Shown here: positions 1 through 64,000 of the stretch, piece by piece | How the letters are laid out: each line of letters begins with the position of its first letter | Numbering within the stretch: position 1 is the first letter of the stretch | Assembly (NCBI RefSeq): GCF_011393335.1 | Contig: NZ_CP049865.1 | Span: 1,444,722-1,508,721 of the forward strand | Direction: 5' to 3' | Source of the DNA: Propioniciclava coleopterorum | GTDB taxonomy: Bacteria; Actinomycetota; Actinomycetes; Propionibacteriales; Propionibacteriaceae | Length of the DNA: 64,000 nucleotides | Notes under the pieces: generated by a model | The model's database searches: none | What the model was told of the DNA's origin: nothing | What the model saw: the letters and a program-made list of their open reading frames with translations, nothing else | Made by a program: the position numbers and the translations under genes

Positions 1-40
1 GGAACGCCAGAGCCAATCTGAAGTGGACCCGGGTCCATCG

Positions 41-58
41 AACTACACGGGTGTAGTT
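41..58. terminator. hairpin terminator at window start
   Basis: A perfect 8-bp inverted repeat, AACTACAC and GTGTAGTT separated by GG, is followed on the plus strand by TTCCCC. It probably ends a plus-strand gene lying left of the window. It may also serve the convergent minus-strand gene that ends at 87. A 14-bp palindrome, TGGACCCGGGTCCA, sits just upstream at 24-37. Confidence 0.4.
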
Positions 59-86
59 TTCCCCAGGCTGGGGATGGGGCTGTGGA

Positions 87-437
87 TCACTGCTGCTTGA
101 GCCGGGCCTCCTCGGCCAGGACCTCGCGGTGCACCTCGCGCTCGTGGGTCAGCCACTGCGGCGGGTCGGCGAGCAGGACGCCGATCTCCTCGGCGTCCAT
201 CGCATCGCTGACGCCGGAGCGCGCCAGCGCCGAACGGGAGATGCCCAGCTTGGCCGCCACCACGTCGCGCGGGAACGGGCCGTTGCGGCGCAGGTCGACC
301 AGCCACGCGGGCGGGTCGGCGCGCAGGGCGTCCACCTCGTCGCGGGTCAGCGCCGCGGACTGGAACTCCTCGGGCGTCGCGGGCAGGTAGACGCCCAGCT
401 TCTTCGCGGCGGTCGCCGGCTTCATGGTCTGGCTCAC
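87..437 (-). CDS. DUF5997 family protein
   Basis: This 116-residue protein carries the N-terminal signature I associate with actinobacterial DUF5997 (TMKPATAAKKLGVYLPA, residues 4-20). Two internally similar halves each contain an ADPP-W motif (around residues 39 and 91), suggesting a duplicated helical unit. There is no signal peptide or membrane segment. The molecular function is unknown. It is divergent from the LysR-substrate-domain gene 35 bp away. As I recall, the two are neighbours in many actinobacteria, so a shared promoter and linked role are likely. Recognition is from memory of the family, not a search. Confidence 0.85.
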   Translation of the reverse strand: MSQTMKPATAAKKLGVYLPATPEEFQSAALTRDEVDALRADPPAWLVDLRRNGPFPRDVVAAKLGISRSALARSGVSDAMDAEEIGVLLADPPQWLTHEREVHREVLAEEARLKQQ

Positions 438-472
438 GCGGCCAGCCTACGGCGTCGCGGTACCCTGCCGGG

Positions 473-1201
473 GTGACCAGCGACCAGCCCGCCGAGCCGG
501 GACGCCTGCGCGTCGGGTTCGTCCCCGGCGTCACACTCACCAAGTGGCGGACGCGGTGGCACGACCGGTTCCCGCGAGTCGACCTGGAGGTGGTCGAGGT
601 CCCCCAGGCCGAGCAGCGCCGCGTCCTGGACGCCGGCGAGGTCGACATGTGCTTCGTCCGGCTGCCCCTGGACACCGACGGCCTGCACCTCATCCCGCTG
701 TACGAGGAGGTCCAGGTGGCCTGGTCCTCCAAGGACCATCCCCTCGAGGCCGTCGACACCCTCACCCTGGCCGACCTGGCCGGCGAGGTCGTCCTGACCG
801 AGGTCACGCCCGACACCCTGCAGACCGCGGCGTTCGCGGACGCCGTGCTGGTGGCGCCGCTGGGGGTCGCCCGGCAGGAGAGCCGCCGCGACATGGTGCA
901 CCGGCCGATCACCGACGCCGAGCCGACCCGCATCGGCCTGGCCTGGCACGTCGACGACGATCACCCCTGGATCGACGAGTTCATCGGCGTGGTCCGCGGC
1001 CGCACCGCGAACAGTTCCCGCTCGGCACAAGAGCGTTCGGCGCAGGAGCGCGCCGACTCTGAGGGCCCGGGGGCGTCCCGCGGAGAGAGCCCGGCACCCG
1101 GACGCGGGGCGGGTCGTCCGGCGCCCGGCCGGGCACCGCGGCACCGCTCGGGTCAGCGTCCGGGACGCCCACCCCGCGGCGGCCGCAGCCGGCGTCGCTG
1201 A
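473..1201 (+). CDS. LysR substrate-binding-domain protein lacking the DNA-binding domain
   Basis: The 242-residue product starts at GTG 473. Residues 12-180 read as a LysR-type effector-binding domain: an RLRVGFVPG opening strand, a VDMCFVRLP segment, and a hinge-like stretch before a second lobe. The usual N-terminal winged helix-turn-helix is absent. The last 60 residues form a low-complexity Arg/Gly/Pro tail that could bind nucleic acid. It is divergent from the DUF5997 gene. It could act as a small-molecule sensor working with a partner, but that role is inference. The accessory island begins right after its stop. Confidence 0.8.
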   Translation: MTSDQPAEPGRLRVGFVPGVTLTKWRTRWHDRFPRVDLEVVEVPQAEQRRVLDAGEVDMCFVRLPLDTDGLHLIPLYEEVQVAWSSKDHPLEAVDTLTLADLAGEVVLTEVTPDTLQTAAFADAVLVAPLGVARQESRRDMVHRPITDAEPTRIGLAWHVDDDHPWIDEFIGVVRGRTANSSRSAQERSAQERADSEGPGASRGESPAPGRGAGRPAPGRAPRHRSGQRPGRPPRGGRSRRR

Positions 1202-1203
1202 CG

Positions 1204-1530
1204 GCCCACGGGCCGGGGCAGCCTTCGCTGACCGCGGAGGAGTTCGGCGTCGTCCATGCCGCCCTGAGCAAGTACTTCCGCTGCCTCGTGGTCGACACCG
1301 GTAACAGCACCCGTGCCGAGAACGGCAAGCAGCAGTCGCGATCGCCGACGGGATCATCGTCCCAGTCAAACTCCGCCCTGATCACATCGTCCCTGCTGCA
1401 CGCATGATCCAGGGTCTCCGCGACGCTGGTGAGGACGTGGACGACCGAATCATCCTCGTGGTCTCGTGCGGCCCTGACGATCGCCACATCCTCCCGCTCG
1501 AGAGGCAGAAGCTCTTCACCGAGCTGAACC
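1204..1530 (+). pseudogene. ParA/MinD-like ATPase remnant
   Basis: Two adjacent frames join into one ParA/MinD-like stretch: the first reads LTAEEFGVVHAALSKYF then CLVVDTGNSTRAEN, and after a frame change near 1331 it continues VAIADGIIVPVKLRPDHIVP. The D-T-G-N-S-T-R segment resembles the Walker B region of plasmid and conjugative-element ParA proteins. The nucleotide-binding N-terminus is missing and the C-terminus runs into oppositely oriented relaxase DNA. It is a truncated, frameshifted remnant of mobile-element partition or mobilisation machinery. It marks the left part of the accessory island. Confidence 0.55.
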
Positions 1531-3085
1531 TAGACAGGCTCCCCTGCTCGGCGTCCCCACCGATCCGGTCCTCAATCGAGGATCCGAACTGCGGTGGGCC
1601 GACCTCCGCCCCGCGACGCGCGATGCGTACTCCCGTCTTGGTGCTGCCGCACTTCTGACAACCCAGAGTTCCTCGGCGGAGTCCACCGCGGCTCCCAGGA
1701 GACGGGTGACGTCCTCCTGCAGCTGGGCCTGGTAGCGGCGGGCGTCCTCTTGGACGCAGGGCCGGCCAAGCAGGGAGGGATCGTGGTCGTCGACGTCGTG
1801 CCAGGCTCGCCAGACAGCCACCCTGGACAGCAGGTCACGATTGTCGGCCAGCAGCAGCGCCCAGACGGGCATCTCGTCCTCGGACATGGTGTGGAACTCG
1901 CTGCTGAGGCGAGCGGCCTGCGCGTCGACCTGCACGGCGCGGGCGCTCAGGTAGGGGCCCCAGACGGGGTGGGCACTCAGAGCCTTGGGGGACCGCTGAG
2001 CCACGGCAGCGGGCCCGCCGCGCCCAGGGTGAGCCTCCACTCCACTACGGCGGCGCGATCGCGCGCGTCGCCGATCGGGCGGGCGTGGGCCGCGTCCTCG
2101 AGACAAGCGAGCGGGTCCTGCCCACTGAGCTGGAGCACCGCCAGGGAGCCCTGCAGCCGGTCGCACGACAACTGGTCGGTGATGCCGGGCACCATCAGCT
2201 CGGCCGCGCTGCGGTACTGCGCGAGGCGGTCGACGCCGACCTCGGCGGCCGCGCCGTAGAGCAGCGCGTCGCTGAACACCTGCGCCTCGCGGCGCAGCAG
2301 CACCTTGGCCGACGCCTCGGTGAGGGCGTAGGTCGTGGCCGACTGCCCGGCCCCATCCCGCTCGATGATCGTGCGCAGCACGTCGTGGCTGGCCAGCGGG
2401 CTGACCACCGGCCGGATCCACGATCGGGTTGTCGCTGGGCCCACTCGGGGGCACGTAGACGTGGTTCTCGCACCGTCCTCGGGTCAGCGCGACGTAGAGG
2501 AGCTGACGAGATTCCGACCCGCCCACCGCAACGTGGCAGGTGTCCACCGTGGCGCCTTGAGCGCCGTGAACGGTGGTCGCGTATCCCAGGTCGAGTTGCT
2601 CACGCACGTACCAGTCAGGCATCCGCAGTGTCGCACCGGCGCGCTCGTGCTTGAGTGTCAGCGTGCCGTCCTCGTGGACGGTCTGCGCGACCCAGCGATC
2701 GCCGTTGCGCACATAGTCGTTCGCCGTGTAGCGGAGGACCCGGCGGTTCTTCCTGGTGATCACGACGTCGCCGGCCGACGCGTACAGGCCGGAAGCGAGC
2801 TTCACTTGCTGCTTGTCCGGGACGACAGTGCCGCCCAGGCGCAGCGATCGGGCCACCGAGTTCAGTTCGTTGACCCACTCGCGAGAGGGGCAAGCATCAG
2901 CGAGGTGCGGCCAGCATCGCGGTCGGCGGCCCACGCAGCGAACACGGCGCCGAGCTGGTCGCTCTCGTCGCTGACGTGCACGCGCCCACGGTCGAGGTAG
3001 AACCCCAGCCCGGAGACGTCGCCGTCGCGAATGGCAGCGTCGCGGTGCCATCGGCCTGGTCCTTGAACCAGACGCTCATCATGGT
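1516..3085 (-). pseudogene. MobF relaxase/TraA helicase C-terminal remnant
   Basis: The reading moves through at least three frames. It contains the helicase C-terminal motifs of MobF/TraA relaxases: a GYATTVHGAQGATVDT motif followed by LYVALTRGR near 2460-2560, then SATTYALTEASAKVLLRREA and a C-terminal region that includes SAHPVWGPYLSARA. The relaxase domain and first helicase motifs are absent. One frame change coincides with a five-G run at 1987-1991. This is the tail of a conjugation or mobilisation gene left behind by deletion. It points to a former integrative or conjugative element. Confidence 0.7.
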
Positions 3086-3176
3086 GACCCACGATCCCGC
3101 AGCCGCCACATACGCACATCGCCGCCTCGTACTGGCCGACGGGAGACTGGTGGGCGATGAGTCACGAAGTACTTGA
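3070..3176 (+). pseudogene. C-terminal stub of an ABC transporter ATPase
   Basis: A short plus-strand frame ending at 3176 reads IMVTHDPAAATYAHR and then LVLADGRLVGDE. This is the H-loop and C-terminal strand of LolD/MacB-type ABC ATPases. Only about 34 codons remain. It lies exactly where the oppositely oriented relaxase remnant begins, so it records a rearrangement junction. No promoter or start of its own is evident. Confidence 0.55.
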
Positions 3177-3331
3177 GAGCGCCGGGCAAGAACGGAGATC
3201 TGGCCTAGCTGTACTGATCGGTCCGGGCCGCCAACTGCAGGGGCCGAGGCGTTTGCGCCACCGTAACTCCAGCACCGGCCGCACGATCGGGGGATTTCCG
3301 GGCTGGCGATGCGGCTGGCTGGACCGATCCG

Positions 3332-3800
3332 TCATCGACTCGCCGGCACGCGAGGCTGGGGTTGGTCACCGGCGGCGCTGTGGGGTCGATGGTAGTTGTA
3401 GTGGATCAGCCAGCGGGAGATGGCGTCGCTGCGGTGTTCCTCGCTGAGCCAGGGATGGGCGTAGAGCAGCTCGTTGGCCAAGATTCGCTGGTAGCGCTCG
3501 ACCTTGCCGTTGTGCCGGGGCGTGTGCGGCCTGGTGCGTTGATGGCGTGAGGCGAACGAGTGAACCGCGCGGGTGAAGTCGTTGGCCCGGTAGCAAGAAC
3601 CGTTGTCGGTCACGATCCGGGTGAAGCGGGTGATGCCGTGCGCAGCGAACCAGACTTTGGCACGGAACAGGAACCCGATTGCGGTCACCGCCCGCTCATC
3701 GGGCAGTGCCTCGGTGTAGGCCAGTCGGGAGTACCCGTCGGCTGCCGAGTGTAGGTAGGTGTAGCCGGCCTTGGCGCCGGCAGTTTTGGCATGTTCTACT
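3332..3800 (-). pseudogene. IS481-family transposase fragment
   Basis: The minus-strand frame keeps the middle and C-terminal parts of an IS481 DDE transposase: AGYTYLHSAADGYSRLAYTE (first Asp region), RIVTDNGSCYRANDFTRA (second Asp), RTRPHTPRHNGKVERYQRIL (Glu), and the C-terminal HYNYHRPHSA. The N-terminal helix-turn-helix half is lost. At about 3790-3800 the sequence switches to an IS3-type transposase on the other strand. It is therefore a dead fragment in a chimeric transposon graveyard. Confidence 0.8.
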
Positions 3801-4206
3801 CGATGGACCGACGGATGACCTCGACGCTGGCGGTTGACGCCCTCAAGATGTCGGTTGCCAGGCGTGGTGGCCGCTCGAACGTAACCCGCTGCCAGGTACA
3901 TTCGGACCGAGGATCGCAGTTTCGTTCCCGCCGCTTCGTGGAGGCGATCAGGGCCAATGGCCTAGTCGGATCGATGGGCAGAGTCGGTGCTGCTGGCGAC
4001 AACGCGGCCATGGAGAGCTTCTTCGCCTTGTTACAGAAGAACGTCCTCAACCGTTGCCGTTGGCGCTCGTTGAGCAACTTCGCCTGGCCATCGTGACCTG
4101 GATCGAAGGCACCTACCACCGTCGACGCCGCCAAGCCCGCCTGGGACCCTTGACTCCCATCGAGTACGAACTGGTTCAATCAACCCAGGTGACCATCGTC
4201 GCCTGA
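3791..4206 (+). pseudogene. IS3-family transposase (orfB) C-terminal fragment
   Basis: The plus frame reads YSMDRRMTSTLAVDAL, VHSDRGSQFRSRRFVEAI and GDNAAMESFFALLQKNVL, the second Asp and Glu regions of an IS3-type integrase core. Near 4057 the frame shifts and continues with EQLRLAIVTWIEGTYHRRRR and ends LTPIEYELVQ to a stop at 4206. The N-terminal part is missing. It abuts the reversed IS481 fragment, so neither element can move on its own. Confidence 0.75.
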
Positions 4207-4375
4207 GAAACCGTGTCAACCAAACGCGAGGCAGACCCGACGTAGGCCACGATGAAGTACGGGGCGGCGCGCTTGAGGGTGGGGTTATCCATGACTCGGC
4301 GCTACCGGCCGCGACCGACATTCTTCGATGCGCCCTGGCACAGGTGACCGGCGGAGACATGTCGACGCCGCGTCG

Positions 4376-5014
4376 TCAGGGCAGTGCGCTGGCGTCGACC
4401 AGGTCGGCGTCGTGCTGCAGGGCGTCTCCCTGGGCCAGCCACGCGAGTGAAGCGATCTCGCCGCGCAGGACGCGGCCCACGACCTGACGACTCAGCCCGG
4501 TTTCCTCGGCGATGAGCGTCTGTGCGACACCCTGGGCGTGCAGCTCGTGGATCCGCGCGTGCTGCCGGGGCTGGACGCGGGAGGGGCGCCCCAGCGGCTT
4601 CCCAGCGGCCCTGGCTCGCTGCAGGCCTGCACGGGTGCGCTCGGCGATCAGGTCGCGCTCGAACGCGGCGAACGCACCAATGATGCTGAACAGCAGTCGA
4701 CCACTGGGCGTGGTCGTGTCCAGCATCGACTCGGTGAGGGAACGGAACTCGACGCCGCGATCGCCCAGCTCCGAGATGAGGCCGACGAGGTGCGCGAGGG
4801 ATCGGCCGAGCCTGTCGAGCTTCCACACGACCAGAACGTCGCCCGGCTCGAGCTGGCCAAGGAGCCGGCCCAGGCCGGGACGGTCGCTGCGCACCCCGGA
4901 CGCGTGGTCGGTGATCAGGTGCTCCTGCTCAACGCCGGCGGCCACGAGTGCATCGTGCTGCAGGCCGGGATCCTGATCGGCTGTACTGACTCGGGCGTAC
5001 CCCCACATAACCAT
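4376..5014 (-). CDS. serine recombinase (resolvase/invertase family)
   Basis: The protein opens MVMWGYARVSTADQD, with the catalytic serine at about residue 10. It has the family motifs LDRLGRSLAHLVGLI, a long helix-E region (PSGRLLFSIIGAFAAFERDLI) and a C-terminal helix-turn-helix ending in a VGRVLRGE helix. Length is about 212 residues, normal for Tn3-resolvase/Hin-type enzymes. I chose the ATG at 5014 because upstream ATGs add non-conserved residues. It makes staggered cuts through a 5'-phosphoserine link at a resolution or inversion site. A stem-loop at 5149-5171 lies upstream. It may derive from a transposon now fragmented around it. Confidence 0.85.
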   Translation of the reverse strand: MVMWGYARVSTADQDPGLQHDALVAAGVEQEHLITDHASGVRSDRPGLGRLLGQLEPGDVLVVWKLDRLGRSLAHLVGLISELGDRGVEFRSLTESMLDTTTPSGRLLFSIIGAFAAFERDLIAERTRAGLQRARAAGKPLGRPSRVQPRQHARIHELHAQGVAQTLIAEETGLSRQVVGRVLRGEIASLAWLAQGDALQHDADLVDASALP

Positions 5015-5148
5015 GCCCGAAAGATAGGCCATCCAGACGGTTTCGAGCAGCAACACACTGAGCAGGGGTTTCGAGCAGGACGTCGCGCCTCACCGGTCCC
5101 GACGCGTCGACGTCGTGGGCCGTGCCCGAAAGCGTTCGTCAATGGGCA

Positions 5149-5171
5149 GCCGGCCCGACTAACCGGCCGGC
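5149..5171. repeat. 7-bp stem-loop between recombinase and ABC cassette
   Basis: GCCGGCC and GGCCGGC are separated by nine bases. The hairpin lies between the recombinase promoter region and the 3' end of the permease gene. It could be a weak terminator or part of a recombination site. No other sub-site could be identified by eye. Confidence 0.3.
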
Positions 5172-5227
5172 AGCGAGTACGGCACCAACGCGATCCGCCA
5201 CGCGATTGAACAACGCCGCAGCCCGAG

Positions 5228-6310
5228 TTAGGGGATGCGTAGCTCCCTCACTGGCTCCCGGCGGCTGGCGAGCACTGCTGGCACTAGCGACGTGAGCAGT
5301 GCTGCTGTCATGGTGAGGAGACTCAGGGCTCCAACGAACGTCCAACCAGGCTGAGAGCCGCCACCGGCAATGAGAAGGGCGCATGCGGCTCCGACGCCGC
5401 CTGCGATACCGGCGAGGGTGACGATCAGGGTCTGCAGCAGGACGAGAGTGACGATGAGGGATCGAGTGGCACCCAGTGCGCGCCGTCGTCCGTAGTCCTT
5501 GCGCCGCAAAGTGACCAGGCCGGCCTGCAGTGCGCCGATGACGATGGACGCCGCTCCCACGAGGACGATGACGAGCCCGCGAGAGAATGTCGCCAATTGG
5601 GTTTCGATGATTGCTCGCAACTCGGCAAGTGCTCGGCTGGTGGTGATGGTGACTTTGTCCGGCTTGTCGGGACTCAGGAGTGAGCTAACCACTTCGGTCA
5701 GGGGCGCAACGAGGCCGGGGCGTTCGGCAATGACGACCACGACACTGACGTGCTCCTCTCCCGTGGATGTCGCTGGCATGAGCACCAACGGCTCGAAATC
5801 GGCCAAGAACTGAACCTCCGTGGCGGCTGGAACGACACCAATGGTTTCCCCTGTGGTGAGGGAGATCGCTCCTGACCCATAGGGCATGCCGAGTAAACGA
5901 AGGGCTGATGGTGAGGCGTAGGCGGTTTGCTCCAGGGGTCGTTCGGGCAGGCCTACCGCGGTGGGGTCGCTGGTGTAGAGCCGACGGAGTGGCACGCTGG
6001 GCGCGGAAGCAAGGTCGGCGTTGTGGCCGTCAATGATCTGCGAGAACGCTCCTACCCAGGACACGCCCTGGACGCTGGCCATGCGGTTCAGGAAGGCGGT
6101 CGTCACGCCTGAGCCGGGCTCTGCTCGCACCGTGATGGATCGGCTTCCAGCTTGGTCGATGCTGCTGAGGACTTGCTGTTCAGCAGCGATGGAGCGCCCT
6201 GATGTGAGGATGACGGCTGCGATCATTCCGGCGACGACCATGAACGTCAGGATCGTGGACGCTGCCTGGCTTCGAAGTGAGGCGATCGCTTCCCGGACGA
6301 CGGCGATCAC
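5228..6310 (-). CDS. FtsX/MacB-type ABC transporter permease
   Basis: This 360-residue membrane protein has the FtsX/MacB layout: one N-terminal membrane helix (about 18-40), a large extracytoplasmic domain (about 45-240) and three C-terminal helices (about 245-275, 290-315, 325-350). A short GATRS-like coupling motif lies between the helices. Its ATG overlaps the stop of the ATPase gene by four bases, so the two are translationally coupled. A single four-helix permease would act as a homodimer. It is the last gene of a five-gene minus-strand cassette. MacB-like exporters move peptides, lipids or drugs outward or work mechanically on envelope proteins; the substrate here is unknown. Confidence 0.85.
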   Translation of the reverse strand: MIAVVREAIASLRSQAASTILTFMVVAGMIAAVILTSGRSIAAEQQVLSSIDQAGSRSITVRAEPGSGVTTAFLNRMASVQGVSWVGAFSQIIDGHNADLASAPSVPLRRLYTSDPTAVGLPERPLEQTAYASPSALRLLGMPYGSGAISLTTGETIGVVPAATEVQFLADFEPLVLMPATSTGEEHVSVVVVIAERPGLVAPLTEVVSSLLSPDKPDKVTITTSRALAELRAIIETQLATFSRGLVIVLVGAASIVIGALQAGLVTLRRKDYGRRRALGATRSLIVTLVLLQTLIVTLAGIAGGVGAACALLIAGGGSQPGWTFVGALSLLTMTAALLTSLVPAVLASRREPVRELRIP

Positions 6311-6960
6311 AGGCGAACCTCTCGGTCACACTGGGCGGCGACCTCGGCGGAATGGGTGACCACGATGGCCAAGCCTCCGCTGTCGGCGTGCGCCCGCACT
6401 GCGTCGATGACGATGCGGCTGGTTTCCGAATCGAGGTTTCCGGTGGGTTCGTCGGCGAGCAGGATCGCCGGCTCACTCAGCAATGCGCGGCACAGAGCGA
6501 TGCGTTGAGCCTGGCCACCAGACACCTGCCCTGGGCGGCGATCGATCGGGACATCGACTTCCAACTGAGTCAGCAGTTCCACGACCCTCCTCCGTGCCTG
6601 AGGCCGGCTGCTCCCGCGGTAAAGAAGCACTTCGGTGATGTTGTCGAGAACAGTCCGGGTCGGGTCTAGGGCTGCGTCCTGGAAGATGAACCCGAAGAGC
6701 TGCGCCCGCATCCTTGACCGTTCAGCATCACTCATGGCCTCGGCGTTGCTGCTGCCCACCCACAGTTCGCCACTCGTCGGGCGCAGCATGAGCCCTAGCA
6801 GGTACAGCAGTGTAGATTTCCCCCGCCCCGAGCGCCCGGTGATGGCGGTCATCGTGCCAGGTTCAAAGCGTTCCGACCAACGGTCCAGGATCACAGGGGA
6901 GTCGCGCTGGTAGGAGAAGGTGAGGTTGCGCACCTCCAGGGTGAGGGCTGAGTGCGTCAT
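6307..6960 (-). CDS. ABC transporter ATP-binding protein (LolD/MacB type)
   Basis: The 217-residue ATPase has Walker A GRSGRGKST (42-50), a Q-loop near FIFQDAALDP (91-100), signature VSGGQAQR (146-153), Walker B AILLADEP (165-172) and the H-loop VVTHS (200-204). An Arg stands where most relatives have Ser in the Walker A loop (GRSGRGKS). The start is the ATG at 6960, which overlaps the upstream adaptor stop (ATGA). It powers the adjacent FtsX-type permease. It belongs to the five-gene overlapping operon from 8865 down to 5228. Confidence 0.9.
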   Translation of the reverse strand: MTHSALTLEVRNLTFSYQRDSPVILDRWSERFEPGTMTAITGRSGRGKSTLLYLLGLMLRPTSGELWVGSSNAEAMSDAERSRMRAQLFGFIFQDAALDPTRTVLDNITEVLLYRGSSRPQARRRVVELLTQLEVDVPIDRRPGQVSGGQAQRIALCRALLSEPAILLADEPTGNLDSETSRIVIDAVRAHADSGGLAIVVTHSAEVAAQCDREVRL

Positions 6961-8060
6961 TGCTTCTGGATACGGACTCGTAGCCCGCGTTCCACGCCCT
7001 CGATGACCGACATTCCACGGGCCGAGGCCACGACGTGAACAGCGCGCATGGCCCCGCCCTCGTCCACCACAGCCACCTCGCCATTGAAGCCAGACACCAA
7101 GCTTGATGAGGGGACCACGAGCCCCGATCGCGTGGGAACGGTGATCACTTTCGCCGCCAGGCGCGTCTCGCCGTTCACGGCGAGCGATCCGCACTGATCA
7201 GCGCAGATCGAGCTTCCGGTAGCCACCAGTGGCACCACCACCAAATCAGGGCCCTCGCCTGCCCGTGGTGCGCCCGTTACGGCGTCCCATTTCTCCCCTT
7301 GTGGCCCGGTCAGTTCCACGACCGTGCCCTCGGGGATCAACGACCGCTGAGACGTCGAGACCGGCAGCTCGAACTCGGGTGCATCACCCAGCACCGACAA
7401 GGCCTCTTCGCCACCGGATAGCTGCTTGCCCACGGCGACGGCCTTGGGATCGAGGGCCACCCGCGACGGCAGGTCGGGGAGAAACACGATGTCTCCGGCC
7501 TCGACCCTCCCGGTCACTGGCAGCATCAGTCTGCGCTGCCACGCGCGGATCGCTGCCTCCGTTTTGCTGTCCACCCGGCCGTTGATTGAACCCTGGTACA
7601 GGCTCAGATCTCGAAGCATTCGCTGCACTTGAGCGACATCGTCTCCACGATCGCCTGGTCCGATCGGGCGAAAGGCCGGCACTGCACCCTCGCCTGCCAC
7701 CACAGGCCGGAGACCTACCGTGTACAGGGCACTCCCCTGGGTGACATTCGTTGCTCCCTCCGCGATCCGCGAGGTCACGACACCCGAAGCACGGTTCACA
7801 CCAGCAGACGTAGTAGGCCACCGCGCGATCGCGTTCAAAGAAATGGAGGACCCCACTTCCCCGTCCACCACTTCCACCAACACATGGTCGTTGCTCTCCA
7901 GCGGGTTCGCTGCCGGCCTCATCACATAGCTAGCCGCCCACACCGCAGCACCACCCAGAACGACAGAAACCAGCACGGTAGCAACCCACGGCCACCAGCG
8001 TGGCCCAGCAGGCGGAAGCCGCGACTCGCCTATCGGGCCCACGGAGGCACTTCTGGACAT
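6957..8060 (-). CDS. membrane-anchored peptidoglycan-binding adaptor (efflux periplasmic-adaptor-like)
   Basis: The 367-residue protein has one N-terminal membrane segment (about 23-46) and then an extracytoplasmic domain. A PG_binding_1-like module spans about 130-190 (GDRGDDVAQVQRMLRDL, then AIRAWQRRL). The C-terminal part has beta-barrel-like stretches typical of HlyD/MacA-style adaptors. I chose the ATG at 8060; the frame is open further upstream but that would run deep into the lipoprotein gene. It overlaps the lipoprotein 3' end by 31 bases and the ATPase by four. It probably links the transporter to the cell wall. Its wall-binding module is a feature of adaptors in Gram-positives that lack an outer membrane. 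Confidence 0.75.
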   Translation of the reverse strand: MSRSASVGPIGESRLPPAGPRWWPWVATVLVSVVLGGAAVWAASYVMRPAANPLESNDHVLVEVVDGEVGSSISLNAIARWPTTSAGVNRASGVVTSRIAEGATNVTQGSALYTVGLRPVVAGEGAVPAFRPIGPGDRGDDVAQVQRMLRDLSLYQGSINGRVDSKTEAAIRAWQRRLMLPVTGRVEAGDIVFLPDLPSRVALDPKAVAVGKQLSGGEEALSVLGDAPEFELPVSTSQRSLIPEGTVVELTGPQGEKWDAVTGAPRAGEGPDLVVVPLVATGSSICADQCGSLAVNGETRLAAKVITVPTRSGLVVPSSSLVSGFNGEVAVVDEGGAMRAVHVVASARGMSVIEGVERGLRVRIQKQ

Positions 8061-8533
8061 AGGTCCTTGAACTTCTTGTACACCTCGAACATCTGGTCGT
8101 CTGGAACGTCGTCGTATGGCCGCCAAGCGCCCTTGGCCTCCGACCAGGCCTGATAAGACGGCGCGGCAGGAAGATCCACCCCACCGTTCACCAAACACAC
8201 CCGAGTTTGAACGTAGAAGTCGTAGTACTTGCGCCGGTCCGGCTCGGGCATTTCGTCAAAGGTAGCGCCCTTTGGCGCCAGAGCCCAGCACTCCTCAGAA
8301 GCCTTCTCATACTGCTCCTTCTGAGCGTCAGGGACCGGGCCGGACGCGATGCCCCCATCACTAATCTCGACTTGCCACCCCCGCTCAGCCATGCATTCCT
8401 TCACCACCTGGAGCGGATCAGTTCGAGAGCCGTCGGGTGTCGTCGTCGCAAGTGATCCCCCTGCGGAGCAGCTGACCAGGAGCAGTACCGGGATCACCAC
8501 CCCACAGGGGAACCAGCGATTCACAGACCGCAC
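8030..8533 (-). CDS. predicted lipoprotein of the ABC cassette
   Basis: The 167-residue product has a signal peptide with a lipobox LLLVSC (lipidated Cys about residue 22) followed by a Ser/Thr/Gly linker. The mature part is acidic, with four further cysteines (about residues 47, 82, 113 and 159) that could form two disulfides. I do not recognise the family. The gene overlaps the small secreted protein by 13 bases and the adaptor by 31, so it is co-translated with both. It may be an immunity or substrate-capture lipoprotein for the transporter; that is inference from position. Confidence 0.75.
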   Translation of the reverse strand: MRSVNRWFPCGVVIPVLLLVSCSAGGSLATTTPDGSRTDPLQVVKECMAERGWQVEISDGGIASGPVPDAQKEQYEKASEECWALAPKGATFDEMPEPDRRKYYDFYVQTRVCLVNGGVDLPAAPSYQAWSEAKGAWRPYDDVPDDQMFEVYKKFKDLCPEVPPWAR

Positions 8534-8865
8534 CCTCTCGAGGCAGCCTTGATCTCTTTGCTGGCAGGAGTCGTGACGTTACCCTCCAAGAGGTTAACCC
8601 AACCCCAGTTCTTTCCGTGCGTCGCTTCGGTGAATCCGCCGCCTTGCCAGCTCTGGTACCACCAGCCGCTGTAGCCCCGAACCGCATGGGTCACGGTGAA
8701 TGATGCTGCGGACGCCTGAACGCGCGAAAAGGTGGACGCATTGTAGTTCGGGCAGGTGATGGAGCCAAAACTACGGACATCTGCCGCAGCAGTGGATACG
8801 CCGACACTAAGCATTAGCCCAGCGGCGGCAGCCACTGCCAAGCCGGCTCTCGCTAGATTATTCAA
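8521..8865 (-). CDS. small secreted protein, first gene of the ABC cassette
   Basis: A 114-residue preprotein with a clear Sec signal peptide: NNLARAG, a hydrophobic core, and an AAA cleavage region about residue 28. The mature part, about 86 residues, is rich in Trp, Gly and Ser, and has one Cys near its start (ITCPNY) and one at the C-terminus (RGCGL) that could pair. The start is TTG at 8865; a strong Shine-Dalgarno lies eight bases upstream, and the in-frame ATG alternative would stop after three codons. It heads an operon with a lipoprotein, wall-binding adaptor, ATPase and permease, an arrangement used by secreted bacteriocin systems. It does not match lactococcin 972 motifs that I know. 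Confidence 0.75.
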   Translation of the reverse strand: MNNLARAGLAVAAAAGLMLSVGVSTAAADVRSFGSITCPNYNASTFSRVQASAASFTVTHAVRGYSGWWYQSWQGGGFTEATHGKNWGWVNLLEGNVTTPASKEIKAASRGCGL

Positions 8866-9347
8866 TGGACATACCTCCTTCCTTGCACCTCGGCGCCATG
8901 CGCAGAGTGAACCTCCGCCTGGAGGTGTTTAGGGAGACTATCCTTGGAAGAGGGGACTTGGCTAGGGCTCGTGCAGCCACCCACAAGACACTTCAGATCC
9001 CAGGGCTCCAAGAAGTTGCTCGTGCTCTGCGAGGGGAGCTTCGGACGAAGCACGTCTAGGTCACCCGGTGGGATTGGTCGCCTTTTGGACAAAGCCCGTT
9101 TCGCGTAGCGGGCATTTCGTCTCTGGGCGATGTAGATCGACGGTGCATCTGGGGTCGTACTGGCACATTCTGTCCTCATGGGGTGTAGGCCACCCTCCAG
9201 TAGAGACGGGTCCGCACCAGAAAGCGAATCGCGGGCAGCTGCGAGTGAGCCTGGTGGCCGGGGTCGCCCTCGCCCAGCGGGGTCATCGTGGTGGGGCCTC
9301 ATCACCGCCCGGCTACGGCCCCGCGTCGCTGTCTCGGCGTCGAGGAG
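8866..9347. other. 480-bp gap with no convincing gene
   Basis: Open frames on both strands here are short, without ribosome-binding sites or recognisable protein features. The right part should hold the promoter of the secreted-protein cassette. A short inverted repeat (GCCCG and CGGGC around 9104-9124) is the only structure I noticed. Confidence 0.4.
8874..8880 (-). promoter_or_regulatory. strong Shine-Dalgarno deciding a TTG start
   Basis: On the minus strand AAGGAGG lies eight bases before TTG 8865. It is the strongest ribosome-binding site in the cassette. It fixes the start of the small secreted protein and suggests high expression of that first gene relative to the overlapping ones behind it. 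Confidence 0.6.
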
Positions 9348-10493
9348 CTAGGCGCGCCCCATGCGCTTCCGCGCGTCGGTAGCTGCGCGGTCGATGCTGC
9401 GAAGGTACCTGGCGTCCTTCAAGGTGCGTCCGGAGTACAGCGTCATGGTCCTCCTCCCAGCCATCAAGTCGGTGATGAGCATGTCGCTGAGCTCCTCGGG
9501 CGTCAGCATCTCGTCCGACTCGGCCGAGATCGTGGGCAGGCCGGCGACGGCGACCAGGTAGGGGCCGAGGGCGTCCCAGGCATACGACTCGGGCTGCATC
9601 GCGGCGACAGCCCCCGCGTAGAGCATGCTGGTCACGAACCCGGGGTTGCCGGCGAGGGGGTTCACCCACGACACCGGGGGCTCGGACTGCTCGTTCTTCG
9701 ATGCCTCGATCATGGCGACCGCGTGCTCGATGGTCTTGGCTTTCGCCGCCGGGATGGTCCAGTGCCTTCGCGCGAAGGTCGGGTGCTGGCGCGCGAGGGG
9801 GTCCAGTCGATACGCGACGGTGGGCCTGTCGGGGTGGGCGGGCTCGCTGGCCCAGACTCCGTCATCGCCGGCCGTTACCACCGTGCGGCCGTCCCCGAGG
9901 TACACGGCGGCCGCGATCGTCCGCTGCTGCGGGCCGAGAACCATGGCACAGGTGGCCCAGCCCGAGCGCATACCCATCGCCCTAGCCTGGTTTGAACCAT
10001 CAAGGGGGTCGACGACCGCGACCCTGCGGCCTTCCCTGAGCAGCTTCCGCAGGTACTCGCCCCGGCGAGTCGGTCCATCCTGAAGCGGCCGGAACTGATC
10101 CTCCTCACCGAGGATCTCCACGTTCCCGTACGTGCGCGCCGTGTACTCCATGGCGGTCCACGCGATGATGTCGTAGCCGATGGCAGCCTCGCCCTGGAAG
10201 TCCGGGACGCTCTCAGCGAAACCTTCGTAGTAGAGGTCGAGGTTCAGGCCGGACGCCAGCTGATCCTCGCGCTGCACCTTGCGGTTCCGGAGACCCTCCA
10301 GCGCGGCATCGACATCGGACGGGGACTGGGCGGCCGCCACGCTGTTCCCCAGGGCTTCCGCCTCCTGGATGTCCCTCCCGTAGGTCTGCAGGAGCTCGGC
10401 GCGGCGCACAGCGATGAAGCCGGCGTGGGCGAGCGCGTAGGCGATCCTCTCGTTCAAGGAGGCGTCGTGGTGGAAGCGGTGCAGATCGGACAT
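9348..10493 (-). CDS. inositol monophosphatase/FBPase-superfamily protein
   Basis: The 381-residue protein has the metal-binding motifs of the lithium-sensitive phosphatase superfamily: an EILGEEDQF segment (about 128-136), VVDPLDGSNQARAMG (about 162-176) matching the DPxDGT/S motif, and a late WDALGPYLVAVAG helix matching the WDxAA motif. It is longer than bacterial SuhB enzymes, with about 80 extra N-terminal residues and a long insertion before the last motif. It should remove phosphate from a sugar or cyclitol phosphate with Mg2+. The precise substrate is not evident. It lies alone in the accessory island, which may indicate a role in nucleotide or sulfur metabolism (CysQ-like) or a mobile-element function. 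Confidence 0.75.
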   Translation of the reverse strand: MSDLHRFHHDASLNERIAYALAHAGFIAVRRAELLQTYGRDIQEAEALGNSVAAAQSPSDVDAALEGLRNRKVQREDQLASGLNLDLYYEGFAESVPDFQGEAAIGYDIIAWTAMEYTARTYGNVEILGEEDQFRPLQDGPTRRGEYLRKLLREGRRVAVVDPLDGSNQARAMGMRSGWATCAMVLGPQQRTIAAAVYLGDGRTVVTAGDDGVWASEPAHPDRPTVAYRLDPLARQHPTFARRHWTIPAAKAKTIEHAVAMIEASKNEQSEPPVSWVNPLAGNPGFVTSMLYAGAVAAMQPESYAWDALGPYLVAVAGLPTISAESDEMLTPEELSDMLITDLMAGRRTMTLYSGRTLKDARYLRSIDRAATDARKRMGRA

Positions 10494-10672
10494 GGCTCCT
10501 CCTAATTACACGAGCGTCGTTGCTCCCGACGAACCCTATCCGTCGCGCACCATGTGTTACAACCCTTCATCACACCTCGACACTCCGTAGCTAGATGTTT
10601 GCGCGAACTGGCAGTGGCGCGTACCTTGGTGGCAGCGATGGTGGACCCCATCGACAACAGAAACCCCTAGCC

Positions 10673-10705
10673 CCGTGCGTCCTCTCCCTCGGAGAGGGCG
10701 CACGG
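10673..10705 (+). promoter_or_regulatory. 15-bp hairpin with T-run in the leader of the RHH gene
   Basis: CCGTGCGTCCTCTCC pairs with GGAGAGGGCGCACGG across a 3-base loop, with a single G-U pair. Five T residues follow at 10712-10716. The ribosome-binding GGAG (10717-10720) comes directly after the T-run. It looks like an intrinsic terminator or attenuator placed just before the start codon. Confidence 0.5.
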
Positions 10706-10726
10706 CATAACTTTTTGGAGAACCAG

Positions 10727-10954
10727 ATGTCCGTGTCCCGAGTGCTCTCAGTCCGATTCACCGACGAGGAGTACCAGGCGTTGCAGTCGATGAGCATGGT
10801 GACCGGCTCGACCACGAACGCCCTCATCCGGCGTGCCGTCAACGAGATGGCCGATCGAGCCCCTGAGGATCCCGACTTCCTGCGCCAGACTGAGGAGCTG
10901 AAGAGCCGTCTCAGCGAGGCTGGAGCCGTGCTCCGCGCCCGCGTCTCCGCATAG
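10727..10954 (+). CDS. ribbon-helix-helix (CopG-like) small protein
   Basis: This 75-residue protein starts MSVSRVLSVRFTDEEYQAL, a beta strand followed by the first RHH helix. The second helix is TTNALIRRAVNEMAD, the usual layout of CopG/Arc/mobilisation-accessory repressors. A C-terminal helix (about 50-72) may support oligomerisation. I chose the ATG at 10727 because GGAG lies six bases upstream. The leader contains a terminator-like hairpin. It may autoregulate a mobile-element function or be a stranded antitoxin. No toxin partner is visible beside it. Confidence 0.7.
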   Translation: MSVSRVLSVRFTDEEYQALQSMSMVTGSTTNALIRRAVNEMADRAPEDPDFLRQTEELKSRLSEAGAVLRARVSA

Positions 10955-11039
10955 CCCAGTCCATCAAGGGTGATTCACCCCACGTCGGGGCTCGCGGCGC
11001 TCAACGCGCTAGATCCAGTTCGTCTCATAGCGTGGCCTC

Positions 11040-11291
11040 ATGACTCGCAAGGTGTCCGACTTCGGCTCGCTGCAGGACCGGATCGCGGCGCCGCAGTCCC
11101 TCAGCGAGAGCCGTGCTGCTCATGTCGACGTCGAGCTGGACGGCGAGTGGACGCCGGGGCTGCTGGCCGGGTGGCGGCGCGCCGCTGACGGAGCCTGGTG
11201 GGGCCGGGTCGCCGTCGTCCAGGGCGACGACTTCATCGTGCTGGACCTCATCGCCACCCGCGTGCGGCCCGCGTCGTCGTCGGGGCGCTAG
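11040..11291 (+). CDS. small hypothetical protein, 83 residues
   Basis: A short soluble protein with no recognised domain. Its core has Trp-rich segments (EWTPGLLAGWRR, GAWWGRVAVV) and the end is FIVLDLIATRVRPA, consistent with a small beta-barrel fold. A bidirectional hairpin terminator follows within 11 bases of the stop, supporting a real transcription unit. Function is unknown. Similar short genes are common cargo of actinobacterial integrative elements. Confidence 0.55.
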   Translation: MTRKVSDFGSLQDRIAAPQSLSESRAAHVDVELDGEWTPGLLAGWRRAADGAWWGRVAVVQGDDFIVLDLIATRVRPASSSGR

Positions 11292-11301
11292 ACGCAGACG
11301 A

Positions 11302-11326
11302 GGGGCGATTCCAGTGGAATCGCCCC
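11302..11326. terminator. bidirectional terminator hairpin
   Basis: GGGGCGATTCC and GGAATCGCCCC form an 11-bp perfect stem with a 3-base loop. It lies between the stops of two convergent small genes and can serve both. Confidence 0.7.
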
Positions 11327-11342
11327 TCCCCCGCCGCTGGCG

Positions 11343-11645
11343 CTATGCGTCGCCCTGGAGGCTGGCGTTGATCAGGCCGATGATCTTGGTCTTGCCCGAC
11401 GCCCCGCCCTGCGGGCTGTGGAGGAACCGACCCAGGAACACCGCGACCTCGGCGGCGGCGTCCGCGCGGCTCGCGTAGGGGCCCGTCCAGGGGGTGCCCG
11501 AGTAGAGGACGTTGTAGTGGATACCCGCACGCCACGCCCAGCCCATCGGGATGGGGGCGATCCGGAAGCGGACGTCGTACATGCCAGCCCGCAGCTGGGT
11601 GGGCTCGACGCCGGAGGCCTCGGCTGCGTCGCGGATCTCGACCAT
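11343..11645 (-). CDS. hypothetical protein; start unclear, reading extends upstream
   Basis: The conserved-looking part reads PTQLRAGMYDVRFRIAP and WAWRAGIHYNVLYSGTPWTG. The same frame stays open upstream to a stop near 11830 and encodes plausible protein (ITIRLQYDLFGEIEAAEQAA), but I find no ATG, GTG or TTG in that extension. Either translation begins internally at 11645, a rare start is used, or the 5' end carries a frameshift. The family is not recognised. It sits in the accessory island, convergent with the 83-residue gene. Confidence 0.45.
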   Translation of the reverse strand: MVEIRDAAEASGVEPTQLRAGMYDVRFRIAPIPMGWAWRAGIHYNVLYSGTPWTGPYASRADAAAEVAVFLGRFLHSPQGGASGKTKIIGLINASLQGDA

Positions 11646-11941
11646 CCACCGCGGTAGGTCCGCCCCGCGGCAGATGGCGTTGCGCAGCTGAGCGGCTTCG
11701 GCGGCCGCGGTGGCGTGCTGGGCCGCGTGCAGCGCAGCTGCCTGCTCGGCGGCCTCGATCTCGCCGAACAGGTCGTACTGGAGGCGGATCGTGATGGGGG
11801 GTTCGCCTATGCCCCTCTGTTAGATGATGGAACATGCCACATTCAGCTCTGACGGAGGACTGTCTGAGCGACTTGACAGACTGGTGACCGAACACCCCCG
11901 AGAGGCACCCCCATGACTCCCCGCCCCCGTCCATCGCCGGT

Positions 11942-12759
11942 GTGACCTACACCCGTGGCCAGCGACCGGGGCGGCTGGGAGTGGCGTGGAGGATGTGCTG
12001 GTGGGCCCTCCAGGCCTTCGAGGGCAAGGAGGGCGACCTGCCCTCCCAGCTGGCACAGCTCGGCTGGTATCTCCTGGCGTTGATCCTGACGCTCCCGCGC
12101 TTCGCGATCTGCTCGTGGTACGTGAGCAGTAAGCGCGCCCGGACCTACCTGACCGAAGACGCGGTGCTGGTCGTCGCGGCCACCGCCCGCGACTGGCAGA
12201 TCGGCGAGCACGTCGCGCGCAAGAGGGAGCGGGGCAGGGAGCGGCCCTGCGCAGCCTGGTCATCGGACCCCTGATCGCCGCGGCCGACGCCGCCGGGGTC
12301 GACGTCGTGGCCACGGCGGCGTCCTGGGAGCTGGCAGCCCGCTACGAGGCCGACGTGCCCGGCCTCACCCCCGTGGTTGCGGCCTGGCCCTACGGGATCA
12401 AGATGCAGCGCCGGCCAGGCGGCACCAGCGTTAGTGTCGAGCCGACGCCCCGGCACTCCCCGCGGGAGGTGTTCGACTGGGCCGGTCGCATGCAGGGCTG
12501 GACGCTGGTGTCTGGCGTCGGTTGGCTGGCGTTCATGGGGTTCGTGGTCTTTCGCTCCCTCGCCCCGGCATCGAGTGACGGTGAGGCGCCGATCGGGCCC
12601 CACGATGCGGTGCTGGCCCTGACCATGGGGGTGGTGCTGCTGGTCAACCACGCCCTCGAGCTGCGGGTGATCAGCAAGGCGAAGGACGCCACCAACACCC
12701 GCACCGTCAGCGAGGACGACTTCCGCGCGGCTGTGGCCGCCCCGTTACCTTGCTGGTGA
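11942..12759 (+). CDS. GNAT-like/membrane hypothetical protein, frameshifted at a G run
   Basis: Two overlapping frames become one 272-residue protein if one G is restored to the GGGG run at 12231-12234. The repaired junction reads RERGQGAALRSLVIGPLI, which resembles the acetyl-CoA-binding loop of GNAT acetyltransferases. The N-terminal third has a hydrophobic stretch (LAQLGWYLLALILTLPRFAI) and the C-terminal part has two more membrane-like segments. Start is GTG 11942. The combination of a GNAT-like loop with membrane helices is unusual and the assignment is tentative. It is immediately upstream of the IS110 element. Confidence 0.45.
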
Positions 12760-12775
12760 CCCCGTTGGTCGGGGT
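12759..12775 (+). terminator. small hairpin after the GNAT-like gene
   Basis: ACCCCG and CGGGGT flank a 5-base loop directly at the stop codon. No T-run follows. It could end the upstream gene or be the first stem of the IS110 left end. Confidence 0.35.
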
Positions 12776-12966
12776 TACGGTCGCTGGGCCCGGCATGACT
12801 TACTGCCCCTGTCGTACGAATGATCCGGGGGGTGTTGTCACCGGGCCTGGTGGCGCCAGATGACCGCTGATAGGGACACGGCCCAGCAATGAGGTCTCGT
12901 CGTAACGTGGGTGCCGGCAGCTGACGCATCACCAGCCCACGACGACCGTCGCTGCGATGCAAGGAT
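12776..12966 (+). ncRNA. candidate IS110 bridge RNA region (left non-coding end)
   Basis: About 190 bases of structured non-coding sequence precede the IS110 transposase. Established knowledge: IS110-group elements carry a bridge RNA in the non-coding left end that specifies target and donor DNA. Seen here: a stem formed by CGTC and GTGGG at about 12900-12912 with CCCAC and GACG at about 12937-12946, separated by a 5-base bulge and an apical loop. Exact RNA ends and the target- and donor-binding loops cannot be fixed without the empty site. Confidence 0.35.
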
Positions 12967-12975
12967 GTGGTCGTC

Positions 12976-14202
12976 ATGGAGAAACAGATCGGCTTCGACA
13001 TCTGGTGCGGGCTGGACGTGGGCAAACAAGCCCATCACGCCTGCGCGCTGGATGCTGCCGGCAACAGGGTCTTCGACAAGCCGCTGCCTCAGGACCAATC
13101 CAAACTCGAGGACCTGTTCGGCAGGCTGTCCGAACACGGCCGGGTGCTGATGATTGTGGACCAGCCCAACACGATCGGGGCTCTGCCGATCGCTGTCGCC
13201 CGATCGATGGGCATCACCGTCGCCTACCTGCCCGGGCTGGCAATGCGCCGCATCGCCGACCTCCACCCCGGGAACGCGAAGACCGACGCCCGCGATGCTT
13301 TCATCATCGCTGATGCCGCTCGCACCATGCCCCACACCCTGCGCCGGGTCGATGTCGGCGAGGAAGCCTTGGCCGAACTGAAGGTCCTGGTCGGCTTCGA
13401 CGACGACCTCGCCGCCGAAGCCACCCGCCTGTCCAACCGCATCCGCGGCCTACTGACCCAGATCCATCCCGCATTGGAACGCGTTGTCGGACCACGATTG
13501 ACCACCAAGCAAGGCCTCGCAGTCATCGAGCATCTCGGCGGCCCCCAAGGCATCACCGCAGCGACGAAGTCACGCCTGCTGCGCATCGTCACCAAGGCGA
13601 ACCCGCGCGGCGCCCAGTCCTTCGCAGACGCCATCACGACCGCCCTCGCCGAGCAGACCGTCGTGGTCGCCGGCACTGCCGCGGCAGAGAAGGTCCTGCC
13701 CAAACTCGCTGCCTCCCTGCGCCAGACCCTGGAACAGCGAGCCGAATTGGCCCTCCAGGTCGAGAAGGTCGTTGATGACCACCCTCTTGCCGAGGTCCTG
13801 ACCTCGATGCCAGGCGTCGGGGTCAGGACCGCAGCACGGATCCTGCTCGACATCGGCGACGCCAGCTCATTCCCCACCGCCGGACATCTGGCCGCCTACG
13901 CCGGCCTCGCGCCAGTCACCCGCCGCTCGGGGACCAGTATCCGGGGCGAGTTCCCCGCCCGGTCAGGCAACAAGCACCTCAAACGAGCACTCTTCCTTTC
14001 CTCGTTCGCCGCGCTCAGATCTGACCCCGCCAGCCGCGCCTACTACGACCGCAAACGAGCCCAGGGCAAGAAGCACAACGCCGCCCTCATCTGCCTGTCC
14101 CGTCGCCGCTGCGATGTCCTGTTCGCCATGCTCAGGAATCGAGAGCCCTACAGGGCTCCCGCCCCAACACCAGAACCCTCACCCCGACCTCTGGCCACTT
14201 GA
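12976..14202 (+). CDS. IS110-family transposase (DEDD type)
   Basis: The roughly 408-residue protein has the N-terminal RuvC-like DEDD domain (GLDVGKQAHHACALD near the start; NAKTDARDAFIIADAAR in the middle). The C-terminal Transposase_20 domain contains LTSMPGVGVRTAARIL and the segment GLAPVTRRSGTSIRG, which carries the conserved serine. A coiled-coil-like linker lies between. The ATG at 12976 is ten bases after AAGGA. It is full length and unbroken, in contrast to the other transposase genes in the island, so it is likely recent. It should work with an RNA encoded in its upstream non-coding end. Confidence 0.92.
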   Translation: MEKQIGFDIWCGLDVGKQAHHACALDAAGNRVFDKPLPQDQSKLEDLFGRLSEHGRVLMIVDQPNTIGALPIAVARSMGITVAYLPGLAMRRIADLHPGNAKTDARDAFIIADAARTMPHTLRRVDVGEEALAELKVLVGFDDDLAAEATRLSNRIRGLLTQIHPALERVVGPRLTTKQGLAVIEHLGGPQGITAATKSRLLRIVTKANPRGAQSFADAITTALAEQTVVVAGTAAAEKVLPKLAASLRQTLEQRAELALQVEKVVDDHPLAEVLTSMPGVGVRTAARILLDIGDASSFPTAGHLAAYAGLAPVTRRSGTSIRGEFPARSGNKHLKRALFLSSFAALRSDPASRAYYDRKRAQGKKHNAALICLSRRRCDVLFAMLRNREPYRAPAPTPEPSPRPLAT

Positions 14203-14210
14203 CGAGGAAC

Positions 14211-14220
14211 ATAGGGACAC
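14211..14220 (+). repeat. decamer ATAGGGACAC, second copy (first at 12870)
   Basis: The same ten bases lie upstream and downstream of the IS110 transposase gene, 1,341 bp apart. The repeat is short. Its position at both non-coding ends is the reason to record it. Confidence 0.4.
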
Positions 14221-14313
14221 CCCCCCGCACCATCATGTGGACGCGCACCCTCGCCCTTGCTCGTGGGCGTGGTCGCGGTCTTCGTTCCGGGCCTCGCGGT
14301 CGCCGGCGGTCGC

Positions 14314-14997
14314 TCAGACGTCGAGCACCAGCGGCTGGCGGTTGTCGTCGGCCACCTTGGCGATGTCGATGAACAGCGCCAGGCCGTAGGTGCCGGCGGC
14401 CACCAGATCGGTCATGTCGGGCTCGTCCGAGGACATGATGTTGAGCATCGCCTCATTCATGCCCAGCGCGGTGGCGAGGTTGGCCAGCTCGATCCGCAGC
14501 CCGGTGACGGTCCCCATCGTGACCGTGCGACCGTCGGGCGCCTTCGCGGAGAACACCGCGGGCACGCCGGAGATCGGCAGCCACCACTGGACGCCGCTCA
14601 GCAGCGTCGCGTACCGGGTCGGGGCGGCGGTGGCCGCCTGGAACGCCGCGGACGCGCCCGGGTCGAGCGGGTCGTCGGTCGGCTTGCGCCGGGAGAACAG
14701 TCCGCCCTTCTTGGGCATCAGGTCGGGCTGCTCCTGGTAGGCGGCCAGCAACTGCAGGCCGCCTACCCCCGCCGCGCGCGGCGAGGACGTCCAGTAGGTC
14801 AGGTCGGAGCGTTCGGCCCAGGGTTCGCCGCCGCCCAGCTCGGTGAGCAGCGACGCCTGCCAGATCAGCGTCCGCTCCAGCTCCTGGCCGTCGAAGCCGC
14901 CGGGGGCGGTCTCGGGGTCGGCCCGCAGTTGCTCGGCGGTCTTCCAGTCGCCGCTGAGGTAGCGGGTCAGCGAGCCCGCGTACAGATCGAATGCCAT
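14314..14997 (-). CDS. conserved hypothetical protein, 227 residues
   Basis: It begins MAFDLYAGSLTRYLSGDWKT and is soluble, with no signal peptide or membrane segment. Alternating hydrophobic helices and a C-terminal GLALFIDIAKVADDNRQPL segment suggest an alpha/beta fold. I do not recognise the family. The gene lies just outside the IS110 right end and before the ABC-F gene, in the first stretch of core-like sequence. No regulatory element is evident. Confidence 0.65.
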   Translation of the reverse strand: MAFDLYAGSLTRYLSGDWKTAEQLRADPETAPGGFDGQELERTLIWQASLLTELGGGEPWAERSDLTYWTSSPRAAGVGGLQLLAAYQEQPDLMPKKGGLFSRRKPTDDPLDPGASAAFQAATAAPTRYATLLSGVQWWLPISGVPAVFSAKAPDGRTVTMGTVTGLRIELANLATALGMNEAMLNIMSSDEPDMTDLVAAGTYGLALFIDIAKVADDNRQPLVLDV

Positions 14998-15219
14998 GGG
15001 GTGTCCTCTGCTCGTGGTCGGGGGTCGTCGGAGGGGAGGCGTCGGGACGGCGAGCCGTCCACACCCGGGCAGCGTAGCCGGTCACTCGCCGGCGAGGTCC
15101 TGGGTCCGCGCCCCCGAGGTCGCCTGCGCCCCCGGATGCGCCTACGGACGCGCCCCGCTCGCCGCCGGCAGTACGCGACCACCAACGAGGTACGGACGCC
15201 CCCGCGTGCGGACGCGGCG

Positions 15220-16929
15220 TCAGCGGCGTCGCCGGACGCGGGCCTCGTCCCAGACCGGCTCGGGGGCCTCGTACACCTCGCCGTCCGCGCCGAACACGAG
15301 GAACCGGTCGAAGCCGCGCGCGAACCAGCGGTCGTGGGTGACCGCCAGCACCGTGCCGTCGAAGGCGTCCAGGCCCTCCTCCAGCGCCTCGGCCGACTGA
15401 AGGTCGAGGTTGTCGGTGGGCTCGTCCAGCAGCAGCAGCGTCGCGCCCGACAGCTCCAGCATCAGGATCTGGAACCGGGCCTGCTGGCCGCCGCTGAGCG
15501 TGTCGAACGCCTGCTCGGACGCTCGGGCGAGCTCGTAGCGGTCCAGGACGCGGGCCGCCTCGTCGCGGGTGCGTCCGGCGCGGTGGTCGTCGCCGCGGTG
15601 CAGGATCTCGAGCAGCGTCCGCCCGTCGTAGGCGTGGTGGTCGTGGGTCTGGGCGAACCAGCCGGGACGCACCCGCGAGCCGAGCCGCGCGACGCCGGCG
15701 TGCCGGACGTGCGGCGGACGCACGTCGCCGACCGGCTGCTGCTCGGGCTCCGGATCGGTGCCGCCGCCCGCGAGCAGCCGCAGGAAGTGCGACTTCCCCG
15801 ACCCGTTCGAGCCCAGCACCGCGACGCGTTCGCCGTACCAGACCTCCAGGTCGAAGGGCTTCATGAGCGCGTCGGCCGCGCCCGCGGCGTCCGGGGCGAG
15901 CAGTTCGAGGCGGTCGCAGACGACGGCTCGCTTGGCGGTCCTGCCGCCGCGCAGCCGCATCGACACGTTCTGCTCGCGGGCCACCTTCTCCGGCGGTCCG
16001 GCGTCCTCGAAGCGCGCCAACCGGGTCTGCGCGGCGCGGTAGCGCGCCGCCATGTCGGAGTTGTAGGCGGCCTTCTGCTTGTACAGCAGCATCAGCTGGC
16101 GCAGCTTCGCGTGCTCCTCCTCCCACCTCCGCATCCGCTCCTCCAGCTTGGCGTTGCGCTCGGCGCGGGCCTCGTGCCAGGTGGCGAAGCCGCCCGGATG
16201 CGTCCAGGCCGTGGCGCCCGCCGCGCCTGGTTCCAGCGTGACGACCCGGGTGGCGACCTGGTTGAGCAGTTCGCGATCGTGGCTGACCAGCAGCACGGTC
16301 TTGGTCGTGGCGCGCAGCGCCTGCTCCAGCCACCGCTTGCCCGGGACGTCCAGGTAGTTGTCCGGCTCGTCCAGCAGCAGCACCTCGTCGGGACCGGCGA
16401 GCAACGCCTCCAGGACGAGCCGCTTCTGCTCGCCCCCCGACAGGGTGGACGCCCTGCGGTGCTCCGCACGGTCGAAGCCGACCCCGAGCGCCGCGGTGGT
16501 GACGCCGTCCCAGACGACCTCGTGGTCGTAGCCGCCGACGTCGGCCCAGTCCGCCAGCGCCTGGGCGTAGGCCATCTGGGCGGGCTCGTCGTCGACCTCC
16601 ATGATGCGGAGTTCCGCGGCGTCCACCCGCCGCGCGGCGGCGGCGATCCGCTCGGGCGCGACGCCGACGAGGAGGTCCCGCACGGTGGAGTCGTCCCGCA
16701 CCGAGCCGATGAACTGCCGCATCACCCCCACCCCGCCCGACCGGGTCACCGCGCCGTCGAAGTCGGTCAGGTCCCCGGCGAGGATCCGCAGCAGCGTCGT
16801 CTTGCCCGTGCCGTTCGGGCCCACGAGCGCGACGACCGCGCCCTCCCCGACCCGGAAGCTCACCTCGTCGAGCAGGGGGCGCCCGTCCGGCAGCGTCACC
16901 GAGATCTGGTTGAGGTCGACGTGTCCCAC
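15220..16929 (-). CDS. ABC-F family ATPase
   Basis: Two ABC ATPase domains sit in one chain with no membrane part: Walker A GPNGTGKTT and signature LSGGEQKR in the first domain, GSNGSGKSH and LSGGQQAR in the second. Both Walker B motifs end DEP. The linker has the long charged coiled coil of ABC-F proteins (ERMRRWEEEHAKLRQL). These factors bind the ribosomal E site and act in translation rescue or antibiotic resistance. I favour GTG 16929 (VGHVDLNQISV); an ATG at 16947 adds six residues. The LLDEPDN in place of LLDEPTN in the first domain is a minor variant. Which ABC-F subtype it is cannot be told by eye. Confidence 0.9.
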   Translation of the reverse strand: MGHVDLNQISVTLPDGRPLLDEVSFRVGEGAVVALVGPNGTGKTTLLRILAGDLTDFDGAVTRSGGVGVMRQFIGSVRDDSTVRDLLVGVAPERIAAAARRVDAAELRIMEVDDEPAQMAYAQALADWADVGGYDHEVVWDGVTTAALGVGFDRAEHRRASTLSGGEQKRLVLEALLAGPDEVLLLDEPDNYLDVPGKRWLEQALRATTKTVLLVSHDRELLNQVATRVVTLEPGAAGATAWTHPGGFATWHEARAERNAKLEERMRRWEEEHAKLRQLMLLYKQKAAYNSDMAARYRAAQTRLARFEDAGPPEKVAREQNVSMRLRGGRTAKRAVVCDRLELLAPDAAGAADALMKPFDLEVWYGERVAVLGSNGSGKSHFLRLLAGGGTDPEPEQQPVGDVRPPHVRHAGVARLGSRVRPGWFAQTHDHHAYDGRTLLEILHRGDDHRAGRTRDEAARVLDRYELARASEQAFDTLSGGQQARFQILMLELSGATLLLLDEPTDNLDLQSAEALEEGLDAFDGTVLAVTHDRWFARGFDRFLVFGADGEVYEAPEPVWDEARVRRRR

Positions 16930-16993
16930 GTCACGCCACCCTTCCACATCGGCGCGTCCGCGGGGCGCTGCGGCGCATGGGGCGTCCGGGAGA

Positions 16994-17416
16994 TCAGTCC
17001 GCGGCGTCCGACCCCTCGAACCGCTCCAGACCGACCGCCTTGCGGAGTTCGTCGCGGTCCCGCAGCAGGTCGCGCTCGCTCGCGTCCGGATCGTTCAGGT
17101 GCTCCATCAGGTCACCCAGCCCCTGCGCGAGGGCGTTGAGCTTGTGCTGCACCGCCAGATCGCTGCGCGACGAACTGTTCTGAAGGAGCGCCACGAGCAG
17201 GAAGGTGATGATGGTCGTCGCGGTGTTGATGATCAGCTGCCAGGTGTCCACGTCGCGGATCAGCAGGATCGACGGCGCCCAGACCAGGATGAGCACCACG
17301 CAGAACGCGAAGAAGACGGCGCGACTGGTGAGCCGGCCGGCGAACCCGGCGAACCGGTCGAACGGGCCGATGCGCCGCGACACCTCCGAGGGAAGTTCGG
17401 GGACGCGCGCGGCCAT
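16994..17416 (-). CDS. low-affinity iron permease family small membrane protein
   Basis: About 140 residues. Two hydrophobic helices (AVFFAFCVVLILVWAP, then LIINTATTIITFLLVALLQN) and the following charged helix with NALAQGL fit the low-affinity iron permease family (PF04120 type). The INTxTTIITF segment is the most diagnostic. The start is taken at the ATG at 17416, since upstream residues look non-conserved. Bacterial members are small and of uncertain transport function. It is transcribed in the same direction as the ABC-F gene 65 bp downstream. Confidence 0.75.
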   Translation of the reverse strand: MAARVPELPSEVSRRIGPFDRFAGFAGRLTSRAVFFAFCVVLILVWAPSILLIRDVDTWQLIINTATTIITFLLVALLQNSSSRSDLAVQHKLNALAQGLGDLMEHLNDPDASERDLLRDRDELRKAVGLERFEGSDAAD

Positions 17417-17677
17417 CACGCCCACCGCCCGACCCCGGGACGTCGGACCGCACCGCATCCGCTGTCCGATCCCTTCCGCCGCGCAATTGACGATGCCCTC
17501 ATCAGCGTCCCCCTTGCCAGAGGCCCCACCACGGTGCGGTCAGGCTCTGAGGGCATTGTGCGCCGCGTTCCGTCACGGGGGAACCCTCGCGCCGCCGGAT
17601 CCAGCGCGGCCCGGCCACGGTAGGCCTTCGTGAGCGCGCACCGAGAGACGGCCGGCCGCGTCCGCCATGATGGAGCC

Positions 17678-17881
17678 GTGGACACGATCGACGTCGAAGG
17701 CACCATCCGTCTGGGCCAGTTCCTGCAACTGGCCCAACTCGCCGACTCCGGCGCGCACGCCCGGGAGCTGATCGCGGACGGCGAGGTGCGGGTCAACGGC
17801 GAGGTCGAGTCCCGCCGCGGCCGCCAGCTTCGCTCGGGCGACGTGATCGAGGTCGGACGCATCCAGCTCCAGGTCGCCTGA
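17678..17881 (+). CDS. S4-domain RNA-binding protein
   Basis: Sixty-seven residues from GTG 17678. Nearly the whole protein is an S4 domain: IRLGQFLQLAQLADSGAHAR, then ELIADGEVRVNGEVESRRGRQL and a final strand IEVGRIQLQV. This fits the YbcJ/RlbA class of stand-alone S4 proteins, which bind structured RNA such as rRNA or tRNA. An ATG-like extension further upstream is not supported. The next gene starts 46 bases on and may be co-transcribed. Confidence 0.85.
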   Translation: MDTIDVEGTIRLGQFLQLAQLADSGAHARELIADGEVRVNGEVESRRGRQLRSGDVIEVGRIQLQVA

Positions 17882-17926
17882 CGGGGTCCTGCCGCGCGAG
17901 CATCCCGCCCAGTAGGGTGAGCTTTC

Positions 17927-18709
17927 ATGGCCCATGTGGTGGTCGACGACGTGGTCGTCACGAAGCATCCGGCGTCGCTGCGCACGGCCGACCTCGCCGT
18001 CCGGCTGACCGCCGCGACCACCGACCCGATCCGCCCGCTGTACGCCGCGCCGCTGGCCGCGACGCCGCTCGCGGCCCCCGACGGACACCTCATCACGCTG
18101 GAACCGCGGCTCGAGCCGCCCGGTGAGCGGCCGCCCTGGCGCGAGATCGGCTCCCTGATCGCGCGGCTGCAGGCCTGCCCGGTCCCCGCCGGGCTGCCCG
18201 AGCACGCGGGCCGGGCGCTCCTCACCGACGCCGTCGCCCGCGCCGACCGGCTGCATGCCGGCGGGCCGACCGACATCCTGCGCGAACTCGGACGCACCCT
18301 GCTGCGGACCTGGCCCACGGCGTCCGACCCCGTGCTGGTGCACGGAGCCCTGACGCTCGCCACCGTGGGACGCGTGCCCGGCACGCCGTCGTGGCTGCTG
18401 TCGGATCCGAGCACCCTCGGCTTCGGCGGCCCCGCATGGGACCTGGGCGCGCCGGCGGGCATGTGGGCGGCGGGCCTGCTGGACACCGCGAGCTGGGAGG
18501 CGTGCGTCGACGGGTACGCCGAGGCGGGCGGATCCCTTCCCGACGCCGGCGATCCCTGGGACGCGCTCGACCACCCGGCGCGCTGCTGGGTCTACCTCAC
18601 GGCCGTGCGCCAGGTGGCGGCCAGCGGGGACTACCCCGACACGGAGTTCTCTCCTCAGACGCAGGCACTCCTGGACGCCTGCGTCCGCATGAACGGACGC
18701 TCATGGTGA
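17927..18709 (+). CDS. aminoglycoside-phosphotransferase-fold protein
   Basis: The 260-residue protein has the C-terminal signatures of the APH/choline-kinase fold, but altered: DPVLVHGALTLATVG where active enzymes have HGD-x2-x2-N, and WLLSDPSTLGFGGPAWDLG where the DxD loop should be. The catalytic Asp of the HGD motif is Ala and the N-terminal lobe is short. It may be a non-catalytic or divergent kinase. Its stop overlaps the next start. Confidence is moderate on fold and low on activity. Confidence 0.6.
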   Translation: MAHVVVDDVVVTKHPASLRTADLAVRLTAATTDPIRPLYAAPLAATPLAAPDGHLITLEPRLEPPGERPPWREIGSLIARLQACPVPAGLPEHAGRALLTDAVARADRLHAGGPTDILRELGRTLLRTWPTASDPVLVHGALTLATVGRVPGTPSWLLSDPSTLGFGGPAWDLGAPAGMWAAGLLDTASWEACVDGYAEAGGSLPDAGDPWDALDHPARCWVYLTAVRQVAASGDYPDTEFSPQTQALLDACVRMNGRSW

Positions 18710-18936
18710 CCACGCCCGAACGACCCGACGCCTCCCCACAGCCGGCCGAGGCGTCCCCCGAGCGCCGGACCGAGCCGGACCTCCCCCGCTGCCCCACCTG
18801 CGGCCGGACGCTGCCCGCCTCGATGACCGGCGGCCCCGGCAACCCGCGCCACGAGCACGGCCGTCCCCGCTTCGCACCGCTCTGGTCGCCGGGCCCCGCC
18901 CGTCCCGACCCGGACGCCCACGGGCTGCTGCGCTGA
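18703..18936 (+). CDS. small protein with a CxxC motif
   Basis: Seventy-seven residues starting at ATG 18703, which overlaps the stop of the APH-like gene, so the two are translationally coupled. The N-terminal 25 residues are Pro/Glu-rich and disordered. PRCPTCGRTLP contains a CPTC pair typical of a half zinc ribbon, followed by a Pro/Gly/Arg tail. Function is unknown. Confidence 0.55.
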   Translation: MVTTPERPDASPQPAEASPERRTEPDLPRCPTCGRTLPASMTGGPGNPRHEHGRPRFAPLWSPGPARPDPDAHGLLR

Positions 18937-18976
18937 CCGCCGGGATCGGCGCCGACCGCCCAGCCAGGGGCGGCGC

Positions 18977-19004
18977 TTGACACCACTGTGTAGTGCACTA
19001 CACA
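18977..19004 (+). promoter_or_regulatory. Y RNA promoter overlapped by an 18-bp palindromic operator
   Basis: A consensus -35 box TTGACA (18977-18982) is followed after 16 bases by TACACA (18999-19004) as a -10. A perfect 18-bp palindrome, TGTGTAGTGCACTACACA (18987-19004), fills the spacer and covers the -10. A dimeric repressor bound there would block polymerase. Predicted transcription start is about 19011-19013, just where the Y RNA stalk begins. Confidence 0.65.
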
Positions 19005-19012
19005 CTTGAGGG

Positions 19013-19155
19013 AGTGCCGCCCGGTCGGTCCGAAGGTCGTCGGTTACCTCTGGACTGTGGGTTCGGGGTTCGAGTCCCCGATCGCGTCAGCGATTAGCTC
19101 AACTGGTAGAGCAACAGCGTCCGGCGATCGCCACCACGCCCGCCCGGGCGGCACG
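19013..19155 (+). ncRNA. Y RNA (YrlA-like, with permuted tRNA mimic)
   Basis: All elements of a bacterial Y RNA are visible. Stalk stem 1: 19014-19024 pairs perfectly with 19144-19154 (11 bp). The Ro-binding signature GGTCCGAAGG is at 19027-19036, as in animal Y RNAs. Stem 2: GGTCGTCGG (19035-19043) pairs with CCGGCGATC (19121-19129), with two wobbles. The cap is a tRNA mimic in permuted order: anticodon-like stem CTGT/ACAG (19055-19058, 19114-19117), T-arm CGGGG-TTCGAGT-CCCCG (19064-19080), closed acceptor-like hairpin ATCGC-GTCA-GCGAT (19081-19094), and D-arm GCTC-AACTGGTA-GAGC (19097-19112). Such RNAs bind the TROVE ring protein encoded 263 bases downstream and can tether it to exoribonuclease. 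RNA ends are estimated from the stem limits. Confidence 0.88.
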
Positions 19156-19192
19156 CACAACTGCATGGGGTCCGATCACGGTCGGGCCTCAC

Positions 19193-19271
19193 GAGCGGGC
19201 CGGAATCCTTCGGTTACCTGGTGCGTCGCCGGGTTCGATCCCCGGCACCGGAGGAGGTCACACGCCCGCTC
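19193..19271 (+). ncRNA. second T-arm-bearing hairpin (Y RNA-like) before the TROVE gene
   Basis: GAGCGGGC (19193-19200) pairs with GCCCGCTC (19264-19271). Inside are ACCT/AGGT (19216-19219, 19255-19258), GGT/ACC (19220-19222, 19247-19249) and a six-bp T-arm GCCGGG-TTCGATC-CCCGGC (19228-19246). The segment TCGGTTACCT is shared with the first Y RNA, and GGGGTCCGAT lies upstream at 19167-19176. No D-arm is present. It may be a second, reduced Y RNA, the degraded product of a duplication, or a structured 5' leader of the TROVE mRNA. Confidence 0.5.
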
Positions 19272-19417
19272 ACCCACACCGCGACGCGGTGGCGGGCCGG
19301 CGTGGGTCGGTCATCCCTCTCCCGGAGGCCCCTGAGCGGGGCAGCCCGGCGGTAGCCGGGTCCACCCGGCCCACACGACACGCCCGCCACCGCCGTTCGC
19401 ACCGAGAGGAGGAACCC

Positions 19418-21010
19418 ATGGACGTACTTCGACTGATCAGCCGACTGCGGACGCCGCAGGCGGAGCAGGCCGACCCCCGCCAGGTCGAGAACTCGGCGGG
19501 CGGCTGCACCTTCGAGCTCGATGACCACGCCCGTCTGCGCCGGTTCCTGACCCTCGGCGTCGACGGGGGCACCTACTACGCGTCCGAGCGCGCGCTCGCG
19601 CTGGACAACGCCGAGGTGCTGACCCGGCTGGCCGCCTCCGACCCGGCCGGACTCGTGTCGACCATCGTGGACGTGTCGACCCGCGGGGCCGCGCCCCGGC
19701 AGAACCCGGCGCTCTTCGCGCTGGCCTACGCCGCCTCGGTCCCCGACGCCGCCCCCGCGGCCCTCGCCGCCCTGCCGCAGGTCGCGCGGACCGGCACGCA
19801 CCTGTTCCAGTTCGCCGCCTACGTCGAGCAGTTCCGTGGCTGGGGCCGCGGGCTGCGGCGCGCGGTGGGGGCCTGGTACACCGACGCTCCGATCGAGCGG
19901 GTCGCGCTGCAGGCGGTGAAGTACCGGCAGCGCGAGGGCTGGTCGCACCGCGACCTGCTCCGCCTGGCGCACCCCGTGCCGGGCACGCCTGAGCTGAAGG
20001 ACACCTTCGACTGGATCGTGCGCGGCTCGGTCGGGGAGCACGTCCCGCGCCTGATCGAGGGCTTCGTCAAGGCACAGGCCGCGACCGACGCGCCCACCTG
20101 GGCCCGCCTGGTCGCCGAGTACGGCCTCACCTGGGAGATGCTGCCCGACCCGGCCGTCGGCGAGCCGGCGGTCTGGGACGCGCTGCTCGACGTGGGCGTC
20201 CCGCAGACGGCGCTGATGCGCCAACTGCCGCGGCTGACCCGGCTCGGCCTGCTGCCCGATCTGGGCGGGCGGACCGGCGAGGTGGCGGCGCAACTCGCCG
20301 ACCCCGAGCGGCTGCGCCGCGGACGCATCCACCCGGTGAACGCGCTGGTCGCGCAGCGGACCTACGCAGCAGGGCGCTCGGCCCGCGGCGCGGGCACCTG
20401 GACGCCGACGCGCGCCATCGTCGACGCCCTGGACGCCGCGTTCTACGCGGCCTTCGGCGCCGTCGAGCCGTCGGGCACGCGGACGCTGCTGGCCGTCGAC
20501 GTGTCGGGCTCGATGGGCGCGCCGATCTCCGGCATGGCGTTGACCGCGCGCGAGGCGGCCGCCGCGCTGGCGCTGGTGCAGCTGGCGACCGAGCCCGCGG
20601 CGTCCGCGGTCGGGTTCGCGGCGAAGGGCCAGATCGGCGGGGCGGCGTCCCTCAAGGCGCTGGGCATCTCGCCGCGGCAGCGGCTGGACGACGCGCTGCG
20701 GGTCGTCGACGCGATGCCGTTCGGTGGCACCGACTGCGCGCTGCCGATGCTCCACGCACGGGAGCGGAGGCTCGAGGTCGACACGTTCGTGGTCTACACC
20801 GACAACGAGACGTGGGCCGGCCGGGTGCACCCGCACCAGGCGCTGGCCGAGTACCGGCGCGCGACCGGCATCGCGGCGAAGCTGATCGTGGTCGGCATGA
20901 CGGCGACGCGGTTCACGATCGCCGACCCGAGCGACCCGGGCATGCTCGACGTCGCGGGCTTCGACGCGGCGGTGCCGTCGCTGATCACGGAGTTCGCGCG
21001 TGGGCTCTGA
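19418..21010 (+). CDS. rsr: TROVE-domain Ro60/Rsr protein
   Basis: The 530-residue protein has an N-terminal HEAT-like TROVE ring (about 1-350; EQADPRQVENSAGGCTFEL then FALAYAASVPD and VARTGTHLFQFAAYVEQFRGWGRGLRRAV) and a C-terminal von Willebrand A domain. MIDAS residues are visible: D361-x-S363-x-S365 (DVSGS), T438 (GGTDCAL) and D462 (YTDNETW). Ro proteins form a ring that binds Y RNA on its outside and misfolded RNA ends in its channel. Start ATG 19418 has GAGAGGAGG upstream. Y RNA-like genes lie in its 5' region and a small overlapping gene follows, so the locus is a self-contained Ro RNP module. No RtcB ligase or PNPase gene is in view. Confidence 0.95.
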   Translation: MDVLRLISRLRTPQAEQADPRQVENSAGGCTFELDDHARLRRFLTLGVDGGTYYASERALALDNAEVLTRLAASDPAGLVSTIVDVSTRGAAPRQNPALFALAYAASVPDAAPAALAALPQVARTGTHLFQFAAYVEQFRGWGRGLRRAVGAWYTDAPIERVALQAVKYRQREGWSHRDLLRLAHPVPGTPELKDTFDWIVRGSVGEHVPRLIEGFVKAQAATDAPTWARLVAEYGLTWEMLPDPAVGEPAVWDALLDVGVPQTALMRQLPRLTRLGLLPDLGGRTGEVAAQLADPERLRRGRIHPVNALVAQRTYAAGRSARGAGTWTPTRAIVDALDAAFYAAFGAVEPSGTRTLLAVDVSGSMGAPISGMALTAREAAAALALVQLATEPAASAVGFAAKGQIGGAASLKALGISPRQRLDDALRVVDAMPFGGTDCALPMLHARERRLEVDTFVVYTDNETWAGRVHPHQALAEYRRATGIAAKLIVVGMTATRFTIADPSDPGMLDVAGFDAAVPSLITEFARGL

Positions 21011-21320
21011 CGGCCGCACAGGAGGTGGCGTCCCGGGCAGGGGCGCCATCTCCGCACGTTCGGGGGTCCCGGACGCACGCTCGGGAGTCCCGGACGCCCG
21101 CTCGGGAGTCTCGGACGCCAGGGCGGCCCGCGCCCGCGAGCTGCATCGCCTCGCGGCCGAAACCGAGGCGCTGGCGTCCCGGCAGCGCGCCGAGCGCGAC
21201 CGGCTGATCCGGCAGTTGCGTGCCGAGGACCCCCAGCACTGGTCCTACGGCGCGCTCGCCTCGGCGCTGGGCTGCAGCCGCGAACTGATCGCGCTCGTGG
21301 TCAAGCGCAAAGACGCCTGA
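21000..21320 (+). CDS. small helix-turn-helix-like protein overlapping the Ro60 gene
   Basis: About 106 residues from GTG 21000, overlapping the TROVE stop by 11 bases, so it is probably translated by reinitiation. The N-terminus carries three tandem copies of a seven-residue unit, ARSGVPD. The C-terminal half is a charged helix (RELHRLAAETEALASRQRAE) followed by a likely helix-turn-helix, YGALASALGCSRELIALVVK. It might bind DNA or RNA and could be an accessory factor or regulator of the Ro module, for example the ligand of the 18-bp palindrome. That link is inference. Confidence 0.6.
   Translation: MGSDGRTGGGVPGRGAISARSGVPDARSGVPDARSGVSDARAARARELHRLAAETEALASRQRAERDRLIRQLRAEDPQHWSYGALASALGCSRELIALVVKRKDA
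21054..21116 (+). repeat. three in-frame 21-bp tandem repeats
   Basis: Units at 21054-21074, 21075-21095 and 21096-21116 are near-identical (two to four mismatches between copies). Each encodes Ala-Arg-Ser-Gly-Val-(Pro/Ser)-Asp. The length keeps frame, so copy number can change without breaking the gene. Confidence 0.8.
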
Positions 21321-21343
21321 CACCACACCTTCCTCCACACAAC

Positions 21344-21440
21344 GTCGTTCTCGTGCCCCGCGTCGGGGATCGCCGCTCGCCGTTTCCACCCCACAAGGCC
21401 CGATGCGAGCGGGCTTCGGGACTCGGGGCACCAGAACGAC
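21344..21440 (-). repeat. 97-bp dispersed palindromic element, copy 1
   Basis: The element is bounded by GTCGTTC and GAACGAC. Its outer 17 bases at each end form an inverted repeat with one mismatch (GTCGTTCTCGTGCCCCG against CGGGGCACCAGAACGAC). A same-length copy lies at 35114-35210 in the opposite orientation, with strong identity in the first half (GGTGCCCCGAGT, GCATCGGGCCTTGT). It is intergenic, after the small gene behind Ro60 and before the lhr promoter. Confidence 0.75.
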
Positions 21441-21538
21441 ACCCTCGCGCCGCCTCGGCCCCCTCCCGCGGCGCGCCGGCCCGTTCGCCCGGCGCGTGAC
21501 CCGTGGGAAATGTCGGGGCGGGCTGGCAGGCTGAACGC

Positions 21539-24500
21539 GTGAGCGCGCCCGCGAGCAACGACGCGCTGGAGCGATTTTCGCCGGCGACCCGGGCGTGGTT
21601 CTCCAGCAACTTCGCCGCGCCCACGCCCGCGCAGGCCGGCGCCTGGGACGCGATCACCTCCGGCGACCACACCCTGGTCGTCGCCCCGACCGGCTCGGGC
21701 AAGACGCTGGCGGCGTTCCTGGCGGCCATCGACCGGCTCGCCACCGAGCCCGCGCCCGACCCGATGCGGCGCTGCCGGGTGCTGTACGTCTCCCCGCTCA
21801 AAGCGCTGGCCGTCGACGTCGAGAAGAACCTGCGGGCGCCCCTGGTCGGCATCGGGCACGCGGCGACCCGGCTGGGGCTGCCGCCGCCCGAGGTGAGCGT
21901 CGGCGTCCGCTCGGGCGACACGCCGGCCGACCAGCGGCGGCGGTTCGCCAAGCAACCCGACGACATCCTCATCACCACCCCCGAATCGCTGTACCTCCTG
22001 CTCACCTCGCAGGCGCGCGAGGCGCTGCGGGGCGTCGAGACCGTGATCCTCGACGAGGTTCACGCGGTGGCGGGCACCAAGCGCGGCGCCCACCTGGCGT
22101 TGAGCCTCGAGCGCCTCGACGCTCTCCTGGACGCCCCCGCGCAGCGCGTCGGGCTGTCGGCGACGGTGCGTCCCCTCGACGAGGTCGCCCGCTTCCTGGC
22201 CGGGGGCCGCCCGGTCACGACCGTCGCGCCGCCCGCCGAGAAGGCGTGGGACCTCGCGGTGCAGGTCCCGATCGCCGACATGGCGAGCCTGGACGCCGTC
22301 GACGCCGACGCCGACCCGTCGGCCGGCGGAGCGCGGCGGCGGCCCTCGATCTGGCCGCACGTCGAGGAGCGGATCGTCGACCTCATCGAGGCGCACCGCT
22401 CGACGCTGGTCTTCGCCAACTCCCGCCGCCTGGCCGAGACGCTCACCACCCGGCTCAACGAGATCGCCGCCGAGCGCGCCACCGGCGCCGACCCGCGCGA
22501 GTCCGCCGACGGCATGGCGCCCCCGCCCCACTCGACCGGCTACGGCACCACCTCCTACGCCGCCCCCGCGCCCGCGGAGATCGCGCGGGCCCACCACGGC
22601 TCGGTGTCCCACGAGCAGCGCGCCGAGACCGAGGAGGCGCTCAAGGCCGGACGCCTCCCCGCCGTGGTCGCCACCTCCAGCCTCGAACTCGGCATCGACA
22701 TGGGTGCCGTCGACCTCGTCGTGCAGGTCGAGGCGCCCCCCAGCGTCGCGTCCGGGCTGCAGCGCGTCGGCCGCGCCGGCCACCAGGTCGGCGCCACGTC
22801 CGAGGGCGTGTTCTTCCCGAAGTTCCGCGGCGACCTGGTCGCCAGCAGCGTCATCGTGGAGCGGATGCGCGCCGGCGCGATCGAGGCGCTCACCGTACCG
22901 GCGAACCCGCTCGACGTCCTGGCCCAGCAGATCGTCGCCATGGTCGCCCTCGACGACTGGAGCGTCTACGACCTCGAGGCGACCCTGCGCCGGGCGGCCC
23001 CGTTCGCGACGCTCACCCGCGGCGTCCTGGAGGCGGTGCTCGACATGCTCGCCGGCCGCTACCCCAGCGAGGAGTTCGCCGAGCTGCGCCCGCGTCTGGT
23101 CTGGGACCGGGTGGCCGGCACCCTCACCGGACGCCGCGGCGCCCAACGCATCGCCGTCACGTCGGGCGGCACCATCCCCGACCGCGGCCTGTTCGGGGTG
23201 TTCATCGCCGGCGACGGCCCCGGCCGGCGCGTCGGCGAGCTCGACGAGGAGATGGTGTACGAGTCCCGCGTCGGCGACGTCATCACCCTCGGCACCTCCA
23301 CCTGGCTCATCGAGGACATCACCCACGACCAGGTGCTGGTCAGCCCCGCGCCCGGCCAGGCGGCGCGGCTGCCGTTCTGGAAGGGCGACACGCTGGGGCG
23401 TCCGGCCGAGCTGGGCGCCGCCGTGGGGGCGTTCGTCCGCGAGGTGGGCGGCCTCGAGGCGGACGCCGCCCGGCCGCGGCTGGCGGCGTCCGGGCTGGAC
23501 GCGTGGGCCGCCGACAACCTGCTCGCCTACCTCGCCGAGCAGCGCGAGGCGACCGGCACCCTGCCCAGTGACCGGACCATCGTCGTCGAGCGGTTCACCG
23601 ACGAGCTCGGCGACTGGCGCATCGTCGTCCACTCCCCCTACGGCGCGAAGGTGCACGCCCCCTGGGCGCTGGCCATCGGCGCGCGCATGCGGGAGCGGTT
23701 CGGCGTGGACGTCTCCGCGATGCACGCCGACGACGGCATCGTCCTGCGACTGCCCTACCTGGGGGACGCCGACGCCGACACGAGCTCCGGCGGTGGGCTG
23801 CCCGCGGACCTGCTGGAGCAGATCCTGCTCGACCCCGAGGACGTCCGCGCGTTGGTGACCGAGCAGGTGGGCGGCTCGGCGCTGTTCGCGGCCCGGTTCC
23901 GCGAGTGCGCGGGCCGCGCGCTGCTGCTGCCGAACCGGCGTCCGGGCAAGCGGCAGGCACTGTGGCAGCAGCGGCAGCGGTCCGCGCAGCTGTTGGAGGT
24001 GGCCAGCCAGTACCCGGGCTTCCCGATCGTGCTCGAGGCCGTCCGCGAGTGCCTGCAGGACGTGTTCGACCTGCCCGGCCTCGTCGACCTGATGGGGCAG
24101 GTGCGCTCGCGCGCCGTCCAGGTCGTCGAGGTGACCACGCCCACGCCCAGCCCGTTCGCGTCCAGCCTGCTGTTCGGCTACGTCGCCCAGTACCTCTACG
24201 AGGGCGACTCGCCGCTCGCCGAACGCCGCGCCGCCGCCCTGTCCCTGGACCCCGACCTGCTTGCCGAACTGCTGGGCACGGCCGAGGGACTGAGCCTGCG
24301 CGACCTGCTCGATCCGGACGCCCTCACGCGCACCGAATCCGAACTGCAGCACCTGGTCGAGGGCCGCAGGGCCCGCGACGCCGACGAGCTGCACGACCTG
24401 TTGCGCGTGCTGGGCCCCCTCTCGGAGGCCGAGTTGGCCGCCCGGTCGGCCAGCCCCGCAGACGTCCCCGCCTGGCTCGCCGCCCTGGCGGAGGCCCGCC

Positions 24501-26341
24501 GCGTGATCCCGGCCTCCCCCGCGTCCGCCGCGGCCGGGTCGCGGGACGCCTCCGTGCCCGAGGTTCCCGCCCACGCCGTGCCCGACCTCGACGCGGCGTG
24601 GACCCTCGCCGTCGCCCCGGGCTCCGGGGCCCACGACGCCCCGACGCGCGAGAACGCCGACCCCCCGTCCCGGCCGACCGCCGAGGCCCCACCATCCCCC
24701 GAGCGCCGGTGGGCGGCCGCCGAGGACGCGGGCCGGCTGCGGGACGCCCTGGGCCTCGCGCTGCCGCCCGGGCTCCCGGTCGCGTTCACCGATCCGGTGC
24801 CCGACCCGCTCGGCGACCTCCTGGTGCGCTACGCGCGAACGCACGCACCCTTCACGACCGACGACGTCGCCGCCCGGTTCGGGCTGGGCCGGTTCGTCGT
24901 CGAGTCGGGCTACCAGCGGCTCGCGCAGGACGGCCGCGTCGTGCAGGGCGACTTCGTGCCGCCGGGCTGGCGGCACCCCGACGGCACCGCGGCGTTCACC
25001 GACGGCCGCGAGTGGGTCGACCCGGGCGTGCTGCGGATCATCCGGCGCCGCTCGGTGGCCGCGCTGCGCGCCGAGGTCGAGCCGGTGCCCGCGGAAGACT
25101 TCGCCCGATTCCTGCCCGCGTGGCAGGGCGTCGGCGGCGCCTACCGCGGCATCGACGGGGTGCTGCGGGCCGTCGAGCAACTCGCGGGCGTGCCGCTGCC
25201 CGCGTCCGCGGTCGAGACGCTCGTCCTGCCCGCCCGCGTCCGCGACTACGCGCCGGCGATGCTCGACGAGCTGTGCGCCTCAGGCGAGGTGGCCTGGCGC
25301 GGCCAGGGGTCGCTGGCGGCGTCCGACGGCTGGGTGACGCTGTGGCCGGCCGATCTCGGCGTGCTGGGTGGCCCGATCGCCGAGCCCGAGGGCGACCTGG
25401 AACACGCCCTGCTCGCGGCGCTGCGCGACGGCGGTGCCTCGTTCTTTCCGCCGCTCGCGGACGCGGTGGGCGACCCCGGTGGGATCGCGGCCGCCAACGC
25501 GCTGTGGTCGCTGGTCTGGAAGGGCCTCCTCACCAACGACACCCTCGCGCCGCTGCGCGCCCGGCTCGGGGGCGGCACCCTCACGCACCGCCGCCGGCCC
25601 GCGCCGCCGCGCACCCGCTACGGACGCCCGCGCCTTCCCCGCACCCCCCGCACGGACGCGCCCCGCGCCGTCGGCGGCCGCTGGTCGCTGTTCCCGGACG
25701 CCGACGCCCAGGCCCCCGAGGAGCGGCTCGTGCTGGCCTCGGAGCTCCTGCTGGACCGCTACGGCGTGGCGACGCGCGGCTCGGTGCAGGCCGAGGGGAT
25801 CGAGGGCGGCTTCGCCGGCGTCTACAAGGTGTTCAGCGCCGCCGAGGACGCCGGACGCCTCCGCCGCGGCTACTTCGTCGAGGGGCTCGGAGCCGCCCAG
25901 TTCGCGACCACCGGGGCGATCGACCGGCTCCGGGCCACCGGGCGCCCGCCCGCGCTGGGCGCGACGCCCGAGCCGCCGCGGGCCCTGGTGCTGGCGGCGG
26001 GCGACCCCGCCAACCCGTTCGGCGCGGCCCTGCCGTGGCCCGAATCCGGGGACCACCGCCCCGGACGCAAGGCGGGCGCGCTGGTCGTCCTGGACGCCGG
26101 GCGCCTGGTCGCCTACCTGGAGCGCGGCGGCCGGACGGCGCTGACCTGGCCGGGCGAGGAGGGGGCTGCGGTCCGCGCCGCGGACGGCCTGGCCGACCTC
26201 GTGCGCGCGGGCCGGGTGGCCGCGCTGACGGTCGAGCGGGTCAACGGCGAGGCGGCGCTGGGATCACAGGACGCGTTCGTCGCCGCGCTGCTGGCCGCGG
26301 GCTTCCATCAGACGCCCCGCGGCGTCCGGCTGCGGCGCTGA
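21539..26341 (+). CDS. lhr: Lhr-type ATP-dependent helicase, long form
   Basis: This 1,600-residue protein has Walker A PTGSGKT (about 53-59), DEVH box (about 175-178), the SAT motif (LSATVRP) and motif VI QRVGRAGHQ, the Lhr core with its winged-helix and beta-barrel domains. A long C-terminal extension (about 850-1600) matches actinobacterial Lhr, which is roughly 1,500 residues. A low-complexity Pro/Ala stretch (about 995-1070) separates the halves. Start is GTG 21539 (VSAPASNDALERFS); an in-frame ATG 36 bases upstream has no support. Lhr unwinds RNA-DNA hybrids and acts in DNA repair, often in damage-inducible units. The antisense long open frame is a codon-bias shadow. Confidence 0.95.
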   Translation: MSAPASNDALERFSPATRAWFSSNFAAPTPAQAGAWDAITSGDHTLVVAPTGSGKTLAAFLAAIDRLATEPAPDPMRRCRVLYVSPLKALAVDVEKNLRAPLVGIGHAATRLGLPPPEVSVGVRSGDTPADQRRRFAKQPDDILITTPESLYLLLTSQAREALRGVETVILDEVHAVAGTKRGAHLALSLERLDALLDAPAQRVGLSATVRPLDEVARFLAGGRPVTTVAPPAEKAWDLAVQVPIADMASLDAVDADADPSAGGARRRPSIWPHVEERIVDLIEAHRSTLVFANSRRLAETLTTRLNEIAAERATGADPRESADGMAPPPHSTGYGTTSYAAPAPAEIARAHHGSVSHEQRAETEEALKAGRLPAVVATSSLELGIDMGAVDLVVQVEAPPSVASGLQRVGRAGHQVGATSEGVFFPKFRGDLVASSVIVERMRAGAIEALTVPANPLDVLAQQIVAMVALDDWSVYDLEATLRRAAPFATLTRGVLEAVLDMLAGRYPSEEFAELRPRLVWDRVAGTLTGRRGAQRIAVTSGGTIPDRGLFGVFIAGDGPGRRVGELDEEMVYESRVGDVITLGTSTWLIEDITHDQVLVSPAPGQAARLPFWKGDTLGRPAELGAAVGAFVREVGGLEADAARPRLAASGLDAWAADNLLAYLAEQREATGTLPSDRTIVVERFTDELGDWRIVVHSPYGAKVHAPWALAIGARMRERFGVDVSAMHADDGIVLRLPYLGDADADTSSGGGLPADLLEQILLDPEDVRALVTEQVGGSALFAARFRECAGRALLLPNRRPGKRQALWQQRQRSAQLLEVASQYPGFPIVLEAVRECLQDVFDLPGLVDLMGQVRSRAVQVVEVTTPTPSPFASSLLFGYVAQYLYEGDSPLAERRAAALSLDPDLLAELLGTAEGLSLRDLLDPDALTRTESELQHLVEGRRARDADELHDLLRVLGPLSEAELAARSASPADVPAWLAALAEARRVIPASPASAAAGSRDASVPEVPAHAVPDLDAAWTLAVAPGSGAHDAPTRENADPPSRPTAEAPPSPERRWAAAEDAGRLRDALGLALPPGLPVAFTDPVPDPLGDLLVRYARTHAPFTTDDVAARFGLGRFVVESGYQRLAQDGRVVQGDFVPPGWRHPDGTAAFTDGREWVDPGVLRIIRRRSVAALRAEVEPVPAEDFARFLPAWQGVGGAYRGIDGVLRAVEQLAGVPLPASAVETLVLPARVRDYAPAMLDELCASGEVAWRGQGSLAASDGWVTLWPADLGVLGGPIAEPEGDLEHALLAALRDGGASFFPPLADAVGDPGGIAAANALWSLVWKGLLTNDTLAPLRARLGGGTLTHRRRPAPPRTRYGRPRLPRTPRTDAPRAVGGRWSLFPDADAQAPEERLVLASELLLDRYGVATRGSVQAEGIEGGFAGVYKVFSAAEDAGRLRRGYFVEGLGAAQFATTGAIDRLRATGRPPALGATPEPPRALVLAAGDPANPFGAALPWPESGDHRPGRKAGALVVLDAGRLVAYLERGGRTALTWPGEEGAAVRAADGLADLVRAGRVAALTVERVNGEAALGSQDAFVAALLAAGFHQTPRGVRLRR

Positions 26342-26374
26342 GCGCCCGGCTTCGGCCGGCTCCGAGGCCACGCC

Positions 26375-26713
26375 TCAATGCTGGGCGATGCAGAACTGGT
26401 TGCCCTGGGGGTCGGCCAGCGTGATCCAGCGGAACGACGCGTCGCCCCGCTCCGCGACCAGGGTCGCACCGGCGGCCATGAGCTCGTCGCGGGCGGCGTC
26501 CAGGTCGGGCGCGTTCAGGTCCAGGTGGACCCGGTTCTTGCCGGGGGTCGGGTCGTCGACCTTCTGGACGGCCAGCAGCGGCGTCGCGTCGATGACGTAG
26601 AACCAGCCCTCGTTCTCCTGGCTGATCGGCGCTCCGAGGCGCTCGGACCACCACGCCGCCAGCGGTGCGGGGTCGGACGAATCGATGGTCACCATGCCGA
26701 GCGTCAGCGTCAT
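26375..26713 (-). CDS. VOC-family (glyoxalase-like) protein
   Basis: A single 112-residue VOC module: [22 protein letters not shown] at the N-terminus, [20 protein letters not shown] in the middle and [17 protein letters not shown] at the end. The metal-ligand pattern is partial (His in VHLDL; Asn-Gln-Phe where many have Asn-Glu-Phe). Such single-domain proteins are glyoxalase/bleomycin-resistance relatives that form dimers. It is convergent with lhr, 33 bases from its stop. The substrate is unknown. Confidence 0.85.
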
Positions 26714-26845
26714 GCGCCCAACCTAATCGCGGCGCCGGTGGGCGTCGAGGGTGCGCCCGGTCTCACGGGCACCCGCGTGCGCCAGCGTGCGACCCGCCGG
26801 ACACAGCCCCTCCGGAGGCGGCCCTCCGGCGACTACCTCCGGACG

Positions 26846-26883
26846 CCACGAGGGGCGTGACCGGCTGGTCACGCCCCTCGTGG
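26846..26883. terminator. 17-bp perfect hairpin terminator
   Basis: CCACGAGGGGCGTGACC pairs perfectly with GGTCACGCCCCTCGTGG around a GGCT tetraloop. It overlaps the 3' end of the short minus-strand signal-peptide gene and would end that transcript. Confidence 0.7.
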
Positions 26884-27018
26884 GTCACTCACCTCCAGAT
26901 CCCCTGGCGCGGCGTGCGCGACCGGGGCGGAACCCGCCACCATCACGCCTGCCGCCAGCACGAACGACACGATCGCGGCGAGGACGCTCCTCAACCGCTT
27001 CGCACCCCCGTGCTTCAC
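26869..27018 (-). CDS. very short exported peptide or truncated secreted protein
   Basis: Forty-nine residues from GTG 27018: [18 protein letters not shown], a hydrophobic core, and [18 protein letters not shown]. This is a convincing Sec signal peptide (cleavage after AHA) followed by only about a dozen residues. The stop falls inside a perfect 17-bp hairpin. It could be a real short secreted peptide or the N-terminus of a gene whose body was lost. The leader upstream (27019-27260) is unusually AT-rich for this genome. Confidence 0.4.
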
Positions 27019-27305
27019 ACTTCGAGCACTCAAGGCTCCCCTTTGACAGTCAGTCGAACCGGCACCAGGGGGCTTGCACCTCCGGTCGGGACGCGACCCT
27101 GTCGTGTGGGGGGCGGCTCCGGGCGGAGGGGTCACAGAGATGACGCCTCGTCTGGCGCAAGCAGACTAACGGAGCACAACGGCGTTCTCCAACATCGTTA
27201 TGAAGATGAACACACCGTTACACAGAAAAACACAGACCTGCGGGGAAACCGGTTGCATTCAAGTCCCCCTACGGAGGACAAGGGTGCGGCGCTCGAGGGA
27301 GGGTG
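27019..27305 (-). other. AT-rich leader region, no gene seen
   Basis: This 290-bp stretch has a patch of low GC near 27180-27240 (runs such as GTGTTTTTCTGTGTAAC on the minus strand) that stands out in this genome. It probably holds the promoter and a long 5' leader of the signal-peptide gene. Several short inverted repeats are visible. I could not match a known riboswitch. Confidence 0.35.
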
Positions 27306-27392
27306 TCAGGAGTCGGCCAGCAGCGGGGTGATGGCCATCGCGACGACGAGGGAGACGGTCAGAAGGACGAGGATCGAGGTGAGGAAGATCAT
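27306..27392 (-). CDS. possible 28-residue single-helix membrane peptide
   Basis: The frame [20 protein letters not shown], then ITPLLADS and a stop, encodes one hydrophobic helix with a short polar end, like many small membrane proteins. The ribosome-binding site is weak. It is divergent from the serine deaminase gene. I have no family match. Confidence 0.3.
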
Positions 27393-27520
27393 GGCTCAAG
27401 CCTGCTCGTTCACCCCGACATTCCACATCGGCTCGGGGGCCCGATCGGCGTCCACCCGGCGGCGCAGGGGAACCCCCCGACCGGCGTGCCACGGACGCAC
27501 TCCCCGACTACGCTCGGTGT

Positions 27521-28890
<1,370 letters not shown>

Positions 28891-28960
28891 CCAAATGGTT
28901 CTGACTACGTAATTCAGGATTTCAGGGAGCGATTCGGTCCAGATCCGGCAGAATGTTCCT

Positions 28961-29866
28961 GTGGAACGGGTCATCGAGGGGCAGCCCGGGGACGAGGTCC
29001 CCATCTGGATTCAGGACCGCGGTGGCGGTCAGATGCGCCTGCGCGGTCACATCGTCATCGAGGACCTGCGCCCCGTCCTGACGACGATCTCCTCCAAGCA
29101 GGGCGCGAACGGGCCCCAGAACCCCGTCACCCAGTACATGCTGTCCGAGGCGTCGAGTTACCTCGCCGACCGGCTGCTCGACGACGCCTTCCCCGGCGAC
29201 GACGGCCGCTACTCGGTGCCGCGTCTGCTCTCCAGCGCGCTCGGGCACCAGCCCTTCATCGAGACCGTGCTCGGCATGAGCCAGCACCAGATGCTGCGCC
29301 GCTGGCCGCTGGCGTCCGACTGGTACACCGACGTCGTCAACTACATCATGCGGCCCGCGCGCTTCAGCGACCCCGCCTCGCCTTTGGGCCCCCGCCTCAT
29401 GGAGAAGGCCCGCGGGCCGCTCGGGGCGCTCATCCGGTTCTTCATCGACGAGTCCTACAAGGAGGCCGCGGCGTCCAAGACGATCCGCGTGGCCGAGGCG
29501 TTGCAGACCCTGTGGCCGGACTACCCACCGGTGCGCAACGCGATGGGGGCCTACCGCGAGGAGTTGCTGGTGCTGCACGTGCCGCTCTACCACGCGCTGC
29601 TGGACGCCTACGACCTGCGTCCCCACCAGGACGTCGACGTGAACGCCATCAGCTGGGCGTTCAACGGGCTGCACGCCCGCAACGTCGTGGAGCAGTTGGC
29701 GGGGCAGCATCCGATCCACGTGGATCAGCGCGGCCACGAGTGGACGCTCGCCGCGTACAACTGCCTCCTGCTGGTCGCCGGCTCCTGCACGGACGCCGCG
29801 GGCACCTCCCTGACGCCCGAGCAGCTCGCCACGCGGGCCCCCGTGCGCCCCATGCAGCTGCCCTGA
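28961..29866 (+). CDS. hypothetical protein, 301 residues
   Basis: A mostly helical soluble protein from GTG 28961 with no signal peptide. Segments such as LHVPLYHALLDAYDLRPHQDV and AISWAFNGLHARNVVEQLAG suggest an all-alpha bundle. I recognise no domain. It follows serine deaminase by 70 bases and ends at a strong bidirectional hairpin. A short AT-richer stretch before it (28890-28960) may be its own promoter. Confidence 0.6.
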   Translation: MERVIEGQPGDEVPIWIQDRGGGQMRLRGHIVIEDLRPVLTTISSKQGANGPQNPVTQYMLSEASSYLADRLLDDAFPGDDGRYSVPRLLSSALGHQPFIETVLGMSQHQMLRRWPLASDWYTDVVNYIMRPARFSDPASPLGPRLMEKARGPLGALIRFFIDESYKEAAASKTIRVAEALQTLWPDYPPVRNAMGAYREELLVLHVPLYHALLDAYDLRPHQDVDVNAISWAFNGLHARNVVEQLAGQHPIHVDQRGHEWTLAAYNCLLLVAGSCTDAAGTSLTPEQLATRAPVRPMQLP

Positions 29867-29872
29867 GCCGAT

Positions 29873-29907
29873 CCCCGGCGGCGGTCGCACGGACCGCCGC
29901 GCCGGGG
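29873..29907. terminator. bidirectional terminator between convergent genes
   Basis: CCCCGGC-GGCGGTC pairs with GACCGCC-GC-GCCGGGG, 14 bp with a 2-base bulge. It lies exactly between the hypothetical gene stop and the M3 peptidase stop. Confidence 0.65.
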
Positions 29908-31902
29908 TCAGATCTCGAGGCCGAGGCGGTCCAGCAGCGGGCCGACCTCCGGGTCGCGCCCGCGGAAGCTGCGGTAGGTCTCCAGCGGGTCGACCGAGCC
30001 GCCCGGGGCGAGCAGGGTGCGGCGGAAGTGGTCGCCGTTGGCGCGCGTCCCGCCGCCGACCTCGTCGAACCAGGCCACCGCGTCGGCGTCCATGACCTGC
30101 GACCACGTGTAGCCGTAGTAGCCCGCGGCGTAGCCCGAGCCCCAGATGTGGTTGAAGTAGGCCGACCGGTAGCGCGGCGGCACCAGGTCGGAGTCGACGC
30201 CCCAGCGGGCCAGGGCACGGGCCTCGAAGTCCTCGACCTCCTCGGCGGACGCGGGCAGCGCCTCCAGCGGGGTCTGGTGCCAGGCCTGGTCGAGCAGGGT
30301 CGCCGCCATGACCTCCAGCGTGCTGAAGCCCTGGTTGAACGAGGCCGCCTCGGTCAGCTTGGCCAGGAGTTCGGCCGGCACGACGCGTCCCGGCTGCTCG
30401 AACCAGTGCTCGTTGACCTGGGAGGGGAACTCCACGAAGTCGCGCGGGGTCGACGTGCCCGACCGCGAGGGGTACTTCGAGTCCGCGAACAACCCGTGCA
30501 GGGCGTGGCCGAACTCGTGGAACATCGTGCGGACGCCGTCCCAGCTGATCGTGGTCGTCGCCTGCGTGTAGTTGCAGTTGTTCGTGACGACGGGGAGTTG
30601 CTTGAACACGGTGGTCTGGTTCACCACCGGCGTCATCCACGCGCCGCCCTGCTTGGTGGGGCGGGCCCAGAAGTCCATCAGGAACAGGCCGATGGGGCTG
30701 CCGTCCTCGTTGTGCACCTCGTACACGTCGGCGTCGGGGGTGTGACCCACGAGGTCCGGGCGCGGCGTGAACGTGATGCCGTACAGGTCGTGCGCGGCGG
30801 CGTAGACGGCGTCCAGCACCTTGTGGACGTCCAGGTGCGGCGCGAGCTCCTCGTCGCTGATCCCGTAGCGCTCGCCCCGCACGATCTCGGCGACGTACTC
30901 CCAGTCCCAGGGGGCGAACTCGGCGCCGGGCTCGAGCTCGGCGAAGCGGGCGGCGAAGTCCTCGGCGTCCCGGGCGGCCTGCGCCTTCGCCGCGCGGCCG
31001 AGCGGCTCCATCAGCGCGTTCACGGCGTCGGTGGTCTTGGCGCAGCCCGACTCGATCGAGAGGGCGGCGTAGCTGTCGTAGCCGAGCAGCGCGGCCTTCT
31101 CGGCCCGGAGGCGGGCGATCTCGACGATGATGCCGCGCACGTCGTGCTCGCCCGCGAGCCCGCGGTTCACCGACGCCTCGAAGAGCCGGCGCCGCAGGTC
31201 GCGGCGGCGCAGCTTCGCCATCAGCGGCTGCTGCGTGGTGTTCACCAGCTCGATCCGCCACGAGCCGTCCTCGGTCGCGAGGGTGTCGATCTCCTCGTCG
31301 GTGAGCCCGTCGAGTTCGGCGCGGTCGGTGACGACGACCGCGCCCGCGACGCGCCCGTCGCGGTTGGCCTGCTGGAACTTCGTACCGAGCTCGGCCAGGC
31401 GGGTGTTGAGGGCGCGCAGCTTCTCCTGGTCGGCCTCATCCAGCGCGACGCCCGCGCGGGTGAACGACCGGATGGTCTCCGCCAGCAGCCAGGCGTCCTG
31501 CGGGTCGAGCTCGACCTCGCGGGCCTCGGCGCGGGTGGCGAGCTCGGTGAACCGGTCGAACAACGCCCGGTCGAGCAGGATCGCGTCGCTGTGCTGGGCG
31601 AACTTCGGGCTGAACTCCTCGTTCAGAGCGTCCAACTCGGGCGAGGAGTAGGACAGCCAGACCGCGTGGAACGCCAGCATCGCGCGGTCGAGCAGTTCCG
31701 AGGACGCCTCGTAGCGGTGCAGCACGTTCTCCACCGTGGCGGGCTCGGCATCGGCGGCCACGTCGGCCAGCGCGGCGCGCTGCCGCTCCATGGCGGCGAC
31801 CATCGCCTCCCGGTAGTGCTCGGGCGTCAGCGCGGCGAAGTCCGGAAGCTGGTAGGGCAGCGGGGAGCGTTCGGCGAGCGGGTTGTCGGCGGAGATCGTC
31901 AT
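29908..31902 (-). CDS. dcp: M3-family oligopeptidase (peptidyl-dipeptidase Dcp-like)
   Basis: The 664-residue metallopeptidase has the zinc motif H462-E-F-G-H466 (MFHEFGHALHGLF) and a downstream Glu ligand in the RDFVEFPSQVNEHW segment. The long N-terminal helical half (NPLAERSPLPYQLPDFAAL, then HYREAMVAAMERQ) is typical of Dcp and oligopeptidase A. There is no signal peptide, so it acts in the cytoplasm on short peptides. Length matches the family (about 680). It is monocistronic, ending at the shared hairpin. Dcp rather than PrlC is favoured by the N-terminal DNPLA start, but this is a family-level call. Confidence 0.92.
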   Translation of the reverse strand: MTISADNPLAERSPLPYQLPDFAALTPEHYREAMVAAMERQRAALADVAADAEPATVENVLHRYEASSELLDRAMLAFHAVWLSYSSPELDALNEEFSPKFAQHSDAILLDRALFDRFTELATRAEAREVELDPQDAWLLAETIRSFTRAGVALDEADQEKLRALNTRLAELGTKFQQANRDGRVAGAVVVTDRAELDGLTDEEIDTLATEDGSWRIELVNTTQQPLMAKLRRRDLRRRLFEASVNRGLAGEHDVRGIIVEIARLRAEKAALLGYDSYAALSIESGCAKTTDAVNALMEPLGRAAKAQAARDAEDFAARFAELEPGAEFAPWDWEYVAEIVRGERYGISDEELAPHLDVHKVLDAVYAAAHDLYGITFTPRPDLVGHTPDADVYEVHNEDGSPIGLFLMDFWARPTKQGGAWMTPVVNQTTVFKQLPVVTNNCNYTQATTTISWDGVRTMFHEFGHALHGLFADSKYPSRSGTSTPRDFVEFPSQVNEHWFEQPGRVVPAELLAKLTEAASFNQGFSTLEVMAATLLDQAWHQTPLEALPASAEEVEDFEARALARWGVDSDLVPPRYRSAYFNHIWGSGYAAGYYGYTWSQVMDADAVAWFDEVGGGTRANGDHFRRTLLAPGGSVDPLETYRSFRGRDPEVGPLLDRLGLEI

Positions 31903-32016
31903 GCTGCCAACCTACCCAGCGCGCGGGGTGCTGGGGGCGGCGGCGCCCTCACCGCGTCCGCGCGGTCCCGGCCCGGACGCCGCCCCCGCCGGCCTGGCCC
32001 GCCGGACGCCGCCGCG

Positions 32017-33748
32017 CTACAGGGCCGCGCGGACTCCGGAGAGCGCGAACTTGAGCGTCTGGGCCTCGAAGAACGTGAGGTCGCCCTTGGACTCGGCGTC
32101 GTCGACCTGACCGGCGAACTTCTCCAGCGCCTGGCTGGGCTTCTTCCCCGCCGTGATGTCGGCCGACGCCGACTGCCACTGCTGCTGCAGCTTGATGACG
32201 GGCGGCGAGTCGTCGCCCTGCAGCGCCGAGAAGGCGGCGTCCACCCCCTTGACCGCGCTGGCGATCGCGGCCTTCTTGGCCGCCGAGCCGATCGCGGAGG
32301 TGGCCTGGTCGACTGGCGAGGTGGTCCGCGGGGTCGTCGTGGGGGCGGTGGTCCTGGGCGCCGTGGTCTTCGGGGCGGTCGTCTTGGGCGCGGCGGTCGT
32401 CGTGGTCGGCTTGGCGCTCGGCGATCGGGTCGCCGAGGTCGGCGAGGCACTGGGGGTCGCGGCGACCGGCGCCACCACCTGGTTGCCGATCGCCCACATG
32501 ATGGCGAAGACGAGCACGGCCGCGATCAGGACGGCGATCCAGGCGGCGGCCGTCCGGAACCGCCTCGGGTCGGGCGCGCCGCCCCGGCCCCCGGGGTCGG
32601 GCGCGAATCCGGCGCGGCGGGCGCTGGGGGCTCACCCCCGTCACCGGCGAACGCGTACGCGCCCGGCATCGCCTCTTCGGCGCCCGCGGGCAGCACGCGC
32701 GTCGCGGCCGGCAGCACCGTGGTGGGCTGCACCGCGGGGCGGGGCGTGCCCGCGTCGGACTGGATCGGGACCGGCTGGATCCGGGTCGCGTGCGGGACGC
32801 CCACCGGCTCGGCGCGCGTGGTCGCGGGGAGCACCGCGGTGGGGTCCGGCTGCACGGACGCCGCCGCGGCGGGGATCGCGGCCGCGGCGGCCGCGGCGGC
32901 CGGCAGCACGGTCGTGGCGTCGGCTCCCGGGTTCGTCTCGAGGTGCGCGAGCGCCGTGGAGACCAGCGCGCCGGTCGGCCGTGCCGTGGCGTCCTTGGCG
33001 AGCATGCGCGTGACGAGGTCGGCCACGGTCGCCGACACCTCGGGGCGGCGCGCCCGCACGTCGGGGACGGGCTCGGTGAGGTGCCGGTTCGCCACCTGGA
33101 TGGCGTTGTCGCCGGCGAAGGGCGGCTTCCCGGTGAGCATGGCCATGAGGACGCCGCCGAGCGCGTAGACGTCGGACGCGGCGGTCGCCCGCAGACCCTG
33201 GGCCTGCTCCGGGGACATGTAGGCGGCGGTCCCCAGCGTGGTCGCCGGGGCCGTCAGGTTGACCTCGGCGTCCTTCTGGGCCAGCGCGATGCCGAAGTCC
33301 AGCAGCTTGACCGAGTCGCCATCGACCATGATGTTGGCGGGCTTGATGTCGCGGTGCACCACCCCGATCGCGTGCGTCGCGACCAGGGCGTCGGCGACGC
33401 GCCGGGCCAGCGCCACCGCGCGGCGTTCGGGCAGCGGCCCGTCCTGCCGCAGGATGTCGGCCAGCGTGCGCCCGGGCAGCAGTTCCATGACGAGGTAGGC
33501 GAGGCGTCCGTCGGTGTCGGCGTCGAAGATCGTGACGATGCCGCGGTGGTTGAGCCGTGCGGTGGCGAGCGCCTCCCGGTGGAAGCGCTGGCCGACGGAC
33601 GTGTCGAGGCTCTGGCTGAGATCGACCACCTTGATGGCGACCTCGCGGCGCAGCCGCTCGTCGGTCGCCCGGAACACCTGGCCCATGCCGCCGCGCCCCA
33701 GGCGCGCGTGCAGGCGGTACCGCCCCCGACCAGATCGCCCTCACGCAT
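32017..33748 (-). CDS. PknB-type Ser/Thr protein kinase, frameshifted at two homopolymers
   Basis: Adding one base at each of two runs (five C at 33723-33727 and five C at 32588-32592) gives a single 577-residue protein. Repaired order: the glycine loop (LGRGGMGQVFRA), VAIKVV lysine strand, catalytic VVHRDIKPANIM, DFGIA, and SPEQ in place of APE. Then follow an Ala/Pro/Thr-rich juxtamembrane stretch, one membrane helix (AWIAVLIAAVLVFAIMWAIG), a Thr/Pro-rich stalk with repeated KTTAP units, and an extracellular helical domain. There are no PASTA repeats. It signals from the envelope to the cytoplasm by phosphorylation. The ATG at 33748 is the only start giving a whole glycine loop. Confidence 0.85.
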
Positions 33749-33842
33749 GGTCGCCAGTCTAGGTGGGACGCCGCTGGCGGCCCTCAGCCCGCGGCCGGAA
33801 CCCGGGTCCGACCGGGGTCGGGCGATGCGGGAGGATGGCCGC

Positions 33843-34631
33843 ATGAGCACACCACTGACCGAGCGCCGCGTCGCCCTCGTCACGGGGGTCTCCCGGCGCG
33901 GCGGCATCGGCTTCGCGATCGCCTCGCGGCTCGCCGCCCTGGGCTTCGACCTCGCGCTGACCCACTACGCGCCCCACGACGAGGGGCTGCCGTGGGGCGG
34001 GGACGACGTCGCCGCGGTGGTCGCCGGCATCGAGGCCCAGCTGCTGCCGGGACGCCGCGTCGTCGACCTGAGCGCCGACCTGGCCGACCCGGACGCCCCC
34101 GCGCGCGTCGTCGCGTTCGCCCGGGAGCGGCTCGGGCACGTGGACGCCCTGGTGGCCAACCACGCGCGCTCCGGCGGCGACGGCCCGCTGCTCGCCTCGA
34201 CGGCGGCGATGCTGGATGGGCACTGGGCGGTGAACGCCCGCAGCGCGCTGCTGCTGGCCAAGGAGGTGGCCGCGCAGCACGACGGCCGCCCCGGCGGCCG
34301 GATCGTCTTCCTCACCTCGGGCCAGCAGCTCGGGCCGATGCCCGACGAGGTCTGCTACGCCGCCGCGAAGGCGGCGCTCGCCGGCATCACCCCGACGATC
34401 GCGCACGAGCTCGCGCCGCGCGGCATCACGGTGAACTGCGTCAACCCCGGCCCCGTCGACTCCGACTCCTACGTCGACGCCGCCCTCCGGGAGCGCCTGA
34501 AGGACAGCTTCCCGTTCGGCCGGTGGGGCGAGCCGGACGACCCGGCGCGCCTGATCGCGTTCCTGGTCGGCGACGACGGCCGCTGGATCACCGGTCAGGT
34601 CATCAACACCGAGGGCGGGTTCATCCGCTGA
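33843..34631 (+). CDS. short-chain dehydrogenase/reductase (FabG-like)
   Basis: A 262-residue classical SDR: cofactor loop TGVSRRGGIGFAIA (about 15-28), NHARSG in place of NNAG, and the catalytic Ser (FLTSG), Tyr and Lys (CYAAAKAAL). The C-terminus GQVINTEGGFIR is the normal SDR end. It starts at ATG 33843, about 95 bases from the divergent kinase gene. The convergent EVE gene overlaps its end by 11 bases. The substrate is unknown. Members with an insertion after the first strand (THYAPHDEGLPWGGDDV) resemble antibiotic-related oxidoreductases. Confidence 0.85.
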   Translation: MSTPLTERRVALVTGVSRRGGIGFAIASRLAALGFDLALTHYAPHDEGLPWGGDDVAAVVAGIEAQLLPGRRVVDLSADLADPDAPARVVAFARERLGHVDALVANHARSGGDGPLLASTAAMLDGHWAVNARSALLLAKEVAAQHDGRPGGRIVFLTSGQQLGPMPDEVCYAAAKAALAGITPTIAHELAPRGITVNCVNPGPVDSDSYVDAALRERLKDSFPFGRWGEPDDPARLIAFLVGDDGRWITGQVINTEGGFIR

Positions 34632-35046
34632 CGCCGGGGAACTCCCCTAGGGCGGCCGCGGCCTCGGCGTCCAGTTCGAAGAAGCCGAACCGCAGCTTCG
34701 AGGTCGGGATCAGGTGGCGCACGTCGGCGAGCGGGATCGGGTCGATCACGCGCAGCCGCGCCGCGCGACGGAAGCCGCCGGGGATGACCGGCGACGGCTC
34801 GGGCGCCTCGCCGGTGACCTCCCCGACGATCGTGAGCGCCTTCAAGGGTTCGCCGTTCGGGTAGGTCGTGGTGGGCGAGTAGACGACGACGCGGTCGCCC
34901 ACCGCCATGCGTGCCAGCGGGGCGCGCTTGCCGTGGTTGGCCATCACGAAGCCGCCGTCCACGCCGCGCCGGGCGTGCTCGAGCGAGGCCACCAGCACCC
35001 AGGTGCGCGGCGCGGTGGGTTGGTCCGGGGGTGCGGAGGGTTCCAT
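34621..35046 (-). CDS. EVE-domain protein
   Basis: About 141 residues. After a short Pro-rich N-terminus the EVE/PUA-like fold begins TWVLVASLEHARRGVDGGF and continues HGKRAPLARMAVGDRVVVYSP, then a late FRRAARLRVIDPIPLADVRH. EVE domains bind modified bases in DNA or RNA and often occur with defence or RNA-modification genes. ATG 35046 is chosen because earlier codons lie in low-complexity sequence. It is convergent with, and overlaps, the SDR gene. No restriction or toxin partner is adjacent. Confidence 0.85.
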   Translation of the reverse strand: MEPSAPPDQPTAPRTWVLVASLEHARRGVDGGFVMANHGKRAPLARMAVGDRVVVYSPTTTYPNGEPLKALTIVGEVTGEAPEPSPVIPGGFRRAARLRVIDPIPLADVRHLIPTSKLRFGFFELDAEAAAALGEFPGVSG

Positions 35047-35113
35047 GGGCGGGACCCTAGCGAGCGGCTCCGACAAGACGTGGGGACGCAGGGGCAGCCG
35101 GCACGTCCCGGGT

Positions 35114-35210
35114 GTCGTTCTGGTGCCCCGAGTGCGAAGCCCGGTTGGCATCGGGCCTTGTCACGGCGATCCGGCGGGCGAGGATCCGCGACCAGTGGCA
35201 CAGGAACGAC
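35114..35210 (+). repeat. 97-bp dispersed palindromic element, copy 2
   Basis: Bounded by GTCGTTC and GAACGAC and exactly as long as copy 1 (21344-21440), in opposite orientation. The first half is nearly identical; the second half has diverged but keeps complementarity to the first. It lies between the divergently oriented EVE gene start and the EamA gene end, with a 16-bp tandem repeat just after it. Confidence 0.75.
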
Positions 35211-35240
35211 ACTCATCAGCGAGTGCGGCGGGAGCCGCCG

Positions 35241-35314
35241 CGGGCACGGGCGCGACGGGCACGGGGCGCAGCGGGCACGGGGCGCAGCGGGCACGGGGCT
35301 CGGCGGGCACGGCG
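35241..35314 (+). repeat. 16-bp tandem repeat, about four and a half units
   Basis: The unit GGGCACGGGGCGCAGC occurs at 35257-35272 and 35273-35288, with a variant at 35289-35304, a degenerate unit before and a partial one after. It is intergenic and directly follows the 97-bp element. Confidence 0.75.
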
Positions 35315-35342
35315 GACTGGTGTGCGCGGAGGGAGCGACCTG

Positions 35343-36236
35343 TCAGCGGGCGCGGCGCCGCCAGGCCGCGCGGGCGGCGTCCATCACGGCGGGTTGGCCC
35401 AGCAGGACGCCGGCGAGCACCAGCGCGGTTCCCAGCGCCTGGAAGGGGCCGAAGTTCTCCCCCACCAGCACGACGCCCAGCAGGGTGGCGGTGAGCGGGT
35501 TGAGCAGGCCGAGCGTCCCGACCGCGGCGGCGGGCAACAGGCGCAGGCCGCGGAACCAGCACAGGTAGGCCAGCAGGGTCGCCACCAGCGCGAGCCAGAC
35601 GTACGACCCCGCCGCGGCGGGGGTCAGCACGGGCGGCGGCCCCTCGATCGCCAGGGCGAGCGGCAGCAGGAACAGCCCGCCCGCGACGAGCTGCCAGGCG
35701 GTGAGGGTGAGCAGATCGACCGGGGGCGTCCAGCGCTTCACCAGGACGAAGCCGGTCGAGGTCACCAGCACGGACGCGATCGCGGCGAGGACACCCACGG
35801 CGTCCACCACGAATCCGGCCCGCAGCACCAGCACCGCGACGCCCACGAGCCCGAGCAGCCCACCCAGGATGGCCGCCCGCCGGGGCGACTCGCGCAGCAG
35901 CAGCCAGGCCAGCAGCATGATGGCGAGCGGGCCCGTGGCCTGCAGCGTGGACGCCAACCCGCCCGGCAGGCGGTAGGCGCCCACGAACAGCAGGGCGAAG
36001 AAGCCGCCGAAGTTGAGGACGCCGAGCAGCGCCGCCTTCCACCACCAGTCTCCGGTGGGCAGGCGGCGGACCCACAGCAGCAGGATCAGGCCCACGGGCA
36101 GGCAGCGGATCATGGCCGAGAACAGCGGCCGCCCCGGCGGCAGCCAGAGCTGGGTGATCGCGTAGGTGGTCGCCCAGGCGATGGGGGCGAACGCCGTCAG
36201 CGCGATGTCGCGCCAGGTGACCCGTTTGGCTTCCAC
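35343..36236 (-). CDS. EamA-family transporter (drug/metabolite exporter)
   Basis: About 297 residues with ten predicted membrane helices in two EamA halves; AFAPIAWATTYAITQLWLPPG opens the first and GSYVWLALVATLLAYLCWFRG lies in the second. The start is GTG 36236, placing the frame inside the operator region. It is divergent from a MarR gene 47 bases away, with two TTCCNNGGAA palindromes between them, the usual plan for a ligand-induced efflux pump. Substrate is likely an amino acid or drug-like compound. Confidence 0.85.
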   Translation of the reverse strand: MEAKRVTWRDIALTAFAPIAWATTYAITQLWLPPGRPLFSAMIRCLPVGLILLLWVRRLPTGDWWWKAALLGVLNFGGFFALLFVGAYRLPGGLASTLQATGPLAIMLLAWLLLRESPRRAAILGGLLGLVGVAVLVLRAGFVVDAVGVLAAIASVLVTSTGFVLVKRWTPPVDLLTLTAWQLVAGGLFLLPLALAIEGPPPVLTPAAAGSYVWLALVATLLAYLCWFRGLRLLPAAAVGTLGLLNPLTATLLGVVLVGENFGPFQALGTALVLAGVLLGQPAVMDAARAAWRRRAR

Positions 36237-36264
36237 GGAAGGAAACCATACCTTCCATGGAAGG
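36231..36264. promoter_or_regulatory. twin palindromic MarR operators
   Basis: TTCCACGGAA (36231-36240) and CCTTCCATGGAAGG (36251-36264, perfect 14 bp) share the TTCC-NN-GGAA core. Their centres are 22 bp apart, two helical turns, between the divergent EamA and MarR genes. The first overlaps the EamA start codon. Confidence 0.6.
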
Positions 36265-36283
36265 AATCGCCTAGGCTGGCCCC

Positions 36284-36784
36284 ATGGACGCTGTGGATCG
36301 CATCGTCGAGCAGTGGCGCCGCGAGCGCCCCGACCTCGATCCCTCCCCGATGCTGGTCGTCGGCCGACTGCACCGGCTGGCCTCACTGCTGGAGGCCGAG
36401 TTGCGGCCCGTGTTCGCCGACGCGGGCCTGGGCGACGGGGACTTCGACGTGCTCGCCACGCTGCGCCGGGCCGGCGCGCCCTACCTGCTCACCCCGGGTC
36501 AGCTCGCCGCCCACACCATGGTCACGACCGGCGCGACGAGCAAGCGGCTGGACCGGCTGGAGGCCCGGGGGCTGATCGCCCGGCAGGTCCGCGAGACCGA
36601 CGGCCGCGGCCGTCACGTCCGCCTCACCCCCGAAGGCCTGGCCACGGTGGACGCCGTGGTCGCCCGCCACGTCGCCAACGAGGAGCGACTGGTCGCAGCG
36701 CTGCCGCCGGACGACCGGGAAGCGCTGGCCAGGCTGCTGTCGCGGTGGCTGCGCGCCCTCGAGCCGGGTGCCGAACAGCGTTAG
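36284..36784 (+). CDS. MarR-family transcriptional regulator
   Basis: A 166-residue winged-helix protein with a long N-terminal dimer helix, recognition region LTPGQLAAHTMVTTGATSKRLDRLEARGLI and the wing VRETDGRGRHVRLTPEG (the DxRxxR-type motif). It is divergent from the EamA exporter and likely represses both genes by binding the twin TTCC-NN-GGAA palindromes, with release on ligand binding. ATG 36284 is preceded by a plausible short leader. Confidence 0.92.
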   Translation: MDAVDRIVEQWRRERPDLDPSPMLVVGRLHRLASLLEAELRPVFADAGLGDGDFDVLATLRRAGAPYLLTPGQLAAHTMVTTGATSKRLDRLEARGLIARQVRETDGRGRHVRLTPEGLATVDAVVARHVANEERLVAALPPDDREALARLLSRWLRALEPGAEQR

Positions 36785-36827
36785 GATCGGCAGCCCGACC
36801 GCAGCCACACCCCGACAGGAGCCGATC

Positions 36828-36929
36828 ATGAACGAAGGCGGCCTCGATCTGACGGTGGTCCTGGGCATCCTCGCCCTGATCATCGTCCTCGTCACCGTGA
36901 TCGCGATCGTCCGCCGCCGCCGCAGGTAG
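36828..36929 (+). CDS. 33-residue single-pass membrane peptide
   Basis: MNEGGLDLTVVLGILALI followed by a further hydrophobic stretch and five terminal Arg residues. This is a textbook small inner-membrane protein with a positively charged cytoplasmic tail. AGGAG lies six bases before ATG 36828 and a 9-bp terminator hairpin follows the stop, so it is a real transcription unit. Function is unknown. Confidence 0.65.
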   Translation: MNEGGLDLTVVLGILALIIVLVTVIAIVRRRRR

Positions 36930-36937
36930 TCCAGGAC

Positions 36938-36961
36938 GCGCCGCCCACCCACGGGCGGCGC
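36938..36961. terminator. 9-bp hairpin after the small membrane peptide
   Basis: GCGCCGCCC and GGGCGGCGC form a perfect 9-bp stem with a 6-base loop, nine bases after the stop codon. It can also serve the convergent GntP gene, which ends at 37017. Confidence 0.6.
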
Positions 36962-37016
36962 GCCGGCGAGGCGTTGTCACGGACGTTCGCGTCGCGCGGG
37001 ACGGGCCGGTGGCGCC

Positions 37017-38408
37017 CTACAGCACCAGCGACAGCAGCCAGATGAACACGATCGACGTGACGCCCATGAGGAGCGTGACGAGGGTCTGGGTGCGGTAGCC
37101 CTGCTGCGGCGTCATGCCGCCGAAGTTGGTCACGACCCAGAAGTAGGAGTCGTTGGCGTGCGACACCGTCATCGCGCCGGCGGCGATGGCCATGACTGCG
37201 AGCGCGATCTCCACGGGGGTTGCCAGGCCCAGCGCGGGCAGCAGCGGCGCGACGATGCCGGCCGTCGTGACCAGCGCGACGGTCGAGGACCCCTGCGCCG
37301 TCTTGAGGATCGCCGAGAGCAGGAACGGGAAGAACAGCCCCACCGACGCCATCGCGGTGGCGTTGGAGGTGATGAACGTGACGATGTCGGTGCTCGCGAT
37401 GACCTTGCCCAGGACGCCGCCGGCCGCCGTGATGAACAGGATCGGGCCGACGACCTTGAGCGTCTCGTTGGTCACCTCGTAGAACTCGCCCATCCGGTTG
37501 GTGACGGCCAGGACCGCCACCGCGATGAGGGTGCCGAGGCCCAGGGCGATGATCGGCGTCCCGAAGAACTTGGCGAGTTCGGCGCCGAAGCCGGTCCACT
37601 TCAGCATGGTGGCCAGGGAGCCCAGCGCCATGGCCAGGATCGGCACGATGATCGGCGCGAACGACAGCCAGGTGCTGGGCAGCTTGCCGTAGGACGCGCG
37701 CAGCTGCTCGTAGCCGGCCTCGATGTCGGCGTCGAGGTTCTCCTCGTCCTCCGACGAGGACACCCGGCGTCCCACCCACTGCGCGAACAGGTAGGCGACG
37801 ATCAGCGACGGGATGGACACGAGCGCACCGAGCCCGATGACGAGCAGGAGGTGGTCGCCCACGCCGAGAGTGTTGGCAGCGGCGATCGGGCCGGGCGTCG
37901 GCGGGATGAAGACGTGCGAGGTGTAGAGGCCGGCCGACAGCGCGACGGTCATGGCGACCGAGGACGCCCCGGTGCGCCGGGCGAGCGCCTTGCGGATCGG
38001 GTTGAGGATGACGAAGCCCGAGTCGCAGAACACCGGGATCGAGACGACCCAGCCCATCAGCTCGATGGCGAGCACCGGACGCTTGGCGCCGACGAGCTTC
38101 ACGATGGCGTCGGCCATCTTGAACGCCGCCCCCGTGACCTCCAGGATCATGCCGATCAGGGCGCCGAGGATGATGACGATGCCGATCGAGGTGAAGGTCC
38201 CGGAGAAGCCCTGCCCGATCACCGTGGCGATGCCGGGGATCGTCTTGTCGCCGACCTTGGCGTCGATGAGCGGGATGCCGCCCACCAGCCCGAAGATCAG
38301 CGAGATCGCCATGATCGACAGGAAGGGATGGATCTTCAGCTTCGAGATGGCGAGGATCATCGCCGCGATGGCGACGACGAAGGCGATGATGAGCGGAATG
38401 CCGGTCAC
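37017..38408 (-). CDS. GntP-family gluconate/organic-acid permease
   Basis: The 463-residue membrane protein has the family motifs VFCDSGFVILNPI, SHVFIPPTPGPIAAA and, near the end, VSHANDSYFWVVTNF. There are about 12-14 hydrophobic helices and a cytoplasmic loop with an acidic patch (SSSEDEENLDADIEAG). GntP proteins are proton symporters for gluconate, idonate, glycerate or related sugar acids. No catabolic gene is next to it, so the substrate is undetermined. It reads toward the small membrane gene. Confidence 0.93.
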   Translation of the reverse strand: MTGIPLIIAFVVAIAAMILAISKLKIHPFLSIMAISLIFGLVGGIPLIDAKVGDKTIPGIATVIGQGFSGTFTSIGIVIILGALIGMILEVTGAAFKMADAIVKLVGAKRPVLAIELMGWVVSIPVFCDSGFVILNPIRKALARRTGASSVAMTVALSAGLYTSHVFIPPTPGPIAAANTLGVGDHLLLVIGLGALVSIPSLIVAYLFAQWVGRRVSSSEDEENLDADIEAGYEQLRASYGKLPSTWLSFAPIIVPILAMALGSLATMLKWTGFGAELAKFFGTPIIALGLGTLIAVAVLAVTNRMGEFYEVTNETLKVVGPILFITAAGGVLGKVIASTDIVTFITSNATAMASVGLFFPFLLSAILKTAQGSSTVALVTTAGIVAPLLPALGLATPVEIALAVMAIAAGAMTVSHANDSYFWVVTNFGGMTPQQGYRTQTLVTLLMGVTSIVFIWLLSLVL

Positions 38409-38477
38409 TGGAGCTCCTTTGCTTCAGTTCGTCCTGGTGGGGCGCTGAGGGCACAGTAGCGATACCCGCAACGGGTG

Positions 38478-38527
38478 TTGACAGATTGCATGCGTTTGAT
38501 TCATCGGTTTTCGGCGATATCATCGCC
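38478..38527 (+). promoter_or_regulatory. ArsR/CDF promoter and operator
   Basis: A perfect -35 box TTGACA at 38478-38483 is followed by a weak -10 region. GGCGAT-ATC-ATCGCC (38513-38527) is an inverted repeat ending two bases before the ATG of the regulator. This is a likely ArsR/SmtB operator. Confidence 0.5.
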
Positions 38528-38529
38528 TC

Positions 38530-38906
38530 ATGTCGAATCCGAGCGCCCTGGACGCCGAGCCCACGATCACCGGCCCCCAGCCCGAGGTCGCCACGCTGTT
38601 CCACGCGCTGTCCGAACCGACCCGGCTGGCGATCCTGACCCACCTCTCGGGGGCGAGCATCGCGTCCGGGACCTGGTGGAGCACCTCGGCCTGGCGCAGT
38701 CGACGGTCAGCCAGCACCTGGCGTGCCTGCGCGACTGCGGGCTGGTCGCGGTGCGGCCGCAGGGGCGGTCGTCCTGGTTCTCCCTGGCGGCACCCGCGCT
38801 GCTCGCCGACCTGCTGGGCGCCACCGAGGCCTTCGTCGCGGGCACCGGGATCGGCCCGTCGCTGCGCACCCACCACGACGACGGGGCGATCGGGGACGCG
38901 TCATGA
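38530..38906 (+). CDS. ArsR/SmtB-family metal-responsive regulator, frameshifted at a G run
   Basis: Restoring one G in the five-G run at 38649-38653 gives a 125-residue ArsR protein: ATLFHALSEPTRLAILTHLSG, the recognition helix STVSQHLACLRDCGLVAV, then the wing RPQGRSSWFSLA. Its stop overlaps the start of the CDF transporter gene (ATGA), so both are one operon. It should derepress the exporter when zinc, cadmium or a similar metal binds. The break is in a homopolymer and the rest is intact. Confidence 0.85.
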
Positions 38907-39814
38907 GCCACGACCACCGCCACGGCGGCAACCGGACCCGGCTCGCGATCGCGTTCGGGATCACCGCGGCGCTGGTGGTGATCCAGTTCGTCGGCAGCAT
39001 CGTCACCGGCTCGCTGGCGCTGCTCACCGACACCGCCCACGCGCTCACCGATGCGTCCGGCCTGCTCGTGGCCCTCGTCGCGGCGACGCTGATGCTCCGG
39101 CCGGCCACCTCCCGGCGCACGTGGGGGTTCGCGCGCGTCGAGGTCCTCGCCGCCCTGGGGCAAGCGACCGTCCTGCTGGCCGTGGGGCTCTACACCGCCG
39201 TCGAGGGGGTCCGGCGCCTGTTCGCGCCGCCCGAGGTACCCGCCGGGGAACTGCTCGCCTTCGGCGTCCTCGGCCTGGTCGCCAACCTGGTCGCGATCGC
39301 GATCCTGGCCGGCCACCGGGACGCGAACCTCAACATGCGCGCCGCCTTCCTGGAGGTGCTGAACGACGCGCTGGGCTCGCTGGGCGTCATCGCGGCCGCC
39401 GTGGTGATCGCCACGACGGGCTTCCAGCGGGCCGACGCGCTGGCCGGCCTGTTCATCGCCGCGCTGATCGTGCCGCGCGCGTTCCGGATCATGCGGGAGA
39501 CGTTCGCGGTGCTGATGGAGGCCGCCCCGGCGGGCGTCGACCTGGAACAGGTCCGCGAGCATCTCGCCGAGCTCGGCGGGGTCGAGGCCGTCCACGACCT
39601 GCACGCGTCCACGATCGGTACCGGGCTGCCCGTCGTCAGCGCGCACCTCGTCGTGGCCGAGGAGGCGTTCCGCTCCGGCGCCGTGCCGACGCTGCTCGCC
39701 GACGCCCATTCCTGCCTGCGCGAACACTTCCCCGTCTGCTTCGAGCATGCGACGATTCAGATCGAGACGGCCACCTTCCGGGCCGACGAGCCGCACGGCG
39801 TCCTGCACGCCTGA
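38903..39814 (+). CDS. cation diffusion facilitator (CzcD/ZitB-like)
   Basis: The 303-residue protein starts with a His-rich MSHDHRHGG segment and has six membrane helices. Helix 2 carries LLTDTAHALTDASG and helix 5 has FLEVLNDALGSLGV, the metal-binding HxxxD-type pairs of CDF proteins. The cytoplasmic C-terminal ferredoxin-like domain (VEAVHDLHASTIGTGLPVVSA) dimerises and senses metal. It exports zinc, cadmium or cobalt in exchange for protons and is translationally coupled to its ArsR regulator. Confidence 0.92.
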   Translation: MSHDHRHGGNRTRLAIAFGITAALVVIQFVGSIVTGSLALLTDTAHALTDASGLLVALVAATLMLRPATSRRTWGFARVEVLAALGQATVLLAVGLYTAVEGVRRLFAPPEVPAGELLAFGVLGLVANLVAIAILAGHRDANLNMRAAFLEVLNDALGSLGVIAAAVVIATTGFQRADALAGLFIAALIVPRAFRIMRETFAVLMEAAPAGVDLEQVREHLAELGGVEAVHDLHASTIGTGLPVVSAHLVVAEEAFRSGAVPTLLADAHSCLREHFPVCFEHATIQIETATFRADEPHGVLHA

Positions 39815-39830
39815 GGGAAGGAGCGACGCC

Positions 39831-40364
39831 ATGGTGCGAGCCCAGCGGGACGGGGCGGGCCCGGAGGCCCTGCGTGCCGCGACCGGAAGGACGCACGAGG
39901 AGTGGCGCGCGCTGCTCACCGACGCCGGCGCTCTCGACTGGGACCACGGCCGCATCGCCGCGCACCTCGTCGAGGAGCACGGCGTCGACGGCTGGTGGGC
40001 CCAGGGGATCACCGTGGACTTCGAGCAGGCCTGCCAGGGGCGGCTGCCCGGGCAGCGCGCCGACGGGACGTTCGCGGTGTCCCGCACCCGCACCCTGCCC
40101 GGCGAGCGGCTCGACGCCCTCGCGACGCTCGTCGCGGCGGTCGCCGGGGAGGTGGGCGAACCCGCGCGCAGCAACCTGCAGGCCCGCACGCCCGTCGTCC
40201 GGTGGCGCCTGCCCGACGACAGCCGGCTCGCCGCCACCGCGCTCGCACCCACCCGCTCGGGCACGCCGGTGAACCTCACCTGGGAGAAGATCCCGGACGC
40301 CGCCGCGATGGCCGCGGCCACCGCCCGCCTCGAGGCGATGCTGGGCCGCGCCCTGGCCTCCTGA
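39831..40364 (+). CDS. DUF4287-domain protein
   Basis: A 177-residue protein with GGAAGGAG before ATG 39831. Residues 15-70 contain TGRTHEEWRALLTDAG and HGVDGWWAQGITVDFEQA, the pattern I associate with DUF4287. The second half (RWRLPDDSRLAATALAPT, then TWEKIPDAAAMAAATARL) looks like an SRPBCC/START-like remnant. Function is unknown. It follows the CDF gene by 16 bases and may be part of its operon. Confidence 0.65.
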   Translation: MVRAQRDGAGPEALRAATGRTHEEWRALLTDAGALDWDHGRIAAHLVEEHGVDGWWAQGITVDFEQACQGRLPGQRADGTFAVSRTRTLPGERLDALATLVAAVAGEVGEPARSNLQARTPVVRWRLPDDSRLAATALAPTRSGTPVNLTWEKIPDAAAMAAATARLEAMLGRALAS

Positions 40365-40431
40365 GCGGCCGCCGGCGGCTTCGTGGCCGTACGGACGCGC
40401 GGCCCGGCGCCTCCTCGGTAGGCTGTGCCCC

Positions 40432-41187
40432 ATGGCCAAGCCCGAGAAGCCGAAGCCGGAGAAGCCCCTCGAGGGCGGCAACATGACGCCGGTCTCGCGC
40501 CTCGGCGACCAGGTTCTCCGCGAGGCGGGGCCGTGGACGCCGACCATCCAGCGCCTTCTGGCGCACCTGCGCGACCGGGGGCTCGACTGGGTCCCCGAGC
40601 CGCAGGGCTGGACCAAGGACGGCCGCGAGGCGCTGTCCTACCTGAAGGGGAAGGTCCCGATCTACCCGCTGCCCGACTGGGTCTACGACGAGGCCGTCCT
40701 GCGCGACGGCGCCCGGTTCCTGCGGGCGCTGCACGACGCCACCGCCGACTACGAGGACCCCGAGGCGACCTGGCGCGGCGTCCCCCGGCAGCCCCACGAG
40801 GTGATCTGCCACAACGACTTCGCGCCCTACAACATGGTCTTCCGCGACCGGGAACTCGTGGGCGTCATCGACTGGGACTTCGCCGCCCCGGGGCCGCGGC
40901 TGTGGGATCTGGCCTACTACGCCTACCGCACGGTCCCGCTGATGCGGTCGGACAACCCCGACTCCCCCACCATCTCGATCGACCTGCTCGTCCGCATCCA
41001 GCTCATGCTGGACGCCTACGGCTCCGACGCCTCCGTGCCCGAACTGCTGGCGGTCATCGTCGAGCGCCTCGACGAGCTCGCCAGCTTCACCCACACCCAC
41101 GGGCTGCGCCGCAAGAACGACAAGCTCCTGGCCGACGCGAAGAACTACTCCCTGGACGCCGCCTTCCTGGGCGGCCTGCTGCGCTGA
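40432..41187 (+). CDS. aminoglycoside phosphotransferase-family kinase
   Basis: The 251-residue protein keeps the key residues: the catalytic loop VICHNDFAPYNMVFRD (HND-x4-N) and the metal-binding VIDWDFAAPGPRLWDLAYY. The N-terminal lobe is reduced and has a Lys/Pro/Glu-rich first 15 residues. It resembles small cytosolic APH/choline-kinase-like proteins of unknown substrate, not a proven resistance enzyme. A strong hairpin terminator follows. Confidence 0.85.
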   Translation: MAKPEKPKPEKPLEGGNMTPVSRLGDQVLREAGPWTPTIQRLLAHLRDRGLDWVPEPQGWTKDGREALSYLKGKVPIYPLPDWVYDEAVLRDGARFLRALHDATADYEDPEATWRGVPRQPHEVICHNDFAPYNMVFRDRELVGVIDWDFAAPGPRLWDLAYYAYRTVPLMRSDNPDSPTISIDLLVRIQLMLDAYGSDASVPELLAVIVERLDELASFTHTHGLRRKNDKLLADAKNYSLDAAFLGGLLR

Positions 41188-41267
41188 CCGGAGGCGCACT
41201 CCCCTCAGCACCACACCGCAGACGCCCGTTGGCAGGCATCACCGCCAACCCGCGCCGGGACGGCAGG

Positions 41268-41297
41268 GACCCCGCGCGCCGGTGGGCGCGCGGGGTC
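41268..41297. terminator. 13-bp perfect hairpin terminator
   Basis: GACCCCGCGCGCC pairs with GGCGCGCGGGGTC around a GGTG loop. It separates the plus-strand kinase-like gene from the convergent SHOCT gene. Confidence 0.7.
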
Positions 41298-41309
41298 GGA
41301 TGGGTCGGA

Positions 41310-41615
41310 TCAGCGGCTCTGCAGCATGCTCAGCCGCTCGAGGTACTCGTCGGGGGTGAGGTCACCCTCGGCGAGCCGGTGCGCCAGGATGCGCTCGGGA
41401 TCCTGCGGGACGGACCAGCCGGCCGGCGGGCCCCAGGGGGCGGGGACCGACGCCGGGACCTGGCCGGGCGCCGGCGCCGAGGCGGGCGGCGGTCCGGCGA
41501 AGGCCGGCGTGTAGTGCGCCGCCACGGGGCGGCGGCGTCCGGCCCACTCGAAGGGGCCGAGGCGTCCCACTTGGGAGAGCACGAACAGGAAGAGCAGCAG
41601 GGCGATCAGGAACAT
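41310..41615 (-). CDS. SHOCT-domain membrane protein 1
   Basis: A 101-residue protein with an N-terminal membrane helix (LIALLLFLFVLSQVG), a Pro/Ala-rich linker and a C-terminal SHOCT motif, ILAHRLAEGDLTPDEYLERLSML. SHOCT ends often mediate oligomerisation. Its upstream neighbour (41619-41966) is a paralogue with the same architecture and its start is three bases beyond that gene's stop. The pair is probably co-expressed and may form a heteromeric membrane complex. Confidence 0.8.
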   Translation of the reverse strand: MFLIALLLFLFVLSQVGRLGPFEWAGRRRPVAAHYTPAFAGPPPASAPAPGQVPASVPAPWGPPAGWSVPQDPERILAHRLAEGDLTPDEYLERLSMLQSR

Positions 41616-41618
41616 GGC

Positions 41619-41966
41619 TCACTCCTTCCCGGTGGACCCGGCGGTGCCGGTCGGGCCGTTGGGGCCGTGGGGCTGCGAGCCCCGCAGGACGGAGCTGCGC
41701 TCCAGGTACTCCTCGGGCGTGATGTCGCCGTTGGCCAGGCGCTCGGCCAGGCGGGCCAGCGCCTCGTCCTCGGCGGACGGCCGCCCGAAGCCGGGGTGGC
41801 CGGGATGGCCGGGGCGTCCGGGGGCGAACCGGACCGGGCCGAGCCGGCCCTTGCGCACCAGCACGAACAGCAGCAGCCCCAGCAGAAGGAGCGGGAACAG
41901 CATCGGGAAGAAGAATCCATGGCCGCCCATGTGGAGCGGGATCAACGTGGTCATCATGGGTTCCAT
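41619..41966 (-). CDS. SHOCT-domain membrane protein 2
   Basis: About 115 residues with a hydrophobic helix (PMLFPLLLLGLLLFVLV), a Gly/Pro/His linker and a SHOCT motif (LARLAERLANGDITPEEYLERSSVL). It is a paralogue of the gene behind it. ATG 41966 is favoured; nearby in-frame ATGs at 41993, 41957 and 41954 are possible. It is divergent from the two-component system 230 bp away, so the regulator may control this pair. Confidence 0.75.
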   Translation of the reverse strand: MEPMMTTLIPLHMGGHGFFFPMLFPLLLLGLLLFVLVRKGRLGPVRFAPGRPGHPGHPGFGRPSAEDEALARLAERLANGDITPEEYLERSSVLRGSQPHGPNGPTGTAGSTGKE

Positions 41967-42199
41967 CGAACGCGGTCGGCGTCTCGCAGCCATCGGGACC
42001 AGGGCTGAATCCGCTCCGGCGCCGGATACGCGCCTGAACGTACGCCAGGCTCAGCCCGCTGACGTAGGCCGCTTCCCGCCGTGGTGCTGGACGGCCGCGC
42101 GCCGCCTCCGGATTGCCGGGTGCGGAGCCCCGCCCTACGTCGCTCGGCGTAGGCGCGCGGGCCGATCCGCGCGGCCGCCCCGACCCGTAGGCTCGTCGC

Positions 42200-43363
42200 A
42201 TGCGCGCCTGGATCGGACACCTCGTCGCGGCGGCGGCGTCCGTCGTCACGATGGGCGCCACCGCGAAGCTGGCCACGCGCATCGACCTCGGGATGCCGCA
42301 TCAGCGCCCCACCATCGGGCCGCCCGACACCGAGCCGCTGCCGCTCCTGCTCACCGGGGGGATCTGGGTCGCGGCGGCCGGCCTGCTGCTCCTGCGCGTC
42401 CGTCCCCGGCTCGGGTTCACGATGGTGTGCGCCGGGCTGGTGCTCTACGGGCTCACCGGTGGTCCCGGCTTCGGCATGTTCGTGCCGGCGAGCGTCGGGG
42501 CGGCCCTGCTGGTGGCCCGCTCCGGGCTGCGGTCCGCGGCACCCTTCCTGGCGCTGGTCCCGCTGGCCCTGTGGTCCCCCGACTGGACGCGCGAGGCGCT
42601 GGGCACCGGCGACCTCAACACCTGGCGCGGCGTCGTCACCGGCACCGTGTGGGCGCTGCTGCCCGCGCTGGCGGTGTCGGTGGTCGCGTCGCGCCGCCAG
42701 GCCGCGGCCCGCGAGCGCGCCGACGCCCTCGAGCGGGCCGCCTCGGACGAGCGGCTGCGCCTGGCGCGCGAGATCCACGACGTGGTCGGGCACTCCCTGT
42801 CGATGATCTCGCTGCAGTCCGCGGTCGCCCTCCGCGTCCTGGACGCCGACCCGGGCCAGGCCCGCGCGTCGCTGGAGGCGATCCGCGGCGCGTCGAAGGA
42901 CGCCCTCGCCGAACTGCGGCACACGCTCGGCGTGTTCCGCGGCGACGAGGACGTGCCGCGCGCCCCCACCCCGACGCTGGCGGCCGTCGCGCGCCTCGTG
43001 GCCGACGTGCGGGCGAGCGGCGTGACCGTCGACCTCGCCCCGCTCCCGGACGCCGACGGGCTGGGCGCCGCCGAGCAGGCCGCCGCCTACCGCATCGTCC
43101 AGGAGTCCCTGACCAACGCCGTCCGGCACGCGCCGGGCCGCGCCGTCTCCGTGCGGGTGGAGCGCGGACCGACGGGGCTGGACCTGCGCATCGTCAACGA
43201 CCTCTCCCCGGACGCCGCCGCCGACGCCCCGCTCAGCGAGGGCGGCGGGCTGCGCGGCATGCGGGAGCGCGCCACCGCCCTCGGGGGCACGTTCCGCGCC
43301 TCGCGGGAGGGCGGCCGCTTCGTGGTCGCCGCCACGCTCCCCACCGACCAGGAGACCGCATGA
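42200..43363 (+). CDS. NarL/DesK-type sensor histidine kinase
   Basis: The 387-residue kinase has several membrane helices in the first 170 residues (AAAASVVTMGA; LLLLRVRPRLGFTMVCAGLVL; WALLPALAVSVVASRR). The dimerisation/phosphorylation helix has EIHDVVGHSLSMISLQ, with phospho-His at 193, then a HATPase_c domain (YRIVQESLTNAVRHAPG; GLRGMRERATALGGTF). It phosphorylates the response regulator whose ATG overlaps its stop. The stimulus is unknown; divergent SHOCT membrane proteins are possible targets. Confidence 0.93.
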   Translation: MRAWIGHLVAAAASVVTMGATAKLATRIDLGMPHQRPTIGPPDTEPLPLLLTGGIWVAAAGLLLLRVRPRLGFTMVCAGLVLYGLTGGPGFGMFVPASVGAALLVARSGLRSAAPFLALVPLALWSPDWTREALGTGDLNTWRGVVTGTVWALLPALAVSVVASRRQAAARERADALERAASDERLRLAREIHDVVGHSLSMISLQSAVALRVLDADPGQARASLEAIRGASKDALAELRHTLGVFRGDEDVPRAPTPTLAAVARLVADVRASGVTVDLAPLPDADGLGAAEQAAAYRIVQESLTNAVRHAPGRAVSVRVERGPTGLDLRIVNDLSPDAAADAPLSEGGGLRGMRERATALGGTFRASREGGRFVVAATLPTDQETA

Positions 43364-44022
43364 CCGACCCCGACATCCGCGTCCTGCTGGTCGACGACCA
43401 GCCGCTGGTCCGCATGGGGCTGCGCGCCCTGATCGCCTCCGAGCCCGGGATGACCGTGGTGGGCGAGGCCTCCGACGGCGAGGAGGGGATCGCCGCCGTG
43501 CGCCGCGAGCGCCCCGACGTGGTGCTCATGGACATCCGGATGCCCGGCGTCGACGGGCTGACCGCGCTGCGCACCCTCAGCGAGGACGCCGACCTGACCG
43601 GCACCCGCGTGGTCATGCTCACCACGTTCGAGCTGGACGAGTACGTCTTCGCCGCCCTCGAGTCGGGCGCCGCCGGGTTCCTCATCAAGGACGCCGACCC
43701 CGACGACATCGTGCGCGGCATCCACGCCGCGGCGGCCGGGGAGTCGCTGCTGTCCCCCACCGTGACCCGCCGCGTCATCGCGACCTTCACCCCGGGGCGT
43801 CGGCGGCCGTCCACCCCGCACCCGGGGCTGGGCGACCTCACCGAACGCGAGCGCGAGGTGCTCGGGCTGATCGGCGAGGGGCTCAACAACGACGAGATCG
43901 CGCAGCGGCTGTTCATCTCCAAGGCGACCGCCCGCACCCACGTGAGCCACATCCTGCTCAAGCTCGGCGCCCGCGACCGGCCGCAGCTCGTCGTGATCGC
44001 CTTCCAGGCCGGGATGGTCTGA
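43360..44022 (+). CDS. NarL/FixJ-family response regulator
   Basis: The 220-residue regulator has a receiver domain with acidic pair DD near residues 11-12, phospho-acceptor D58 (VVLMDIRMPG) and Lys near 109 (FLIKDADPD). The C-terminal LuxR helix-turn-helix is LTEREREVLGLIGEGLNNDE and then AQRLFISKATARTHVSHIL. Its ATG overlaps the kinase stop (ATGA). It should activate promoters near its own locus. Confidence 0.95.
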   Translation: MTDPDIRVLLVDDQPLVRMGLRALIASEPGMTVVGEASDGEEGIAAVRRERPDVVLMDIRMPGVDGLTALRTLSEDADLTGTRVVMLTTFELDEYVFAALESGAAGFLIKDADPDDIVRGIHAAAAGESLLSPTVTRRVIATFTPGRRRPSTPHPGLGDLTEREREVLGLIGEGLNNDEIAQRLFISKATARTHVSHILLKLGARDRPQLVVIAFQAGMV

Positions 44023-44089
44023 ACCCGTCACATTCCGCCCCCCACCGGTGTCGGTTACCCGACGACCCGTCCCCGCCGAAGGAGCGCCC

Positions 44090-45199
44090 ATGACCCCGTC
44101 CGCCCCGCCCACCGTCGTGATCGGCGCCGGCTACGCCGGCGTGATGGCCGCCAACCGCCTCGCCGGGCGCGACTCCCCGGTCGTCCTGGTCGCCCCGGGC
44201 ACCCGGTTCGTCGAGCGCATCCGGTTGCACCGGTTCGCCTCCGGCGACCGTCCGGCGGCCGACGTCGCCCTGGCGTCCGTGCTGCACCCGGCCGTCGGCC
44301 GGGTCGAGGACCGGGTGACCCGCATCGACGCGCCCCGGCGGCGCCTCACGCTCGCGTCCGGGGCCGAGATCGGCTTCGGATCCGCCGTGTACGCCGTCGG
44401 CTCCGGCGCCGCCGCCCGGCGTCCCGGTCGGCACCGCGTCGACACGCTCGAGCACGCCCTGGCGCTGCGCGCGGCCCTGCACCGCGACCCGGACGCCCCG
44501 GTGACGGTCCTCGGCTCCGGGCTCACCGGGGTGGAGTTGGCCGCCGTCCTCGCCGGACGCCGCCCCGTCGCGCTCGTCTCGGCCGACGGCCTGGCGTCCG
44601 GCCGCGCCCCGGCCGCGCACCGCCGCGCGCTCGAGCGCCGGGGCGTCCGGGTGCTGCCCCGCTCCGGCTTCGACCCCGAACGGCCGCCCGCCGGCATCGT
44701 CGTGGACTGCACCGGCTTCGGCGTCCCGACGCTGGCGCGCGACTCGGGCCTGCCCGTCGACGACCGGGGTCGGCTCCTCGTCGACCGGACGCTCGCCGTC
44801 CGCGGCGTGCCGGGGCTCGTCGGGGCCGGGGACGCGGTGGTCGTCCCGGCGCTGACGCACCTGCGTCCGAGCTGCGCCGCCGCCCTGCCGATGGGCGCGC
44901 ACGCCGCCGACGCGCTCGCCGCCCAGCGGGACGGGCGGGACGCGCCGGCGCTGGACCTGGGGCACCTCCTGCAGTGCGTCGACCTGGGCCGGGGCCGCGG
45001 GCGCGTCCAACTGCTGCACCCCGACGACCGGGAGCGCCCGTTCGCGCTGACCGGCCCGGCGGGAGCGGGCGTCAAGGAGGCGGTGTGCCGGATGACGGTG
45101 CGCTGGCTGCAGCAGGAGGCGCAGCGCCCCGGGCGCTACAGCTGGCCCGCCGGGCCGCGCGGCACGGACGCCGGGCCGGCCACGCCCGCGGCGGCGTGA
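44090..45199 (+). CDS. NADH-dehydrogenase-like FAD oxidoreductase
   Basis: The 369-residue flavoprotein has a dinucleotide-binding GAGYAGVMAA (about 12-21), a second NAD-binding VTVLGSGLTGVELAA, and the FAD C-terminal GVPGLVGAGDAVVVPA, as in type-2 NADH dehydrogenases and related disulfide oxidoreductase-like proteins. GAAGGAG precedes ATG 44090. It is followed by a sigma gene of the ECF41 type after seven bases. As I recall, ECF41 genes are often paired with such oxidoreductase or carboxymuconolactone decarboxylase genes. Confidence 0.85.
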   Translation: MTPSAPPTVVIGAGYAGVMAANRLAGRDSPVVLVAPGTRFVERIRLHRFASGDRPAADVALASVLHPAVGRVEDRVTRIDAPRRRLTLASGAEIGFGSAVYAVGSGAAARRPGRHRVDTLEHALALRAALHRDPDAPVTVLGSGLTGVELAAVLAGRRPVALVSADGLASGRAPAAHRRALERRGVRVLPRSGFDPERPPAGIVVDCTGFGVPTLARDSGLPVDDRGRLLVDRTLAVRGVPGLVGAGDAVVVPALTHLRPSCAAALPMGAHAADALAAQRDGRDAPALDLGHLLQCVDLGRGRGRVQLLHPDDRERPFALTGPAGAGVKEAVCRMTVRWLQQEAQRPGRYSWPAGPRGTDAGPATPAAA

Positions 45200-45206
45200 G
45201 GGCCGC

Positions 45207-46198
45207 ATGGACGCCGACCAGTTCGTCCAGTACCGCCCGGCCATGCTGGCGGCGGCGTACCACATCACCGGCTCGCGGGTCGACGCCGAGGACGTGGTGC
45301 AGGAGTGCTGGCTGCGCTGCGCCGACCTGGACCCCACCCGGATCGGCGCGCCGGGCCGCTACCTCGCGGTGACGGCGTCCCGGCTCGCCCTGAACCTGCA
45401 GCGCAGCCGTCGACGCCGGCGCGAGTCCTACGTCGGGCCCTGGCTGCCCGAGCCGGTGGTCGCCGACGGCGACCCCGACTGGGCGCTGCTGCAGCGGGAG
45501 GGCCTGGGGCTGGCGCTCGACGTCGTCCTCAGCACCCTCAGCCCCGAGCAGGCGACCGCGTTCGTGCTGCGCGAGGTGCTGCAGCTCGACTACGCCGCCG
45601 TCGCCGAGGCGGTCGACCGCAGCGTCCCCGCCGCCCGCCAGCTCGTCTCCCGGGCCCGCCGCGCGGTGGCCGGCCGGCCGGTGCCCGCGCGCGCCCGGGA
45701 CGCCGAGGCGGTGGCGGCGTTGGCCGCGGCGATCCTGCGCGAGGACGCGGCGGCCGTGGTCGCCCTCCTGGCCCCCGACGCGGCGCTCACCAGCGACGCC
45801 GGGGGCGGGTCAGCGCGGCCCGCCGTCCCGTGCAGGGTGCCGAGCAGGTCGCCCGCTTCCTGGTGGGGCTCGCGTCCCGGCACGCCGCCACCCTGGAGGC
45901 CGCCGTGGTCAACGGCGCCCCGGGGGCGCTCGTGTTCGAGGGCGGCGCGCTCACCACGGTGGTGGGCCTGCGGTGCGGCGAGGACGGGATCGCCTCGCTG
46001 TTCCTGGTCCGCAACCCGGACAAGCTCGCCCGCGTGGACGCCGCGGCGGCGCGCGCCTGGACCCGGGCTCAGGCCGGCGAACGGTGCTTGGGCAGCAGCC
46101 GGACCGAGGGCAGCGGCGGCGCCGCGACGAGCGAGCCGGGGTCGACGCCGGGCGGGGGCGCGAACGAGGTCGACCCGCCGGCGCGGGCCTCCTCGTAG
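45207..46198 (+). CDS. ECF41-like RNA polymerase sigma factor, frameshifted at a G run
   Basis: One G added to the five-G run at 45801-45805 gives a 330-residue sigma factor. Region 2 is FVQYRPAMLAAAYHITGS, DAEDVVQECWLRCADLDPTR; region 4 is TLSPEQATAFVLREVLQLDY, AEAVDRSVPAARQLVSRARR. After this lies a SnoaL-like C-terminal domain of about 130 residues (ILREDAAAVVALLAPDAAL, ARFLVGLASRHAATLE, TVVGLRCGEDGIASLFLV), which is the hallmark of ECF41 and replaces an anti-sigma protein. It is coupled to the oxidoreductase gene. Its 3' end overlaps the convergent pirin gene by 130 bases. Confidence 0.85.
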
Positions 46199-46985
46199 GC
46201 GGCCCGCCACGCGACGACCTCGTCGTGGTCGCCCGCGACGAAGTTCCACCACGGCACGAACGGCTCGGGGACCTCCCCGCCCAGCACCAGCGCACGGACC
46301 ACGTGCCCCGCGTCCGCCCCGACCGAGACCGACAGAGAATCCTGGCCTGCGACCACCGCCAGGTGGCCGGGCGGCACGGCGACGCCCTCGACCGTCAGCG
46401 GCTCGTCCAGCGCGAGGATGCCGAACTCCCAGCCGTCGGGGATCGCGAGTTGGAGCGGGTCGTGCGAGGCGAACCGCACCTCCGCCCCGGCGGCCGGGCA
46501 GAACACCTCGACCGGGGAGTCCTCCCAGCCGAGCTCACCGACGAAGATCGCGACCTCGTGGTCGCCGAACCGCACGGGCTCCGGGGCGAACTCCTCCACG
46601 GACGCGGCCCGGTGCCGCTCCGCGGCCGGCAGCACCAGCCCCAGCGCCACCCCGCGGGGGGCGCGTCCCCGATCGATTCCTCGGCGTGCACGACCCCGTC
46701 CCCGGCCGTCAGCATCAGGACGTGCCCGGGCACGATGTCGGCGCGGGTGCCGAGGCCGTCGGTGTGCCGCAGCGCGCCGTCGAACAGCCAGGTCATGGAC
46801 TGCATCCCGGCGTGGCCGTGCGGCGTGGCGCCCGCCCAGGGAGCCGAGCCGGTCCCGGGGCCGAAGGCGTCCACGAACCACCAGGGTCCGACGCTGAGGT
46901 GCCCCTTCTGCGGGACGGTGCGGGCGACGGCCGTGCTGCCGTCCCCGGCGACGGTGGCGCGGGGTGGCAGGACCGCGGTGCTCAC
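46069..46985 (-). CDS. pirin-family protein, frameshifted at a G run
   Basis: Adding one base to the six-G run at 46656-46661 gives a 305-residue bicupin: PHGHAGMQSMTWLFDGALRH, MLTAGDGVVHAEES and a second half with VEVFCPAAGAEVRFASHDP. Pirins are Fe-binding cupins; some have quercetinase activity. Start is GTG 46985, overlapping the stop of the ACT-domain gene. It is convergent with the sigma gene and its C-terminus overlaps the sigma 3' end on the other strand. Confidence 0.85.
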
Positions 46986-47491
46986 TTCTGCGCCCATGTC
47001 AGGTCCACCATGAGTTCGGTGGCGAGGCGTTCCAGGTCGGCGCGGACGGCGTCCATGACCGCCGGGTCGGCGGCGTCCACGACGAGGCGCGCCTCGAACA
47101 GGCGCCCGCCGGCCATGGGGGCCTCGCGGGTGTCGGTGGACAGTTCCTCGATCGAGAGTCCGTGGCGGGCGAAGACCCGGGAGACGTCGCGGACGATGCC
47201 GGGCCGGTCGTTGCCCAGCACCTCCAGCGTGACCTGCGAGTCGTGCTCCGCGGCGGCGTCCGAGCCGCCCTGCACCACGACCTCCAGGCCCTCGATAGCA
47301 CGGACCGCGGCGGTGAAGTCGGCGGCGCGGGCGTCGGGGATCTCGGCGACGACGATGCCGGCGAAGGCGCCGGCGAGTTCGGCGAGCTGGCTCCGCGTCC
47401 AGTTCCCGCCATGATCGGCCACAACGGTGGCCAGCGCGTTGACCAGTCCGGCACGGTCCGTGCCGATGACGGTGATCACCAGGGTGCTCAT
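46982..47491 (-). CDS. tandem ACT-domain (GcvR-like) regulatory protein
   Basis: The 169-residue protein has two ACT modules: VITVIGTDRAGLVNALATVV (about 5-24) and TLEVLGNDRPGIVRDVSRVF (about 88-107). There is no catalytic domain. This is the architecture of GcvR and related amino-acid-responsive regulators. It probably senses an amino acid such as glycine. It is coupled to pirin through a four-base overlap (GTGA). Confidence 0.85.
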   Translation of the reverse strand: MSTLVITVIGTDRAGLVNALATVVADHGGNWTRSQLAELAGAFAGIVVAEIPDARAADFTAAVRAIEGLEVVVQGGSDAAAEHDSQVTLEVLGNDRPGIVRDVSRVFARHGLSIEELSTDTREAPMAGGRLFEARLVVDAADPAVMDAVRADLERLATELMVDLTWAQK

Positions 47492-47622
47492 TCCGCCACA
47501 CTACCCGCGTCCCGACCCCGGAGAACCGGCCCGATCGGGCCCCTTTCGCGTCGGCGTCCGGGGAGGCAACCGACGGCCACCGAAGCGGCCCGGCGGGGCC
47601 TCCTCACCTAGGCTGGAGGATC

Positions 47623-48246
47623 GTGGGGATGGTGGTCGTTTGGGGGTGGGTCTGCGCCCTCGCAGGCTCGGTCGTGTCGGTGCCTCAGGTGGTGCGTCTG
47701 CTGCGGGCGGGCACCAGTGAAGGCGTGTCGCTGCTGATGTGGCAGCTGCTGCTCGGCGTCGGCATCGGCTGGACGTCGCACGGCCTGCTCGTCGGCCACG
47801 CGAACCTCGTCGTCCCCAACGTCGTGAGTTCGATCCTGTCGATCCTCGTCCTGGTGATGCTGCAGCGCGACCGCCGCCTGAGCACAGCCCGCGTCTGGCC
47901 GCTCGGCCTCGCCGTGGGGGCGGCGTGCATCGCGGTGGAGGTGCTGGGCTCGGCGGCCTGGTTCGGCATCGTCGCGGTCGTCCCGGTCGCGGTCGGCATG
48001 TTCGGCCAGACCCGCAACCTGATCCGCTCCCCCGACATCTCCGGCATCTCCGGCGCCTACCTCCTGGGGGCCTTCGGCCTGCAGGGGATGTGGCTGTCCT
48101 GGGCCGCGCTGGCGGGCGACATCTCCACCCTGATCTGCTCGTCGGTCGTCGGGGTGATCTGCGGCCTCAACGCGGCCCTGTGGCTGCTGCGCACCCGCCG
48201 TACCGTGGTCATCGGCGTCCCGACCGCCCAGGACATGGCAGCCTAG
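47623..48246 (+). CDS. PQ-loop/SWEET-like membrane protein
   Basis: A 207-residue protein from GTG 47623 with seven hydrophobic helices. VSVPQVVRLLRAGTSEGVSL is a classic PQ-loop, and GQTRNLIRSPDISGISGAYL marks the second one with the Pro replaced. PQ-loop proteins include SWEET sugar carriers and lysosomal transporters. The two-loop arrangement suggests one full repeat pair. The substrate is unknown. Confidence 0.8.
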   Translation: MGMVVVWGWVCALAGSVVSVPQVVRLLRAGTSEGVSLLMWQLLLGVGIGWTSHGLLVGHANLVVPNVVSSILSILVLVMLQRDRRLSTARVWPLGLAVGAACIAVEVLGSAAWFGIVAVVPVAVGMFGQTRNLIRSPDISGISGAYLLGAFGLQGMWLSWAALAGDISTLICSSVVGVICGLNAALWLLRTRRTVVIGVPTAQDMAA

Positions 48247-48308
48247 GGCCATCCCCACCACCTGAAACGTCCCAACGGGGCGGCGACGAAGCGAAGGAAG
48301 TGAGCGGT

Positions 48309-49513
48309 GTGACGGCGGCGGTCACGCGCAGGCGGGAGCCGGTGCCCCGCGAGATCTGGGTCCTCGTCGCCGCGGCGCTGCTCATCGCGCTCGGCTTCGG
48401 CCTCATCGCCCCGATCCTGCCGCAGTTCGCCGCCAGCTTCGACGTCGGCTTCGGGGCCGCGTCCGCGATCGTCACGGTGTTCGCGCTGGCCAGGATGGCC
48501 TTCGCGCCCGCCGCCGGCGCGCTGATCGCCCGCTTCGGCGAGCGCTGGATGTACATCGCCGGCCTGTCGGGGGTGGCCGTCTCCTCGTTCCTGTGCGCCG
48601 CCGCCCGGGGCTACTGGGACCTGCTGCTGTGGCGCGGGCTGGGCGGCATCGGCTCGGTGACCTTCACGGTCTCGTCGATGGGCCTGCTCGTGCGGCTCGC
48701 GCCCGTGCACGCCCGCGGCCGGATGTCGGCGCTCTACGGCAGCGCGTTCCTCATCGGCAACATCTGCGGCCCGATCCTGGGCACGTTCCTGTCGGAGTTC
48801 GGCTACCGGTTCGCCCTGTTCGTCTACGGCATCTCCGTGGTCGTCGCCGTCATCGTCGTGCTGGTCTTCCTGCGCGACCCCGCCCGCCGCGACGGCGACG
48901 ACGACGTGCGCCCGCGCGTCCTGCTGTCGGAGGTGCTCCGGCTGCCCGAGTACCGGGCGCTGCTGGTGTCGGGCTTCGCGAACGGGTGGGCGACGTTCGG
49001 CGTCCGGATCGCGCTGGTGCCGCTGATGGCGGTGTCCATCCCGTCGATCGGCGCCCCATGGCGGGCTTCGCGCTCACCCTGTTCGCCGTCGGCAACGTGA
49101 TCGGCCAGCAGTTCACGGGGCGGCTCGTGGACGCCGTGGGGCGGCGTCCGGTGCTCATGACCGGGCTGCTGATCGCCGGGCTGACGACCATCGTGTTCGG
49201 CTGGGCGCAGGCCGTCCCGATCTTCCTGGGGCTGTCGATGCTCGGCGGCGTCGGCGCCTCGATGATCCAGCCGGCGTCCCAGGCGATGCTGGCCGACATC
49301 ATCGGCTCGGACCGCAACGGCGGCCAGGCGCTGTCGGTCTTCTCGATGGCGACCGACCTGGGCACCATCATCGGGACGCTGCTGGCCGGCTTCATCGCGG
49401 ACGCCTTCGGCTTCGGATGGGCCTTCTTCCTGACCGGCGTCACGCTGCTGCTGAGCATGATCCCGTGGTACCGGGTGCGCCGCCTGGACGCCCCGGACGG
49501 CGCTCCCGCCTGA
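48309..49513 (+). CDS. MFS transporter, frameshifted at a C run
   Basis: Restoring one C in the four-C run at 49054-49057 gives a 401-residue 12-helix major facilitator: GFGLIAPILPQFAASFDVGF, the loop ALIARFGERWMYIAG (motif A-like), and in the C-half TGRLVDAVGRRPVLMTGLLI. Start is GTG 48309 with GAAGGAAG eight bases upstream. It is likely a drug:H+ antiporter (DHA1-type), though the substrate is unknown. It is convergent with the siderophore-interacting protein gene. Confidence 0.85.
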
Positions 49514-49519
49514 CCGGGG

Positions 49520-50365
49520 TCAGTCCTCCTCGACCGCGTGGTGGTCGAAACCCGCGACGCCGCGGCGCCAGTAGCCGTCGACGTGGAAGGCGTGGCGCGG
49601 GTGCCCCGCCTCCCGCAGGACCCGCCGCACGGCCTTCATCGCCTCCGCCTCGCCGGCGGCCCACACGAACACGTCCTCCGGCGTGGGGCTGGTGCGCAGG
49701 GCGTCCGCGACGTCGTGGGCGAACAGGGCGCCGCGGTCCGCGTCCAGCGGTGCGACGTGACGACGCCAGTCCACGGTCGCCGGCACCGGCGGCGTCGTGA
49801 GCGGGTAGGCCTCGGGGCTCGACGCCACCGCGACCACGGTGACGTGTCCCGACAGCCCGGGCTCGTCCAGCCAGCGACCCAGGGCCGGCAGGGCGGCCTC
49901 GTCGCCGGCGAGGATCAGGTGGCGGTAGCCGGGCGGGTAGAGGTGGGAGCCCCGCGGCCCCAGGACGCCGAGGCGGTCGCCGGGGCGCGCCGCCGCGAAC
50001 CAGCGTCCGGCCGGCCCGTGGTCGTGCAGGACGCCGTCGAGGACCAGCTCGTTCGCGGCCGGGTCGACGAAGCGGATCGTGTAGTCGCGCAGCTCGGGTC
50101 GCGGCCCGTCCCAGACGGGGCGGCCGTTCTCGAGGCGGGGCACCGCGACCGCGCCCGCGGCGTCCGGGAAGCTGAGCTTGACGTGGTCGCCCGAGCTCCA
50201 CGGCGGGAACGGCACCGTGCCGGCCCGGTCGCCGGTGAGGACCACCCGGCGCAGCAGCGGGCTCAACTCCTCGACCCGGGCGACCTCCAGCACGCGGGGA
50301 GCGAGCGGGTGGCCGACGGTGGTGACCCCACGGCGGGGATCGAGACGCGCGAGTCCGGACAACAT
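49520..50365 (-). CDS. siderophore-interacting ferric reductase (SIP/ViuB family)
   Basis: The 281-residue flavoprotein has the FAD-binding RPELRDYTIRFVDPAANELVLD and GPAGRWFAAARPGDRLGVLGPRG, then an NAD(P)-binding half with LILAGDEAALPALGRWLD and VFVWAAGEAEAMKAVR. It reduces ferric siderophores to release iron in the cytosol. ATG 50365 lies just behind an inverted repeat and a DtxR/IdeR-like iron box, so it should be induced when iron is low. An AraC gene is divergent. Confidence 0.9.
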   Translation of the reverse strand: MLSGLARLDPRRGVTTVGHPLAPRVLEVARVEELSPLLRRVVLTGDRAGTVPFPPWSSGDHVKLSFPDAAGAVAVPRLENGRPVWDGPRPELRDYTIRFVDPAANELVLDGVLHDHGPAGRWFAAARPGDRLGVLGPRGSHLYPPGYRHLILAGDEAALPALGRWLDEPGLSGHVTVVAVASSPEAYPLTTPPVPATVDWRRHVAPLDADRGALFAHDVADALRTSPTPEDVFVWAAGEAEAMKAVRRVLREAGHPRHAFHVDGYWRRGVAGFDHHAVEED

Positions 50366-50366
50366 A

Positions 50367-50388
50367 TTGGCAACGCTACCTTTGCCAA
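50367..50388. promoter_or_regulatory. TTGGCAA/TTGCCAA inverted repeat
   Basis: TTGGCAA (50367-50373) and TTGCCAA (50382-50388) flank eight bases, right upstream of the SIP start codon. It may be an operator for the divergent AraC regulator. Confidence 0.45.
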
Positions 50389-50394
50389 TTGTGG

Positions 50395-50411
50395 TTAGGG
50401 TTGCCTAATCT
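50395..50411. promoter_or_regulatory. DtxR/IdeR-like iron box
   Basis: TTAGGGTTGCCTAATCT resembles the DtxR/IdeR consensus TTAGGTTAGCCTAACCT. It lies between the siderophore-interacting protein gene and the AraC gene and would repress one or both when Fe2+ is plentiful. Confidence 0.6.
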
Positions 50412-50443
50412 GTGGGGAACGACAGCGATCCGAGGGATGCGAC

Positions 50444-51160
50444 ATGAACCGAGCGCCGGCGCGGGCCGTGACCCCGCGCGGCCGGCAGGGCCACCCGGAC
50501 GCGCATCCCGTCGACGAGCTCACCTGGGTCACCTCCGGCAGGGTCGTGCTCACCATCGGGCGGGCCGCCTTCACCGCGACGCCGCAGCGGGCCGTCTACG
50601 TGCCCGCCGGCGTCGAGCATCGGGTCCAGGCGTCCGGGAGGTCGGCGGTGGTCCCGGTGTTCCTCCCCTCCCTGCGCCTGCTGGGCGAGCAGCCCCTGGA
50701 CATCCCCCGCACGGCGGACCTCGACCGGCTCGCGGAACCTCTCGTGACGCCTCAACGCGCCGACGACCTGGTCGCGGCGATGGACGCCCTCCTGGCGCAC
50801 CTGCGCCCCTGGGCCCGCACGACGATGCCGCCGCTGCCCAGCGAGCCGCGCGCCCGCCGCGTGGCCCAACGCGTGCTGGCCGCCCCGCACGACGCGGAAC
50901 CGCTCACGTCGCTGGCCGCGGCCGCCGGCGTCAGCGCCCGGACGCTGCAGCGCACGTTCCTGTCCGAGACCGGCATGCCCTTCACCCGCTGGCGGGCCCG
51001 CTGCCGCCTCAGCGTCGGGGTGCACCTGCTGCGCGGGGGCGCCAGCGTCGCCGAGGCGGCCCGGGCGTCCGGCTACACGCCCTCGGCGTTCATCGCGCGC
51101 TACCGCGACGAGTTCGGCGTCACGCCCGGGCGCGAAGCCCGGCTGCTCCGCGCCCCCTGA
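50444..51160 (+). CDS. AraC-family regulator with N-terminal cupin
   Basis: The 238-residue protein has a cupin-like sensor half (HPVDELTWVTSGRVVLTIGR, YVPAGVEHRVQASGR) and two C-terminal helix-turn-helix motifs (LTSLAAAAGVSARTLQRTFL; VAEAARASGYTPSAFIARYR). It is divergent from the siderophore-interacting protein and sits behind the iron box, so it is a probable iron-related activator in the manner of siderophore AraC regulators. Confidence 0.92.
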   Translation: MNRAPARAVTPRGRQGHPDAHPVDELTWVTSGRVVLTIGRAAFTATPQRAVYVPAGVEHRVQASGRSAVVPVFLPSLRLLGEQPLDIPRTADLDRLAEPLVTPQRADDLVAAMDALLAHLRPWARTTMPPLPSEPRARRVAQRVLAAPHDAEPLTSLAAAAGVSARTLQRTFLSETGMPFTRWRARCRLSVGVHLLRGGASVAEAARASGYTPSAFIARYRDEFGVTPGREARLLRAP

Positions 51161-51180
51161 CCCGGTCAGGTCGCGGCGGG

Positions 51181-51450
51181 GTCGCCCCCGTTTGCGACAA
51201 GTCGCCCCCGCTTGCGGCGAGCCGCCCCGCTTTGTGACGAGCCGCCCCCGCTAGCTACGAATCGCCCCCGCTTACGACGAGCCGCCCCCGCTAGCAACGA
51301 ATCGCCCCCGCTTACGACGAGCCGCCCCCGCTAGCAACGAATCGCCCCCGCTTACGACGAGCCGCCCCCGCTAGCAACGAATCGCCCCCGCTTACGACGA
51401 GCCGCCCCCGCTAGCAACGAATCGCCCCCGCTTACGACGAGCCGCCCCCG
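51181..51450 (+). repeat. 20/40-bp tandem repeat array
   Basis: Twenty-base monomers with a GCCCCCGC core run without gaps from 51181 to about 51450. From 51241 they alternate as a 40-bp pair: GCCGCCCCCGCTAGCAACGA then ATCGCCCCCGCTTACGACGA, repeated five times with almost no change. The higher-order identity suggests recent expansion. No gene or promoter lies inside. Confidence 0.9.
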
Positions 51451-51765
51451 CTTGTCTCAGTCGCCCACGTAGGAACGGGGGCAACTGACGTAAACGGGGG
51501 CGTCTGGGTATCGGCGGGAGCGATCCCGCCACCACGACGCCCGCGTCTGCGGCGAGCCACCCCCACTGCGACGAGCCGCCCCCTCTTGCGACGAACCGCC
51601 CCGGTTCGCAACCAGTCGCCCTCGCTCACGACGAGCCGCCCCCTCTTGCGACGAGCCGCCCCCGCTCACGACGGATCGCCCCCTCTTACGACGAACTGCC
51701 CCCGCTTGTCTCAGTTGCCCACGTAGGAACGGGGGCGTCTGACGCATACGGGGGCATCTGGGAAG
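51441..51765 (+). repeat. duplicated 70-bp module and degenerate monomers
   Basis: A module containing CGCTTGTCTCAG, GCCCACGTAGGAACGGGGGC and a GGGGGC-TCTGGG tail occurs at 51441-51510 and again at about 51697-51765. Between the two copies are degenerate 20-bp monomers (GACGAGCCGCCCCCTCTTGC type). In each module GCCCCCG and CGGGGGC can pair to form a stem. Confidence 0.75.
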
Positions 51766-51902
51766 CGGGGGTGAGGGCCGCGACGCCCGCCTTTGCGGCG
51801 AGTGGGCCCGTTTGCGGCGCGTGCGGTTTGCGACGAGTCGCTCCGGTTTGTGACGAGTCGCCCGCGTCGCGCCGGCCCACCACCGCCGACTCCCGCAGTC
51901 GG
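51766..51902. other. tail of the repeat field, no gene
   Basis: Further degenerate monomers (GACGAGTCGCTCCGG, GACGAGTCGCCCGCG) lead up to the stop of serB. A short hairpin, CCGACTCCCGCAGTCGG, lies just before the gene end and may be the serB terminator. Confidence 0.45.
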
Positions 51903-53105
51903 CTACGCGTCCTCCGCGTCCGGGCGCCGCTGGGCGGCGGCGTCCTCGACCTCCTCGCGGCTGAACCCGAGCAGGTAGAGCACGGCGTCCAGGTAGGGCA
52001 GGTTGAGCGAGGTGTCGGCCGACGCCCGCACGGCGGGCTTGGCGTTGAACGCGATCCCGAGCCCGGCGGTGGCGAGCATGTCGAGGTCGTTGGCGCCGTC
52101 GCCGATCGCGACGGTGCGGCTCAGGGGGAGCCCCTCGGCGTCGGCGAACCGGCGCAGCGTGCGGGCCTTGGCCGCCCGGTCGACGACCTCGCCCGTGACG
52201 CGTCCGGTGAGGTGGCCGTCGACGACCTCCAGGGCGTTGGCGTGGACGTGCTCGATGCCCAGGGACGCGGCGAGCGGACCGACCACCTCGATGAAGCCGC
52301 CGCTGACGAGGCCGACCGCGAACCCGAGGTCGCGCAGTGTGGCCACCAGCGTGCGGGCTCCGGGCGTGAGGCGGATGTCGGCGCGCACGGCGTCGAAAAC
52401 CGACACCGGCAGCCCGGCGAGCGTGGCGACGCGCTGGTGCAGCGACTCGGTGAAGTCGATCTCGCCGCGCATGGCGGCGCCGGTGACCGCGGCGACCTCC
52501 GCCTGCTTCCCGGCGTGCGCCGCGAGCAGTTCGATCACCTCGTCCTGGATGAGCGTGGAGTCGACGTCCATCACGACGAGGCGGCGGCCCTGCCGCGCCA
52601 GGCCGGCGGGCGACACCGACACGTCGAAGCCGGTCTCGGCCGCGGTGGCGGCCAGCGCCGGACGCAGGTGCGCGACGTCGGTGCCCGACACCACCAGTTC
52701 CAGGGTGGTCAGCGGGGTGCGCGACAGCCGGCGGATCCGGTCGATGTTGCCGCCGTGCTCGGTGACCACCCGCGACACCGCGGCCAGGTGCGTGGCGCGC
52801 AGCGGACGCCCCAGCACCGTCACGACCACCCGCTTGAGCCGGGGCGGGTTGTCGCCCAGGCCCTCGTCGATGGTGAGCCGGTACCCCAGGCGCGCGCAGG
52901 TGCCGGCGAGGCGGTCCTGCAGCGTGTCGAGGTCGTCGGGCAGCGATCCGAGCAGGAGCGCGATCGTCACCTGACCGCGGACGACCACCTGCTCCAGGTC
53001 GAGCACCTCGGTGCCGAGCCCGGCAATGGCCGACATCAGGGCGTGGGTGATGCCCGGCCTGTCGGGCCCGGTGAGCGTCGCGGACAACGTGAGGCGATCC
53101 AGCAC
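51903..53105 (-). CDS. serB: phosphoserine phosphatase
   Basis: The 400-residue protein has an N-terminal ACT region (LTLSATLTGPDRPGITHALM) and a second ACT-like half (VVVTVLGRPLRATHLAAVSR), then the HAD domain: nucleophile motif VVMDVDSTLIQDE, GLVSGGF, and AIGDGANDLDMLATAGLG. It makes L-serine from phosphoserine. Start is GTG 53105; upstream frame is low-complexity. The end abuts the repeat field. It complements the sdaA gene elsewhere in the window in serine balance. Confidence 0.93.
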   Translation of the reverse strand: MLDRLTLSATLTGPDRPGITHALMSAIAGLGTEVLDLEQVVVRGQVTIALLLGSLPDDLDTLQDRLAGTCARLGYRLTIDEGLGDNPPRLKRVVVTVLGRPLRATHLAAVSRVVTEHGGNIDRIRRLSRTPLTTLELVVSGTDVAHLRPALAATAAETGFDVSVSPAGLARQGRRLVVMDVDSTLIQDEVIELLAAHAGKQAEVAAVTGAAMRGEIDFTESLHQRVATLAGLPVSVFDAVRADIRLTPGARTLVATLRDLGFAVGLVSGGFIEVVGPLAASLGIEHVHANALEVVDGHLTGRVTGEVVDRAAKARTLRRFADAEGLPLSRTVAIGDGANDLDMLATAGLGIAFNAKPAVRASADTSLNLPYLDAVLYLLGFSREEVEDAAAQRRPDAEDA

Positions 53106-53377
53106 GCCCCGATCCTGCCAGGAACCGCCGCGGGCCGCGCGTCCGTCCCGGACACACGGCCCCGGGGACGCCGCCGGCCACCCCGCCCCGCCGCCTCGGC
53201 GCCCTGCGGGCCGCGCGACCGGCATCCTCCCCGCGACCTGCCTGGACGCCGCCGGCTCGGCCATCCCCATCCTTCGGCGCGCGTGTCGGCCGGCGCCGCG
53301 GCGTCCGTAGGATTCCGCCGAACCAGACGACCAGGTGGAGGAAAGGCATCCGGACGACCTGGGTCTAGCCTGACCGC

Positions 53378-54202
53378 ATGGGACTCTTCGACCGCATCAA
53401 GGACTTCCTCGCCGGCGACGCCGGCCCCGCCCCCGCGCCGCTGCCGCCCGTGACCGCCCGCCTCGCGGCGCCCGCGCCGGGCACGGCCGAGACCGTCGCG
53501 GCGCTGGGCCTGCCGAACGTCGAGCCGGTGCTCCCCGAGGTGGGCGAGCAACCCGTGGCCTGGCTGATCGAGGCGCCGGCGGACGGCCGGGAGCTGTGGT
53601 GCCGGCTCGTCGAGCAGTTCCCCTCGACGGGGCTGTGGCCGCTGATCACGGACGGTCACGACGGCGACATCGACCGCCCGTGGCGCGACCGGGAACTCGA
53701 CGGACCGGGCACGGAGATCGGCGACGCGCGCGTCGTCCTCACCCGCAGCCTGGCGGACTACGCGGGCGAGGACGACGAGGAGGTGCCCGGCGAGCCGTGG
53801 CGGCGCACGCCGGGCGCGCCGGCGTCCGCCACCCGGGAGCAGGGGCCGGTGGACCTGCCCGCCCCGTTCGAGGTCCAGAGCCTGCTGCTCGTCCCCGTCA
53901 CCCGTCCCGCGGACGCCCCCGCACAGCTCGGCTGGTGGGGCCCCTGCAATTACGGCCTGACCGGCGGCGACGTCTCCGCGGTGCTGCGCTCCTGGGAGGA
54001 CCGGTTCGGCGCCGTCCTGGTGGGGATCGGCTTCGACACCCTGACCCTGCACGTCGACGCTCCGCCCGCCGGGGAGAACGCCACCCGGCTGGCGCAGGAG
54101 TGGTTCGCGTTCTGCCCCGACGCGATCGACCAGGGCGTGGAGTCGATCCAGGCTCTGGCCGAGCTGGCCCACGAGCGGATCTGGTGGTTCTGGTGGGACT
54201 GA
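53378..54202 (+). CDS. DUF4253-domain protein, paralogue 1
   Basis: A 274-residue cytosolic protein. The N-terminal 45 residues are Ala/Pro-rich; the core has EQPVAWLIEAPADGRELWCRLV, and the C-terminal half LTGGDVSAVLRSWEDRFGAVLVGIGFDTL and ERIWWFW match the DUF4253 pattern. The next gene is a diverged paralogue with the same architecture. DUF4253 is of unknown function; some members lie near toxin or immunity loci. Confidence 0.75.
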   Translation: MGLFDRIKDFLAGDAGPAPAPLPPVTARLAAPAPGTAETVAALGLPNVEPVLPEVGEQPVAWLIEAPADGRELWCRLVEQFPSTGLWPLITDGHDGDIDRPWRDRELDGPGTEIGDARVVLTRSLADYAGEDDEEVPGEPWRRTPGAPASATREQGPVDLPAPFEVQSLLLVPVTRPADAPAQLGWWGPCNYGLTGGDVSAVLRSWEDRFGAVLVGIGFDTLTLHVDAPPAGENATRLAQEWFAFCPDAIDQGVESIQALAELAHERIWWFWWD

Positions 54203-54288
54203 GCGCCCCGCAGGGATGAGCCTCGCCGACCGGACGCCGCCCGGCGCCGGCCTGTCGCGCCCCGCGGTCGCCCGCTAGCGTGGCCGCC

Positions 54289-55128
54289 ATGGCTGATGAG
54301 GAACTGCGCCTCCGGTACCGGGGCTACCCCCCGCCCGTCGGGCCGACGGTCACCACCACCCTGCAGGCGCCAGAACCCGCCCCCACCGACGTCGCCCCGC
54401 CGTGCCTGGCGGGCCTGGGCGCCGAACCGGTGCGCGCCGGCGACGGCATCGACCCCCGGCCGATCGCCTGGCTGATCCCGGCGCCCGCCGACGGCCGCGC
54501 CGTCTGGTCGGACCTCGTCGCGGCGTTCCCGACGACCGGGTGGTGGCCCGTCATCCTGGACGGCCTCGAGGGCGACGCCGGCGGGCCCTGGCACACCGGG
54601 AAGCTCGCCGGACCCGACCAGCAGATCGGCGAGCCGCGGGAGATCCTGGAGCGGACGCGCCTCGCGTTCGGCGTCCCGGACGAGGACGAGGAGGAGTTCG
54701 AGGAGTTCGACGCCGACGGCCCCTGGACGCGGCCCATCACCCAGCTCGCCGGCGCGACGACCTTCCCTGGGCCGGTCGCCATCCCCGTGCCGCCGGAGGT
54801 GCCCGCGCTGCTCGTGGTGCCCACCGCCCGCCCGGCGGACGTGCCCGCACGGCTCGGCTGGACGGGCGGGTCCGACCGGGAGCTGACCGGCGGCGACGTC
54901 ACCGCGATCCTGCGGCTGTGGGAGAAGAAGTTCAACGCCGTCCTTCTGGTGCTCGACATCACCGAGGTCGGGGTGTTCGTCCCGTCGCCGCCGACAGGAC
55001 GGCACGCGGAGCTGATGGCCTGCGAGTTCGCCGCGCTGTCGCCCGAGGACGGCGGGGAGAACTGGGAGACGTTCGGGGAGCTGATGGAGATGGCGCACCG
55101 GCGCGCGTGGTGGGTGAGGTTCGAATGA
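54289..55128 (+). CDS. DUF4253-domain protein, paralogue 2
   Basis: About 279 residues from ATG 54289 (an in-frame GTG nine bases upstream is possible). It shares the PIAWLIPAPADGRAVWSDLV and LTGGDVTAILRLWEKKFNAV blocks with the gene before it but has an acidic insertion (DEDEEEFEEFDADG). The stop overlaps the DUF4442 gene by four bases. The tandem pair implies duplication and divergence. Confidence 0.75.
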   Translation: MADEELRLRYRGYPPPVGPTVTTTLQAPEPAPTDVAPPCLAGLGAEPVRAGDGIDPRPIAWLIPAPADGRAVWSDLVAAFPTTGWWPVILDGLEGDAGGPWHTGKLAGPDQQIGEPREILERTRLAFGVPDEDEEEFEEFDADGPWTRPITQLAGATTFPGPVAIPVPPEVPALLVVPTARPADVPARLGWTGGSDRELTGGDVTAILRLWEKKFNAVLLVLDITEVGVFVPSPPTGRHAELMACEFAALSPEDGGENWETFGELMEMAHRRAWWVRFE

Positions 55129-55619
55129 GCGATGTGACGAAGACCTACACGTTGTGGCGCAGGCTGCGGCGGCTGCCCCGCCCGATCGGGACGCGGGTGT
55201 TCTCCGTGGCCGCGGCGCTGATGGCGCCGTACTTCCGCACCGTGTTGCCGCACGTCCGCGTCCTGGAGCCGGGGCGCTGCATCGTGACCGCCCCGAAGTG
55301 GTGGGGCGTCCAGAACCACATCGGCACGTTCCACGCGATCGCCGCGTGCAACCTCGCCGAGGTGGCGATGGGCATCCTCGCCGAGGCGTCCGTGCCGACC
55401 ACGCACCGCTGGATCCCCAAGGCGATGGACGCCCGCTACCTCGCCAAGACGACCGGCGGGCTGACCGCCACAGCCGTCCTGGACCCGCTGCCCGACTTCG
55501 CGTCGATCACCTCCGGCGTGGACGTCGTCGTCCCCGTCGCCCTGGTGGACGCCGCGGGCGTGGAGTCGGTGCACTGCGACATCACCGTCTGGATCACCCC
55601 GGCCAAGAAGCGCCCCTGA
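55125..55619 (+). CDS. DUF4442 hotdog-fold thioesterase-like protein
   Basis: The 164-residue protein matches the DUF4442/PaaI-type hotdog family: [20 protein letters not shown], then [20 protein letters not shown] on the long hotdog helix and [20 protein letters not shown]. Such proteins act as acyl-CoA thioesterases. ATG 55125 overlaps the stop of the DUF4253 paralogue, so they are one operon. The substrate is unknown. Confidence 0.8.
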
Positions 55620-55716
55620 GGTCCCGGGGCGGCTGGGCTGGCGCTCCACCGGACGGCTCGCGAGCGGGCGCGCGGGCCGGACTACGCTGGCGCAGATAGC
55701 ACCAGGAGGAAAAACC

Positions 55717-57577
55717 ATGGGCCAGCTCCGCTCCCGCACCACCACCCACGGCCGCAACATGGCCGGCGCCCGCGCACTCTGGCGCGCCACCGGCATGACG
55801 GACAGCGACTTCGGCAAACCCATCGTCGCGATCGCGAACAGCTTCACCCAGTTCGTGCCGGGCCACGTCCACCTCAAGGACATGGGCCAGCTCGTCGCGG
55901 GTGCTGTCGCCGAGGCGGGCGGCGTCGGGCGCGAGTTCAACTCGATCGCCGTCGACGACGGCATCGCCATGGGCCACTCCGGCATGCTCTACTCGCTGCC
56001 CAGCCGCGAGGTGATCGCCGACTCGCTGGAGTACATGGTCAACGCCCACCAGGCCGATGCGCTGGTGTGCATCTCCAACTGCGACAAGATCACCCCCGGC
56101 ATGCTGCTGGCCGCGCTGCGGCTCAACATCCCGACCGTCTTCGTGTCCGGCGGCCCGATGGAGGCCGGCCGGATGCTCGGCGACCGGATCGTGTCGGGGG
56201 CCCCGACGAGGGCGGCAACGAGCGGCTCGACCTGATCGACGCGATGGTGAAGGCCGTCGACTCCAGCGTCAGCGACGAGCAGATCATGGCGATCGAGCAG
56301 AACGCCTGCCCGACCTGCGGGTCGTGTTCGGGCATGTTCACCGCCAACTCGATGAACTGCCTCACCGAGGCGCTGGGGCTGTCGCTGCCGGGCAACGGCT
56401 CGACGCTGGCGACGGCGTCGGCGCGCAAGGGCCTGTTCGAGCGCGCCGGGGCGCTGGCGGTCGAGCTGGCCAAGCGGTTCTACGAGGACGACGACGCGTC
56501 GGTGCTGCCGCGCGCCATCGCCACCAAGGAGGCGTTCAGCAACGCGATGCGCCTGGACATCGCGATGGGCGGCTCGACCAACACGGTGCTGCACATCCTG
56601 GCCGCGGCGCTGGAGGCCGAGGTCGACTTCACCATGGACGACATCGACGCGCTGTCGCGGGTCACCCCGTGCCTGAGCAAGGTCGCCCCGAACACCACCA
56701 AGTACTACATGGAGGACGTCCACCGCGCCGGCGGCATGCCCGCCATCCTGGGCGAGCTGCGCCGCGGCGGGCTGCTGGACGAGAACGTGCACGCGGTGCA
56801 CTCCCCTCGCTGGCCCAGTGGCTCGACGACTGGGACATCCGCGGCGGCCACGCCACGCCCGAGTCGCTGGACCTGTGGTACGCCGCGCCCGGCGGCGTCC
56901 GGACGACCGAGGCGTTCAGCTCCACCAACCGCTGGACCGACCTGGACACCGACGCCGAGGACGGCTGCATCCGCTCGGTCGAGCACGCCTACACCCGCGA
57001 CGGTGGCCTGGGCGTCCTGAAGGGCAACATCGCCCTGGACGGCGCCATCGTGAAGACGGCCGGCGTCCCGGAGGACCAGTGGGTGTTCTCGGGTCCGGCG
57101 AAGGTCGCCGAGAGCCAGGACGAGGCGGTGGAGATGATCCTCGGCGGCAAGATCGTCGCCGGCGACGTCGTCGTGGTGCGCTACGAGGGCCCCAAGGGTG
57201 GCCCGGGCATGCAGGAGATGCTCTACCCGACGTCCTACCTCAAGGGCGTGGGCCTGGGCCCGAAGTGCGCGCTGATCACCGACGGCCGGTTCTCCGGCGG
57301 GTCGTCCGGGCTGTCGCTGGGGCACATCAGCCCCGAGGCAGCCTCCGGCGGCGCCATCGGCCTGATCCGCGACGGCGACATCGTCTCGATCAACATCCCG
57401 GAGCGCTCGATCGACGTGGAGGTCTCCGACGAGGAGCTCGCCCAGCGCCGCGCCGAGCAGGACGCCGCGGGGTGGAAGCCGGTCGACCGTGAGCGTCACG
57501 TCAGCAACGCGCTGAAGATCTACGCGTCGCTGGCGCTGTCGGCCGACAAGGGCGCCGCCCGCCGCCAGCTCGACTGA
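55717..57577 (+). CDS. ilvD: dihydroxy-acid dehydratase, frameshifted at two C runs
   Basis: Two single-base additions (near the GGGGGCCCC run at 56196-56204 and in the four-C run at 56803-56806) restore a 620-residue IlvD, the expected length. Motifs: [20 protein letters not shown] at the N-terminus, CDKITPGM, the iron-sulfur cysteines of [39 protein letters not shown], and the C-terminal [20 protein letters not shown]. It makes 2-ketoacids in branched-chain amino-acid synthesis. AGGAGG lies upstream of ATG 55717. The gene is biosynthetically important, so two independent disabling mutations are unlikely. Confidence 0.95.
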
Positions 57578-57595
57578 GCCCGGGCGCGCCCGGGC
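57578..57595. terminator. ilvD terminator hairpin
   Basis: GCCCGGG and CCCGGGC flank CGCG directly after the ilvD stop. It also serves the convergent membrane-protein gene that ends at 57604. Confidence 0.65.
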
Positions 57596-57603
57596 GGCGA
57601 AGG

Positions 57604-58314
57604 CTAGCCCGGCCGGCCCATCGCGACCAGGGAGATCAGGAAGGCCCAACCGCCGGTGAGCCGGCGCTCGGTCGGGCGGTGCGCGGTCACGGCCGCCTGG
57701 GTCAGGAACGCGAGCGCCACCACCGCGGCGAGCGGGCTGATCAGGAGCCAGAACCACGCCCAGCGGGTGGCGAACCGAGGCTCCGGGCCGGCGATCAGCA
57801 GCCCCAGCGTCGCCGCGGCCACCACGAGCGGCCACGCGACCAGGCCGATCGGGACGCGCCAGCCCGCGAGCAGGCCCACGGTGCGCGCGGCGGGCTTGCT
57901 GGTGATCTCCAGGTCGGGGCGCAGCGCGCGCAGCGCCTCCTGGACCGACCCCTCGACGATCTCCAGCCGGGTGTCGGTCGGGCCCGTCCCCTGCTCGGGG
58001 TCGCCGAGCCTGACCAGGACGTCGGTGTGGTGGCGCCACGGCCCCTGGGTCCACAGCACCACCGCCGCCATGTGACCGACCGCCTCGGGCCCGACGTCGT
58101 CGCCCTCCACCGTGACGGCGACCACGTCGCCCGCGCGCACGGCGGCGGTCAGCTCGCCCCAGGACGCCGGGCGCGCCCCCACCAGCACCACGATGACGCC
58201 CAGCAGCAGGACCGCCGCGACCAGCACGCCCGCGAACACCCGGACGCCGCGGGCGTTGCGCGTGGGGACCGGCGACGTCGGCGTCGTCGCGGCGGGGGCA
58301 CCGGGAAGGTCCAT
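57604..58314 (-). CDS. hypothetical membrane protein with three helices
   Basis: About 236 residues. One N-terminal membrane helix (VFAGVLVAAVLLLGVIVVLVG), an extracytoplasmic segment (ASWGELTAAVRAGDVVAVTV through RHHTDVLVRLGDPEQGTG) and two C-terminal helices (PLVVAAATLGLLIAG; FWLLISPLAAVVALAF). No family recognised. Convergent with ilvD. Confidence 0.6.
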   Translation of the reverse strand: MDLPGAPAATTPTSPVPTRNARGVRVFAGVLVAAVLLLGVIVVLVGARPASWGELTAAVRAGDVVAVTVEGDDVGPEAVGHMAAVVLWTQGPWRHHTDVLVRLGDPEQGTGPTDTRLEIVEGSVQEALRALRPDLEITSKPAARTVGLLAGWRVPIGLVAWPLVVAAATLGLLIAGPEPRFATRWAWFWLLISPLAAVVALAFLTQAAVTAHRPTERRLTGGWAFLISLVAMGRPG

Positions 58315-58438
58315 GAGCCTCACGCTAGCCGCGCGCGGACGGCTGCGGGCGGCCCTGGGGCGTCTCGTCGGGCCGGCGGCGGCACGCGGCGCGCGGCCGG
58401 CGCCTCGGGCGGAGGATCGCCGGCACCGACGGCCGGGT

Positions 58439-59587
58439 TCAGGTGAGGATCACCGGGACCGCGGCCCAACCGCCGACCGGGTGCACCTCGCGGACGGGGT
58501 GGTCCTCGCCGCGGTCGATCCAGGAGGTGGCCTCCAGCAGCGCGCGCACCGCGATCCGCAGCTCCACCGTCGCGAGCGTGCGGCCCGGGCAGACGTGCCG
58601 TCCGATGCCGTACACGAGGTTGTCGGCGGCGTGCCCGACGGGGTCGAAGCCGTCCGGATCGCCGAACACAGCCTCGTCGCGGTTGGCCGACGTCCAGTGC
58701 AGCTTCACCTTCGCGCCCGCCGGGATGTCGACCCCGGACATCGTGACGGGGCAGGTGGTGACCCGCCGGTTGGAGACGAACGGGTCGTCGATGCGCAGCA
58801 GTTCGTCGATCGCCGCGTCCAGCTCGGCGTCCCCGACGCCGGCGCGCAGGCGCCGCTGCAGGTCGGGCTGAGAGGCCAGGTCGTGCAGCAGGACGCCGAC
58901 GCACAGTGCGATCGAGCCCAGGTCGCCGCCGGTCCAGTTGCGCAGCACCGAGACGATCTCCTCGTGCCGCAGCGGCCGGCCGTCGACCTCGACCCGCATC
59001 AGCGCCGACGTCAGGTCGTCGCCGAGCACCTCGCCCCCGGGGCCGCGGCGCGGCGCGAGCACCGACTCGATGAGGGCGTCGAACTCGGCGGCGACGGCGG
59101 CCAGCCGGTCGCGGTCGCCGGCGCGGCTCGCCGCGTGGTTGGCGCTCACCCAGGCCACCAGGGGATCCTCGAGTTCCGCCGGCCACCCGAGCCACGCGCT
59201 CTGGGCGCGGACGGCGAAGACGGCGCCGATCTCGTCCACGGCGTCGATCGCGTCCCCCCGCGGCAGCTCGGACGCCAACCGCGCGGCCAGTGCGGCGAAC
59301 AGCGGCTCCGCGGGCGCGATCGCCTCGGGTGTGAGGAAGGGGTCGAGCGCGGCGCGGAACCGGGTGTGCTCGTCGCCGTCCAGCCCGTTGGGGATCTGCA
59401 GGTGCGCCGACACCGCGCTGGAGAACGTCGCGTCGTCCAGGGCGGCGGCCTTCACGTCCGCGTGGCGCAACAGCACCCACTCGTCGCGCACGTTGTGCAC
59501 CACCGGGTTGCGGTGGCGCAGCGCGTCGGTGAGCGCGCGGGCGTCGCGCCCGGCGGGGGAGATCTCTTCGGGGAGATGGTCGGTCAT
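58439..59587 (-). CDS. cytochrome P450
   Basis: A 382-residue soluble bacterial P450 (short N-terminus, no membrane anchor). Heme-binding loop YGIGRHVCPGRTLA with ligand C333, ELLR in the K helix and I-helix WTGGDLGSIA in place of the common AGxDT. The missing acid-alcohol pair may alter proton delivery. No ferredoxin or terpene/polyketide gene is adjacent. The substrate is unknown. Confidence 0.92.
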   Translation of the reverse strand: MTDHLPEEISPAGRDARALTDALRHRNPVVHNVRDEWVLLRHADVKAAALDDATFSSAVSAHLQIPNGLDGDEHTRFRAALDPFLTPEAIAPAEPLFAALAARLASELPRGDAIDAVDEIGAVFAVRAQSAWLGWPAELEDPLVAWVSANHAASRAGDRDRLAAVAAEFDALIESVLAPRRGPGGEVLGDDLTSALMRVEVDGRPLRHEEIVSVLRNWTGGDLGSIALCVGVLLHDLASQPDLQRRLRAGVGDAELDAAIDELLRIDDPFVSNRRVTTCPVTMSGVDIPAGAKVKLHWTSANRDEAVFGDPDGFDPVGHAADNLVYGIGRHVCPGRTLATVELRIAVRALLEATSWIDRGEDHPVREVHPVGGWAAVPVILT

Positions 59588-59675
59588 CCGCGGCAGCCTT
59601 CCTCAGGGAGGATTCCACCCTAGGACGGTCACGGACGGCGGGGGCCGCCCGCGGAAGGTTCGCGGGCGGTCAGCC

Positions 59676-60487
59676 TCAGTTGGACTGGCGGCGCTGGCGC
59701 AGCTTCTCCAGCTCGCGGCGCTCGGCCGGGCTGAGGCTGTGCAGCCCCTGGGTGCCGATCTTCTCCAGCAGCTCGTCGATGCGTTCGGCGTCGGACGCGC
59801 GGCGCTGCGCCACCCGCTGCTCGGCGCGGGGCACCTCGGGGCGCGCGGCGCCTGCTTGCGTCCGGGGAGGAACGACAGGTCGCTCAGCAGCCCAGCCCGA
59901 CGCGCCATGACCGCGGTGAACAGCAGCGCGCCCACCAGCGTGATGAGGTCGGCCCAGCGGGCGCCGGCGAGCATGAGCAGCAGTTGCAGGCCCAGCAGCA
60001 CGGTCCCCACCACCCAGGCGCGGATCCCGAAGAAGAACGGCCGCTGCGGGTACTCGGCGATCCACAGCAGCAGCACGATGAACTGGATGAGCCCCAGCCC
60101 GTACATCTGGCCCGACCCGCTGACGAGGTGCACGACCAGGGAGATCACCGTGAGCGACGCCCACATCCCCACGTAGAGCGTCGCCATCGACCGGCGGCCG
60201 ACCTGCGCCTCCAGGTCACGGCCGAAGTACCACAGCAGCACCAGGGACAGGATCGTCCACAGCGACAGGGAGTCGACGAACGGCCAGGTGAACACCCGCC
60301 AGACCTGGCCGGCCAGGACCGCGCGCGGGTCCAGGAACAGGGCGCCGGCGAGCGTCGGGGCGAAGGTCGAGGCGATCGTGCCGACCGCGCCGAGCAGCGC
60401 GAGCAGCAGCGTCGTGTTCACATCGAGGCGGCCGATCCGGAACCAGGCCTCGCCCGAGTTGTCACGGGACACGTTGAAGGGTGGCAC
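59676..60487 (-). CDS. rhomboid-like membrane protein, frameshifted at a G run
   Basis: Adding one base to the four-G run at 59864-59867 gives a 270-residue protein: six hydrophobic segments (LLLALLGAVGTIASTFAP; WTILSLVLLWYFG; MWASLTVISLVVHLV; IQFIVLLLWIAEY and others) and a soluble tail (DAERIDELLEKIGTQGLHSL) typical of rhomboid C-terminal extensions. Where proteases have GxSG it reads YGLGLIQF, so the serine is missing. It is likely a pseudoprotease related to derlin/iRhom-type rhomboids. Confidence 0.75.
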
Positions 60488-60517
60488 TCCTCCAGAGTGC
60501 CAGATGGCGGCGCCGGA

Positions 60518-60925
60518 TCAGGCCTGCGGGGCCGCCGAATCCGGGGCGGAGGCCGGCTGGCGCATCGCGAGCACGAACAGCGACAGCGCGCCGAGCACGA
60601 TCAGGACGCCGAGGATGATGTGCACCATCGTCACGTGCATCTCCCCCAGGGCGTACTGGACCAGCGACAGCCCGAAGACGCCGAACGCGTGCCCGATGCC
60701 GCCCTTGTTCCCCGACAGCTTCGCGTAGCGCAGCGCAGCGAGGCTCGCCAGCAGGGAGGTGACCACGAACAGCATCGCGAACCCGGCGTGCGCCGGGCGG
60801 ATGCCGCCGTCGCTGGTCAGGAGGGAGCCCAGGATGCCGAGCACGAGGGCGACGGCCGCGCTGATGCCGGACGTGATCCGGTAGAGGCGCTGCCAGGTGT
60901 TCAGAGCAGGATTCGCGTTAACCAC
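60518..60925 (-). CDS. four-helix hypothetical membrane protein
   Basis: A 135-residue protein with four hydrophobic helices (ITSGISAAVALVLGILGSLL; AGFAMLFVVTSLLASLAAL; VFGLSLVQYALGEMHV; IILGVLIVLGALSLFVLAM) and a short Pro/Ala tail. No family recognised. It is the gene upstream of the rhomboid-like gene, on the same strand and 30 bases away. Confidence 0.6.
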   Translation of the reverse strand: MVNANPALNTWQRLYRITSGISAAVALVLGILGSLLTSDGGIRPAHAGFAMLFVVTSLLASLAALRYAKLSGNKGGIGHAFGVFGLSLVQYALGEMHVTMVHIILGVLIVLGALSLFVLAMRQPASAPDSAAPQA

Positions 60926-61000
60926 GCCCGCCAGCCTAGTGCGGCGTCCGGACGCCGCCGCGGAGGCTGGCGGACACCGTCCCGGACCCCGGCCGGCGTC

Positions 61001-61723
61001 CTAGACCTTCAGGTACTCCGCGATCTCGTCGCCGCGGACGGTCCACAGGGCGTCGATGAGCGTCGTGCGGAACGACGCCGGCCCGCGGGCGTGCTCCTCG
61101 GCGCGCTCCGAGGCCAGCGCCAGCCAGGCGGCGCCCGCCAGGGACGCCTCGAGCGGCCCCGTCATCACCGCGCACGCGCCGATCAGCGCGGAGACCGCCG
61201 AGCGGACGCCGGGGATCTGCGCCAGCATCTCCGAGCCGCGAGGCACGTCGACCTCGCGCCCGCCGTACGTCACGCGCTCCGCCGACTCGCCCCACACGAT
61301 CGCGGCGTCCACGCCGTCGCCGGAGAAGCCGCCGATCTCCTCGGGATGGACGCGCACGATGGTCGGCCGGTGCGCGAGCAGCGCGTCCACGCGGCCGCGA
61401 TCCAGGGGCAGCGAGCCCAGCGGCGTCAGGTCGAGCACCCACGGCTGGCCGGCCTGGTCCAGGCGGGCGGCCGTGGCGACGATCGCGTCGTTCCACTCCG
61501 AGCTGAGCGCCGCGAGGTCCATCACGACCGCCTCGGCCCCGCCCGCCGCCGCGAGGGCGTCGGGGGAGGTTCCGGTCACCAGCGAGCGCGCGCCGACGCC
61601 GTGGAGGGTGTCGGCGACGAAGGGCGTCGCGGCGCGCGGGGCCACGCACTGGATGTGGGGCGCGCTCTCGCGCACCGCCTCGGCGGCGAACCCGATGGTC
61701 AGGGCGAGGCCGGAACGGGACAT
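61001..61723 (-). CDS. divergent hydroxyethylthiazole-kinase-like (ThiM) protein
   Basis: The 240-residue protein resembles ThiM of thiamine salvage in the N-terminal order AVRESAPHIQCVAPRAATPF, DTLHGVGARSLV, ALSSEWNDAIVATAARLDQA and RPTIVRVHPEEIGGFSG. The C-terminal GTGCMLSA-type motif that contains the catalytic Cys reads GVRSAVSALIGA here. It may lack the kinase activity or act on another substrate. No other thi gene is nearby. Confidence 0.6.
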   Translation of the reverse strand: MSRSGLALTIGFAAEAVRESAPHIQCVAPRAATPFVADTLHGVGARSLVTGTSPDALAAAGGAEAVVMDLAALSSEWNDAIVATAARLDQAGQPWVLDLTPLGSLPLDRGRVDALLAHRPTIVRVHPEEIGGFSGDGVDAAIVWGESAERVTYGGREVDVPRGSEMLAQIPGVRSAVSALIGACAVMTGPLEASLAGAAWLALASERAEEHARGPASFRTTLIDALWTVRGDEIAEYLKV

Positions 61724-61842
61724 CGAGGTCCTCCTCAGGTGGTGGTGCTGGCTCGCCTGCCAGTATGGCCGAGACCGCCGCCCGGCACACCCCGCAACCC
61801 GCCAGGGCCCCCTGGTTTCCTCCCCGCGGGCGCTGGTCCAAG

Positions 61843-63255
61843 ATGGGCTGCATGCAGCAGGCCTCGACCGCCGAGCACTTCTCGGACGCCTTCAGCTCGT
61901 TCCGCATCCCCGCCACGGACCGGCGCGAACGGGTCGACCACGGCAAGTCGCTGCGGGAGGCGACGCCGCACGCGGCGCTCGGCGCCTGGGCGCCGGCGGA
62001 CAACCGCCCCGGCGTCATCGACCTCATCGAGGCCAGCGCGTACGGCCGGCTGCCCTGGCTGTTCGGCGTCCGGAACGCCCGGATGGCGGCGTCCCCGTTC
62101 GGGATGCTGCGCGGATCCGCGGCGATGATGGCCTGGGACGTCGCGAACCTGCCCGCCACCGGCGTCCAGACCGTGGCGTGCGGCGACGCGCACATCGGCA
62201 ACATCGGCTTCTACCGCAGCCCCGAGGGCAACCAGGTGATCGACCTCAACGACTTCGACGAGGCGCACACGGGCTGCTGGGAGTGGGACCTGCGGCGGCT
62301 CACGGCGTCCATCTGGGTGCTGGGGCGCGACAACGGCGCCACCGAGGAGCAGTGCGAGGAGGCCGTCCGGCACTGCGTGGCGGCCTACCGCGACGAGGTC
62401 AGCTTCCTGTCCAAGCAGCCGCTGCTGTGGCGGGCCTACGACCAGCTCGACCTGGAGAACCTGCACTCGACCGTCACCGAGGAGGCGCTGCGCGACGAGA
62501 TCATCCGCGCCGCGACCGCCGCCCGCAAGCGCACCTCCGACCGCAAACTGCCCAAGCTCACCGGCGGTGCCACCACGGCGTCCCGGATCGTCGACGACCC
62601 GCCGCTGGTGACCCACCCCGACCCGGCCGAGGTGGAGGCGCTGGCCCAGGGGCTGGACGCCTACCTGACGACCCTGACGCCGCAGTGGCGCCGCATCGTG
62701 GGCGGCTACACGCTCGTCGACATCGCCCACAAGGTGGTCGGGGTCGGCTCGGTGGGGCTGCGCGCCTGGGTGGCCCTGCTGGTGGGCTCGCGCGAGGACG
62801 ACGTGCTGTTCCTGCAGCTCAAGCAGGCGCAGCGCTCGGTGCTGGCGCCGTTCGTGCACGGCGAGCGGGCCTGGCACGAGCACCAGGGCCAACGCGTCGT
62901 GGAGTACCAGCAGGTGCTGCAGACCGTCTCGGACCCGCTGCTGGGCTGGACGACCGTCGGCGAGCACCAGTACTACGTCCGCCAGTACCGCAACATGAAG
63001 GGCGGCGTCCCGCTGGACAACATGCCGCCCGCCTCGCTGATCGACTACTCGGGCATCACCGGCCACCTGCTCGCGAAGGGCCACGCCCGCACGTCGGGCG
63101 CCTCGATCATCTCGGGCTACCTCGGCAAGAAGGAGTCCGCCGTGGACGCCTTCGTCGCGTGGGCGCGCGCCTACGCGGACCAGACCGAGGCCGACCACGC
63201 CGAGTTGGTGGCGGCCATCGCCGCCGGACGCCTCCCCAGCGAACCCGGGGTCTGA
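61843..63255 (+). CDS. DUF2252 protein
   Basis: A 470-residue protein of the DUF2252 family, distantly related to kinase folds: RERVDHGKSLREATPHAALG, ACGDAHIGNIGFYRSPEGNQV followed by DLNDFDEAHTGCWEWDLRRL (HIGN and DxD-like loops), then QLKQAQRSVLAPFV. The HxGN and NDFD motifs match kinase-like catalytic and metal loops, so it may be an active phosphotransferase. Start at ATG 61843 or ATG 61852; neither has an obvious ribosome-binding site. Confidence 0.85.
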   Translation: MGCMQQASTAEHFSDAFSSFRIPATDRRERVDHGKSLREATPHAALGAWAPADNRPGVIDLIEASAYGRLPWLFGVRNARMAASPFGMLRGSAAMMAWDVANLPATGVQTVACGDAHIGNIGFYRSPEGNQVIDLNDFDEAHTGCWEWDLRRLTASIWVLGRDNGATEEQCEEAVRHCVAAYRDEVSFLSKQPLLWRAYDQLDLENLHSTVTEEALRDEIIRAATAARKRTSDRKLPKLTGGATTASRIVDDPPLVTHPDPAEVEALAQGLDAYLTTLTPQWRRIVGGYTLVDIAHKVVGVGSVGLRAWVALLVGSREDDVLFLQLKQAQRSVLAPFVHGERAWHEHQGQRVVEYQQVLQTVSDPLLGWTTVGEHQYYVRQYRNMKGGVPLDNMPPASLIDYSGITGHLLAKGHARTSGASIISGYLGKKESAVDAFVAWARAYADQTEADHAELVAAIAAGRLPSEPGV

Positions 63256-63324
63256 GCCACCCACCGGCACCCGCCCGCCTGCCTCCCGTTAGGGTGGCGC
63301 CACCGACATCCCCGGGAGGGAACC

Positions 63325-64000
63325 ATGCGCGAGATCGCCACCGGCCTCACCAAGGACACGACGCTGTGCATCTCGCTGTCGGGACGCCCCGGCAACACCG
63401 GCACCCGCTTCCACAACTGGCTCTACGACGCCCTGGGCCTCGACTTCGTCTACAAGGCGTTCACCACGACCGACATCGCCGCGGCCATCGCCGGCGTGCG
63501 CGGGCTGGGCATCCGCGGCTGCGCCGTGTCGATGCCGTGGAAGTCCGACGTGATCGCGCTGGTCGACGAGCTGGACGCCTCCGCGCGCGCCATCGACTCG
63601 GTCAACACCATCGTCAACACCGACGGTCGCCTGGTGGCCCACAACACCGACTACGTCGCGGTCGCCTCGCTGCTGGCCTCCCACCGCGTCCCGGCCGACC
63701 GCGCGGCCGCCGTGCTCGGCTCGGGAGGGATGGCGAAGGCGACCGTCGCCGCCCTGCGCGACGCGGGCTTCGGCGACGTCACCGTCGTGGCCCGCAACGA
63801 GGCGAGCGGGGCCGCGCTGGCGCAGCGCTACGGCTGCGCCTGGGCGCCGGAGCTGGGCGACGTACGCCCGGCGACGCTGGTCAACTGCACCCCGGTCGGG
63901 ATGGCGGGCGGGCCCGAGGCGTCCGACCTGCCGGTCCCCGTGGACGCCGTCGCGGCGGCCGACGTGGTGTTCGACATGGTGCCGATGCCCGCCCGGACGC
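63325..64000 (+). CDS. shikimate 5-dehydrogenase-like protein, truncated by window end
   Basis: The first 225 residues are in view. The N-terminal substrate half has LCISLSGRPGNTGTRFHNWL and GCAVSMPWKSDVIALVDEL (catalytic Lys), then SVNTIVNTDGRLVAHNTDY. The Rossmann half has the loop VLGSGGMAKATVAALRDAG and continues VNCTPVGMAG. GGGAGGG precedes ATG 63325. It is an AroE/YdiB-like NADP enzyme; no aro genes are nearby, so a quinate or inosose relative is possible. Confidence 0.9.
   Translation, partial: MREIATGLTKDTTLCISLSGRPGNTGTRFHNWLYDALGLDFVYKAFTTTDIAAAIAGVRGLGIRGCAVSMPWKSDVIALVDELDASARAIDSVNTIVNTDGRLVAHNTDYVAVASLLASHRVPADRAAAVLGSGGMAKATVAALRDAGFGDVTVVARNEASGAALAQRYGCAWAPELGDVRPATLVNCTPVGMAGGPEASDLPVPVDAVAAADVVFDMVPMPART

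Follow-up and report, generated by a model that had tools for sequence, protein, structure and literature searches.

Gene content and setting of the cassette

The window analyzed here is a stretch of 64,000 nucleotides of Propioniciclava coleopterorum. Near its beginning, between positions 5228 and 8865, the minus strand carries a cassette of five genes, all of them present and transcribed from 8865 down to 5228. The features are the following:

8873..8880, minus strand: AAGGAGGT, ribosome-binding site of gene 1, separated from its TTG start by 7 bases (read from the sequence)
8521..8865, minus strand: gene 1, small Sec-secreted protein, 114 aa, TTG start
8782-8865, minus strand: predicted signal peptide of gene 1, 28 aa
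8524-8781, minus strand: mature part of gene 1, 86 aa, with Cys10 and Cys84
8030..8533, minus strand: gene 2, lipoprotein, 167 aa, lipobox LVSC
6957..8060, minus strand: gene 3, membrane-anchored adaptor, 367 aa, predicted MacA/BesA-type membrane fusion protein fold
7485..7682, minus strand: peptidoglycan-binding domain of gene 3, residues 127-192 (PG_binding_1; match to the SleB N-terminal domain)
6307..6960, minus strand: gene 4, ABC ATPase, 217 aa, with intact Walker A, signature and Walker B motifs
5228..6310, minus strand: gene 5, FtsX-type permease, 360 aa, GTG start

An initial annotation had described the five genes as overlapping by 4 to 31 bases, and this is what we find: 13 bases between genes 1 and 2 (8521-8533), 31 between genes 2 and 3 (8030-8060), 4 between genes 3 and 4 (6957-6960) and 4 between genes 4 and 5 (6307-6310). 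The strong ribosome-binding site and the TTG start that it gave to gene 1 were found as well, and the TTG start is supported by the homologue in Propioniciclava soli YIM S02567 (G099), of the same genus as the host, which has an ATG at the same position.

There is a single copy of the cassette in the host genome. It is flanked by IS3-type integrase-core fragments, a serine resolvase, a NikA-like protein and an IS110 transposase, and the G+C content is 64-68% from 2 to 14 kb of the window versus 70-79% beyond. A LysR-type gene and the large gene at window position 21503 are 3.9 kb apart in a relative (G087) and 20.3 kb apart in the window, indicating that the cassette sits in an insertion. With reference to that relative, the insertion covers roughly 16 kb (window 1200-17000) and contains the IS3 fragments, the resolvase, the NikA-like gene and the IS110. 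The "mobile island" proposed before stands as regards the mobile-element genes around the cassette, but the cassette is not exclusive to the island and recurs in other genomes. Next to it (window 9348-10493) we observed a 381-aa protein with no Pfam match, phosphatase-like by eye, of which none was found in 12 other genomes of the genus searched.

The small secreted protein

Gene 1 and its relatives have an N-terminal hydrophobic segment with an AxA-type site, a pattern of Sec type, with no double-glycine leader. The predicted signal peptide leaves a secreted product of 86 residues with two cysteines, as had been annotated. The small proteins have about 80 mature residues and little in common beyond one cysteine near each end; in the alignment of 35 mature sequences the cysteine located about 10 residues from the start and the one near the end were both invariant. 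Gene 1 gave no match above the cut-off in Pfam or NCBIfam, in agreement with the earlier remark that it matches no recognized bacteriocin family, and none in PHROGs or PADLOC. When the 35 small proteins were compared with Pfam and NCBIfam, none of them (0/35) matched any bacteriocin or plausible family. An AlphaFold2 model of the mature protein built with 34 relatives was beta-rich, but at a pLDDT of 45 it carries no confidence.

Similar-looking C-terminal motifs had brought up the lactococcin 972 family as a candidate. However, 0/35 sequences matched PF09683 or TIGR01653 at E values up to 0.1, and the profile-profile comparison (hhalign) with four actinobacterial Lcn972 sequences gave a probability of 0.3%. 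By sequence, the cassette is not a member of the lactococcin 972 family.

The lipoprotein, the adaptor and the pump

The lipoproteins form one family, characterized by the lipobox and four further invariant cysteines. It has no named relative, gene 2 having no match over the curated cut-offs of Pfam and NCBIfam. The lipoprotein of the window is 56% identical to the one paired with the gene 1 homologue in P. soli (a copy cut by the end of the contig) and 42% identical to an orphan copy in the same organism.

Gene 3 combines one N-terminal helix with PG_binding_1 (E 1e-12), matching the membrane anchor and wall-binding module of the initial annotation. Its model is confident (pLDDT 92.8) and shows a membrane fusion protein fold, with Z scores of 13.1 to BesA and 11.0 to MacA, while residues 127-192 correspond in the model to the N-terminal peptidoglycan-binding domain of SleB (Z 11.7, rmsd 1.3 Angstrom). 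The model has no long helical hairpin; besides the anchor there are only short helices (12-13 residues) in the peptidoglycan-binding region. The adaptor is thus predicted to be a membrane fusion protein of the MacA/BesA type with an inserted peptidoglycan-binding domain. It also has a CxxxC pair (residues 286 and 290), predicted to lie outside the membrane and invariant in 59 of 59 aligned adaptors.

Gene 4 matched ABC_tran (PF00005) over the cut-off. The best NCBIfam model for this ATPase was TIGR03608 (lactococcin-972 ABC), below its cut-off, and its PADLOC matches were put down to generic ATPase similarity. Gene 5 matched FtsX (PF02687) over the cut-off and had weak PDB matches to MacB-like permeases.

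Distribution and gene order

The initial annotation had named the lack of a conserved gene order as a finding that would refute its proposal; the order recurs in dozens of genomes, patchily distributed across the Actinomycetota. Among 394 genomes of the class, the adaptor profile separates a tight group scoring at least 296 bits from general peptidoglycan-binding adaptors scoring at most 144 bits. This tight group is accessory: at E 1e-60, 33 of the 299 genomes in G517's family have it (a family that we take as Microbacteriaceae because the Clavibacter, Mycetocola and Subtercola contigs belong to it), and in a phylum sample it was found in 5 of 346 genomes. Named hosts include Microbacterium, Salinibacterium, Agromyces, Mycetocola, Subtercola, Arthrobacter and Cellulomonas, together with a Stackebrandtia MAG and Acidimicrobiia MAGs. 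One copy is held by the mobilizable Clavibacter plasmid pCL-A6099; gene 1 itself appeared on no plasmid in the plasmid search. The next annotated gene after the cassette of pCL-A6099 is a signal peptidase I gene, lepB (L177, 11818-12450), and the small gene and lipoprotein gene that precede it are missing from the PLSDB gene table.

Two gene orders were found. In the window and in most lipoprotein-bearing loci the order is small gene-lipoprotein-adaptor-ATPase-permease, and in the second one adaptor-ATPase-permease-small gene-lipoprotein. In both of them the small gene is directly 5' of the lipoprotein gene. Leaving out three implausible ORFs, we counted this arrangement at 41 loci out of 101 distinct ones, 31 with the first order and 10 with the second. 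Small secreted-type ORFs with two cysteines are more frequent upstream of the adaptor than expected by chance: the 152 kb upstream of homologous adaptors contained 39 of them, versus 23 in 881 kb of the opposite strand. A further 19 were located elsewhere on the same strand of these loci, 11 of them just after the permease, which corresponds to the second gene order.

At many homologous loci the pump has no detected small gene; such loci may be orphans or misses of a heuristic detector. One of them, on contig C45 of P. soli (L051), was read by eye and contains the lipoprotein and pump genes with no small gene. Conversely, some Subtercola loci have the small gene but not the lipoprotein. Taken together, these two situations suggest that the pump may have wider roles.

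Several variants of the locus deserve mention. In Subtercola and related genomes (L105, L144, L146, L149, L167 and L168) a small secreted gene precedes the adaptor with no lipoprotein, and some of these loci have, between the two, a short ORF of about 57-78 codons. Tandem extra lipoprotein genes were observed in L066, L068, L083, L100 and L148, as if immunity genes accumulate, and L083 has a whole second pair of small gene and lipoprotein in tandem. LuxR-like regulator genes were seen by eye just upstream of the adaptor in L161 and L163.

Diversification of the small protein and the lipoprotein

Comparing homologous cassettes, we show that the sequences of the small protein and of the lipoprotein next to it have diversified in step, against a conserved pump. 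The sharpest evidence comes from three close relatives (L066, L068 and L173), with adaptors 87-91%, ATPases 92-96% and FtsX permeases 80-94% identical. Their mature small proteins are only 35, 38 and 73% identical, and the paired lipoproteins 53, 51 and 81%. For L066/L068 the upstream DNA is 92% identical up to a point inside the signal-peptide region, where the similarity stops, to return at the lipoprotein. Over 43 cassettes, a few of whose small ORFs may be wrong calls, the similarity of the small proteins was correlated with that of the lipoproteins once the similarity of the adaptors was removed (partial r 0.25, reached in 0 of 2000 permutations).

This pattern bears on what the cassette is for. 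An FtsX-type permease beside a wall-binding domain, and the frequent pumps with no detected small gene, could be understood if an FtsEX-like complex with a wall-binding adaptor answered or cleared wall stress and the small protein were a wall component or an inhibitor. We consider such envelope maintenance improbable, given that the accessory distribution and the plasmid copy do not fit housekeeping, and neither does a divergence that looks like replacement and is limited to the lipoprotein and the mature part of the small protein.

In pheromone systems, allele-specific secreted proteins and their surface receptors are pairs that co-diversify, as seen here for the small protein and the lipoprotein. 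The small protein might accordingly be a pheromone, sensed or imported via the lipoprotein and the ABC complex. However, neither a sensor kinase nor a transcription factor belongs to the conserved unit, a pheromone of 86 residues would be a large one and the MacB/FtsX type of transporter is an outward one, so that we regard signalling as very improbable. The initial annotation had left the choice between an antagonistic and a signalling system with its own MacB-like machinery. The patchy distribution and the localized co-diversification favour antagonism, and the MacAB-like parts are indeed there.

Comparison with known systems

A close parallel in organization is the lactococcin 972 family (PF09683, TIGR01653), including streptococcin B and mediterrocin. 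In both cases a small protein is exported by Sec, with a Sec-type signal peptide and no double-glycine leader (for gene 1 from the pattern only), and the neighbouring genes code for a LolD/FtsE-type ABC ATPase and a membrane protein that resembles FtsX. The mediterrocin precursor has 114 aa, as does gene 1, with a mature form of 89 aa, and is itself only 18% identical to Lcn972 (PMC12345188). The differences go beyond the lack of family matches and of profile-profile similarity mentioned above. The cassette has two invariant cysteines in its small protein, an extra lipoprotein and a peptidoglycan-binding adaptor, and its FtsX protein of 360 aa, with no TIGR01654/DUF1430 match, is not the seven-TM protein of about 700 aa of that family. 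The actinobacterial Lcn972 operons compared here (L182 and L183 among them) encode the precursor, a ~695-aa membrane protein and the ATPase, with neither adaptor nor lipoprotein. The reference for the beta-sandwich fold of lactococcin 972 is 2LGN, next to which the beta-rich model of gene 1 has to be read at its pLDDT of 45.

The pump shares with MacAB-type systems (MacAB-TolC; Spr0693-0695 of Streptococcus pneumoniae) the LolD-type ATPase, the FtsX-type permease and, as modelled, the membrane fusion protein adaptor. Unlike in them, the modelled adaptor includes a peptidoglycan-binding domain and lacks a long helical hairpin, there is no outer-membrane channel, and the genes are tied to a diversifying secreted protein and lipoprotein. 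In LanI/LanFEG lantibiotic immunity a lipoprotein gene also lies beside the gene of the secreted product and is accompanied by an ABC transporter, which resembles the small gene-lipoprotein neighbourhood of the 41 loci. Here, however, the permease is of the FtsX (PF02687) and not the LanFEG type, the conserved unit shows no modification enzymes and the lipoprotein belongs to a family without named relatives. Altogether, the cassette fits a system that would work like a Sec-dependent bacteriocin with ABC-linked immunity, built from MacAB-like parts. None of the open-licence papers that we searched describes it, which does not prove its absence from the wider literature.

A proposed bacteriocin and immunity system

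We propose that the cassette is probably an undescribed bacteriocin with its own self-protection (immunity) system. Gene 1 is a Sec-type precursor whose relatives recur beside genes 2-5. Signal peptidase would release the mature protein (~86 residues), one disulfide would join its two ends, and the product would attack the envelope of related bacteria. The lipoprotein would bind the cognate bacteriocin at the outer face of the producer's membrane, and co-diversification of the two fits a bacteriocin with its immunity lipoprotein. The ATPase and the FtsX-type permease would act like MacB, with the MacA-like adaptor tied to peptidoglycan, and drive the bound peptide off the membrane, into or through the wall.

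The MacB-like machinery is therefore present as annotated before, but it is more likely to serve immunity or clearance than export, because gene 1 has its own Sec signal. Streptococcin B, which is lactococcin-972-like, was secreted without either of two dedicated exporters, supporting Sec (PMC11796350), and this points in the same direction. An adaptor with a peptidoglycan-binding domain would also suit a device reaching into the wall: once Sec had exported the protein, a wall-anchored MacAB-like complex would collect it on the outer side of the membrane and force it across the thick wall, the lipoprotein acting as its chaperone. Substrate and chaperone would co-diversify too. We find such a release device unlikely, since it is at odds both with the case of streptococcin B and with the orphan lipoprotein-pump set of P. 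soli, which is as expected of immunity genes. We also put forward, tentatively, a broader version of the bacteriocin proposal: all across the phylum there would be a distinct class of hypervariable bacteriocins, exported by Sec and with one disulfide linking their two ends. Protection would come from a lipoprotein that can be swapped and from a MacAB-like pump, tethered to the wall, which would strip off bound bacteriocin or drive it out through the peptidoglycan of single-membrane bacteria.

If the bacteriocin and immunity proposal is right, an overlooked family of antibacterial proteins would be added, and looking directly 5' of this lipoprotein family would be the route to more members. The cassette would also be a concrete system in which to study the role of the ABC genes found next to Sec-secreted bacteriocins. 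Besides, the adaptor suggests a way in which a MacA-like protein may do its work where there is no outer membrane, namely by taking hold of the wall.

Finally, upstream of the gene 1 homologue on contig C25 of P. soli (L050, 4325-7608) there is what may be a further bacteriocin-like locus, in which the gene of a different small secreted protein (113 aa) precedes those of two membrane proteins and an ABC ATPase.
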